Origin: an uncultured Clostridia bacterium
GTDB lineage: Bacteria; Bacillota; Clostridia; Oscillospirales; Ruminococcaceae
Assembly: GCA_947600065.1 (NCBI GenBank)
Contig: CANQFZ010000020.1
Coordinates: forward strand, 1 to 35,905
Reading direction: 5' to 3'
Length of the DNA stretch: 35,905 nt
Shown here: piece by piece, positions 1 through 35,905 of the stretch
Numbering within the stretch: position 1 is the first letter of the stretch
How the letters are laid out: every line of letters begins with the position of its first letter
Translations under genes and position numbers: made by a program
The notes under the pieces: model-generated
Database searches by the model: none
Told to the model about the DNA's origin: nothing
What the model saw: the letters and a program-made list of their open reading frames with translations, nothing else

Positions 1-180
1 GCGTTATTGAGGGAAAACTTTTTTGAAAAAAAGTTTTCCCTCAAACTCCCTTTCAAAAAACTTTCGTGCCGCGCCTTACGGCGCGGTCGGATAGTAGAAG
101 CGTTTTTCGGTTTTCGTCCGCCGCGCAAGCGGCGGCAAGTAAAAGTTTTGGAAAAAGGTTTTTCCCCTTGCTTTGTGTCC
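1..180. repeat. Dispersed repeat module R (copy 1) with extra GC hairpins
   Basis: Positions 1-69 match 14964-15032 almost base for base (one visible difference), and match the reverse strand at 21548-21612 (diverged) and 35846-35905. The core is a long AT-rich inverted repeat at 11-40 (arms gggaaaact... / ...agttttccc) that could terminate guaB, whose stop lies at 181. Two GC hairpins follow: ccgcgcc-ttac-ggcgcgg at 69-86 and a ccgcc/ggcgg stem near 119-136. These are missing at the same place in the other R copies. An apparent reading frame here is repeat-derived and not called. Confidence 0.8.
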
Positions 181-1665
<1,485 letters not shown>

Positions 1666-1700
1666 TCATTTTCATACTCTTCCGATTGTTATTAACTTAT

Positions 1701-1729
1701 ATTATACACGAAACAAAAAAATTTTGCAA
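1701..1729 (-). promoter_or_regulatory. Sigma-A-type promoter of guaB
   Basis: On the minus strand a -35 TTGCAA (1724-1729) and a perfect -10 TATAAT (1701-1706) are separated by 17 nt. Transcription would start near 1694, about 40 nt before the guaB start codon. Confidence 0.75.
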
Positions 1730-1834
1730 GCATAATTAAAAAGAAAAATAGACAAATATCTTCAATTTTTTCTTTGCGGTTTGGAACATTTTAACGCACT
1801 TGTACAAAAAATGCTAAAAAACAACTTTTTTCAC

Positions 1835-1863
1835 TTGACTTAAAGGGCTGTTTATTATAAAAT
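1835..1863 (+). promoter_or_regulatory. Candidate promoter reading through repeats toward rpe
   Basis: TTGACT (1835-1840), a 17-nt spacer and TAAAAT (1858-1863). A transcript from here would cross about 385 nt of repeat sequence before rpe. A second candidate promoter lies closer to the gene at 2206-2234. Confidence 0.5.
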
Positions 1864-1887
1864 ATATTTGTATGGTGAAAAATCAGA

Positions 1888-2165
1888 CGGGGTTGACAGT
1901 ATACAGTTGACAGGGTAGAGTATTCAGTAAGGGCGGAAAGGTTGTTTTTTTCAAACGATATTTCTTTCAATAATGCTCTCTCGCCCCATCCCCCTACCCC
2001 CTTCCCCGAAGGGGAAGGGGGAAAGTCACGGGGACGAAGTCCCCGTGACCCCTGTCCTTTTAGAGGTAAGAGGTAAGAGGTAAGAATATCGGGGAGCATT
2101 ATAGAGAAAAAGTTTTTTGATTGTCACAAAGAAGAAGGGGTAGGGGGTAAGCCCTAGCCTCTAAG
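1888..2165. repeat. Mosaic intergenic repeat: modules D, P and Q
   Basis: The gene-free stretch 1654-2254 holds two promoters and this mosaic. Module D (1893-1960) has ttgacag / acagttgacag runs ending in cggaaaggttgt. Module P (1979-2057) has a ccccttcccc-gaa-ggggaagggg hairpin followed by a perfect 11-bp stem, gtcacggggac-gaa-gtccccgtgac (2025-2049). A run of agaggta heptads (2061-2087) belongs to module Q. The same modules recur at 6648-6855, 13119-13205, 14371-14712 and 21935-22000 in other orders and orientations. Reading frames in this stretch are not convincing genes. Confidence 0.75.
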
Positions 2166-2205
2166 CCTTCGGAGCTTAAAAACGAAACTTTTTATACAGG
2201 TTGTT

Positions 2206-2234
2206 TTGAATGTTGATCATATATTGTTTATAAA
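2206..2234 (+). promoter_or_regulatory. Candidate promoter immediately upstream of rpe
   Basis: TTGAAT (2206-2211), a 17-nt spacer and TATAAA (2229-2234). The start point would fall at about 2241, leaving a very short leader before the proposed rpe start at 2255. The surrounding sequence resembles 13251-13290, upstream of the choloylglycine hydrolase gene, so part of it may derive from a repeat end. Confidence 0.4.
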
Positions 2235-2254
2235 AATGAAGGGAAGGATTATCT

Positions 2255-2911
2255 ATCAAAAAGACGATAATTTCTGCGTCGCTTCTTGCGTGTGATTTTG
2301 CGAGCCTTGCATATGAAAGCGAACGCTGTGCAAAAGCAGGAGTAGACTGGATACATTTCGACGTTATGGACGGGCATTTTGTAGAGCAGATAACCTACGG
2401 CTCGCCTGTCCTCAGATCAATAGACAAGGTCACGGACAAGTTTATGGACGTTCATCTTATGGTGGACAACCCCGAAAGGCAGATACCGCTTTTCGCGCGT
2501 TCGGGCGCGGACCTTATAGACGTACATATCGAAAGCAGCAAGGACGTTTTCGGGTGTCTTGAGGAAATACGCGCGTTCGGACTTAAATCGGCGGTAGCGG
2601 TAAAACCTAACACTCCCATAGAAGAAGCGTATAAGTATCTTCCGCTTTGCGATATGGTGCTTGTTATGACGGTAGAACCCGGTTACGGCGGGCAGAGCTT
2701 TATGACCGAGATGATGACAAAAGTAAGAAAGCTCCGCGATTATGCCGACAAAAACGGCTTTGCCGACCTAGACATACAGGTAGACGGCGGCGTGAATACC
2801 CGCACGGCAAAAATTGCGCGCAATGCGGGAGCAAATGTTCTTGTCGCGGGAACGGGGCTTTTCGGCGCTGCCGATATGAACGCAGTGTGCTCCGCTTTGA
2901 AAGGAATTTAA
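2255..2911 (+). CDS. rpe: Ribulose-phosphate 3-epimerase (apparent ATC start)
   Basis: Interconverts ribulose 5-phosphate and xylulose 5-phosphate in the pentose phosphate pathway; a metal-dependent TIM barrel. Visible family motifs are IISASLLACDFASL at the N-terminus, HFDVMDGHF, MDVHLMVDNP, MTVEPGYGGQSF and IQVDGGVN. The only in-frame ATG (2366) falls inside HFDVMDG and would remove the first 37 residues, including the first beta strand and active-site residues. The frame is open back to a TGA at 2237. The strong ribosome binding site AAGGGAAGGA (2239-2248) points to an ATC codon at 2255, giving 218 aa, the usual family length. An alternative is a one-base error or frameshift in the AAAAA run at 2258-2262, which would join an ATG at 2236 to this frame. 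The stop is 2 nt before the rnfD-like gene. Confidence 0.9.
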   Translation: MKKTIISASLLACDFASLAYESERCAKAGVDWIHFDVMDGHFVEQITYGSPVLRSIDKVTDKFMDVHLMVDNPERQIPLFARSGADLIDVHIESSKDVFGCLEEIRAFGLKSAVAVKPNTPIEEAYKYLPLCDMVLVMTVEPGYGGQSFMTEMMTKVRKLRDYADKNGFADLDIQVDGGVNTRTAKIARNAGANVLVAGTGLFGAADMNAVCSALKGI

Positions 2912-2913
2912 CT

Positions 2914-4023
2914 ATGGCGGAAAATGCCAACAATTTGCCCGTGAGGGCTTATGCCGAAAGATTTGTTTTTATGGCGGCAGTTGTGGTGCTTGCGGCGTTT
3001 ATGCAGGGATCAAGAGCCGCAGTTGTGGGCGCTGTAGGCGTTGTTTCGGCAATGGCCGTGGACGCGCTGTGCTGTCTGGTGAGAAAACTGCGCTACGACC
3101 CGAAGGATATAGCTGTGCCGTTTTGGGGACTTTGCTCGGGAATTATGATGCCGATAAGCGCCCCGCTCTGGGCGGCGATATTGTCTGCGGCGGTCTGCAT
3201 AATTGTCGGAAAGCACTTTTTCGGATCTTCGGACAATATTCTGTTTTGTCCGCCCGCTATCTCCACGGCGTTTATGATAATATGCTATCCCGCCGAGATG
3301 CTGTATTTTCCGAAATACGGGGAAACATACCCCCTGTTTGGGAGCTATAACGGCACGCTTATACACTCTGCCGAATATTCTCTGCGCATAGGCTATACGC
3401 CGTCTGAGGATATATGGGACACGCTCCTCGGATTTACCAGCGGTCCTATAGGGACAATATATGTTCTGGTGATACTGGTCTGCGGGATATGCCTAGCGCT
3501 TCGCAGAAAGGCAAGTCCCGCCGCTATGCTGTCGTGTATACTGACGGTAGGTATAATGGCGTTCTTTTTCCCGAGAGCAAAATACAGCGCATGGAACTCG
3601 GTATTCTACGAGCTTTCTTCGGGATATCTGCTTTTCGGAACGGTCTTTTTGTGTACCGAGCCATACCGTATGCCGAAAAAGACTTCTGCGCGAATAATCT
3701 ACGGCGCAGTCTTAGGATATATAACCATGATGTTCCGCATATACGGAAGGACGGAGGGCGGCTTTATATTCGCACTCTTGGTAGTAAGCGCGCTTTCGGA
3801 CTGCTTTGACAGGTTTGTGGACAACCTTGTATACTGGAGAAGATCCTATCTTTCTTCTTTTGAAAAGAATAAGGTGAGCGTACAGAGCGGAAGTATGAAG
3901 CTCACGGACACACAGGAAATAATGCTCCCCGAAAAATACCGCTATAATACCCCGCCCATTGACGGAAAGATAAAGAAACACAAAGGACGCCGCAGGAACA
4001 GGAGGGACAATGAAAAACAATAA
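2914..4023 (+). CDS. RnfD/NqrB-like membrane protein, divergent
   Basis: A 369-aa multi-pass membrane protein related to RnfD, the FMN-carrying subunit of the Rnf complex. Family marks are IVGKHFFGSSDNILFCPPA (residues 97-115, the canonical GKHxFGGxGxNxFNPA region), AFMIICYPAEM, LLFGTVFLCTEP near 239-250 and RIIYGAVLGYITMMFRIYG near 260-278. In canonical RnfD a threonine in an S-(G/A)-A-T motif after the GKH region holds covalent FMN. Here the corresponding stretch reads HSAEYSL (151-157) with no threonine. The C-terminal 50 residues are hydrophilic and basic. ATG 2914 has GAAAGGAA upstream inside the end of rpe. The last 14 nt overlap the rnfE-like gene. Membership is secure; loss of FMN attachment is inferred from alignment by eye. 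Confidence 0.82.
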   Translation: MAENANNLPVRAYAERFVFMAAVVVLAAFMQGSRAAVVGAVGVVSAMAVDALCCLVRKLRYDPKDIAVPFWGLCSGIMMPISAPLWAAILSAAVCIIVGKHFFGSSDNILFCPPAISTAFMIICYPAEMLYFPKYGETYPLFGSYNGTLIHSAEYSLRIGYTPSEDIWDTLLGFTSGPIGTIYVLVILVCGICLALRRKASPAAMLSCILTVGIMAFFFPRAKYSAWNSVFYELSSGYLLFGTVFLCTEPYRMPKKTSARIIYGAVLGYITMMFRIYGRTEGGFIFALLVVSALSDCFDRFVDNLVYWRRSYLSSFEKNKVSVQSGSMKLTDTQEIMLPEKYRYNTPPIDGKIKKHKGRRRNRRDNEKQ

Positions 4024-4615
4024 TAAGTCCTTCAGTCTTGACGGGCTTTTCAGACAAAATATAGTGCTTGTAAGCGGACTTGTTACCGCCCCGATCATAA
4101 TAGCCTGCACGACGCTTATGCACGCGCTTGTCCTTTCAATAGGCTTTTTTATGATATCCTACCTGTCTATATTGATATGCAGGTTTATCCCGTCGAAGAT
4201 AGCCTATACTTTCAGGATAATGCTTTATGCGCTTGTCGCGGCGGCGCTGTATATACCGACAATATTGTTCTTAAACAATATCTATCCCGAAGCCGCAAAC
4301 CAAGTTATGCTCTATATCGAGCTTATGGCGGTAAATTCGCTTTTGTTTGCAAAGACCGAAAGCCGATTTTATCTTATACCGTTCGGAAAAATGATGATAG
4401 ACGTGTTTGTTTATATCGCGGGCTTTGCGGTGGTGGCGTTTGTTGTCGGCTTTGTGAGAGAGCTTTTGGCAAACGGCACGCTCTTCGGAACAGAAGTTTG
4501 CCCCGCGATAATGCCCGCGGCAAGCTCGCCGTTTTTCGGGTTTATACTTGTGGGATTGCTTGCGGCGCTGTGCAGAGCCGTTTCCGAGCGCCGAAAGGAG
4601 CGCAAAGATGGCTGA
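4010..4615 (+). CDS. RnfE-like membrane protein lacking cluster cysteines
   Basis: A 201-aa protein with about six membrane helices, homologous to RnfE/NqrD. RELLANGTLFG (150-160) matches the conserved RE(I/L)xGxGTLF of the family, and LMAVNSLLFAKTES (105-118) matches PLIVVNCAxxGRAEA. In functional RnfE, one cysteine in GLCP and one in VNC help bind the intramembrane [2Fe-2S] cluster. Here the first site reads TAP (Ala27) and the second VNS (Ser110). The remaining cysteines (33, 57, 164, 188) are not at those sites. The gene starts at ATG 4010 inside rnfD-like, with AGGAACAGGAGGG upstream, and ends inside rnfA-like, so the three are likely translationally coupled. Confidence 0.82.
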   Translation: MKNNNKSFSLDGLFRQNIVLVSGLVTAPIIIACTTLMHALVLSIGFFMISYLSILICRFIPSKIAYTFRIMLYALVAAALYIPTILFLNNIYPEAANQVMLYIELMAVNSLLFAKTESRFYLIPFGKMMIDVFVYIAGFAVVAFVVGFVRELLANGTLFGTEVCPAIMPAASSPFFGFILVGLLAALCRAVSERRKERKDG

Positions 4616-5204
4616 AGTTTTTGCGAGAATGATAAGCCTTGCGATGATTGCGATTTTTTCACAAAACGCGGTATTTGACAGGGCATTCGGCGTGGACGTA
4701 GCGATATACGCTTCAAGAAAAAATCATCACATAATCGGCTTTACCGTTGCCACTACTGTTATGACGACGCTTGCGAGCGCGGCGGCATATCCGTTTGACA
4801 TAATGCTTCTGCCGACAAAATACGGATATTTGTTTATGCCGCTTATTTATGTGGCAATTGTGAGCATACTCTATCTCATAGGGCTGTTCGTGCTGTGGAG
4901 GGCTTTTCCGAAGGTGTTCTACAGAGTAAAACAATATGCCCACCTTGCGGTATTTAACCTCGCGGTATTCGGAGCGCTTTTCTTAAACTACAATTTCGGA
5001 AAAGGCTTTGCGGGTTATGTCGGATACGGCTTTGGAACGGGAATAGGGTTTTTCCTTGCCTGCTTCTTGCTGAATATCGTACACGAAAGATTTAACAGCG
5101 AAAAGATTCCCCGTATGCTCAGAGGTTATCCCATAACGCTTATTTTTATAGGAATAATTTCTTTGGCATTAAACGTATTAGTAGGATATATGACGGAATT
5201 TTAA
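4608..5204 (+). CDS. RnfA-like membrane protein lacking cluster cysteines
   Basis: A 198-aa six-helix membrane protein homologous to RnfA/NqrE. The C-terminal half is unmistakable: GYGFGTGIGFFLACFLL (139-155), VHERF (158-162), and IPRMLRGYPITLIFIGI (167-183), against canonical VxYGFGAGLGFTLALVLLAGIRERL...VPKxFRGxPI. VATTVMTTLAS (47-57) is also family-typical. The two cluster cysteines of RnfA are replaced: FLGICPF reads AFGVDVA (Asp30) and TTNCAVLG reads VFNLAVFG (Leu118). It overlaps the rnfE-like gene by 8 nt, with GAAAGGAG as ribosome binding site. No rnfB, rnfC or rnfG lies in the window. Possible roles include transport or another membrane activity of the Rnf fold, but none is shown. Confidence 0.82.
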   Translation: MAEVFARMISLAMIAIFSQNAVFDRAFGVDVAIYASRKNHHIIGFTVATTVMTTLASAAAYPFDIMLLPTKYGYLFMPLIYVAIVSILYLIGLFVLWRAFPKVFYRVKQYAHLAVFNLAVFGALFLNYNFGKGFAGYVGYGFGTGIGFFLACFLLNIVHERFNSEKIPRMLRGYPITLIFIGIISLALNVLVGYMTEF

Positions 5205-5245
5205 TTATTGGGATAAATGGAAGAATTTTGAACATATAATATACT

Positions 5246-5331
5246 CAGGCTGTCGATAAAGCCCCATCTGCTGTGTAGCGTTATGCGCTAAGCGCATAAC
5301 GCGTGCATACGGGGACTTTCTCAACAGCCTG
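5246..5331. repeat. Palindromic repeat element S (copy 1)
   Basis: Terminal arms caggctgt (5246-5253) and acagcctg (5324-5331) enclose a near-continuous fold. Its centre is a perfect 11-bp stem, gcgttatgcgc-taa-gcgcataacgc (5278-5302). The right flank gtgcatac-ggggactttct recurs at 33980-33999, and the left flank ataaagccccatctgctg recurs inverted at 34333-34350. It lies just after the rnf-like operon and is followed by a T run at 5341-5348, so it may serve as that operon's terminator. Confidence 0.75.
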
Positions 5332-5389
5332 AGGAGTGGAATTTTTTTACAGTATTTTATTAGATTGTTGGGAACAGAGGTCACGGGCG

Positions 5390-6553
5390 TTGAAATATAA
5401 AAAGACAAAAATAAAGATAAAACGAAGCAAAGTAAATCTTTATAATAAGAGGAAAAACAGAAAAAAACAGGTCGCGGCTATAATAATAACCGCTGTGGCA
5501 GCGTGTGCGCTGTGTATTCTGGGATATGGGATAGGAAAGCCGCTTATGGATTATTTCCGAAACCGCGATACGATTATTTCTTCTTCCGCAATGTGGACGC
5601 CCGAAGGTTCGGAAGCTCTCGAAAACTCCTCGGACGCTTCAAGCACGCCCGCTCAAAGTTCGTCGCAAACGCCCGTTGAACAGCCAAAGCCCTCTATGAC
5701 AAAATCGGCTTATTTCCTTTCGGGAGAAGCGGCACTAAGCTCAGCAGCGCTTAATTCGGAAATATCCGCGGCAAAATCATCGGGACACTCGGTTATAGTA
5801 GTAACGCTTAAAGACAGCGAGGGAATATTCCTCTATAAGACCGCAATTGAAAAGGTAAAGACAAAAGGCACTCTTACCGCCTCGCAGATAGCCTCAGAAA
5901 TAGAAAAAGCGGGGCTTATTCCCGCCGCAATGATAAGCACGCTTAAAGACAAGACAAACGGAGTTGCTCTGGGGTGCTGTTATAAGTTTAAAGAAGGCGC
6001 GACATGGCTCGACGGTCGCCCGGGAGTGGGAAAAACGTGGCTGTCTCCCTTTGATGATAAGACGGGGGAATTTATAAAGGCTATAACTTCCGAGCTTTCA
6101 AATGCAGGATTTAAGCGCATTGTCGCGGTCGATACGATGTACCCGAATTTTTATTCATCGGACATTTCGGAAAACTTAGCTCATCTGCCGCTTAAAGACA
6201 GAACAAAGCGCGCAGAAGCGCTGTGGAACGTTATTGCTTCGGCAAAAGAGGGCTGCGGCGAAGCGGAGCTTTATATTGAAATGGACGGCTCAAAGCTTAT
6301 TGCGTCCAAAAAAGACGGAACAAACGCAGAGATGGCGTTTACGCCCGAAAGGCTCAAAACCGCGAACCTTATCGTTGATTATTCGCCTTCGGAGTCCGAC
6401 CCGTATGCCGCGGCACAGAAATTCATTGAAAAGCTGAAAACGGCTCTTGGCGGGGCGGAATGCGTCGTAAGGATAAAGGGCAATTCACAAACGATCATTG
6501 AGAATGTCAAAAAAGCTTTTGATGAGGCGGGAATTGAAGCCTTTTCACAATAA
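5390..6553 (+). CDS. Membrane-anchored protein with divergent DUF4015-like (putative glycosidase) domain
   Basis: 387 aa from a TTG at 5390. AGAGG lies 9 nt upstream, and the start gives a classic basic N-terminus (KKTKIKIKRSK) before one membrane helix (about 28-47). A longer GTG start at 5336 sits at the edge of a repeat and has no good ribosome binding site. A Ser/Pro/Thr-rich linker (about 62-105) leads to an extracellular domain. SGHSVIVVTLKDSEGIFLY (131-149) resembles the VVIDVKDDxGxxxY stretch of DUF4015. WLDGRPGVGKTWLSPF (206-221) and GFKRIVAVDTMYPNF (240-254) align with W.DPYN...GFDEIQFDYIRFP. The DYIRFP box is DTMYPN, so activity is doubtful. Role unknown; cell-wall or exopolysaccharide contact is a guess. 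Confidence 0.6.
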   Translation: MKYKKTKIKIKRSKVNLYNKRKNRKKQVAAIIITAVAACALCILGYGIGKPLMDYFRNRDTIISSSAMWTPEGSEALENSSDASSTPAQSSSQTPVEQPKPSMTKSAYFLSGEAALSSAALNSEISAAKSSGHSVIVVTLKDSEGIFLYKTAIEKVKTKGTLTASQIASEIEKAGLIPAAMISTLKDKTNGVALGCCYKFKEGATWLDGRPGVGKTWLSPFDDKTGEFIKAITSELSNAGFKRIVAVDTMYPNFYSSDISENLAHLPLKDRTKRAEALWNVIASAKEGCGEAELYIEMDGSKLIASKKDGTNAEMAFTPERLKTANLIVDYSPSESDPYAAAQKFIEKLKTALGGAECVVRIKGNSQTIIENVKKAFDEAGIEAFSQ

Positions 6554-6579
6554 TTTCACAGGTTTTTAAAATTATAGGC

Positions 6580-6608
6580 TTGATTTTTAAATCATAAAGC
6601 TATATAAT
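6580..6608 (+). promoter_or_regulatory. Candidate promoter for the yajC unit
   Basis: TTGATT (6580-6585), a 17-nt spacer and a perfect TATAAT (6603-6608), 27 nt after the preceding stop. The first gene downstream is yajC at 6980, which would give a leader of about 365 nt made mainly of repeats. No better promoter was found closer to yajC. Confidence 0.5.
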
Positions 6609-6609
6609 A

Positions 6610-6870
6610 TATTCATCTAGATACTAGAGAATTAGAGGCTAGCATACAACAACCTTTCGGATATTACTGACTACTGTACCCTGTCAACTGCCAACAGAGC
6701 GGGTGCAGGGCGCGCAGCGCCCTGCATTCTCCCCCTTCCCCTTCGGGGAAGGGGGGCAGGGGGATAGGGCGAGATAACGTCATATAAAGAAACAACGTTT
6801 AGAAAGAACAACCTTTCGGATATTACTGACTACTGTACCCCGTCAACTGCCAACAGGGTGAGTAATGGAT
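6610..6870. repeat. Mosaic intergenic repeat with two direct D modules around an inverted P module
   Basis: The gene-free stretch 6554-6979 is mostly this block. Module D occurs twice in direct orientation (6648-6697 and 6805-6855), both running from caacctttcggatattactg to gtcaactgccaacag. Between them lies module P on the minus strand, with the perfect hairpin tgcagggcgc-gca-gcgccctgca (6704-6726) and the ccccttcccc/ggggaagggg stem (6731-6760). Near the left end is a tagaggctag fragment of module Q. Confidence 0.75.
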
Positions 6871-6979
6871 ATTTAGACAAATAGCGCTTGAAAAGAACTG
6901 TAAATAGTTTTTAGACAAGCTGCTATAAAATAAATTTAATTACCAAATAATGAAAAAATACAATTGGAGGAATTTTTAA

Positions 6980-7384
6980 ATGATGAACTTACTTATGTTG
7001 ACGGCTGAAGCAGGCTCGAGCACGCAGGTCGCAGGCGGAGGGATCACTGTTGCCTCGCTTTTGTCGCTGATACTTCCGTTTGCGGCGGTTATTCTTATCT
7101 TCTATTTCCTTATTATCCGCCCCGAAAAGAAGCGCAACAAGGAAATGCAGGAAATGTTAAGCAACATTCAGGTTGCAGACGAAGTAATTACGACAGGCGG
7201 CATTATAGGGCGCGTTCTTTCCGTAAAAGAAGACACCGTTCTTATTGAAACAGGCAGCGACCGCACAAAGATCCGCGTTATGAAAAGCTCTATAGCCAAG
7301 AACAACACCGCCCACGAAGCTCCCGAAGAAGTCGCCGAGACAAAGCCTGCAAAGAGCAAAAACGGAAAGACCGAGATCAAATGA
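6980..7384 (+). CDS. yajC: Preprotein translocase subunit YajC
   Basis: A small single-pass membrane protein that associates with SecDF and the SecYEG translocon. 134 aa. After a short N-terminal stretch, one membrane helix (about residues 25-45) is followed by the family signature FLIIRPEKKRNKEMQEML. The cytoplasmic domain contains the conserved VITTGGIIGRV and VLIETGS motifs, and the tail is Lys/Glu-rich. ATG 6980 has GGAGG 9 nt upstream; a second ATG follows directly and could also be used. No secD or secF lies next to it. Its stop overlaps the start of the TetR gene (ATGA). Confidence 0.93.
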   Translation: MMNLLMLTAEAGSSTQVAGGGITVASLLSLILPFAAVILIFYFLIIRPEKKRNKEMQEMLSNIQVADEVITTGGIIGRVLSVKEDTVLIETGSDRTKIRVMKSSIAKNNTAHEAPEEVAETKPAKSKNGKTEIK

Positions 7385-7932
7385 AGACCGACCTGCGCGT
7401 TGTAAAGACCCGCGCCGTCATCAAAGACACTCTTATTTCCATAATGTCCGAAAAGGAATTGTCGAAGATAACCATATCCGAGCTTTGCGAAAAAGCAAAG
7501 ATAAACCGAAAGACCTTCTACCGCCATTATCGCGAGATAAACGACGTAAAGTCGGAGCTTGAAAACGAGGCTTTGGAGGAGTTTTCAAAGAGCTTTAAAA
7601 ACGGAAGCATACTCGACATTAGAAATATCATTACGGGAATAAGCGATGTTTTAAAAGACAGGCGGGAGTTTTACGCGAGAATGTTTAAATCAAACCCCGA
7701 TCTGTTCAGCAAAGGCAGGCTGAAGACCGCTCTTTCGAGGGCTCTTGCCGCAACGCTCCGCAAATCGAACGCAAAGGAAAACGAGCTTATGTCCGCCGCG
7801 GAATTTACAGCGGCGGGAGTTTTTTCACTGTATTCCGAGTGGCTCGAAGAGGGCGGGGATATCGGCTTTGTGACAGAAATTTCCATAAGGCTCGTAACGG
7901 GCGCGCTTTCGGATCTTATACCGAAAAGCTGA
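7381..7932 (+). CDS. TetR/AcrR-family transcriptional regulator
   Basis: 183 aa. The N-terminal helix-turn-helix is the TetR type: KITISELCEKAKINRKTFYRHYREI at about residues 29-53, where NRKTFYRHY is the recognition helix. The rest is an all-helical ligand or dimerisation domain without recognisable motifs. The start overlaps the yajC stop by 4 nt (ATGA), so translation is probably coupled. The AEC transporter gene begins 17 nt downstream. The arrangement suggests it controls that transporter or the whole unit, but the ligand cannot be read from the sequence. Confidence 0.88.
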   Translation: MKTDLRVVKTRAVIKDTLISIMSEKELSKITISELCEKAKINRKTFYRHYREINDVKSELENEALEEFSKSFKNGSILDIRNIITGISDVLKDRREFYARMFKSNPDLFSKGRLKTALSRALAATLRKSNAKENELMSAAEFTAAGVFSLYSEWLEEGGDIGFVTEISIRLVTGALSDLIPKS

Positions 7933-7949
7933 ACGAAGAAAGGTAAAAA

Positions 7950-8897
7950 ATGGAATCGGTTTCAATAATTGCTTTTCAGTCGGTCGTTATGCTTATCTTG
8001 CTTATGACGGGATTTTTCCTCAGGAAAAAGAACTTTCTGAGCGATGAAACGACAAAACAGCTTTCAAATATTATCGTCACTGTCATAAACCCGATACTTA
8101 TTTTTAATTCATATCAGACCGAGTTTAATTCAAAGCTTATCCGCGGGCTTTTGTCTGCGGCGATACTCGCGCTTTTTGCGCATATTCTGTTTATCGCTGC
8201 GGCAAAAGTCCTCGTTAGAAAAACTCACAGCAACTTTGAAACAGAGCGGTTTTCGCTTATATACACAAACTGTGGGTTTATGGGAATACCGCTGGTAGAA
8301 GCGGCGTTCGGTCAAGAGGGCGTATTCTATCTTACGGCGTATATAACCGCGTTTAATCTGTTTATCTGGACGCACGGCGCGGCGCTTATGAGCGGAGAAA
8401 AGCCTACGCCCAAAGGACTTTTGAAAATCGTTTTGTCGCCTGCGATAATCGCAATTTGCTTGGGACTTGTGACATTTTTTACGGGGATAAGGCTTCCGCA
8501 GATAATTCAAGAGCCGCTGAACTATCTGGGGTCTATGAACACTCCGCTTGCGATGATAGTTTCGGGGTCGACAATAGCGAGCGCGGGACTTAAAGCCGCA
8601 TTTACAAACAAGCGCGTTTATCTTTATCAAACGCTTAGGCTCTTAATATTGCCCGCGATAACTGCGGGGGCATTTGCGCTGACGGCGTTTGCGGGAGTTT
8701 CGCCTATGGTGATAAGCGTTATTACGATCGCGGCGAGCGCGCCGACTGCCTCGCTTACTATAATGTTCGCGCATAAATACGGACGAAACGCAGGGTATGC
8801 TTCGAGCTGTTTCGCGCTTTCGACAGTGTTCAGCATGGTGACAATGCCGCTGATCTCAATGCTGTCGGGGTGGCTTTTGAACTTGATCGGCAAGTGA
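7950..8897 (+). CDS. AEC-family (auxin efflux carrier-like) transporter
   Basis: 315 aa with about ten membrane helices, the AEC architecture of two five-helix halves. Family-typical segments are the N-terminal LMTGFFLRKKNFLSDETTKQLSNIIVTVINP, NCGFMGIPLVEAAFG (about 107-121), PLAMIVSGSTIA (about 199-210) and the late APTASLTIMFAHKYG (about 263-277). Members export or import organic acids and related anions; the substrate is not predictable here. The ATG has GAAGAAAGG upstream and follows the TetR gene by 17 nt, so it is probably the last gene of yajC-tetR-AEC. A module Q repeat starts about 20 nt after the stop and no clear intrinsic terminator was seen. Confidence 0.9.
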   Translation: MESVSIIAFQSVVMLILLMTGFFLRKKNFLSDETTKQLSNIIVTVINPILIFNSYQTEFNSKLIRGLLSAAILALFAHILFIAAAKVLVRKTHSNFETERFSLIYTNCGFMGIPLVEAAFGQEGVFYLTAYITAFNLFIWTHGAALMSGEKPTPKGLLKIVLSPAIIAICLGLVTFFTGIRLPQIIQEPLNYLGSMNTPLAMIVSGSTIASAGLKAAFTNKRVYLYQTLRLLILPAITAGAFALTAFAGVSPMVISVITIAASAPTASLTIMFAHKYGRNAGYASSCFALSTVFSMVTMPLISMLSGWLLNLIGK

Positions 8898-8914
8898 TAA
8901 ATTTCCTTCAGTAT

Positions 8915-9085
8915 ATCTTCTAGAGGTTAGAGGTTAGAGGTTAGTGGCTAGAGTTGTAAAGGAAAGGCTGTTTGCTTTTCGGTAGTATTCTAGCCTCCAG
9001 CCTCTTTTTCTGAAAAACAAATCACTTTATCTCCAAAAAGTTCTTTTAGGCTCTTACCTCTTACTTCTTACCTCTTACCTCTAGA
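8915..9085. repeat. Module Q repeat with heptad arrays in both orientations
   Basis: The 586-nt gap 8898-9483 holds this repeat and then the leader RNA described separately. Arrays of agaggtt/agaggct (8922-8955) and the inverted tacctct array (9050-9084) flank a conserved middle, ctgaaaaacaaatcactt-tatctccaaaaa. That middle recurs at 14561-14583 and 14791-14820, and inverted at 9824-9860 and 21755-21795. The heptads vary between agaggta, agaggct and agaagta. They are not a CRISPR: units are 7-8 bp and there are no spacers. Confidence 0.75.
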
Positions 9086-9238
9086 AGGTTAGGGCGAGAG
9101 TGTGTTATTGAGAGAAACAATGTTTTAAAAATGATAGGTTATGTCTGAAGCCGTGGCTGTTTTTGTGTGTTATGTTCAGCAAACAGCCTTTGTGAAAAAT
9201 TAACAATAAGCAATACTGAAATTTGTAATAAATTATTG

Positions 9239-9267
9239 TTGCAAATTATTGCAAATAATGGTATAAT
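9239..9267 (+). promoter_or_regulatory. Strong promoter of the 9274-9433 leader RNA
   Basis: TTGCAA (9239-9244), a 17-nt spacer and a perfect TATAAT (9262-9267). The start point is expected near 9274, about 210 nt before the zinc-ribbon gene, with a complete intrinsic terminator in between. Confidence 0.7.
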
Positions 9268-9273
9268 AATATT

Positions 9274-9433
9274 GCTAAGATTTTTAAAAGTGTAGGATAG
9301 TATAAAGTCCGAAGGACTTCTATACTTCTTATATATTTTCCCCAATTATTTTTTGCCGAAAAACTGTTTTCCCCAAACAGTCGGCGCATGATTTCAGTTC
9401 CCGCGAACACCCCCTTGTTCGCGGTATTTTTTT
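9274..9433 (+). ncRNA. Candidate structured leader RNA or small RNA of unknown class
   Basis: Between a strong promoter and an intrinsic terminator lies about 160 nt with three hairpins. H1 (9299-9326) has agtata/tatact and agtcc-gaa-ggact stems. H2 (9355-9385) has gccg/cggc and actgttt/aaacagt stems around TCCCC. H3 is the terminator, ccgcgaac/gttcgcgg plus a T run. The string ttttccccaa occurs twice (9336-9345 and 9369-9376 region), once in the single-stranded linker and once at the H2 loop. It resembles none of the 6S, SRP, tmRNA, c-di-GMP, ZTP or fluoride motifs I know. It could be a riboswitch or attenuator for the gene at 9484, or an independent small RNA. Confidence 0.5.
9401..9433 (+). 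terminator. Intrinsic terminator inside the leader of the zinc-ribbon gene
   Basis: Perfect 8-bp stem ccgcgaac (9401-9408) / gttcgcgg (9417-9424), C-rich 8-nt loop, then TATTTTTTT. It lies 51 nt before the ATG at 9484, so transcription from 9274 must read through to express that gene. Confidence 0.8.
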
Positions 9434-9483
9434 GTAAAGGCGGCGCAAAATCGCCTGTAATAAATAAACGGAGGTATAATACT

Positions 9484-9780
9484 ATGAACTGTCCAAACTG
9501 CGGAGCGCCCATTGATGAAAGAGCCGTCGGAGCAACAAGCGAGTACAAGCCGATATCCATGTGGGGATATTTCGGCTATGAAATTCTCTTTTCGATACCT
9601 TTGATAGGGTTTATTCTGCTTATTGTATTTGCATTTGGAGGAACGAAGAACGTTAATCTCAAAAATTTTGCGCGTTCGTATTTCTGCTATACCATAATTG
9701 TTGCGATTATAGTAGGCGTAATTATCGGGTCATTGGCGGGAGCGGGAGCGCTCGCAGGATTAACTTCCATGTTCAATTAG
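9484..9780 (+). CDS. Small zinc-ribbon membrane protein
   Basis: 98 aa. The N-terminus has a single CPNCG knuckle (Cys3, Cys6) followed by APIDE, as in the first half of zinc-ribbon domains; the second CxxC pair is missing. Two hydrophobic segments follow (about 30-55 and 64-90), the second rich in Gly and Ala. No function is assignable. The ATG at 9484 is supported by GGAGGT 8 nt upstream; an upstream in-frame extension to 9388 runs through the terminator hairpin and is rejected. It is preceded by a promoter, a structured leader and a terminator, so its expression is probably controlled by read-through. Module Q starts directly at its stop codon. Confidence 0.75.
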   Translation: MNCPNCGAPIDERAVGATSEYKPISMWGYFGYEILFSIPLIGFILLIVFAFGGTKNVNLKNFARSYFCYTIIVAIIVGVIIGSLAGAGALAGLTSMFN

Positions 9781-9905
9781 AAGTAAGAGATAAGAAGTAA
9801 GAGGTAAGAGTCTAATAGAACTTTATGGAGATAAAGTTTTTTGATGTTCGGAGAAAGAGGCTAGAGGCTAGAGTTTAAACTCTAGCCTCCGGCTTCTATT
9901 TTTCT
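9779..9905. repeat. Module Q repeat ending in a 26-bp perfect palindrome
   Basis: Heptads agaagta/agagata/agaggta (9780-9812) lead into the middle segment gagataaagttttttg and then agaggct heptads. These end in a loopless 26-bp palindrome at 9864-9889 (gaggctagagttt and its complement). This copy runs opposite to the one at 8915-9085, so the zinc-ribbon gene is framed by inverted copies. Confidence 0.75.
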
Positions 9906-9964
9906 GCCTATAGAAGTCAGTGTATACCGTTAGACAGCGTAATACTAATAAACAACGTATCAGA

Positions 9965-10825
9965 CTATTTATTCTGTTTGAACACATCTGCTACGTCGGT
10001 TATAGTGATATACGCTGTTTTGTCTATCTCGTGGACTATATTTCTCATTTTTCCTATTTGAAAGCGGTTCATAACAAAATACACAACGGTCTTGGGCTGT
10101 CTTAAATAGCCGCCCTCGCCCTGCATTATCGTCATTCCCGTTCCAAATTCTTCCGAAAGCCGCGCGCAGATCTCATCGGCTTTTGAAGTTATTATCATCG
10201 CGGATTTTGCTCTGTCAAAGCCCTCTACTATAAAGTCTATCGTTTTCAGTCCCGCAAAATAGGTGACAATGGAATAAAGCGGAAGTATCCAGTTGTTTAA
10301 AAGTATACCGCACAATATGTAAAGCAAAACGTTGTAGATCATTACAAACGATCCCACCGTTATCCCTATCTTTTTCGCAAAGATAACCGCCATTACTTCT
10401 ATGCCGTCCATTGCGCCGCCAAACCGTATAGCGACGCCGCTTCCTACGCCTGAGATTATACCGCCGAACAGCGCGCACAAAAGCAGGTCTTGCCCCGCAA
10501 GCGGAGACGCCATATCCACATCTATCGGCAACACGTCGGTTATAAGCCAGGCGGCGACAGAATAAATTGCAACAGTGTAAATGGAATAAACTGTAAACGC
10601 CTTTCCCTGTTTTTTCAAGCCGAACGCGAACAGCGGGACATTGAGGACTATAAGGAGCATTGAAAGGGAGATGTAATCGGGAGTTATCTGGGAGAGGAGC
10701 ATAGAGGTTCCCGAAATGCCGCTGTCGTAGAGTTTAACGGGAGCTAAGAACACGGTTATGCCGAAAGCGTTTATAATGCCTGCGGCAGTGAGGGCTAAGA
10801 AGTTTGTGAATTTCAAGTTTTTCAA
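9965..10825 (-). CDS. YitT-family membrane protein
   Basis: 286 aa. The N-terminal two thirds is the YitT membrane domain (five or six helices), with LAPVKLYDSGISGTSMLL near 28-45 and FGGAMDGIEVMAVI near 136-149. The C-terminal soluble DUF2179 domain runs from about 210 (AMIITSKADEI) to ITITDVADVF. Members are widespread in Bacillota and their transport function is not settled. The start is a TTG (10823-10825) with AAAGGA 9 nt upstream; no ATG lies in frame nearby. It is read divergently from the EAL gene, each with its own near-consensus promoter. Confidence 0.9.
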   Translation of the reverse strand: MKNLKFTNFLALTAAGIINAFGITVFLAPVKLYDSGISGTSMLLSQITPDYISLSMLLIVLNVPLFAFGLKKQGKAFTVYSIYTVAIYSVAAWLITDVLPIDVDMASPLAGQDLLLCALFGGIISGVGSGVAIRFGGAMDGIEVMAVIFAKKIGITVGSFVMIYNVLLYILCGILLNNWILPLYSIVTYFAGLKTIDFIVEGFDRAKSAMIITSKADEICARLSEEFGTGMTIMQGEGGYLRQPKTVVYFVMNRFQIGKMRNIVHEIDKTAYITITDVADVFKQNK

Positions 10826-10859
10826 ATCGTATCATCCTTTTTTGTTTTTGGCTGATTTT

Positions 10860-10888
10860 ATTATACACCGGAAATGAGATTATGTCAA
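10860..10888 (-). promoter_or_regulatory. Consensus promoter of the yitT-family gene
   Basis: Perfect TTGACA (10883-10888), a 17-nt spacer and perfect TATAAT (10860-10865) on the minus strand, starting about 28 nt before the TTG start codon. The gap to the divergent EAL promoter (10889-11004) holds only a short module D fragment (10918-10935). Confidence 0.85.
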
Positions 10889-11004
10889 GGGAAACAAAGT
10901 TGAAAACCTTTTAGCTTGTTGGCAGTTGACAGCGCGACCCCTAGTGTAAATTATTTTCACAAAAAGTTTGTGCAATTTATTGTACAGGATATGTTTAAAT
11001 ACGG

Positions 11005-11033
11005 TTGACTTTGGGGAAAAATAATGTTATAAT
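11005..11033 (+). promoter_or_regulatory. Promoter of the EAL-domain gene
   Basis: TTGACT (11005-11010), a 17-nt spacer and perfect TATAAT (11028-11033). The start point is near 11040, about 24 nt before the ATG. Confidence 0.8.
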
Positions 11034-11063
11034 AAGAATGGATTATTAGCAAGGGGTGAGAGT

Positions 11064-12992
11064 ATGCGTAATATTTCATTCGATGTTGTTGCGCTGCTTA
11101 TATTTGTGCTTCTTATCATCTCAGTTTTTTCAAGAAAGATGACAGTAAGCAGGAGCAACAAGTTGTTTCTGATATCTTTGTTTGTAGGCTTTATTGCTAC
11201 TACCTTCGATATTTGCCGCGCTTTTTCGGAATTTTATGCGCCGACAAACGAGGCCATGTGCGAAACGTTCCATATAGGCTACCTTCTGTTCCATAATCTT
11301 CAGGGCCCTGTTTATACCTTGTTTATTATAAGCTTTATGGATATGTGGCATAAGCTTACACAGAAAAAATTATACGTCATAGCGATAGGTCTGCCGTGGA
11401 TTCTGGTCGCGGCGTTGCTTTTGACAAATCCTTTTACACACTTTATGTTCTCAAGCGCGGGCGGCTATGCTCATGGACCGATTTTCTATTTCGTCTACGT
11501 TTCGGCAATTCTATACTTTCTCGTTGAAACCTGCCTTATCTTCCTCGGACGAAAGAACTTCAGCCGCATGCAGATATTTGCGCTGTTCTCGGTCATTGCA
11601 CTTTTGATTATGGCAATGATCCTCCACAGAATTTTCAATTCCCAGCTTCTCGAATGTGTTGCGGTCGCGCTCGGCTGTTATATATTGACCACTACCGTCC
11701 AGCGCCCCGAGGAATATATTGACACTACGACGGGACTTTTCAAGCTCGGCGCTTATGCCCGCGACGCAAAAAACTCTTTCAGAAATCAGAAGCACTGGCA
11801 TATAGTTATGCTCAATATCGCAAATTATGACAGCGTTGTCCGCATGATAGGGTTTGAACAGTCAAATGAGCTTTTGAAAGTGATAAGCGAAAAGATAACC
11901 TTTATAAACAAGAGCCTCGGAAAGAAAGGCATTGCCTATTATCTTGACACAGGCCGCTTTAGAATAAATTTCCCCGACAAGCACAAGGACGACGCGGAAG
12001 TTTATGCGAATATGCTCAACACCGAACTTAAGAAAAAGATCTGCCTAAACGGTCTGGATATCTCGCTTATTCCGTGCATAGTAGTTGCGCATTGTCCCGA
12101 GGATATAGAAAGCTTTAAGTCGCTTATGTCTTTCGGACAGGATTTTCATACAAAGATCCTTCATTCGGGAATTGTTCTGGGTGCAAAGGAAGTTTATAAC
12201 CCCGATGAATTTAAGGTATCGAACAATATCGACGCGATAATAGAAAAGGCTCTCACAAACAACAGCTTCCAAGTTTATTATCAGCCGATCTATTCGATAG
12301 AAAAGAAAAAGTTTATTTCGGCGGAGGCGCTGCTGAGGCTTTACGACGAAGAACACGGCTTTATCTCGCCCGAGGTCATTATCACAGCTGCCGAGAAAAG
12401 CGGCGCTATACACAAGATAGGCGAGTTTGTGTTTGAAGAAGTCTGCAAGTTTATTTCGGGCGGAGAGTTTGAAAAACTCGGTCTTGAATATATCGAGGTG
12501 AACCTTTCCGTTGCGCAGTGTATGCACGGCGACCTTGCGGACAAGATACTGCTTATAATGCAGCAATACAATGTCCCGACCGATAAAATAAACCTGGAGA
12601 TAACAGAGACCGCGGCGAGCTTTGCACAGCGCGTTATGACCGAAAACTTAAACAAGCTCTCGCGTTCGGGCGTTTCGTTCTCGCTCGACGATTACGGCAC
12701 GGGCTATTCAAATATGAAGCGCGTTATATCGCTGCCGCTTAAGATAGTAAAGCTTGACAAATCGCTTGTTGACGAACAGCACAACCCGAAGATGTGGATA
12801 CTTCTGCGCAATACCGTTCAGATGCTGAAGGCAATGAATATGCAAATCGTTGTAGAAGGAATAGAAACGCAGGAAATGGTAGAACTGTTCTCCGAGCTGA
12901 AGTGTGATTTTATCCAGGGTTATTTCTTCTCAAAGCCCCTGCCCAAAGCCGAGTTTATAAAGCTTATTGAAAATTCTTCGGAAACGGCATAA
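11064..12992 (+). CDS. Membrane c-di-GMP phosphodiesterase (EAL) with degenerate GGDEF domain
   Basis: 642 aa. Residues 1-212 form about six or seven membrane helices, probably a sensory module. A GGDEF-like domain follows (about 220-375), but its signature is lost: the site reads DTGRFRINF (295-303), so it cannot make c-di-GMP. The C-terminal EAL domain (about 390-635) keeps its catalytic set: EAL 421-423, Asn480 in EVNLS, Glu512 and Glu515 in LEITET, DDYGTGYSN (542-550), KLDK (563-566), Glu598 in VVEGIET and QGYFFSKP (618-625). It should therefore hydrolyse c-di-GMP to pGpG. ATG 11064 follows AAGGGGTGAG. Monocistronic, with a promoter upstream and a terminator at 13013-13052. Confidence 0.93.
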   Translation: MRNISFDVVALLIFVLLIISVFSRKMTVSRSNKLFLISLFVGFIATTFDICRAFSEFYAPTNEAMCETFHIGYLLFHNLQGPVYTLFIISFMDMWHKLTQKKLYVIAIGLPWILVAALLLTNPFTHFMFSSAGGYAHGPIFYFVYVSAILYFLVETCLIFLGRKNFSRMQIFALFSVIALLIMAMILHRIFNSQLLECVAVALGCYILTTTVQRPEEYIDTTTGLFKLGAYARDAKNSFRNQKHWHIVMLNIANYDSVVRMIGFEQSNELLKVISEKITFINKSLGKKGIAYYLDTGRFRINFPDKHKDDAEVYANMLNTELKKKICLNGLDISLIPCIVVAHCPEDIESFKSLMSFGQDFHTKILHSGIVLGAKEVYNPDEFKVSNNIDAIIEKALTNNSFQVYYQPIYSIEKKKFISAEALLRLYDEEHGFISPEVIITAAEKSGAIHKIGEFVFEEVCKFISGGEFEKLGLEYIEVNLSVAQCMHGDLADKILLIMQQYNVPTDKINLEITETAASFAQRVMTENLNKLSRSGVSFSLDDYGTGYSNMKRVISLPLKIVKLDKSLVDEQHNPKMWILLRNTVQMLKAMNMQIVVEGIETQEMVELFSELKCDFIQGYFFSKPLPKAEFIKLIENSSETA

Positions 12993-13012
12993 GGGCTGAC
13001 AAAAAAGTTAAT

Positions 13013-13052
13013 AAAAGGTGCTTGTGGTGGTAATATACCATTAGCGCTTTTT
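13013..13052 (+). terminator. Probable intrinsic terminator of the EAL gene
   Basis: A stem of about 16 pairs with one mismatch, several pairs being G-U, forms between aaaaggtgcttgtggt and accattagcgcttttt, with an 8-nt loop and a T run at the 3' side. It starts 20 nt after the stop codon. Confidence 0.55.
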
Positions 13053-13118
13053 ATATATGCAGCTTGTATAAAAACCTATTTGTGGTTCTTTTCAAACACT
13101 ATTTTGACACAATAACGC

Positions 13119-13205
13119 TCGTTCGCCCTATCCCCCTGCCCCCTTCCCCGAAGGGGAAGGGGGAAAGTTGCGGGGACGGAGTCCCCGCAACCCCTGTTGG
13201 CAGTG
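13119..13205. repeat. Module P repeat with compensated hairpin
   Basis: The 314-nt gap 12993-13306 holds the EAL terminator and this repeat. It is the same unit as 1979-2057: ccccttcccc-gaa-ggggaagggg, then an 11-bp stem gttgcggggac-gga-gtccccgcaac (13167-13191). Against 2025-2049, two stem pairs differ and both are compensated (CA/TG becomes TG/CA). The unit continues into the first bases of module D (ctgttggcagt). At 13251-13270 the sequence ggctttatatacagactg resembles the end of element S. Confidence 0.8.
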
Positions 13206-13306
13206 TAGGTATTGTCTGCCTTTGGTGAATAACCATACAACGTTAATTAGGCTTTATATACAGACTGTTTTATATATGTTTATAAAAATTTGGGAGGTAT
13301 TAAATT

Positions 13307-14287
13307 ATGTGTACTGCGGCGACTTATTTAACCGAAAAAGGTTTTTATTTCGGGAGAACGCTTGACTATGAGTTCTCTTATGGCGAAAGGATATGCGTTG
13401 TTCCGAGGAATTTTGCTGTTGGTTTAAGGCATGAACAAACGCTCGAAAAACATTATGCGATTATCGGAATGGCGACAATAGCGGACGACTATCCGCTGTT
13501 CTATGACGGAGTAAACGAAATGGGGCTTGCTATGGCGGGGCTTAATTTTGTAGGTAATGCTTGCTACAGCGGCGGCGAAGAAGCGGGAAAAACAAATATC
13601 GCCGTATTCGAGTTTATCCCGTATCTGCTCGGAAAGTGCTCGAACATTACAGAAGCTAAAAAGGAGCTTGAAAACTTAAATCTTATAGGCGAGGCATTCA
13701 GCGAAAAGCTGCCCTGCGCACAGCTTCACTGGCTGATATCCGACAAGAGCGGCTCTATAACGGTAGAATGTACCAAAAACGGAATGGACGTTTATGACAA
13801 CCCTATTGGGGTCTTGGCGAACAACCCGCCGTTTCCGCAGATGATGAACGCGATAAGCGACTGTGCAAATCTTTCTCCGAAGCAGCCCGAAAGCGTGTTT
13901 GACGGGAAAGCTCCGTTTTCGTCATACTCGCGCGGAATGGGCGGGATAGGGTTACCAGGAGATCTTTCTTCAAAGTCGAGGTTTGTAAGGGCGGCATTTG
14001 TAAAGCTGAACTCAAAGAGCAGCGGCGAAAAGCTGTCCGAGATATCGCAGTTTTTCCATATTCTGGGTTCTGTTGACCAACAGCGCGGGTGCTGCGAGGT
14101 AAAGGAAAACGACTATGAGATAACGATCTACACGGGCTGCTGCGATTGCGACAACGGAGTTTATTATTACACGGGCTATGACAATCACCAGATAAACGCC
14201 GTGGATATGCGCCGCGAGGACCTCAATTCGTCGGAGCTTAAAGTATTTACGCCGATATTTACGGAGCAGATAAACTATATGAATTAG
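13307..14287 (+). CDS. Choloylglycine hydrolase family protein, probable bile salt hydrolase
   Basis: 326 aa Ntn-hydrolase that would cleave the amide bond of glycine- or taurine-conjugated bile acids; penicillin acylase activity is the main alternative in this family. Removal of Met1 exposes the nucleophile Cys2. The full active-site set is present: Cys2, Arg17, Asp20, Asn80 (AGLNF), Asn172 (LANNP) and Arg225 (SSKSRFVRA). GIGLPGDLSSKSRFVRAAF, RGCCEV and IYTGCCDCDNGVYYY are typical of bile salt hydrolases. No signal peptide, so cytoplasmic. ATG 13307 has GGGAGGT 9 nt upstream. The gene stands alone between repeat blocks and suggests life in an animal gut. Substrate preference cannot be read from the sequence. 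Confidence 0.9.
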   Translation: MCTAATYLTEKGFYFGRTLDYEFSYGERICVVPRNFAVGLRHEQTLEKHYAIIGMATIADDYPLFYDGVNEMGLAMAGLNFVGNACYSGGEEAGKTNIAVFEFIPYLLGKCSNITEAKKELENLNLIGEAFSEKLPCAQLHWLISDKSGSITVECTKNGMDVYDNPIGVLANNPPFPQMMNAISDCANLSPKQPESVFDGKAPFSSYSRGMGGIGLPGDLSSKSRFVRAAFVKLNSKSSGEKLSEISQFFHILGSVDQQRGCCEVKENDYEITIYTGCCDCDNGVYYYTGYDNHQINAVDMRREDLNSSELKVFTPIFTEQINYMN

Positions 14288-15085
14288 AGGCTAGAGATTA
14301 GAAGCTAGAGGCTAGAGTTTATACTCCGACATCTTATTTCTTTTCAAACGTTGTTTTCCTAAATAACGTTTACTCGCCCTAACCCCCTAACCCCCTTCCC
14401 CGATGGGGAAGGGGGAAAATTGCAGGGCGCTGCGCGCCCTGCACCCGCTGTTGGCAGTTGACAGGGTACAGCGGACAGTATTCAGTAACATCCGAAAGGT
14501 TGTCCACCAAGATAACGCTTAAAAAAAGAGGCTAGGGTTTAAACTCTAGCCTCTAGCTTCTTTCTCTGAAAAACAAATAACTTTATCTCCAAAACTACCT
14601 TTGACTTCTTACCTCTTACATCTTACCTCTAACCTCTAGAAGGGGAAGGGGGAAAATTGCAGGGCGCTGTTGGCAGTTGACAGGGTACAGTGGACAGTAT
14701 TCAGTAACAAGCTAAAAAGCTGTTTGCTAAATATAACCTGTAAAAAAGGCTCAGAGGCTAGGGTTTAAACTCTAGCCTCTAGCTTCTTTCTCTGAAAAAC
14801 AAATAACTTTATCTCCAAAACTACCTTTGACTTCTTACCTCTTACAGCGTTATCCGCCGTAAGGCGGATAACGCGCTTACACTCTAACCTCTAGAAGGGA
14901 AACTCTTGTTTTCCCCGCACCCCAGGTTCAATGCCGCAGGCATTGAACCTGATGCGCTAATTAGCGTTATTGAGGGAAAACTTTTTTGAAAAAAAGTTTT
15001 CCCTCAAGCTCCCTTTCAAAAAACTTTCGTGCGCCGCCCGTTTTGTGGTTTGGATATTAAACGCTGCTCGCCGCTCAAAACAGCT
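14286..15085. repeat. 800-bp mosaic of repeat modules Q-P-Q-P-Q-T-R
   Basis: The whole 806-nt gap between the choloylglycine hydrolase and mnmA is repeat sequence. In order: Q heptads (14286-14320); P plus D (14371-14503) with hairpin tgcagggcgc-tgc-gcgccctgca at 14421-14443; Q (14528-14640); a P/D copy with a deleted hairpin arm (14640-14712); Q again (14748-14890), interrupted by a 29-bp palindromic insertion; module T (14888-14957) with a 12-bp-arm palindrome (14924-14950); and module R (14964-15085). The two long Q copies are nearly identical for about 70 bp. The same R-T-Q order appears inverted at 21490-21800. No gene is supported here. Confidence 0.85.
14847..14875. mobile_element. 29-bp palindromic unit flanked by 6-bp direct repeats
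   Basis: Inside the third Q module lies gcgttatccgcc-gtaa-ggcggataacgc (12-bp arms) plus one G, bounded by cttaca at 14841-14846 and again at 14876-14881. The nearly identical Q copy at 14535-14640 continues without it after the same cttaca. The same 11-bp arms occur with a different loop at 34302-34328 inside element S. This looks like insertion of a tiny palindromic unit with target duplication, though heptad slippage could mimic the flanking repeat. Confidence 0.55.
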
Positions 15086-15093
15086 CATTATGC

Positions 15094-16173
15094 CTATCCG
15101 CAAATTCTTCCGCCGCCTACCACAATATCCCCTTGGTACAGCACCACCGCCTGTCCTTTTGTAACGGCGCGTTGGGGTTGGTCAAAGTCTACATGGACAT
15201 TGCCGCTCTCGTCGGCGTATGCTTTTGCGGGGGCTTCTTTCCCGTGGTAGCGAATACGCACAGTCACCGAAACAGGCTCTCTCGGCGGCTCCGAAAACAA
15301 GATCCAGTTGAAATCATCGGCTATCAGCGAAGAAGAATAAAGCGCTTCGTCTCTCGAAAGCGTAACGGTGTTCTTTTGAGCGTCCTTTGCTTTTACGTAC
15401 ATTCTTTCCCCAAAGCCCACTCCAAAGCCTTTTCGCTGACCTATGGTATAGCGGATATGCCCGAGATGTTCGCCTATCTTATTTCCGTTTATGTCAACAA
15501 AATCCCCGCGCGGATAGCTCTTGCCCGTCCTGTTGCAGATAAACTTTGCATAATCTCCGTCGGGAACAAAACAGATGTCCTGGCTGTCATGCTTTTTGGC
15601 ATTGAGAAGCCCGAGCTCCTCGGCAAACGCCCTCACCTCGTCTTTTCCCGAAAAATCGCCGAGAGGAAAAAGCGTGTGCGAAAGCTGCTCCTGGGTGAGA
15701 GAATACAAAACATAGCTCTGGTCTTTGGCGCTGTCCTTCGCCTTTTTTAATATCCACCTTTTGTATTCGTCACTGTATTCAATCCGCGCATAATGCCCCG
15801 TCGCAATATAGTCGCAGCCTATCTCCCTGCCGCGCCGATAAAGCAGGTCGAACTTCATAAAACGGTTGCAGTCAATGCAGGGGTTTGGCGTTAAGCCCTG
15901 CTCATATGCGCTGACAAAACGGTCGATAACGTTTTCTTCAAATTCCCTTGTAAAGTCAAGCACATAAAAGTTTATCCCGAGGGCATTTGCGGCGTTACGC
16001 GCGTCAAGAGCGTCGTCCGCTGAACAGCAGGTCTTGTCGCCAAAGCCGCTGTCTATGTCCTTTCTCAGCTTCATCATTGCGCCTATGCAGTCATAACCGC
16101 GATTTTTAAGCACCGCCGCAGTTACCGAGCTGTCCACTCCCCCGCTCATCGCAACAAGGACGGTCTCAGCCAT
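15094..16173 (-). CDS. mnmA: tRNA-specific 2-thiouridylase MnmA
   Basis: Adenylates and thiolates the wobble uridine (s2U34) of tRNA-Lys, -Glu and -Gln in the cytosol, using sulfur from a cysteine desulfurase relay. 359 aa, normal length. The ATP-binding PP-loop is SGGVDSS at 10-16. The catalytic pair is Cys102 (NPCIDCNRFMKF) and Cys201 (SQDICFVPDGDY). GHYARI, DQSYVL and RYTIGQRKGFG are further family motifs. ATG 16173 overlaps the 3' end of nadA by 8 nt, indicating translational coupling. It is the last gene of the ahcY-to-mnmA unit. The R repeat hairpin at 14974-15003 lies about 90 nt past the stop and may terminate transcription. Confidence 0.96.
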   Translation of the reverse strand: MAETVLVAMSGGVDSSVTAAVLKNRGYDCIGAMMKLRKDIDSGFGDKTCCSADDALDARNAANALGINFYVLDFTREFEENVIDRFVSAYEQGLTPNPCIDCNRFMKFDLLYRRGREIGCDYIATGHYARIEYSDEYKRWILKKAKDSAKDQSYVLYSLTQEQLSHTLFPLGDFSGKDEVRAFAEELGLLNAKKHDSQDICFVPDGDYAKFICNRTGKSYPRGDFVDINGNKIGEHLGHIRYTIGQRKGFGVGFGERMYVKAKDAQKNTVTLSRDEALYSSSLIADDFNWILFSEPPREPVSVTVRIRYHGKEAPAKAYADESGNVHVDFDQPQRAVTKGQAVVLYQGDIVVGGGRICG

Positions 16174-17080
16174 TTCCGAGCCTCAGCATTTCATCTATAC
16201 AGTGCTTTGCTTTGAGCCGCTCGTCTTCGTCTATGTTTATCTCAAAGCCGTCTTTGCCTTCTATTGTATGAAGCACGTCTGCAATTGTCGTCACCTTCAT
16301 ATTATGGCAAACGCAGTCCTTTGAAAGCGGGAAGAACAGCTTTTCGGGGTGGTCTATGCCGAGGTGTTGGACAATGCTGTTTTCCGTGCCGATTATAAAT
16401 TCTTCATTATCGCTTTTCGCGGCAAAGTCCATTATCTCCGTTGTGCTTCCGACAAAATCCGCCATAGCTACCACTTCGGGCTGACATTCGGGGTGAACGA
16501 GGAAAAGCGCTTTCGGGTGTTTTGCTTTTGCCTTTTTAACGTCGTCGGCGGTGAGTTTTGCGTGGGTAGGGCAACCGCCGCTTACGAGTTTGATTTCCTT
16601 TTCGGGTACTTGCTTTTTTACATAATCTCCGAGATTGCAGTCGGGGATAAACAGTATCTTTTGAGAGTCAAGTTTTTTGATTATCTTTACTGCCGAAGAC
16701 GACGTAACGCAGACGTCGCACAGGGTTTTCAGCGCGGCAGTCGTATTTATATAAGCGACAACTTTATGTTCGGGATATTTTTCCTTCAGCTGCATAAGCA
16801 TTTCGGGGTCGAGCTGCTCTGCCATAGGACAGCCCGCCTCTTCTCTCGGTATAAGCACTTTCTTTTCGGGAGAAAGTATTTTTACCGTTTCAGCCATAAA
16901 CCTTACTCCGCACATTATTATGGTCTTGTTCGGAGCTTTTGCGGCTTTTTGTGCAAGACCGAAGCTGTCGCCGACATAATCCGCTATTTCAAGGATATCG
17001 TGCGTCTGATAGCAATGCGCCAAAATGCACACATCGTTCTTTTCCTTGAGTTCAATAATTTTCTTCTGAATATCGTTCAT
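16166..17080 (-). CDS. nadA: Quinolinate synthase NadA
   Basis: Condenses iminoaspartate with dihydroxyacetone phosphate to quinolinate, using a [4Fe-4S] cluster, in NAD synthesis. 304 aa from ATG 17080. A GTG nine bases upstream (17089) overlaps the ribosome binding site AGAGGTG, and ATG 17080 has the better spacing (8 nt), so I prefer it. Motifs are LAHCYQ near the N-terminus, IIMCGVRFMAETVKIL, CPMAEQ, VAYINTTAALK, FIPDCNLGDYV, SGGCPTHAKLT, VHPECQPEV, GTENSIVQHL and CVCHNMKVTT. The cluster ligands should be the cysteines of MCGV, GGCPTH and CHNMK. nadB and nadC are not in the window. The gene lies 25 nt after pnp and overlaps mnmA. Confidence 0.95.
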   Translation of the reverse strand: MNDIQKKIIELKEKNDVCILAHCYQTHDILEIADYVGDSFGLAQKAAKAPNKTIIMCGVRFMAETVKILSPEKKVLIPREEAGCPMAEQLDPEMLMQLKEKYPEHKVVAYINTTAALKTLCDVCVTSSSAVKIIKKLDSQKILFIPDCNLGDYVKKQVPEKEIKLVSGGCPTHAKLTADDVKKAKAKHPKALFLVHPECQPEVVAMADFVGSTTEIMDFAAKSDNEEFIIGTENSIVQHLGIDHPEKLFFPLSKDCVCHNMKVTTIADVLHTIEGKDGFEINIDEDERLKAKHCIDEMLRLGNG

Positions 17081-17105
17081 AATAATCACCTCTATTACAG
17101 TCTGT

Positions 17106-17942
17106 CTATTTGCCCGCTATTTTTTCAATTGAAGCAGTCACAAGCCTTCTGAACATGGGCGCGGCTTTGTCGGCGGTCTCTTGTACTTCTTTATGCGAAA
17201 GGGGATTTGAGGATATCCCTGCGGCAAGATTTGAAATGCACGAGATGCCGCAGATCTCCATTCCCATATGTCGCGCCGCCATTGCTTCTATTGCCGTTGA
17301 CATTCCCACGGCGTCCGCTCCCAGTCTTCCATAGGCGCGTATTTCGGCGGGAGTTTCATAGTTGGGTCCCGAAGTCTGGATATAAACTCCGCGCACAAGC
17401 GGCACTTTCACCTCTGCGGCGGCTTCTTCTATAAGCGAGCGCAGGCGCTTTGAGTAGACCTCGCTCATATCGGGAAATCTAACGCCCAGCTCCTCTATTT
17501 TCTCCCCGACAAGCGGCGACGGCACAAGCGAGCTTATATGGTCGGTAATAAGCATAAGGTCGCCCGCATGGAAAGAGGGGTTTATACCGCCCGCGGCGTT
17601 TGTGAGGAAAAGGGTCTTTGCGCCCATAAGCTTCATAAGCCTTGTCGGAAGGACAACGTCACAGACGGAATATCCCTCGTAATAATGCACTCTGCCCTGC
17701 ATTACTACAACAGGCACGCGCTTTTCTCCGCAATATCCGAACACAAAGCGCCCCTTATGCCCTAAAACAGTGCTTTTCGGAAAGCCTTCTATCTCTCCAT
17801 AGTCGAGCGTTTCGCTTATCTCGATCGTATCGCAGAAATCTCCGAGACCGCTCCCCAGCACAAGCGCAAGCTTAGGTCTGAAGCTTATTTTCTTTTCGAC
17901 CTGCTCATAACATTTCATCAGCTTTTCATAAACAGTGTTCAT
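17106..17942 (-). CDS. Purine nucleoside phosphorylase (trimeric class)
   Basis: Splits purine nucleosides such as inosine and guanosine with phosphate into base and ribose 1-phosphate. 278 aa, typical for the PNP-I (PunA/human-type) family. Motifs are LVLGSGLGDF (phosphate loop), LGHKGRF, MQGRVHYYEGY, LTNAAGGIN, TSGPNYETPAEIR (with the base-binding Glu), AVGMSTAIEA and CISNLAAG (with the purine-selective Asn). ATG 17942 follows AAAGGGGAA. It begins 19 nt after the histidine kinase gene and is followed by nadA. Co-transcription with ahcY, five genes upstream in the run, fits recycling of nucleosides released from S-adenosylhomocysteine. Confidence 0.94.
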   Translation of the reverse strand: MNTVYEKLMKCYEQVEKKISFRPKLALVLGSGLGDFCDTIEISETLDYGEIEGFPKSTVLGHKGRFVFGYCGEKRVPVVVMQGRVHYYEGYSVCDVVLPTRLMKLMGAKTLFLTNAAGGINPSFHAGDLMLITDHISSLVPSPLVGEKIEELGVRFPDMSEVYSKRLRSLIEEAAAEVKVPLVRGVYIQTSGPNYETPAEIRAYGRLGADAVGMSTAIEAMAARHMGMEICGISCISNLAAGISSNPLSHKEVQETADKAAPMFRRLVTASIEKIAGK

Positions 17943-17961
17943 AACATTCCCCTTTCAATAT

Positions 17962-19086
17962 TCACGATTTCTTGTTTTCCGTTTTCTTATGTTCATTTGC
18001 GGGAAGAACAACGGCAAAGGTCGTTCCCTCTCCGACAGTTGAGGAAACCGAAATTCTCCCTCCCGCAAGCTCCGTTATCTTCTTTACGAGCGACAACCCC
18101 AAGCCGTTTCCCTTTGAGGCATGAGAGCGGTCAGCCTGGTAGAATTTCTCGAAGATGTGCGATATTGCTTCTTCGGGTATGCCGCAGCCGCTGTCCGAAA
18201 CGTTTACAAGAATACGGGAGTTTGCTTTCCTGCATGAAACGGTTATCTTTCCGCCCTCGGGGGTGAACTTTACGGCGTTGTCAAAAAGATTGTGCCAGAC
18301 ATGAGACATGAGCTGCTCGTTGAAATAAAACTTTACTTCTTCAACGTCGCCCATGTTTATTTCAATGTTCTTCTTGCTCCACAAGGGTTCAAGACCGAGC
18401 ATACAGCTTCTAAGCTGCTCGTCAAGGGAAAACTCTTTCTTGTCCTCTATTATCTCCTTGTTTTCAAGGCTTGTAAGAAGCTGTGTATTCGCCGCGAGAG
18501 CGGACAGATATTCGGCTTCTTCAAGGATTATCTTTGAAAATTCCCTTCGGCGCTCTTCGGGGATATCACCGTCGCAGAGCTGTCGCGCAAAGCCGCTTAT
18601 CGACGAGAGCGGAGTTTTGAACTCATGCGAAAAATTCGACACAAAGTCATTCCTGAAAAGCTCGGTGTTAGCAAGTTCTTCCGTCATTACATTAAAGTCC
18701 GAAATAAGCTGTCTTAATTCTTTCAAGGTATGGCGCGTTATAAAATCGTTTTCGTCTACTTTTACGGAATAGTCGCCGTTCGCTACGCGCTTTGTGGCTT
18801 TCGTAAGGCTCGAAAGCGGCTTTAAGACAGTGTTTGTGACAAAAAACGCAAGTATGCCGCCTATAAGTATACTTGCGACAACAGAGCCTATAACGGTTGA
18901 AACGTCCGTCGCGCCGCCGCCCGTAACATAACCAATAACAATAGTCGAAGTAAAGGTCAGTATATCCGACGCGACAATTATCAAAAGCGTGAATATCATC
19001 ATCTTCATTCCGAGGCGGTTTACGCGGTTGAACGGTTTGAAGATATAGCGCAGGCGCTGTTTTGCCTTTTTCATGACGTTTTTCAT
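17962..19086 (-). CDS. Sensor histidine kinase
   Basis: 374 aa. Two membrane helices (about 29-53 and 65-87) enclose only a very short loop (about 54-64, GGGATDVSTV), so the sensor probably detects a membrane or intracellular cue. A HAMP domain follows (about 88-142). HisKA spans about 144-205 with the phospho-acceptor His154 in FSHEFKTPL. The ATPase domain shows the N box HNLFDNAVKFTPEGG (265-279), DSGCGIPEE (298-306), FEKFYQAD (312-319) and GNGLGLSLVKK (326-336). The start codon overlaps the response-regulator stop (ATGA). The signal and regulon are unknown; the position between ahcY and pnp might hint at nucleoside or methyl metabolism, but that is only inference. Confidence 0.93.
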   Translation of the reverse strand: MKNVMKKAKQRLRYIFKPFNRVNRLGMKMMIFTLLIIVASDILTFTSTIVIGYVTGGGATDVSTVIGSVVASILIGGILAFFVTNTVLKPLSSLTKATKRVANGDYSVKVDENDFITRHTLKELRQLISDFNVMTEELANTELFRNDFVSNFSHEFKTPLSSISGFARQLCDGDIPEERRREFSKIILEEAEYLSALAANTQLLTSLENKEIIEDKKEFSLDEQLRSCMLGLEPLWSKKNIEINMGDVEEVKFYFNEQLMSHVWHNLFDNAVKFTPEGGKITVSCRKANSRILVNVSDSGCGIPEEAISHIFEKFYQADRSHASKGNGLGLSLVKKITELAGGRISVSSTVGEGTTFAVVLPANEHKKTENKKS

Positions 19087-19763
19087 ACTGCGGTCTTTAC
19101 CTCTGCCTTATAGCCAAGCCCCCTGACGGTCATTATTGAAAAATCCTCGCTGTCGCGAAAGCGCTCGCGCAGGCGGTTTATGTGTACATCAACAGTCCTC
19201 GCCTCGCTGTCCGAATCCATTTCCCAGAACTCCTCCATAAGCGCCGTTCGCGTAAAGGTCTTTCCGGGGAATGACAGTAGCTTGAATAGTATCTGAAACT
19301 CTTTTCTCGGAAGCACCGCCGTTTCGCCGTTTGCCGTGACCGAAAACGAGCCGTAGTCAAGCACCGTGTTTCCTACTACTATCCTCTGTTCTTCGGCTAT
19401 CCTGCTTCTTCGGAGCAATGCCTTTATTCTGAGTATCATTTCTACCTCGTCTACGGGCTTTGTCATATAGTCGTCCGTTCCGAGCATAAAGCTTTTTCTG
19501 ACGTCGTCGGCGTTGTCCTTTGCGGTTATTATAAGAACAGGCAGGCTGCTGCCGCTGTCGCGCAGGGTTTTAAGCGTTTCCCAGCCGTCCATTTTCGGCA
19601 TCATAAGATCCAATATCATAAGGTCGATATGCGTATTTCCGATTATTTCGAGAGCCTTTTCGCCGTTTTCGGCAGTATACGCCTTAAAGCCGTTTTTCTC
19701 CAGAGTATACTCAAACAAGCGCCGAATGTTCGCCGTGTCGTCGGCTACCAGAATATTGAACAA
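19083..19763 (-). CDS. OmpR-family response regulator
   Basis: Receiver domain with Asp11-Asp12 acidic pocket, phospho-acceptor Asp55 in MILDLMMPKMDGWE, Thr83 and Lys105 (numbered from the longer ATG form), followed by a C-terminal winged-helix DNA-binding domain (about 132-226) containing RTVDVHINRLRERF and VRGLGYK. The longer ATG start at 19772 directly abuts AAGGAG with no spacer. The TTG at 19763, three codons in, has a 9-nt spacer, so I chose it (226 aa, MFNILVADD...). The stop overlaps the kinase start by 4 nt and the gene sits 40 nt after ahcY. Partner of the adjacent kinase. Confidence 0.93.
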   Translation of the reverse strand: MFNILVADDTANIRRLFEYTLEKNGFKAYTAENGEKALEIIGNTHIDLMILDLMMPKMDGWETLKTLRDSGSSLPVLIITAKDNADDVRKSFMLGTDDYMTKPVDEVEMILRIKALLRRSRIAEEQRIVVGNTVLDYGSFSVTANGETAVLPRKEFQILFKLLSFPGKTFTRTALMEEFWEMDSDSEARTVDVHINRLRERFRDSEDFSIMTVRGLGYKAEVKTAV

Positions 19764-19803
19764 AGCTCTCATCTCCTTATGATAATTTAAAATCGCTTAT
19801 GCT

Positions 19804-21051
19804 TTAGGAATTAAGATACGCCTCCTGCTCGGGGGTTAGCTTATCTATCGTTATTCCCCACGCGTTTAGTTTTCTCTCGGCAACTTTTCTGTCAATTTCT
19901 TTCGGGACATTAAAGGTCATAGAGCCGCCGTTCTGCTTTAATCTTGCGCCGTTCTTCGCGATATATTCCGCGGACAGCGCCTGTATGGCAAAGCTCATGT
20001 CCATAATTTCCGCGGGGTGTCCGTCGCCCGCCGCAAGGTTTACAAGTCTTCCCTCGGCTATTACGAATATCGTGTTGTTGTTTTTCAGCTTATAGCCCAT
20101 GATGTTGTTTCTCGCAAGATAGCTTTCTGTTGCCATTTCGCGCAGCTTAGCCATATTTACTTCAACGTCGAAATGTCCCGCATTACAGCATATCACGCCG
20201 TCTTTCATGTTTAAGAAAGCCTGCTCGCCTATAACGTCGTTACAGCCCGTAACCGTAACGAAAAAGTCGCCGACCTTTGCGGCTTCGTTCATCTGCATTA
20301 CCGTAAATCCGTCCATAACGGCTTCCATTGCTTTTATAGGGTCAATTTCCGTTACAATGACCTTTGCTCCAAGACCCTTTGCTCGCATAGCCACGCCCTT
20401 TCCGCACCAGCCGTAGCCCGCGACAACGACATACTTCCCCGCAACGATAAGGTTTGTAGTGCGGTTTATTCCGTCCCAAACGGACTGTCCCGTGCCGTAG
20501 CGGTTGTCGAAAAGGTGCTTGCAGTCCGCGTCATTTACGAGCGCCATGGGGAATTTAAGTCTCCCCGACTTGTCCATGGCTTTAAGGCGGATTATGCCCG
20601 TTGTCGTTTCCTCACAGCCGCCAAGTACGTTTTCAATAAGCTCGGGCTTTTCGGTGTGAATGTAGTTTACAAGGTCGCCGCCGTCGTCTATGATAATATT
20701 CGGCGCGGCGTTTATAACGCTCGCGATATGGCGGTGGTATTCTTCTTCGGTAGAGCCGTACCATGCGAAAACGTTAAGCCCGTCATGCACGAGCGCGGCG
20801 GCTACGTCGTCTTGTGTTGAAAGAGGATTAGAGCCCGTAACGTACATTTCCGCGCCGCCCTCTGCCAAAACTTTGCAGAGGTAGGCGGTCTTTGCCTCAA
20901 GGTGTACCGAGAGCGCAACTTTCAGACCCAAAAAGGGCTTTGTCTGCGAAAAGTCGCGCTCTATGCCGTTTAAGAGGGGCATATTTCTCCTTACCCAGTC
21001 TATTTTTCTTTTTCCGCTCTCCCAAAGAGCTTCGTTTCTTATCTCACTCAT
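19804..21051 (-). CDS. ahcY: Adenosylhomocysteinase (S-adenosylhomocysteine hydrolase)
   Basis: Reversibly splits S-adenosylhomocysteine into adenosine and homocysteine with bound NAD, removing the product inhibitor of methyltransferases. 415 aa, the shorter archaeal/Thermotoga-like form. Motifs are HLEAKTAYL and VTGSNPLSTQDDVAAAL near the N-terminus, DDGGDLV, GGCEETTTGIIRL, the substrate Lys/Asp in FPMALVNDADCKHLFDNRYGTGQS, the NAD loop VAGYGWCGKGVAMRAKGLGA, TGCNDVI and GHPAEIMDMSFAIQ. Some short-form enzymes prefer S-inosylhomocysteine, which cannot be judged here. ATG 21051 follows GAAAGGA. It heads the six-gene minus-strand run to mnmA and is divergent from the SOD-like gene only 43 nt away. 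No SAH or SAM riboswitch is visible upstream. Confidence 0.95.
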   Translation of the reverse strand: MSEIRNEALWESGKRKIDWVRRNMPLLNGIERDFSQTKPFLGLKVALSVHLEAKTAYLCKVLAEGGAEMYVTGSNPLSTQDDVAAALVHDGLNVFAWYGSTEEEYHRHIASVINAAPNIIIDDGGDLVNYIHTEKPELIENVLGGCEETTTGIIRLKAMDKSGRLKFPMALVNDADCKHLFDNRYGTGQSVWDGINRTTNLIVAGKYVVVAGYGWCGKGVAMRAKGLGAKVIVTEIDPIKAMEAVMDGFTVMQMNEAAKVGDFFVTVTGCNDVIGEQAFLNMKDGVICCNAGHFDVEVNMAKLREMATESYLARNNIMGYKLKNNNTIFVIAEGRLVNLAAGDGHPAEIMDMSFAIQALSAEYIAKNGARLKQNGGSMTFNVPKEIDRKVAERKLNAWGITIDKLTPEQEAYLNS

Positions 21052-21094
21052 AATGATTTCCTTTCGTGAATATAATTTTCCGAGGTGATTTATT

Positions 21095-21475
21095 ATGTCG
21101 GAATTTTCATATATTGAACAGGAGCGACCTGTTTTACATGCAGTAATGAACGGTATGAACGGCTATGAAAAGGCTAAAGGAGAAGTCAATGTCTATCAGA
21201 CGAAAAACGGGCTTTGCCTTTACGCGCATTTTACGGATGTTCCCGCTTCTCAATATCTGCCGTTTCATATTCATGAGGGGCTTATTTGCTCGAACGCGGG
21301 CGAACATCTTTTAGAATTTCCCGACATTATGTCCGACCGCTTTGGCGAAGCGGACGCGCACTATTATTTTGACAAGCCCGTCTTGTCCGAAATATCGGGG
21401 AAAGCGATTATGCTCCATATAAAAGCAGACGGCGAGCCAAAGATAGCGTGCGGAATACTTGAAAGGGTTTTGTAG
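21095..21475 (+). CDS. Small copper-SOD-like (SodC fold) protein
   Basis: 126 aa without signal peptide. FHIHEG (57-62), GEHLL (69-73) and MLHIKADG (106-113) give the four histidines matching the copper ligands of Cu,Zn superoxide dismutase (His58, His60, His71, His108). Cys65 and Cys119 (IACGIL) sit where the conserved disulfide lies. The zinc loop is shortened and most zinc ligands are missing. The active-site arginine before ACG appears as Lys116. A copper-only, cytoplasmic SOD-like protein is the best reading; enzymatic activity is uncertain. ATG 21095 has GAGGTG 7 nt upstream. It is divergent from ahcY across 43 nt and followed by inverted repeat R, which could terminate it. Confidence 0.65.
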   Translation: MSEFSYIEQERPVLHAVMNGMNGYEKAKGEVNVYQTKNGLCLYAHFTDVPASQYLPFHIHEGLICSNAGEHLLEFPDIMSDRFGEADAHYYFDKPVLSEISGKAIMLHIKADGEPKIACGILERVL

Positions 21476-21489
21476 TGTACAGTGTAAAG

Positions 21490-22005
21490 TAAAAGTTGTA
21501 TTGAGCGGCGGACAGCGTTTTACTTTCAGACCGCCAAACGGGCGGGCGCACGAAAGTTTTTTGAAAAGGGTTTCCAAAGGGAAAAAATTTTTTTCAAAAA
21601 ATTTTTTCCCTTTGGTCGCGGCGAAGCCGCGAAACGGCGCTAGCAAAAGCGCATCAGGTTAAATGCCTTCGGCATTTAACCTGGGGTGCGGGGAAAACAA
21701 GAGTTTCCCTTCTAGAGGTAAGAGATAAGAAGTAAGAGGTAAGAGCCTTAAAGAACTTTAAAGAGATAAAGTTATTTGTTGTTCAGAGAAAGAGGCTAGA
21801 TGCTAGAGTTTAAAAGGAAAAGTTGTTTTCCGCCTGAAACAAATTCCAGATTCTAGCTTCTTCTTATTATATTTAAAAAACTTAAACTCTCATAAACTCC
21901 CCGAAATTCTTACCTCTTACCTCTTACCTCTAGAAGGGGAAGGGGGAGAGTGCGAGGCGCTGTAGTCAGTTGACAGTAGACAGTTTACAGTGTACAGCAA
22001 ATGTG
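21490..22005. repeat. Mosaic repeat R-T-Q (inverted) plus Q and P/D
   Basis: The 551-nt gap between the SOD-like gene and the channel gene is repeat sequence. R inverted (21499-21612) carries a long A/T palindrome, with gtcgcggcgaagccgcga at 21615-21632. T inverted (21649-21718) has palindrome aggttaaatgcc-ttc-ggcatttaacct (21656-21682). Q inverted spans 21712-21810, Q heptads in the opposite sense 21905-21935, and a P/D remnant 21935-22000. This mirrors 14761-15085. Against 14924-14950 the T palindrome differs at one stem pair, and the change is compensated. No gene seen. Confidence 0.85.
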
Positions 22006-22026
22006 TCCGCATAGCGAATACATCTG

Positions 22027-22857
22027 TTACTTGTCCAGCTTATGCCCGCAATAAGGGCAGAATGTTTTCTCGTCGTCGGGTTCGGGGGTTTCTTTTTCCG
22101 CTTTGTTGCGCTCTATTTGCTCCGTAAATCCCGCCGAGATTATGCCCGTCGGAACGGCGACAAGTCCGATACCCAAAATTGCTATAATTGCGCTCATAAT
22201 TTTTCCGACGACTGTAACGGGGTATATATCGCCATAGCCTACAGTTGTGAGCGTTGCTATTGCCCACCACATTCCCGACAGCGCGTTGTCAAAAACTTCG
22301 GGCTGTGCCTCGTGCTCCGCGTCATACATCAGGACGGCGGCTATTATCATCAGAAATGACACAACAAGCATTGAAGAAATAAGCTGTCCTGCCTTGCGCT
22401 TAAATACCTCGCCGATGTCTTTAAGCGCGTGAGTGTAGCGGTTGAGTTTAAAGACGCGCAAGAGGCGCAGGACACGGAACATACGCAAAACCATGAAACT
22501 TGACGACATAGCGGGAATAAAACTCGGCAAAAGCGATACCAAGTCGATAACTGCCGCAAAAGTCCTTATGTATCTAAGACGCGCGCGAAACGGCGAAAGC
22601 TCCGTAAATTTAAGGTCGGAAGTCCAAAGGCGCAGAATGTATTCCACCGTAAAAACAGCGACAGAAACATTTTCTATGACCGTGAAAACTTGTATTGCCG
22701 TCTCATGCAGCTCAAACGTCCCCGCAATTATAAGCGCGACATTGAGCAAAATAAGCGACATCAAAATTATATCAACGGCTTTGCTCAGCTTGTCGTCAGG
22801 CTTTGCGACTTCGAGCACCTCGTAGACGCGCCGTTTAAGGCGGTTGTATCTGCTCAT
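22027..22857 (-). CDS. Voltage-gated-type potassium channel (6-TM)
   Basis: 276 aa. Six membrane helices: S1 about 27-46, S2 58-78, S3 97-115, S4 119-140, S5 157-178 and S6 218-243. S4 carries regularly spaced arginines (LRMFRVLRLLRVFKLNR). The pore helix and selectivity filter are WWAIATLTTVGYGDIYP (197-213), the K+ signature. A short C-terminal tail ends in CPYCGHKL (Cys267, Cys270), a half zinc ribbon. ATG 22857 has AGGTG 5 nt upstream; an in-frame extension to 22899 lacks a ribosome binding site. It starts 38 nt after the preceding unknown gene and is the last gene of the pyrimidine run, so it is probably co-transcribed. Confidence 0.9.
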   Translation of the reverse strand: MSRYNRLKRRVYEVLEVAKPDDKLSKAVDIILMSLILLNVALIIAGTFELHETAIQVFTVIENVSVAVFTVEYILRLWTSDLKFTELSPFRARLRYIRTFAAVIDLVSLLPSFIPAMSSSFMVLRMFRVLRLLRVFKLNRYTHALKDIGEVFKRKAGQLISSMLVVSFLMIIAAVLMYDAEHEAQPEVFDNALSGMWWAIATLTTVGYGDIYPVTVVGKIMSAIIAILGIGLVAVPTGIISAGFTEQIERNKAEKETPEPDDEKTFCPYCGHKLDK

Positions 22858-22895
22858 TTTATCACCTGTAGTCATTTGACAGTGTACAATTAAAA

Positions 22896-23504
22896 TCAAT
22901 AATCAGCCAGCGAGCAAACCAAAATTCCAAGCCTCTCCATAAGGCTCTCGTAAAACAGCGTAAACAGTATGTCGCAGCTTCCGAGGAGAAACATATTCGC
23001 GTTTGTAAACTCTCTAAGCGACGGCAGGAAGTTCATAATGTAGCTTTTAAACCAGTCCGCGTCGTATACGGGCAAGGGCTTTTTCTTTTTTACGAGCTTG
23101 TTTATATAATCCAAATCTTCTTCTATAACACCGCCGAAGTTTGCCGCGCCTTTTGCGGAGATAATGTCGAAAATGTCCTTTATCTGCTTGTCGGTTAAAG
23201 TTCCCCCGCTCGTCTTTATGTATTTAAGCTCGGGCAGTCTTATTGCAAATGAATAAACGACAAGCGGCAAAACCCGCTCAAATCCCGCGTCTTTGGGAGC
23301 TTTGGTTTCTCCCTCGGCAAAAAGCGCCTTTGTGTTCGTTATGTCTTTCAGCGAAATTTTCAGAATCTCTCTTATACTCGTGTTATAGAAATCCTTTTCG
23401 GAAACGGCACAGATGTATTTTATCGCATTTACGAGCGAAATTCCCGCCTTTACGACGGTTTCGGATATCAGCTCATACGCCGTGCTTTCATCTTCAAACT
23501 TCAC
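22896..23504 (-). CDS. Hypothetical protein, family not recognised
   Basis: 202 aa, predicted soluble and mostly helical, with a hydrophobic stretch FLLGSCDILFTLFYESLMERLGILV near the C-terminus. No known motif is recognised. It starts with GTG (23502-23504), has AAAGGA 6 nt upstream and overlaps the tcdA stop region by 11 nt, which supports a real, translationally coupled gene. The channel gene follows after 38 nt. Codon use resembles that of its neighbours. A link to TcdA or to the channel can only be guessed. Confidence 0.75.
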   Translation of the reverse strand: MKFEDESTAYELISETVVKAGISLVNAIKYICAVSEKDFYNTSIREILKISLKDITNTKALFAEGETKAPKDAGFERVLPLVVYSFAIRLPELKYIKTSGGTLTDKQIKDIFDIISAKGAANFGGVIEEDLDYINKLVKKKKPLPVYDADWFKSYIMNFLPSLREFTNANMFLLGSCDILFTLFYESLMERLGILVCSLADY

Positions 23505-24222
23505 TTTCTGTCCTTTCTCCGCTGTTCGGAACAGGCGTGCTTTCCGAAATAATGTCCTTTACCGCTTCAGACGCTAAGAGAAGCCCCGCCGCCGCAGGAA
23601 CAAACGCACAGCTCGCGGGAACTCTGTCGCTTCTTATGGGAAGCTCGGTCGAAAAAACGACCTTTAAGTGTTCTATGCCGCGGCTTCTCAATTCATGCCT
23701 TACTACCCTCGCCAGCGGACAAACCTTTGTCGAAAAGATGTCCGAAACGCGAAAGCCCATGGGGTCGAGCTTGTTTCCCGCGCCCATACAGCTTATTATC
23801 TTTACGTTAAGACTGTTGCAGACTTCTGCCAGAAGGACCTTCGCCGAAACGTCGTCCACCGCGTCTATAACATAGTCATACTCCGAGAAATCAAACGCGC
23901 CTATGCTGTTTTCATTCAGGAAAAGCGGAAACTTCCGCAGAATTATTTCGGGGCTTATATCAAGAAGGCGCTCTGCAAATGCGTCTGTTTTTAACATTCC
24001 GACAGTGCTGTGGAGCGCTATTATCTGGCGGTTTATATTTGAAAGCGCCACTCTGTCGCCGTCTATAAGGTCAATTGCGCCTATGCCGCTCCTCACTAAA
24101 CATTCCGCCGCATAACCGCCCACTCCGCCAAGCCCGAATACCGCGACTTTTGATTTGCTCAGCTTTATTATCGCGTCTTCTCCCAAAAGCGAAGCCGTTC
24201 TCGTTAGTTCTTCAGTTACCAT
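23494..24222 (-). CDS. tcdA: tRNA threonylcarbamoyladenosine dehydratase (TcdA/CsdL family)
   Basis: ThiF/E1-like enzyme that uses ATP to cyclise t6A37 of tRNA to ct6A. 242 aa. The N-terminal nucleotide-binding loop is VAVFGLGGVGGYAAECLVRSGIG (about 26-48), followed by the E1-type DGDRVALSNINRQ (54-66). YDYVIDAVDD and ISCMGAGNKLDP are typical of the YgdL/TcdA group, as is the C-terminal RSDRVPASCAFVPAAAGLLLASEAV. It follows pyrD by 4 nt; its ribosome binding site GGTGAAAG overlaps the pyrD end. Nothing here calls for a link with pyrimidine synthesis beyond shared transcription. Confidence 0.92.
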   Translation of the reverse strand: MVTEELTRTASLLGEDAIIKLSKSKVAVFGLGGVGGYAAECLVRSGIGAIDLIDGDRVALSNINRQIIALHSTVGMLKTDAFAERLLDISPEIILRKFPLFLNENSIGAFDFSEYDYVIDAVDDVSAKVLLAEVCNSLNVKIISCMGAGNKLDPMGFRVSDIFSTKVCPLARVVRHELRSRGIEHLKVVFSTELPIRSDRVPASCAFVPAAAGLLLASEAVKDIISESTPVPNSGERTESEV

Positions 24223-24226
24223 TCTT

Positions 24227-25138
24227 TCACCACGGCTTTACCTGTCCGACAATTTCCGAAAGGGATCTTATGCCGTTTTCTTCCATATACTCTTCTATGC
24301 CGTCTATTACTTTAAGCGGCGAATAAGGGTCTGTAAATATCGCCGTTCCCATTTGTACGGCGCTTGCTCCCGCGAGCATCATTTCTATTGCGTCCTCGGC
24401 TGTGGATATTCCGCCCATACCGATTATGGGAATGTTTACGGCATTGTGACACTGCCACACCATTCTCACCGCAACGGGAAATACCGCAGGTCCGCTTAGT
24501 CCGCCGACGTTGTTTTTAAGAATAGGTCTTCTTGTCTTTACGTCAATTCTCATTCCGAGGAGCGTGTTTATAAGCGAAATACAGTCCGCGCCCTCTGCCT
24601 CCGCCGCTTTTGCAATTGCGGTTATGTCCGTTACATTCGGAGTGAGCTTTACGATAAGCGGCTTTTTTGTCGCTCTGCGTACTGCCGAAGTCACGGAAGC
24701 CGCTCCCTCGCAGGATATTCCCCACGAAGCCCCGCCCTGTTTTACGTTGGGGCAGGAAATATTAAGCTCTATCATATCGACGTCCGAAGCTTCAAGAACT
24801 TCTACCGCCGCGACATAATCGTCGATCGTCGCTCCCGCAACGTTTGCGATTATCACGTTTCCCTCTTCTTTGAGAGTAGGAAGATAGTATTCCACAAAAC
24901 CGTGAACTCCGATATTCTGAAGTCCTACGGAATTTAAAATTCCCGAATAGCTTTCCGCAATGCGCGGCGGAGGATTTCCGAGCTTCGGTTCTATGGTCAT
25001 GCCCTTGCAGGAAATTCCTCCCAGCTTTGAAAGCGGATATAGGTCGGTATAACATTCTCCGTTTCCATAAGTGCCCGAAGCGGCAATAACGGGGTTTGGA
25101 AACTCAACTCCTGCTATTTTCAACGACATATCAACCAT
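24227..25138 (-). CDS. pyrD: Dihydroorotate dehydrogenase class 1B, catalytic subunit
   Basis: Oxidises dihydroorotate to orotate with FMN and passes electrons to PyrK and on to NAD+. 303 aa. Motifs are NPVIAASGTYGNG, GISCKGMTIEPKLGNPPPR, NSVGLQN, the active-site loop ELNISCPNVKQGG, where a cysteine acts as base as in class 1 enzymes, VKLTPNVTDI, NNVGGLSGPAVFPVAVR, and GMGGISTAEDAIEMMLAGASAVQMGTA for phosphate binding. The start overlaps the pyrK end by 8 nt, with GGAGGTGAG as ribosome binding site; a second in-frame ATG three codons in is possible. Adjacent pyrK confirms class 1B. Confidence 0.97.
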   Translation of the reverse strand: MVDMSLKIAGVEFPNPVIAASGTYGNGECYTDLYPLSKLGGISCKGMTIEPKLGNPPPRIAESYSGILNSVGLQNIGVHGFVEYYLPTLKEEGNVIIANVAGATIDDYVAAVEVLEASDVDMIELNISCPNVKQGGASWGISCEGAASVTSAVRRATKKPLIVKLTPNVTDITAIAKAAEAEGADCISLINTLLGMRIDVKTRRPILKNNVGGLSGPAVFPVAVRMVWQCHNAVNIPIIGMGGISTAEDAIEMMLAGASAVQMGTAIFTDPYSPLKVIDGIEEYMEENGIRSLSEIVGQVKPW

Positions 25139-25904
25139 TGAACCTCACCTCCTCGGCATTGAACACGGGTCCGTCCTTGCAGACGCGCGAATAATATTCC
25201 TGTCCGTTTCTGACGGTCATACATGAGCAAACCACGCACGCTCCCACTCCGCAGCCCATTCGCTGTTCAAGCGATACCTGACACGGAACATTATGCGCCT
25301 CGCAGGTCTTTATAACCGCCTTTATCATAGGCTCGGGTCCGCAGGCGCAGACCAGCGCATAATTTCCGCTTTTAAGTTCTTCTTCCAGCGGCACTGTCAC
25401 AAGCCCGTGAACGCCGACGCTCCCGTCGTCCGTACAAAGAATTGTTTTCGTTCCGAACTCCTCGAACTCGTCGTTTAAAATTATCCTCGTATAATCGCGA
25501 AAGCCTAATATTGCGGTACAGAGCGAGCTTGTTTCGCGGGAAATTTCCAACAGCGGCGGAACGCCTATTCCCCCGCCGACAACGATTATCTTCTTTCCCT
25601 CGGGGATATTAAACCCGCGCCCCAAAGGACCGAGAACATCGAGCGAATCTCCCTCGGAAAGCTGAGCTAGCGCATATGTTCCCTTTCCGCGCACCTCGAA
25701 CACAAACCTAAGTGTTCCGTGTTCTTTGTCAATTTGACAGATAGAAATGGGGCGGCGGAGCGTAAATCCCTGCACGCCGATATTAGCGAACTGACCCGCC
25801 TCGGCTTCGTCTGCAAGCTCGGGCGCGTCAATAACGACCGAATAAATTCCTTTCGCAAGAGTACGCTTTTCAATTATGGGATATTTTCCGCAAAAAAAGC
25901 TCAT
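25131..25904 (-). CDS. pyrK: Dihydroorotate dehydrogenase electron transfer subunit
   Basis: Ferredoxin-reductase-like subunit carrying FAD and a [2Fe-2S] cluster, linking PyrD to NAD+. 257 aa. FAD binding is marked by LRRPISIC (about 49-56), NAD binding by VVGGGIGVPPLLEI (about 106-119), and the cluster by GCGVGACVVCSC plus a later cysteine in SRVCKDGPVF. ATG 25904 follows AAAGGGAGAG. The 133-nt gap to carB contains a large perfect dyad and a -10-like box (25943-25990), so expression of pyrK and the genes behind it may be separately controlled. Confidence 0.96.
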   Translation of the reverse strand: MSFFCGKYPIIEKRTLAKGIYSVVIDAPELADEAEAGQFANIGVQGFTLRRPISICQIDKEHGTLRFVFEVRGKGTYALAQLSEGDSLDVLGPLGRGFNIPEGKKIIVVGGGIGVPPLLEISRETSSLCTAILGFRDYTRIILNDEFEEFGTKTILCTDDGSVGVHGLVTVPLEEELKSGNYALVCACGPEPMIKAVIKTCEAHNVPCQVSLEQRMGCGVGACVVCSCMTVRNGQEYYSRVCKDGPVFNAEEVRFNG

Positions 25905-25942
25905 ATTCTCTCCCTTTCGTTTTTGGTAACTTATTTGTCGGC

Positions 25943-25990
25943 ATTATATACGGGCAATTCGGCTAAAAGCATATTAAACCGAATTGCCCG
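25943..25990 (-). promoter_or_regulatory. Perfect 12-bp dyad with -10 box between carB and pyrK
   Basis: Arms cgggcaattcgg (25951-25962) and ccgaattgcccg (25979-25990) are perfect complements around a 16-nt AT-rich loop. On the minus strand a TATAAT (25943-25948) follows directly. The -35 position (TGCTTT, 25966-25971) is poor and lies between the arms. As there is no T run after the stem on the minus strand, it is not a normal terminator. It could be an operator or activator site for an internal promoter, or an RNA hairpin affecting mRNA stability. Confidence 0.45.
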
Positions 25991-26037
25991 AGCCGCGCAT
26001 ATATTATCCGTTTTTTTAACCGCGTTATGCCAACGCT

Positions 26038-29000
26038 TTATATCTTAGTTATATCCACAAGCTCAATATCGTCTATGCTTCTGTTTGCTTCAAGACAATC
26101 AAGAAGCGCATTCGCCGTGTCTATTGCCGTAAGGCAGACGATAGAGCGCTCTACGGCTTTTCTCCTCATTCTTACGCTGTCGAGCGAGGGCTTTCTTCCC
26201 GTTTCCGAGGTAGAAACAACATAGCTCACCGCGCCGCTTTCGAGCAGGGTCATAACGTTGGGTTCTTGTTCTTCGTGTATTCTGTAAACGTGGTTTGCGG
26301 CGATCATATTTCTGATAAGGACCGAAGCCGTGCCGCCCGTAGCGTAGATCGTAAAGCCTAATGCCTCAAATCTTGAAGCGATCTCTATTATCTCGTTCTT
26401 GTCGCTGTCGCGCACGGAGATAAGAACGCCGTATGTTCCGTCGGGAGAATCGGGATTTTTCCCGCTGTCGGGGTGGCAGAACTTATATCCCGCCGCAGTA
26501 AGTCCTTTGTAGATAGCCTCGCCGAAAGTCTTTGCAATTCCGAGGCACTCGCCCGTTGACTTCATTTCGGGACCGAGCTGATTGTCAACGTCATGGAGCT
26601 TTTCAAAGCTGAACACGGGAACTTTTACCGCGACATAAGCGGCATTTGGATAAAGTCCGTTCTTATATCCCATATCCTTCAGCTTTTTGCCTAGGATTAT
26701 TTTTGTCGCAAGGTCTACCATAGGAACGCCCGTGACCTTGCTTATATAAGGCACTGTTCTTGAAGAACGAGGGTTTACCTCTATTACATAGACTTCGTGA
26801 TTATAAACAACATACTGGATATTTACAAGACCTATGACATGGAGAGCCTTTGCGAGCTTTTCCGTGTAGTCTATGATGACCTTTTTGATATGCGGAGTGA
26901 GATTCTGCGAGGGGTATATCGAAATGCTGTCGCCCGAATGTATGCCCGCGCGCTCAACGTGCTCCATTATGCCGGGAATTACAAAATCCTCTCCATCGCA
27001 GATAGCGTCAACTTCGACTTCCGTTCCCATCATATACTTGTCGATAAGAACGGGGTTTTCAAGCTCGTGCGAGGTTATTATCGCCATATATTCCGAAACG
27101 TCCGCGTCGCAGTGGGCTATTATCATATTCTGACCGCCGAGGACATACGACGGACGGAGCAGAACGGGATAACCCAGCTCGTTTGCGGCTTTGAGCGCCT
27201 CTTCTGCGGTAAATACCGTTTCGCCCTTCGGGCGGGGGATATTGCACTTTTCAAGCAGCTCGTCGAACAGCTCTCTGTCCTCTGCGGCGTCAATATCTGC
27301 GGCTTGTGTTCCGAGAATGCGAACGCCCATTTCCGTCAGGTGTTTTGTCAGCTTTATCGCCGTCTGACCGCCGAACTGAACAACGCAGCCATACGGCTTT
27401 TCGGTCGCGATAAGCGCTTCTACGTCCTCTTTCGTCAGCGGGTCGAAATAAAGGCGCGTTCCAGTGTCGAAGTCGGTAGAAACGGTTTCGGGGTTGTTGT
27501 TGCAGATTATTGCTTCACAGCCTTCTTCTTTCAATGTCCACACGCAGTGTACCGAGCAATAGTCAAACTCAATACCCTGTCCTATTCTTATAGGTCCCGA
27601 GCCGAAAACTATAACCTTTTTCTTGTCCGAGGGGTGCTGTTCTATAAATTCTGCGGCTTCGTTCTCGTCGTCAAAGTCGTTGTAGAAATAGGGCGTATCG
27701 GCAGAAAACTCCGCCGCGCAGGTGTCGACCATTTTATAAACGGCGAGCTTTCTCTTTATGCCCTTGTCGGCGAGTTTCTGCCCCGAAAGTTTTTCGATAG
27801 AGCTGTCGAGATAGCAATATTTCTTCGCGAGGTCGTATTTCTCCTGCGTAAGTTCTCCGTCTTTTAACTGCCGTTCAAGTTTTACAAGGTTCAAGAGCTT
27901 TGAAATAAACCACTTGTCTATCTTCGTTATTTCGTGAATGTCGTCAACTGAAATCCCGCGCTTTAACGCTTCGAACACGCAGAACGCCCTGTCAACGTCA
28001 ACGTCTTTCAGCTTTTCGCGCACCTGCTCGTCCGAAAGCTCCGTAAACTCGCGCTTTGTGAGGGTGTCCATTCCCAGTTCAATAGAACGCACGGCTTTCA
28101 TCATTCCCGCCTCAAACGAGGGAGCGATCGCCATAATTTCGCCCGTTGCTTTCATCTGCGTGCCGAGCGTTTTCTTGGCATAAACGAATTTATCGAACGG
28201 CCACTTTGGGAACTTTACTACAAGATAATCAAGCGCAGGCTCAAAACAAGCGTAGGTCTTTCCCGTGACCTGATTTATAATTTCATCGAGCGTGTAGCCT
28301 ACGGCAATTCTCGCCGCGACCTTTGCTATAGGATAACCCGTAGCCTTTGACGCAAGCGCCGAAGAACGTGATACACGGGGATTTACTTCTATTACCGCGT
28401 ACTCGAAGCTGTCGGGCTTTAATGCAAACTGACAGTTACAGCCGCCCTCGACCTTGAGAGCCTGTATTATGTCAAGCGCCGCCGTTCTGAGCATCTGATA
28501 TTCCTTATCCGCGAGCGTAACGGTAGGCGCTACTACTATGCTGTCGCCCGTATGCACGCCCACGGGGTCGAAGTTTTCCATAGAGCAGACGGTTATAACG
28601 TTGCCCTTTCTGTCGCGCATAACCTCGAACTCAATTTCCTTCCAGCCCGAAATGCACTTTTCGACAAGTATCTGCGTAATGGGCGAGAGCCTAAGTCCGT
28701 TTGTCGCGATTTCGTGAAGCTCCTCGCGCGTTTCGGCGATACCGCCGCCCGTACCTCCGAGCGTAAACGCGGGACGGACGATAACGGGATAGCCTATCTC
28801 CTCCGCGAAAGCCATTGCGCTGTCAATGTCCTCGACAACTTTAGACGGGATAACGGGCTGTCCTATTTCCTCCATAGTGTCCTTGAAAGCCTGTCTGTCC
28901 TCGGCTTTGTGAATGGTTTCGGGATTAGAGCCCAAGAGCTTTACGTTGTGTTCGGCAAGAAATCCGCTTTCTGCAAGCTGCATTGAAAGCGTGAGCGCGG

Positions 29001-29280
29001 TCTGCCCGCCGAGGTTTGAAACGACCGAGTCGGGCTTTTCGATTTCAATAACGCGCTTTACAACGTCAAGCGTTAGCGGCTCTATGTAGATCTTGTCCGC
29101 CATATGCTTGTCGGTCATAATGGTAGCGGGGTTTGAGTTTATAAGCACAACTTCAAGCCCCTCGGCTTTCAGCGCGCGGCAAGCCTGCGTTCCCGCATAG
29201 TCGAACTCCGCCGCCTGTCCTATAACGATAGGGCCCGAGCCTATTACAAGCACTTTCTTTATATCTTCTCTTAAAGGCAT
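26038..29280 (-). CDS. carB: Carbamoyl-phosphate synthase large subunit
   Basis: Makes carbamoyl phosphate from bicarbonate, ammonia (channelled from CarA) and two ATP, for pyrimidines and arginine. 1080 aa, full length. The two homologous synthetase halves begin at KKVLVIGSGPIVIGQAAEFDYAG (residues 8-30) and at KKVIVFGSGPIRIGQGIEFDY (about 552-572), each with an ATP-grasp domain (FTLGGTGGG; YVLGGQNM). The C-terminal MGS-like regulatory domain starts near 940 (YGVLISVRDSDKNE...GFTIYATGGT). ATG 29280 lies 27 nt after hepT. In most genomes carB directly follows carA; here a three-gene cassette of about 1.1 kb separates them. Confidence 0.98.
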   Translation of the reverse strand: MPLREDIKKVLVIGSGPIVIGQAAEFDYAGTQACRALKAEGLEVVLINSNPATIMTDKHMADKIYIEPLTLDVVKRVIEIEKPDSVVSNLGGQTALTLSMQLAESGFLAEHNVKLLGSNPETIHKAEDRQAFKDTMEEIGQPVIPSKVVEDIDSAMAFAEEIGYPVIVRPAFTLGGTGGGIAETREELHEIATNGLRLSPITQILVEKCISGWKEIEFEVMRDRKGNVITVCSMENFDPVGVHTGDSIVVAPTVTLADKEYQMLRTAALDIIQALKVEGGCNCQFALKPDSFEYAVIEVNPRVSRSSALASKATGYPIAKVAARIAVGYTLDEIINQVTGKTYACFEPALDYLVVKFPKWPFDKFVYAKKTLGTQMKATGEIMAIAPSFEAGMMKAVRSIELGMDTLTKREFTELSDEQVREKLKDVDVDRAFCVFEALKRGISVDDIHEITKIDKWFISKLLNLVKLERQLKDGELTQEKYDLAKKYCYLDSSIEKLSGQKLADKGIKRKLAVYKMVDTCAAEFSADTPYFYNDFDDENEAAEFIEQHPSDKKKVIVFGSGPIRIGQGIEFDYCSVHCVWTLKEEGCEAIICNNNPETVSTDFDTGTRLYFDPLTKEDVEALIATEKPYGCVVQFGGQTAIKLTKHLTEMGVRILGTQAADIDAAEDRELFDELLEKCNIPRPKGETVFTAEEALKAANELGYPVLLRPSYVLGGQNMIIAHCDADVSEYMAIITSHELENPVLIDKYMMGTEVEVDAICDGEDFVIPGIMEHVERAGIHSGDSISIYPSQNLTPHIKKVIIDYTEKLAKALHVIGLVNIQYVVYNHEVYVIEVNPRSSRTVPYISKVTGVPMVDLATKIILGKKLKDMGYKNGLYPNAAYVAVKVPVFSFEKLHDVDNQLGPEMKSTGECLGIAKTFGEAIYKGLTAAGYKFCHPDSGKNPDSPDGTYGVLISVRDSDKNEIIEIASRFEALGFTIYATGGTASVLIRNMIAANHVYRIHEEQEPNVMTLLESGAVSYVVSTSETGRKPSLDSVRMRRKAVERSIVCLTAIDTANALLDCLEANRSIDDIELVDITKI

Positions 29281-29307
29281 AGTTTTTTATCCTTCCTTTT
29301 TGTTCTT

Positions 29308-29646
29308 TTATTTCAAAACGTCTTGAAGCTGTTTTATCAAGACAGGGATCTCATTTAGTACAACATCTGCGATTATTTCCCAGTTTGTTCCGTCATAATC
29401 GTGTACAAGTCTGTGCCGTAGCCCCGCAATTAAGCTCCATTGAATTTGAGGAGTTTTATCTTTAAATTCCTGTGTAATCAAATAAGCGTGTTCACCGATA
29501 TTATACAGCGGCGTAGTGATTGCCCATTGAACGCCATAATCTTCCTTAATAATATCTCTGCTTACATTATGCTCTTTAACATACTGTATCAGTTTTTCGG
29601 CATAGTCCAGAATTTTTTCTATTCTCTGTTCGTCCGAATATTTCAA
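29308..29646 (-). CDS. hepT: HepT-like HEPN ribonuclease toxin (DUF86)
   Basis: 112 aa, all-helical HEPN-domain protein, expected to be the RNase toxin of a HepT-MntA type VII toxin-antitoxin pair. The catalytic RX4-6HXY motif is intact: R77-HRLV-H82-D-Y84 within GLRHRLVHDYDG. In studied systems MntA inactivates HepT by adding AMP groups to this tyrosine. The start overlaps the mntA stop by 4 nt (ATGA), the typical coupled arrangement with the antitoxin gene first. It lies on the same strand as, and between, carA and carB, and looks more AT-rich than the flanking pyrimidine genes, which suggests acquisition. Confidence 0.9.
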   Translation of the reverse strand: MKYSDEQRIEKILDYAEKLIQYVKEHNVSRDIIKEDYGVQWAITTPLYNIGEHAYLITQEFKDKTPQIQWSLIAGLRHRLVHDYDGTNWEIIADVVLNEIPVLIKQLQDVLK

Positions 29647-29945
29647 GCCACCCTCACCCTATCCTTCATAACGTTATGATAAAACGGTGTGTTTAACTTT
29701 AGTTCTCTTATCTCGTAAGCGTCAACATCGCGTTTTAAAGCAAGGCTCATTTCATGACCAAATCCTAAAGTGTCCACAAGTTTAAAACCCTCTCCGCCTA
29801 TGATAAGAAAATCAACGTCGCTTTCGCCGTCCGCTTCTCCTCTTGCATACGAGCCGAAAAGATACACTTCGCTTATTTTATATTTCTCGGCAAACGGTTT
29901 CACCGCTTGGCGAATGTCGTCCAATGTCAATACATTTTCAGCCAT
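29643..29945 (-). CDS. mntA: MntA-like minimal nucleotidyltransferase antitoxin
   Basis: 100 aa from ATG 29945, chosen because GAGGA lies 7 nt upstream and the longer in-frame form runs back into the preceding gene. It has the minimal nucleotidyltransferase signature GSX10DXD: Gly31-Ser32...Asp43-Val-Asp45 in LFGSYARGEADGESDVDFLI. It should AMPylate and so neutralise the HepT toxin. A third conserved Asp is probably in the KRDVDAYEI stretch. It lies 10 nt after an unknown gene and overlaps hepT. Confidence 0.9.
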   Translation of the reverse strand: MAENVLTLDDIRQAVKPFAEKYKISEVYLFGSYARGEADGESDVDFLIIGGEGFKLVDTLGFGHEMSLALKRDVDAYEIRELKLNTPFYHNVMKDRVRVA

Positions 29946-29955
29946 AACACCATCC

Positions 29956-30384
29956 TCAAAAAACTTGATCTTCCAGATCATTCCTGACTGCAATATATCC
30001 CTCATGCGTTGTTGTAAACAACAGCGGCAAATCTTTATCATCAAAAAAAGCAATGTCGTTGAACCCGAAATCAGTGTTTTCCGAAATGTCTCCTTTATCG
30101 GAAACCGTATATTTACAAAAGGTCTCAAACTTTTGCAGATATTGAAACAGTTCTCTTGAAGCCGTCAGCTTATACACCTTGCTCTTTTTGCTTGATTTCG
30201 TTCCCCACCATTTATTTTTAGGCTGAACAGACACAACTAAATCCTTAAACTTATCAACAATTCTTGTGTCGTCTTCGTCCACTAAAACATATTCAATATA
30301 TTTGCTTTTCTGTTTCAAATGTTTTAGTATGTTCAGATAATCCGCATGGCTGTTGAGTTTTCCGGTATAGTCTTTTAATTCCAT
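29956..30384 (-). CDS. Hypothetical protein upstream of mntA-hepT
   Basis: 142 aa from ATG 30384 (GAAAGAGAG upstream); a longer form to 30444 lacks a good start. The protein is charged and soluble, rich in Lys, Asp and Phe, with no membrane segment. A notable stretch is DIAFFDDKDLPLLFTTTHEGYI near the C-terminus. No family is recognised with confidence. It is 10 nt from mntA, has the same AT-rich look, and so probably belongs to the inserted cassette. It may be a third component of the toxin-antitoxin module or a passenger. Confidence 0.72.
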   Translation of the reverse strand: MELKDYTGKLNSHADYLNILKHLKQKSKYIEYVLVDEDDTRIVDKFKDLVVSVQPKNKWWGTKSSKKSKVYKLTASRELFQYLQKFETFCKYTVSDKGDISENTDFGFNDIAFFDDKDLPLLFTTTHEGYIAVRNDLEDQVF

Positions 30385-30455
30385 GTTAAACTCTCTTTCA
30401 AATTGCGATTTATTGAGCAGTAAAAAACAACTTGCCAACAACACAAAAGTATAAA

Positions 30456-31550
30456 CTATTTGTGTTCTTTCATCAGCTTTAAAAACTCGTCAAACAAATA
30501 TGAGGTATCGTGCGGACCGCCGCAGGCTTCGGGGTGGAACTGAACGGTAAACGCGGGCGCGTTCGTATATCTTACTCCCTCGCAAGTTCCGTCGTTTCCG
30601 TTTATGTGGGATACTTTTCCGGCGCTTTCGGGAATGCTGTCGGAAATCACCGCATAGCCGTGGTTCTGAGAGGTGATAAACGTTCTGTCGCGGGCGATGT
30701 CCTTTACGGGCTGATTGCCGCCGCGGTGTCCGTATTTAAGCTTTTCGGTCTTTGCACCGTTTGCAAGAGCTAAAAGCTGATGTCCGAGACAAATGCCGAA
30801 AGTAGGTATCTGCGCGGGGATAAGCTCTCTAAGAGTGTTTATAGAAGTCACGTTGTCTGCGGGGTCGCCCGGCCCGTTTGAAAGCATAATTCCGTCGGGC
30901 TTTTGTGCAATTATCTCCTCGGCAGAAGCGTTATACGGCATAACGGTAACGTTACAGCCGCGCTTTACAAGCTCGCGCCTGATGTTGAACTTATATCCGT
31001 AGTCCATAAGCACAACGTTATATTTCGGGTCTTCCGCAGGGAAAAACTGTTTTTCCTTTACGCTTACTTTTGAAACGACTTCGCCGACATTATAGGCTTT
31101 TATCTCGCTCAAAAGCTCGTTTTTGTCGTATTCTCCGCTGACGATAGCGCCGTTCATAACGCCGCTCTCGCGGATAATTCTCGTGAGCTTTCTGGTGTCG
31201 ATATCGCAAATGCCGATTATATTCAGCGATTTAAGATAGCTGTCAAGGCTGTCCTCACATCTGAAATTTGACGGAGCGTCGCAATATTCGCGCACAACAT
31301 ACCCGAAAACCGCGCTCCCGTTTGATTCGGGGTCAATTTTATTCACGCCGTAGTTTCCTATAAGCGGGAATGTCTGCGTTACTATCTGCCCACAGTATGA
31401 GGGGTCTGTCAGCGTTTCCTGATATCCTGTCATGGCGGTGGTAAAGACAATTTCGCCCACCGTCTTTCCCTCTGCTCCGAAGCCTGCGCCCTCGAAAACT
31501 TCGCCGTTTGCAAGGACAAGGCTCGCTTTTCTTTTGTTCTCTAAGATCAT
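30456..31550 (-). CDS. carA: Carbamoyl-phosphate synthase small subunit (glutaminase)
   Basis: Hydrolyses glutamine and channels ammonia to CarB. 364 aa. N-terminal CarA-specific domain with VFTTAMTGYQETLTDPSYCGQIV (about 35-57) and DIDTRKLTRIIRESG (116-130). The class I glutamine amidotransferase domain has nucleophile Cys254 in FGICLGHQLL and the partner pair His339/Glu341 in FHPEA. ATG 31550 follows pyrF by 14 nt. Downstream, 71 nt separate it from the inserted unknown-mntA-hepT cassette. Confidence 0.97.
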   Translation of the reverse strand: MILENKRKASLVLANGEVFEGAGFGAEGKTVGEIVFTTAMTGYQETLTDPSYCGQIVTQTFPLIGNYGVNKIDPESNGSAVFGYVVREYCDAPSNFRCEDSLDSYLKSLNIIGICDIDTRKLTRIIRESGVMNGAIVSGEYDKNELLSEIKAYNVGEVVSKVSVKEKQFFPAEDPKYNVVLMDYGYKFNIRRELVKRGCNVTVMPYNASAEEIIAQKPDGIMLSNGPGDPADNVTSINTLRELIPAQIPTFGICLGHQLLALANGAKTEKLKYGHRGGNQPVKDIARDRTFITSQNHGYAVISDSIPESAGKVSHINGNDGTCEGVRYTNAPAFTVQFHPEACGGPHDTSYLFDEFLKLMKEHK

Positions 31551-31564
31551 TTCAGCCTCCGAAA

Positions 31565-32509
31565 TTAACTCTGTAGGTTATTTACAGTTATTTTGCCGAC
31601 ATAGGTCATTATCTCGTCGCGCATACGAATGGCTTCTTTTCTTGCTACCCGGGCAAACTCTCTTTCGTCGCACTTCTGTTTCTGATATGCGCACATTATC
31701 CCGCGCGAGCTGTTTACAATGCCGCCCAAGCCGTTTTTGTCGAACGCCGCCGCAATGTCCGCCGCCGTCGCTCCCTGCGCTCCATAGCCGGGGATAAGGA
31801 AAAACGTGTGCGGAAGTATCTCGCGAAGTCTTTTTATCTGCTCGGGATATGTAGCCCCAACTACCGCGCCGACACCGCTGTAGCCGTAGGCTCCCGGGAG
31901 CTCCTCTCCCCATTTTTCGCACATCTTTCCCATGTATTCATAAATGGGCATACCGTCAACAAGCTTGTCCTGAAGCTCGCCGCTCGAAGGGTTAGAAGTT
32001 TTTACAAGAACGAAAATGCCCTTGTCATTGTCAAGGCAGGTCTTTAAAAGCGGCTTTATCCCGTCGCTTCCGAGATAGCCGTTTACCGTCAATGCATTTC
32101 CCAAAAACGGCTCGTATTCTTCATTTCCGACCTTTACTTTTCCGAGATGAGCCGCCGCATAGGCTTCCATGGTAGTTCCTATGTCGTTGCGCTTTCCGTC
32201 GGTGATGACGTACATTCCCTTTGAGCGGGCGTATTCCTGGGTCTTATACAGCGTTTTTACTCCCGCCGTTCCGTACATTTCATAATAAGCCGCCTGGGGC
32301 TTTACTGCGGGAACGATGTCATAAAGCGCGTCAATAAGTGCCTTGTTAAATTCGAGAAGAGCCTTTGCCGCGCCTTTGAGCGTTTCGCCGTATTTTTCAA
32401 AGCACCTTTCCTTTATAAATTCGGGAACATAATCGAGCTTTGGATCAAGACCCGCAACAGTCGGGTTTTGCGTTTGCTCGATCTTTTCGATTAGCCTATC
32501 GAGTGACAT
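31565..32509 (-). CDS. pyrF: Orotidine 5'-phosphate decarboxylase, type 2 (long form)
   Basis: Decarboxylates OMP to UMP, the last step of de novo pyrimidine synthesis. 314 aa, the longer subfamily. Motifs are NPTVAGLDPKLDYVPEF at the N-terminus, the catalytic VITDGKRNDIGTTMEAYA (Lys/Asp of DGKRNDI), FVLVKTSNPSSGELQD, and the phosphate-binding FLIPGYGAQGATAADIAAAF with NSSRGIM. ATG 32509 has GAAAGGACGAAAGG upstream. It lies 35 nt after pyrC and 14 nt before carA. Confidence 0.97.
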   Translation of the reverse strand: MSLDRLIEKIEQTQNPTVAGLDPKLDYVPEFIKERCFEKYGETLKGAAKALLEFNKALIDALYDIVPAVKPQAAYYEMYGTAGVKTLYKTQEYARSKGMYVITDGKRNDIGTTMEAYAAAHLGKVKVGNEEYEPFLGNALTVNGYLGSDGIKPLLKTCLDNDKGIFVLVKTSNPSSGELQDKLVDGMPIYEYMGKMCEKWGEELPGAYGYSGVGAVVGATYPEQIKRLREILPHTFFLIPGYGAQGATAADIAAAFDKNGLGGIVNSSRGIMCAYQKQKCDEREFARVARKEAIRMRDEIMTYVGKITVNNLQS

Positions 32510-32544
32510 AACCTTTCGTCCTTTCTGTTTTTTAGTTCAATATA

Positions 32545-33816
32545 TCAATTATCGGTATAGACCGTCTTTCCGTCTACTAATGTCATCTTAACTCTGCCTT
32601 TAAGTGTTATCCCCTTAAAGCAGGTGTTTTTCGACTTTGAATGAAGCTTTTCGGGATCTACCGTCCATTCTTCATTCAGGTCAACAATCGCAATATCCGC
32701 AGGCTCGCCGTCCGAAAAACTGCCGCCGGGTATGCCGAGTATGCGCCTGGGATTTACGCACATAAGCCTTACTATCTTGCCAAGCTTTACTTTTCCCGTA
32801 TGATAAAGCGCGGTGAGCGTCGCCGCAAGCGAGGTTTCAAGACCGACTACTCCGTTCGGCGCTTTTTCAAAATCCGCTTTTTCGCTCGGCGCATGGGGCG
32901 CATGGTCGGTCACTATACAATCAATTGCCCCTTGGCAAATGCCCTCTGTTATTGCGTCTACGTCTCTGCGCGTTCTCAGCGGGGGGTTCATTCTATAGTC
33001 CGCGTCGCGCGTTTTTAACATTTCGTCCGTGAGCATGAAATAATGCGGAGCAGTTTCGCAGGTTACCATAACTCCCTGTTCCGCCGCAAGTTTTATGACC
33101 TTAAGGCTTCCCTGCGTGGACACATGGCAGATGTGAACGGGAACTTCAAGATCCGCCGCGAGCATTATTTCTCTCGCCGTTGAAATATCCTCGGAGAGCC
33201 TGTGCATGCCCTTTACTCCCAGCTCTTTTGAAACAATGCCGCTGTTCATTATACCGCCGTCTATTATGTCGAGGTCCTCGCAGTGAGAAACGACTTTAAG
33301 CCCCGCATAGTGAGCCTTTACGAGCGCTCTCGCCATAAGCCGAGCGTTTCTTACGGGTTTTCCGTCGTCGGAAACCGCGACGCACCCCGCCTCTTTCAGC
33401 GCCTCAAAGTCGCAGAGCTCCTCGCCTTTAAGCCCCTTTGTTATGCACCCCACGGGATAGACCTTTACTTTAGACTGCTTGGCCTTTTCGAGGATATACT
33501 TTACCGTTTCGGGACTGTCAACAGGGGGCGTTGTGTTGGGCATACATACAACTGCCGTAACGCCGCCTGCAACTGCTGCTTCGCCGCCCGTAATTATGTC
33601 CTCTTTATGGGTCTGACCCGGGTCGCGAAAATGAACGTGCATATCGCAAATGCCGGGAATGACCGCCTTTCCCGTGCAGTCTATTATTTCGTCTGCGGGC
33701 GCGTCGATATTTTCCGCGCGCTTTATGATGATTCCGTTTTCAATAAGCAAGTCCGAAATACCCTCGAAATTGTTTACACTGTCAACTACATATCCGTTTT
33801 TAAGCAGAAGCGACAT
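32545..33816 (-). CDS. pyrC: Dihydroorotase
   Basis: Cyclises carbamoyl aspartate to dihydroorotate; a zinc amidohydrolase. 423 aa, class I multifunctional-type length. Zinc ligands appear in DMHVHFRDPGQTHKED (His60, His62). Further motifs are EAAVAGGVTAVVCMPNTTPPVDS, the later histidines in VSHCEDLD and VHICHVST, and VTDHAPHAPSEKADF with the catalytic Asp. ATG 33816 is preceded by AAAGGAGGG; an upstream in-frame extension runs through a terminator hairpin and is rejected. It is the first gene of the pyrimidine run, behind a long leader with an intrinsic terminator (33843-33870). pyrB, pyrE and pyrR are not in the window. Confidence 0.97.
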   Translation of the reverse strand: MSLLLKNGYVVDSVNNFEGISDLLIENGIIIKRAENIDAPADEIIDCTGKAVIPGICDMHVHFRDPGQTHKEDIITGGEAAVAGGVTAVVCMPNTTPPVDSPETVKYILEKAKQSKVKVYPVGCITKGLKGEELCDFEALKEAGCVAVSDDGKPVRNARLMARALVKAHYAGLKVVSHCEDLDIIDGGIMNSGIVSKELGVKGMHRLSEDISTAREIMLAADLEVPVHICHVSTQGSLKVIKLAAEQGVMVTCETAPHYFMLTDEMLKTRDADYRMNPPLRTRRDVDAITEGICQGAIDCIVTDHAPHAPSEKADFEKAPNGVVGLETSLAATLTALYHTGKVKLGKIVRLMCVNPRRILGIPGGSFSDGEPADIAIVDLNEEWTVDPEKLHSKSKNTCFKGITLKGRVKMTLVDGKTVYTDN

Positions 33817-33842
33817 AAGCCCTCCTTTTACTTGATTATTTG

Positions 33843-33870
33843 ACAAAATAAAAAGCCGCAATTTTGCGGC
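33843..33870 (-). terminator. Intrinsic terminator in the pyr operon leader
   Basis: On the minus strand GCCGCA-AAAT-TGCGGC (33855-33870) is followed by TTTTTATTTTGT, ending 27 nt before the pyrC ATG. It lies downstream of the strong promoter at 34396-34424, so it can act as an attenuator for the whole operon. It could also serve as a distant terminator for fprA. No PyrR-binding consensus was found in the leader. Confidence 0.7.
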
Positions 33871-33924
33871 ATAAAATTCGGACTGTTTATAAAGATTCGT
33901 CTGTACTGTCAACTTCCCATTAAA

Positions 33925-34012
33925 GCCACAAAGGCTAGTTGCAGTGGCGTTTCAGTATTGAGCGCACCGCGCTCAATACGTGCATACTGGGGCTTTCTAG
34001 ACAGTCTGGGAA
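33925..34012. repeat. Palindromic repeat element S (copy 2)
   Basis: A perfect 11-bp stem gtattgagcgc-acc-gcgctcaatac (33955-33979) is followed by gtgcatactggggctttct, the same right flank as in copy 1 (5303-5321). The stem sequence differs from copy 1 at several positions yet stays fully paired. It lies inside the pyr leader. The left half is poorly conserved. Confidence 0.7.
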
Positions 34013-34200
34013 CGAATTTCCTATGATATAAATAATCATAATTGAACATACTGTAATAGATATTTATAAACAAGTCTGATATTGTTAAAGGCAATGCCGC
34101 ATACAAATGCATTGTCAGACGACGGCAGATATTCAACCGCCGAAAATATGAGCATAACCACGGATAATTACCGTAACAGTCTGTATAAAAAGTCAGGCTA

Positions 34201-34360
34201 CAGACTGTATAGAAAGTCCCAGTATGCACGCATTATGTGCTTCGCGCAAAACGCTGTAGCGGTGCTACGGCTAGGCTTTGTGCCTGCCGTAGTATGCCGC
34301 CGCGTTATCCGCCTTCTGCGGATAACGCTACGCAGCAGATGGGGCTTTATATACAGTCTG
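34201..34360. repeat. Element S (copy 3) with nested palindromes
   Basis: Outer 10-bp arms cagactgtat (34201-34210) and atacagtctg (34351-34360) enclose at least three further palindromes: a degenerate gcattatgtgc...gcgcaaaacgc (about 34230-34254); ctacggc/gccgtag with inner aggc/gcct (about 34265-34292); and a perfect gcgttatccgc-cttct-gcggataacgc (34302-34328). The last shares its arms with the unit inserted at 14847-14875. The gap 33817-34547 holds S copies 2 and 3, the pyr promoter and the attenuator; between the S copies (34013-34200) no gene is supported. Confidence 0.75.
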
Positions 34361-34395
34361 TCTCGGCTCTGAGCCGCGAATTACTGCTCCTTATT

Positions 34396-34424
34396 ATTAT
34401 ATTATATTTAAGCCGTCTTGTCAA
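34396..34424 (-). promoter_or_regulatory. Consensus promoter upstream of the pyrimidine operon
   Basis: Perfect TTGACA (34419-34424), a 17-nt spacer and perfect TATAAT (34396-34401) on the minus strand. The start point would be near 34389, giving a leader of about 570 nt to pyrC that contains S elements 3 and 2 and an intrinsic terminator. A weaker TTGACA with a TAAACA at 17 nt also occurs at about 33885-33915, closer to pyrC. Confidence 0.8.
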
Positions 34425-34506
34425 GGGGATTTTTCGCGCAGTCCAAACTTTTAAATAGACATAATTGCCGCAAATTCTGTCTATGCATATCCCTGAACAT
34501 TACTAA

Positions 34507-34539
34507 GCGGCATTGAGGATAATATCTCCGCAATGCCGC
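34507..34539 (-). terminator. Hairpin after fprA, possible terminator
   Basis: Perfect 9-bp arms gcggcattg (34507-34515) and caatgccgc (34531-34539), starting 8 nt past the fprA stop. On the minus strand no good T run follows; a T-rich stretch follows on the plus strand instead, so function as fprA terminator is uncertain. Confidence 0.4.
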
Positions 34540-34547
34540 CTTTTGAT

Positions 34548-35699
34548 TTATAACAATTCCTTTAAAAGCTCATCGGTCTGCGCTTCGCTTTCGGCATTAA
34601 GCGCGGACTTTATAGTAACGACCGTATTTGCAAAAGTGATGTTCTTGCTGTTTTCAAACAGCTTCTTTATTACCTTTGCCGCATTCGGCGCCCAAGAGCC
34701 GTTTTCAATGATACCTATAAAGCGGTTCTGATAGTTGCGCTCCGTAAGGCGCTCTATAAAATCACGCATAAACGGGAAAACATCGCCGTTGTAGGTCGTA
34801 GTCGCAAGAACCATTTTCCCGTATCTGAAAGCGTCCTCTACCGCTTCTGCCATGTCGTCGCGGGCAAGGTCGGTTATTGCCACTTTCGGGCAACCCGCCT
34901 TTTCGAGTTTTTCCGCGAGCATTTCTGCGGCGGCCTTTGTGTGTCCGTATACCGAGGTATACATAATGCAAACGCCCTCGCTCTCAACACCGTAGCTTGA
35001 CCAAATGTTGTACAGATCGAGATAATAACCCAAGTTCTCTAAAAGCATAGGACCGTGGAGCGGGAGTATCTTTTGAATATCCAGCGCCGAAGCCTTTTTG
35101 AGAAGCGCCTGTACCTGTGCGCCGTATTTTCCGACAATGCCGAAATAATAGCGCCTTGCCTCGCAAGCCCAGTCCTCGTCACAATCCAGCGCGCCGAACT
35201 TTCCGAAAGCGTCAGCGGAAAACAGAGCTTTTTCTGTGCTGTCATAGGTCATAATTACCTCGGGCCAGTGTACCATAGGCGCGGTAACGAAATTGAGAAC
35301 ATGCTTTCCGAGGGAGAGCGTGTCGCCTTCTCCTACAACTACCTGTCTGTCGGCGAAATCATCTCCGAAAAACTGCTTCATCATAACGAAAGCTTTTGCC
35401 GAAGCGACAATTTTCGCCGATTTATAACAATCAGTAAAGACTTTAATGTTTGCCGAATGGTCGGGCTCCATGTGCTGAACAACAAGGTAGTCGGGCTGTT
35501 TTTCGCCGAGAACGCTCTTTACATTCTCCAGCCACTCGCCGCCGAAACGTCTGTCCACGGTATCCATAACGGCAATTTTTTCGTCAAGTATGACGTAGGA
35601 ATTATACGCCATGCCGTTGGGGACGGTGTACATTCCCTCGAAAAGGTCGATCTCCCTGTCGTTAACGCCGACGTATTTTATATCGTTTGTAATGTCCAT
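34548..35699 (-). CDS. FprA-type A flavoprotein (flavo-diiron oxidoreductase)
   Basis: Reduces O2 to water (or NO to N2O) in anaerobes, using a diiron site and FMN. 383 aa. The N-terminal metallo-beta-lactamase-like domain (about 1-240) has the diiron motif HMEPDH (76-81: His76, Glu78, Asp80, His81), MVHWPEVIMTY with the next histidine, SADAFG with an Asp ligand, and LPLHGP with the last histidine. The C-terminal flavodoxin domain starts near 245 with YTSVYGHTKAAAEML for FMN phosphate, then TTTYNGDVFP and ENGSWAP. ATG 35699 follows CGGAGGAT. It has its own promoter and stands alone. It indicates an anaerobe that meets occasional oxygen. O2 versus NO preference is not readable. Confidence 0.95.
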   Translation of the reverse strand: MDITNDIKYVGVNDREIDLFEGMYTVPNGMAYNSYVILDEKIAVMDTVDRRFGGEWLENVKSVLGEKQPDYLVVQHMEPDHSANIKVFTDCYKSAKIVASAKAFVMMKQFFGDDFADRQVVVGEGDTLSLGKHVLNFVTAPMVHWPEVIMTYDSTEKALFSADAFGKFGALDCDEDWACEARRYYFGIVGKYGAQVQALLKKASALDIQKILPLHGPMLLENLGYYLDLYNIWSSYGVESEGVCIMYTSVYGHTKAAAEMLAEKLEKAGCPKVAITDLARDDMAEAVEDAFRYGKMVLATTTYNGDVFPFMRDFIERLTERNYQNRFIGIIENGSWAPNAAKVIKKLFENSKNITFANTVVTIKSALNAESEAQTDELLKELL

Positions 35700-35729
35700 A
35701 GTTATCCTCCGAAAATCTTTTCTTCATTT

Positions 35730-35758
35730 ATTTTAACATTATTTTTTAATAAAGTCAA
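35730..35758 (-). promoter_or_regulatory. Promoter of the flavo-diiron protein gene
   Basis: TTGACT (35753-35758), a 17-nt spacer and TAAAAT (35730-35735) on the minus strand; start point near 35723, about 24 nt before the ATG. Confidence 0.7.
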
Positions 35759-35785
35759 GAGAAAAATGGAAATAATGAAAAAATA

Positions 35786-35905
35786 GAGGTAAGAAGTTGT
35801 TTTGAGCGGGGAACAACGTTTCCTTTTAAAACAACTAAACGGGCGGCGCACGAAAGTTTTTTGAAAGGGAGTTTGAGGGAAAACTTTTTTTCAAAAAAGT
35901 TTTCC
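35786..35905. repeat. Dispersed repeat module R (copy 4), cut by the window end
   Basis: A short agaggtaagaag heptad fragment (35786-35797), then tttgagcgggg...aaacgggcggcgcacgaaag, then the R palindrome aaaactttttttcaaaaaagtttt running into the window edge. In reverse orientation it matches 14964-15085 and 1-69. Confidence 0.75.

Follow-up and report, generated by a model that had tools for sequence, protein, structure and literature searches.

The closest described relatives of the locus analyzed here are the Rnf complex (RnfABCDGE; PDB 7zc6, 9eri, 8ahx) and the Na+-NQR (PDB 7xk3, 8a1t). The four ligand cysteines of the intramembrane [2Fe-2S] cluster, located in RnfA and RnfE, are named in PMC11889175, and the ligands of the riboflavin site of RnfD were taken from that paper and from PMC9588780. 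It is debated how electron flow is linked to ion movement in these two complexes, and whether the ions pass via RnfA/E or via RnfD (PMC12174285). The Na+-NQR is proposed to have originated from duplication of an rnf operon and loss of rnfB (PMC4014512), its NqrA has lost its cofactors (PMC11889175), and the intramembrane cluster and core flavins have been retained (PMC12174285). Two-gene Nqr/Rnf-like systems (PMC8238504 and PMC10979944) have only two subunits, an NqrB/RnfD-like one that lacks the conserved threonine and an FMN-binding one of the RnfG type, and include an NAD domain of the NqrF type.

The stretch of DNA that we analyzed (the window; 35,905 nucleotides from an uncultured Clostridia bacterium of the Ruminococcaceae) holds three genes, here called D', E', and A', that are homologous to the Rnf membrane core and share its gene order apart from rnfG. 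The gene order of the locus and its relatives is rpe-(mecA<)-(C')-D'-E'-A'-F4, C' being a divergent counterpart of RnfC. The genes in the window are:

2366..2911, + strand: rpe, ribulose-phosphate 3-epimerase (PF00834, 5.2e-54, matched from profile position 34)
2914..4023, + strand: D', RnfD/NqrB-like membrane protein (PF03116, 4.8e-49, 167.8 bits)
4010..4615, + strand: E', RnfE/NqrD-like membrane protein (PF02508, 1.3e-21)
4608..5204, + strand: A', RnfA/NqrE-like membrane protein (PF02508, 2e-18)
5336..6553, + strand: F4, one N-terminal transmembrane helix followed by an extracytoplasmic DUF4015 domain (PF13200, 1e-07)

The true 5' end of rpe is probably near 2255, and F4 possibly starts at 5390 instead of 5336.

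The initial annotation had described three intact, overlapping RnfD-, RnfE-, and RnfA-like genes, and this description was borne out. The frames are intact, with overlaps of 14 bases (D'/E') and 8 bases (E'/A'), and the proteins score well above the Pfam gathering cut-offs (167.8 bits against 27.7 for PF03116; 77.8 and 67.5 bits against 23.8 for PF02508). The family profiles of D' and E' matched RnfD (7zc6_D) at 1.4e-63 and RnfE (7zc6_E) at 1.9e-32, and in a phmmer comparison A' matched the RnfA of Acetobacterium woodii (9eri_A) with an E-value of 2.7e-16. Every match of the trio proteins to the NCBIfam Rnf/Nqr models was below the model cut-off, with 66.5, 39.7, and 45.1 bits for nqrB, nqrD, and nqrE against cut-offs of 349.9, 244.85, and 247.55. 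A single-chain AlphaFold2 model of D' had a mean pLDDT of 84.4 and a pTM of 0.79. The only Pfam content of D' is PF03116, without a C-terminal NAD-binding domain, and its tail, counted from a conserved Asp past the last transmembrane helix, is 71 residues long and carries the motif LTDTQEI. Sequencing error or a pseudogene was ruled out by the intact frames, by the 97% identity of A' to that of a genome of the same genus, and by purifying selection.

Alignment placed the following residues of the trio at the redox-center positions of Rnf:

3367..3369, + strand: Ser152 of D', in HSAEYSL, at the FMN-threonine column of RnfD (alignment with the genome's own canonical RnfD, Thr162)
4088..4090, + strand: Ala27 of E', at the RnfE C25 cluster ligand (multiple alignments)
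4337..4339, + strand: Ser110 of E', at the RnfE C108 cluster ligand (multiple alignments)
4695..4697, + strand: Asp30 of A', at the RnfA C25 cluster ligand (phmmer alignment with 9eri_A)
4959..4961, + strand: Leu118 of A', at the RnfA C113 cluster ligand (phmmer alignment with 9eri_A)

The A' alignment is gap-free around both ligands, and the window trio has none of the four [2Fe-2S] cysteines; the same four residues had been assigned to the cluster sites in the initial annotation. That annotation also read HSAEYSL as a lost FMN-threonine motif. The threonine is indeed gone, and no [ST][GAV]A[ST] flavinylation motif was found in the window D', but the column still holds a serine. At the riboflavin-site positions N124 and D248, the window D' has C112 and E249.

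To place these losses in context, we gathered 156 sequences (the window, L039–L178, and L314–L328), from which 7 duplicates and, before any counting, 5 non-trio loci (L314, L315, L326–L328) were removed, leaving 144. Sixty loci of the window's family came from 60 of the 135 genomes matching E', drawn from the upper part of the list though not strictly in order; the figure of 135 is not a prevalence of the trio, as some of these genomes matched solely via canonical RnfE. From the order, class, and phylum searches only the best hits were fetched. The D' family profile alone does not separate the trio from canonical Rnf (L264, canonical by its cysteines, scored 305 bits), and loci were therefore classed by the ligand columns of the fetched sequences. 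In L274 and L282, whose longer stretches are L314 and L315, the E columns read CG and AG.

Across 141 scorable loci, 49 have no cluster cysteine, 92 have one, and none has two or more; the remaining one is always RnfA C113. On these alignments, none of the scored trio loci can provide a four-cysteine cluster site. The C113 column, Leu in the window, is still Cys in 94/143 A', a count biased by the fact that the best 80 of 105 relatives were found with patterns admitting C, L, or A there. The C25 column of A' is mostly polar (S in 79, N in 44, D in 6), and in E' the C25 column is mostly Ala and the C108 column mostly Ser or Pro. The FMN-threonine column of D' is T in 4/140 loci, and 8/140 trio D', compared to 36/42 canonical D, contain D..[ST].A[ST], so that, in contrast to Rnf, the flavinylation motif is absent from nearly all D'. 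The earlier claim that all ligands have been lost accordingly stands for the window but not for the family, which often keeps C113, in most members keeps N124 (98/140 D') and D248 (106/140), and has an RnfC-like neighbor in 26/144 loci. Because most D' keep the riboflavin-site residues, lineages other than that of the window may retain a redox role of some kind.

The neighbors of the trio are conserved, a point that the initial annotation had proposed to check. An rpe gene is upstream in 135/144 loci and an F4-type DUF4015 gene is downstream in 130/144, these counts including loci that end at contig ends. To assess the downstream side, the two longest ORFs lying within 1.5 kb of A' and on its strand were tested; among loci whose sequence continues past A', 10 had no F4-like gene directly downstream by this measure, six of them being C'-bearing loci of family f24. 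F4 belongs to DUF4015 by profile, its family profile matching the uncharacterized structure PDB 4s1a at 1.5e-17. Unlike 4s1a, which has an Asp in its DYIRFP segment, F4 lacks that Asp, is membrane-anchored, and lies beside an Rnf-type core. No consistent NCBIfam name was found for F4 (at most 2/50 members per model), and DUF4015 is named in the literature, as far as we found, in a figure legend only. Each of the 135 scored copies, a set that includes duplicates, has a single N-terminal transmembrane helix oriented N-in by the positive-inside rule, a topology that resembles RnfG. Based on gene neighborhood and topology, F4 is a likely partner of the trio. F4 as a flavinylated substitute for RnfG was rejected, as D..[ST]GA[ST] occurs in 0/130 F4, although 5 carry the less strict D..[ST].A[ST]; this is a weak test, however, since the strict motif is rare even in canonical RnfD (3/42). 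No reductase or NqrF was seen in the gene scan, which ran from rpe to 8897. Na+-NQR gained NqrF; the trio, in contrast, no longer has the redox path, and its locus includes no reductase. The two-gene systems share the threonine-less D-like subunit with the trio, which is otherwise their converse.

The presence of C' at some loci raises the possibility of a shortened redox module, in which D' would bind riboflavin non-covalently and pass electrons to two [4Fe-4S] clusters of C' without an A'E' cluster or RnfG. We regard this as unlikely. It fits the retention of the riboflavin-site residues, N124 being kept in 25/26 C'-bearing loci, and all eight cluster cysteines are kept in the 16/16 C' that were aligned. 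However, C' was not found in 118/144 loci, the window genome has no RnfC at E <= 1e-20 beyond its canonical one, and the window D' has replaced both riboflavin-site residues. In addition, none of the four C' sequences inspected shows the glycine-rich NADH/FMN loop of RnfC. The D' tail has a median of 73.5 aa in loci without C' compared to 25 aa in those with C' (kinship not corrected for); many trio loci thus differ from Rnf in having a long tail.

The trio does not represent the genome's own Rnf genes. The initial annotation had noted the absence of rnfB, rnfC, and rnfG around it, and none was seen near the trio in the window; a complete canonical rnfCDGEAB operon is present on a separate contig (C42), and it contains the genome's sole FMN_bind match. 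Nor did the genome's own canonical RnfB or RnfG, used as queries, match anything in the 144 trio loci. The RnfG query has low sensitivity, having missed any RnfG in L314, but the gap between D' and E' has a median of -14 bases and a maximum of 233, which is too small for rnfG there. A normal complex of rnfB, rnfC, and rnfG products from elsewhere with the trio, which would have spoken against the earlier interpretation, is not suggested by gene content, as the C42 set has its own D, E, and A. It is nonetheless conceivable, if improbable, that the trio is an alternative core or a regulator of canonical Rnf that borrows RnfB, RnfC, and RnfG, as 57/61 trio genomes also hold a second PF02508 pair, with scores that resemble those of canonical Rnf. 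Against this, 4/61 have only two PF02508 genes, and three of those lack ApbE (72, 83, and 94% complete); in the fourth, G070, ApbE is present and a partial RnfC exceeds the family cut-off, so that its Rnf was probably just cut by the assembly. In addition, R154 of RnfA, an RnfB-contact residue, is gone from most A'.

Equally doubtful is that the former cluster pocket holds a single metal ion via Asp, Ser, or Cys and serves as a metal-dependent electron or metal carrier. The frequent Cys at C113 and the polar C25 column of A' are in its favor, but the E' columns offer mostly Ala and Ser or Pro, the set of residues varies, and the 49 loci without a cluster cysteine would have to be explained. 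Finally, a decaying, functionless duplicate, for which the loss of ligands is the one argument, is extremely improbable and already contradicted by dN/dS values of 0.06–0.26, by intact frames, by an ordered trio in 139/144 loci, and by its survival in a genome of 1.0 Mb (G102).

The same three-gene set was found, complete and in order, in those 139 distinct loci, which extend across the window's family and five other families of the same order. Of the five incomplete loci, three (L111, L163, and L171) run into contig ends, one (L071) lacks an A' next to the other genes, and one (L119, on a short contig) reads rpe-A'-F4 with neither D' nor E' in between. Against nine relatives, where computable, dN/dS was 0.08–0.16 for D', 0.12–0.26 for E', and 0.06–0.12 for A' (0.08–0.25 for F4), which indicates purifying selection on the trio in the lineage of the window. 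A quick tree of 82 rows groups 33 E' in one clade (SH-aLRT 96) and 4 A' in another (SH-aLRT 98), without fixing the points of attachment. An ancestral, pre-Rnf system was set aside because, among the loci fetched, the trio is found in one order only and the E' and A' clades are nested within their own subunits, for which a derived duplicate is the simpler explanation. The recurrence of the set, its purifying selection, single clades, fixed neighbors, and lack of a complete cluster site together argue for repurposing rather than decay, as the initial annotation had proposed; judged from sequence, this conclusion is well supported.

Hinge residues conserved at >=85% in both trio and canonical proteins (numbered as in the genome's own canonical proteins) are N19, G27, N116, G121, G172, and P174 of RnfA and N15, R67, and R148 of RnfE. 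Two residues of a cytosolic ion pair are also kept:

4214..4216, + strand: Arg69 of E', RnfE R67 (R in 135/142 trio and 85/85 canonical)
4358..4360, + strand: Glu117 of E', RnfE E115 (E in 118/142 trio, D in 4)

Their partner, RnfA E88, is Glu in 1/143 A' compared to 51/51 canonical proteins, and RnfA T110 and T111 are also lost, so that the Na+ path known from Rnf has not simply been carried over. With the path part kept and part lost, a function as a transporter or an ion-coupled machine, as the initial annotation had suggested, is plausible. At the ion entrance, 104/143 A' have His in place of RnfA P107, and A'E' may possibly be coupled to protons.

A core without cluster and flavin sites that is nevertheless selected beside a new surface partner is probably a different membrane machine. 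We lean, if only slightly, toward D'E'A' being a duplicated Rnf core that is now redox-independent and probably forms an ion-coupled complex with the DUF4015 protein; its role is likely that of an ion-coupled transporter or a force-transducing envelope complex. We hypothesize that the Rnf core was duplicated in Oscillospiraceae-type Clostridia and that the copy ceased to carry electrons across the membrane. The A'/E' pair would have retained the half-helix alternating-access fold, its in/out switching being driven by a bound ion or solute in place of cluster reduction. F4 would occupy the extracytoplasmic place of RnfG and be moved or gated by this switch, and D' would serve as a scaffold. On the cytosolic side, the RnfC-like subunit would hold it in some lineages and the longer D' tail in others, including that of the window. 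This specific form, a non-redox machine driven by an ion gradient in which secondary alternating access by A'E' drives or gates the DUF4015 subunit, is tentative.

Our literature search found no description of a redox-dead Rnf core such as D'E'A'. From their gene content, many gut Clostridia hold a second copy of the Rnf membrane core, beside what is predicted to be a new cell-surface partner, and metabolic reconstructions of these bacteria could go astray if the trio is annotated with general Rnf/Nqr profiles. The trio may represent a second fate for a duplicated rnf operon, besides NQR, that is common in gut Clostridia. As a selected, natural core without cluster or covalent flavin, it offers a test of which part of the machine runs without electrons. 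If it is indeed a non-redox, ion-driven machine, Rnf would be a module whose energy coupling is separable from electron transfer.

Three overlapping genes, the first starting at 2914, directly after the end of rpe (2911), encode the RnfD-, RnfE- and RnfA-like proteins D', E' and A':

2914-4023, forward strand: D', 369 aa, overlapping E'
4010-4615, forward strand: E', 201 aa, overlapping D' and A'
4608-5204, forward strand: A', 198 aa, overlapping E'

The trio matched Pfam families PF03116 and PF02508 well over the cut-offs, and scored under each model's own cut-off for the NCBIfam Rnf/Nqr models listed. A profile of D' relatives matched RnfD of Clostridium tetanomorphum (7zc6_D, 1.4e-63), and the E' and A' profiles matched RnfE 7zc6_E (1.9e-32) and RnfA 9eri_A (4.8e-37); the window A' alone aligned with A. 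woodii RnfA with no gap around either ligand position. Poor alignment does not explain the fold signal, since hinge residues are common to the trio and canonical Rnf (e.g., RnfA N19, G27, N116, G121; RnfE N15, R148). The canonical comparison comprised 85 RnfE and 51 RnfA picked for cysteines at the ligand columns. AlphaFold2, with 48 relatives as input, predicted D' with a membrane part helical throughout (mean pLDDT 84.4, pTM 0.79) and confidence <50 across much of its tail.

The intramembrane [2Fe-2S] cluster of A. woodii Rnf is held by RnfA C25/C113 and RnfE C25/C108 (PMC11889175). At these columns our alignments place Asp30 and Leu118 in the window A' and Ala27 and Ser110 in E', in agreement with the replaced cysteines described in the initial annotation. 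We compared 144 distinct trio loci (156 sequences minus 7 duplicates and 5 non-trio; 140 D', 142 E' and 143 A'). Neither C25 nor C108 was present in any of the 142 E', and among the 143 A' C25 was never present and C113 was present in 94. The 141 loci with all four columns had either no cluster cysteine (49) or exactly one (92). The column of the FMN-binding threonine of RnfD is occupied by D' Ser152; in the ApbE motif, D-x-x-S/T-G-A-S/T, serine can be modified as well as threonine (PMC12052999). The strict motif was observed in 0/140 trio D' versus 3/42 canonical RnfD, a looser form (D..[ST].A[ST]) in 8/140 versus 36/42, and the motif Asp column was retained in 16/140 versus 40/43. The riboflavin contacts of RnfD, N124 and D248 (PMC9588780, PMC11889175), read N in 98 and D in 106 of the 140 trio D', and C112 and E249 in the window.

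A search with E' matched 135 of 148 same-family genomes, canonical RnfE counted in. From 60 of the 135, 60 loci were retrieved; in each of them D' lay beside E', and A' followed in 59, not being adjacent in L071. A scan of named genomes added the best 80 of 105 loci; titles among these included Oscillospiraceae, Ruminiclostridium, Ruminococcus, Eubacterium and uncultured Clostridia MAGs, and one locus was labelled Bacteroides sp. Many titles among the best 80 of 105 named deer, goat, rumen or "Lapin" samples, and the nearest of them were "Lapin" bins with A' identities of 96-98%. The set was also found in ten loci of five other families of the order (f5, f9, f15, f23 and f24). In total, D'-E'-A' was complete and in order in 139 of the 144 loci, with three of the other five cut by contig ends. 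Comparison of the window with nine relatives gave Nei-Gojobori dN/dS values, where these could be calculated and with dS approaching or exceeding saturation in the more distant relatives, of 0.083-0.162 for D', 0.123-0.262 for E', 0.059-0.122 for A', 0.084-0.250 for F4 (the protein encoded directly downstream of the trio) and 0.008-0.191 for rpe. The conserved order, trio ratios of 0.059-0.262 and at most one cluster cysteine in each of 141 loci uphold the earlier suggestion of repurposing rather than decay, and there is good support for D'-E'-A' being derived from the Rnf core, under selection and redox-crippled.

The rnfB, rnfC and rnfG genes, noted initially as absent from the window, were located elsewhere in the genome, where the genes on contig C42 run rnfC-D-G-E-A-B; their translations show all four cluster cysteines as well as the Thr sites of RnfD and RnfG. 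C42 also holds the genome's only PF03116 match besides D', its only FMN_bind match and its only RnfC match at E <= 1e-20. Because a normal Rnf is complete on C42, the trio is a second, paralogous set. Among 61 trio genomes, 57 had at least four PF02508 genes and the other four had two (completeness: G070, 78%; G076, 83%; G121, 72%; G102, 94%). In G070, ApbE and a partial RnfC over the family cut-off were present, so its canonical Rnf was probably only cut by the 290-contig assembly. ApbE was not found in G076, G121 and G102, nor in G024 despite its four PF02508 genes; RnfC was not found in G076 and G121, and the sole RnfC-type gene of G102 (~1.0 Mb) was C', a divergent RnfC-like neighbour of the trio. 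Genome incompleteness could account for single absences, but this fits less easily where a reduced genome that is 94% complete shows the pattern too.

Residues implicated in sodium passage in A. woodii are the RnfE R67-E115 pair, RnfA E88/T110/T111 and conserved gate leucines; on H2+CO2, growth was lost with R67A and impaired with E115Q/K, but not with E115A (PMC11889175). Both residues of the pair are present in the window, and among 142 trio E' the R67 column has R in 135 and the E115 column E in 118 and D in 4. RnfA E88 was retained in 1/143 trio A' versus 51/51 canonical, T111 was replaced by Phe in 125/143 and P107 by His in 104/143. RnfA R154, which contacts the RnfB cluster domain (PMC11889175), was absent from most A'. 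Given these losses, retentions and changes, one electron-donor contact is gone, and the ion route is partly kept and partly rebuilt.

The surrounding order was fixed as rpe - (mecA, opposite strand) - (C') - D' - E' - A' - F4, with rpe in 135, F4 in 130, mecA in 87 and C' in 26 of the 144 loci; the mecA product matched PF05389 in the one member scanned. The D'-E' gap had a median of -14 bases and a maximum of 233, which leaves no space for rnfG. F4 (5336-6553, forward strand) was DUF4015 (PF13200) in the four members scanned; 4s1a, an uncharacterised structure, is a relative (1.5e-17). One N-terminal hydrophobic helix, positive side inside, was scored in 135/135 copies (duplicates counted), and a second was absent from 134/135. 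In topology F4 resembles RnfG, which has a single TM helix anchor and an extracellular domain (PMC9588780). Residues D205, W224, W235, E253, D276, R292 and E332 were invariant in 50 aligned F4, whereas various residues stand in place of the Asp of the 4s1a DYIRFP stretch. F4 was missing from 14 loci: three cut by contig ends, L071, where A' is not adjacent, and ten others, whose two longest downstream ORFs included nothing F4-like. On the 4.3 kb contig of L119 (742-2697), rpe-A'-F4-yajC-like was observed, D' and E' both being missing after rpe, which reflects either real loss or an assembly artefact.

The rpe frame had no ATG/GTG/TTG start before 2366 (window 2236-2366), and codons for its conserved N-terminus, KKTIISASLLACDF, run in frame from about 2255. 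This arrangement was shared by close relatives L039 and L100, not by L101-L107, and would reflect an uncommon start codon or else a frame shift close to the start. Repeats in the intergenic DNA lie on both sides of the rpe-trio-F4 block (1904-2022 and 6648-6863), including a 57-base direct repeat at 6648 and 6807, a 118-base inverted pair (1904-2021/6732-6849, 77%) and a C/G-rich palindrome, CCCCCTTCCCCGAAGGGGAAGGGGG. The surroundings (22027-33912 and 13307-14287) were ordinary, with pyrimidine genes (carA/carB, pyrD/pyrK, pyrF-like, dihydroorotase-like), an ion-channel gene (Ion_trans), ThiF and a gene of the choloylglycine hydrolase family, as would suit a gut bacterium.

Three C' examined scored 110-157 bits with TIGR01945 (cut-off 246), as a divergent RnfC. 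SLBB and two [4Fe-4S] motifs were present in the two members scanned, and all eight cluster cysteines in 16/16 aligned. Each of the six f24 loci in the distinct set carries C' and is without F4; C' also occurs in f5, f9, f15 and some of the window's family, but the f23 locus has none, and it was not found in the window genome (RnfC search, E <= 1e-20). The D' tail, measured from a conserved Asp that follows the final helix, had a median length of 25 in the 26 loci with C' versus 73.5 in the 114 without, uncorrected for kinship. DTQEI occurred in 36/140 D', none with C' (likewise uncorrected). A longer cytosolic motif of the tail, DTQEI...Y..P.ID.K (window 3901-3969, D' residues 330-352), is conserved in D' of some C'-less lineages and resembles a Ser/Thr-kinase or FHA-type docking site. 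As both terminal arms of canonical RnfD hold RnfC (PMC9588780), the D' tail may have taken the place of C'.

In a quick maximum-likelihood tree (82 rows), 33 E' formed one side of a branch within the RnfE part (SH-aLRT 96) and four A' likewise within the RnfA part (SH-aLRT 98); several E' branches were long, and the A' branch of L318 was very long. This topology is consistent with an existing operon having been duplicated and then having diverged, the origin also proposed for NQR (PMC4014512). RnfC-RnfD pairs in another family of the order (L326 in G200, L328 in G504), with no neighbouring E, A, G or B matches, are possibly another partial Rnf derivative. Loci L314 (G165) and L315 (G460) had canonical-like order and E ligand columns CG and AG, not CC (as L274 and L282), which are either alignment errors or further variants.

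Among the papers listed by literature searches, none described such a set in its title or abstract start, and Nqr/Rnf-like two-gene systems differ from the trio (PMC8238504, PMC10979944). A review likens the RnfA-E architecture to H+/Na+ symporters and RnfD to urea/ammonium transporters (PMC12174285). From the anatomy of the set, we propose with moderate confidence, as the most economical mechanism, that the set is ion-coupled and moves or gates something via F4. If this reading is true, the set would be a natural case of Rnf-type machinery running without electrons.
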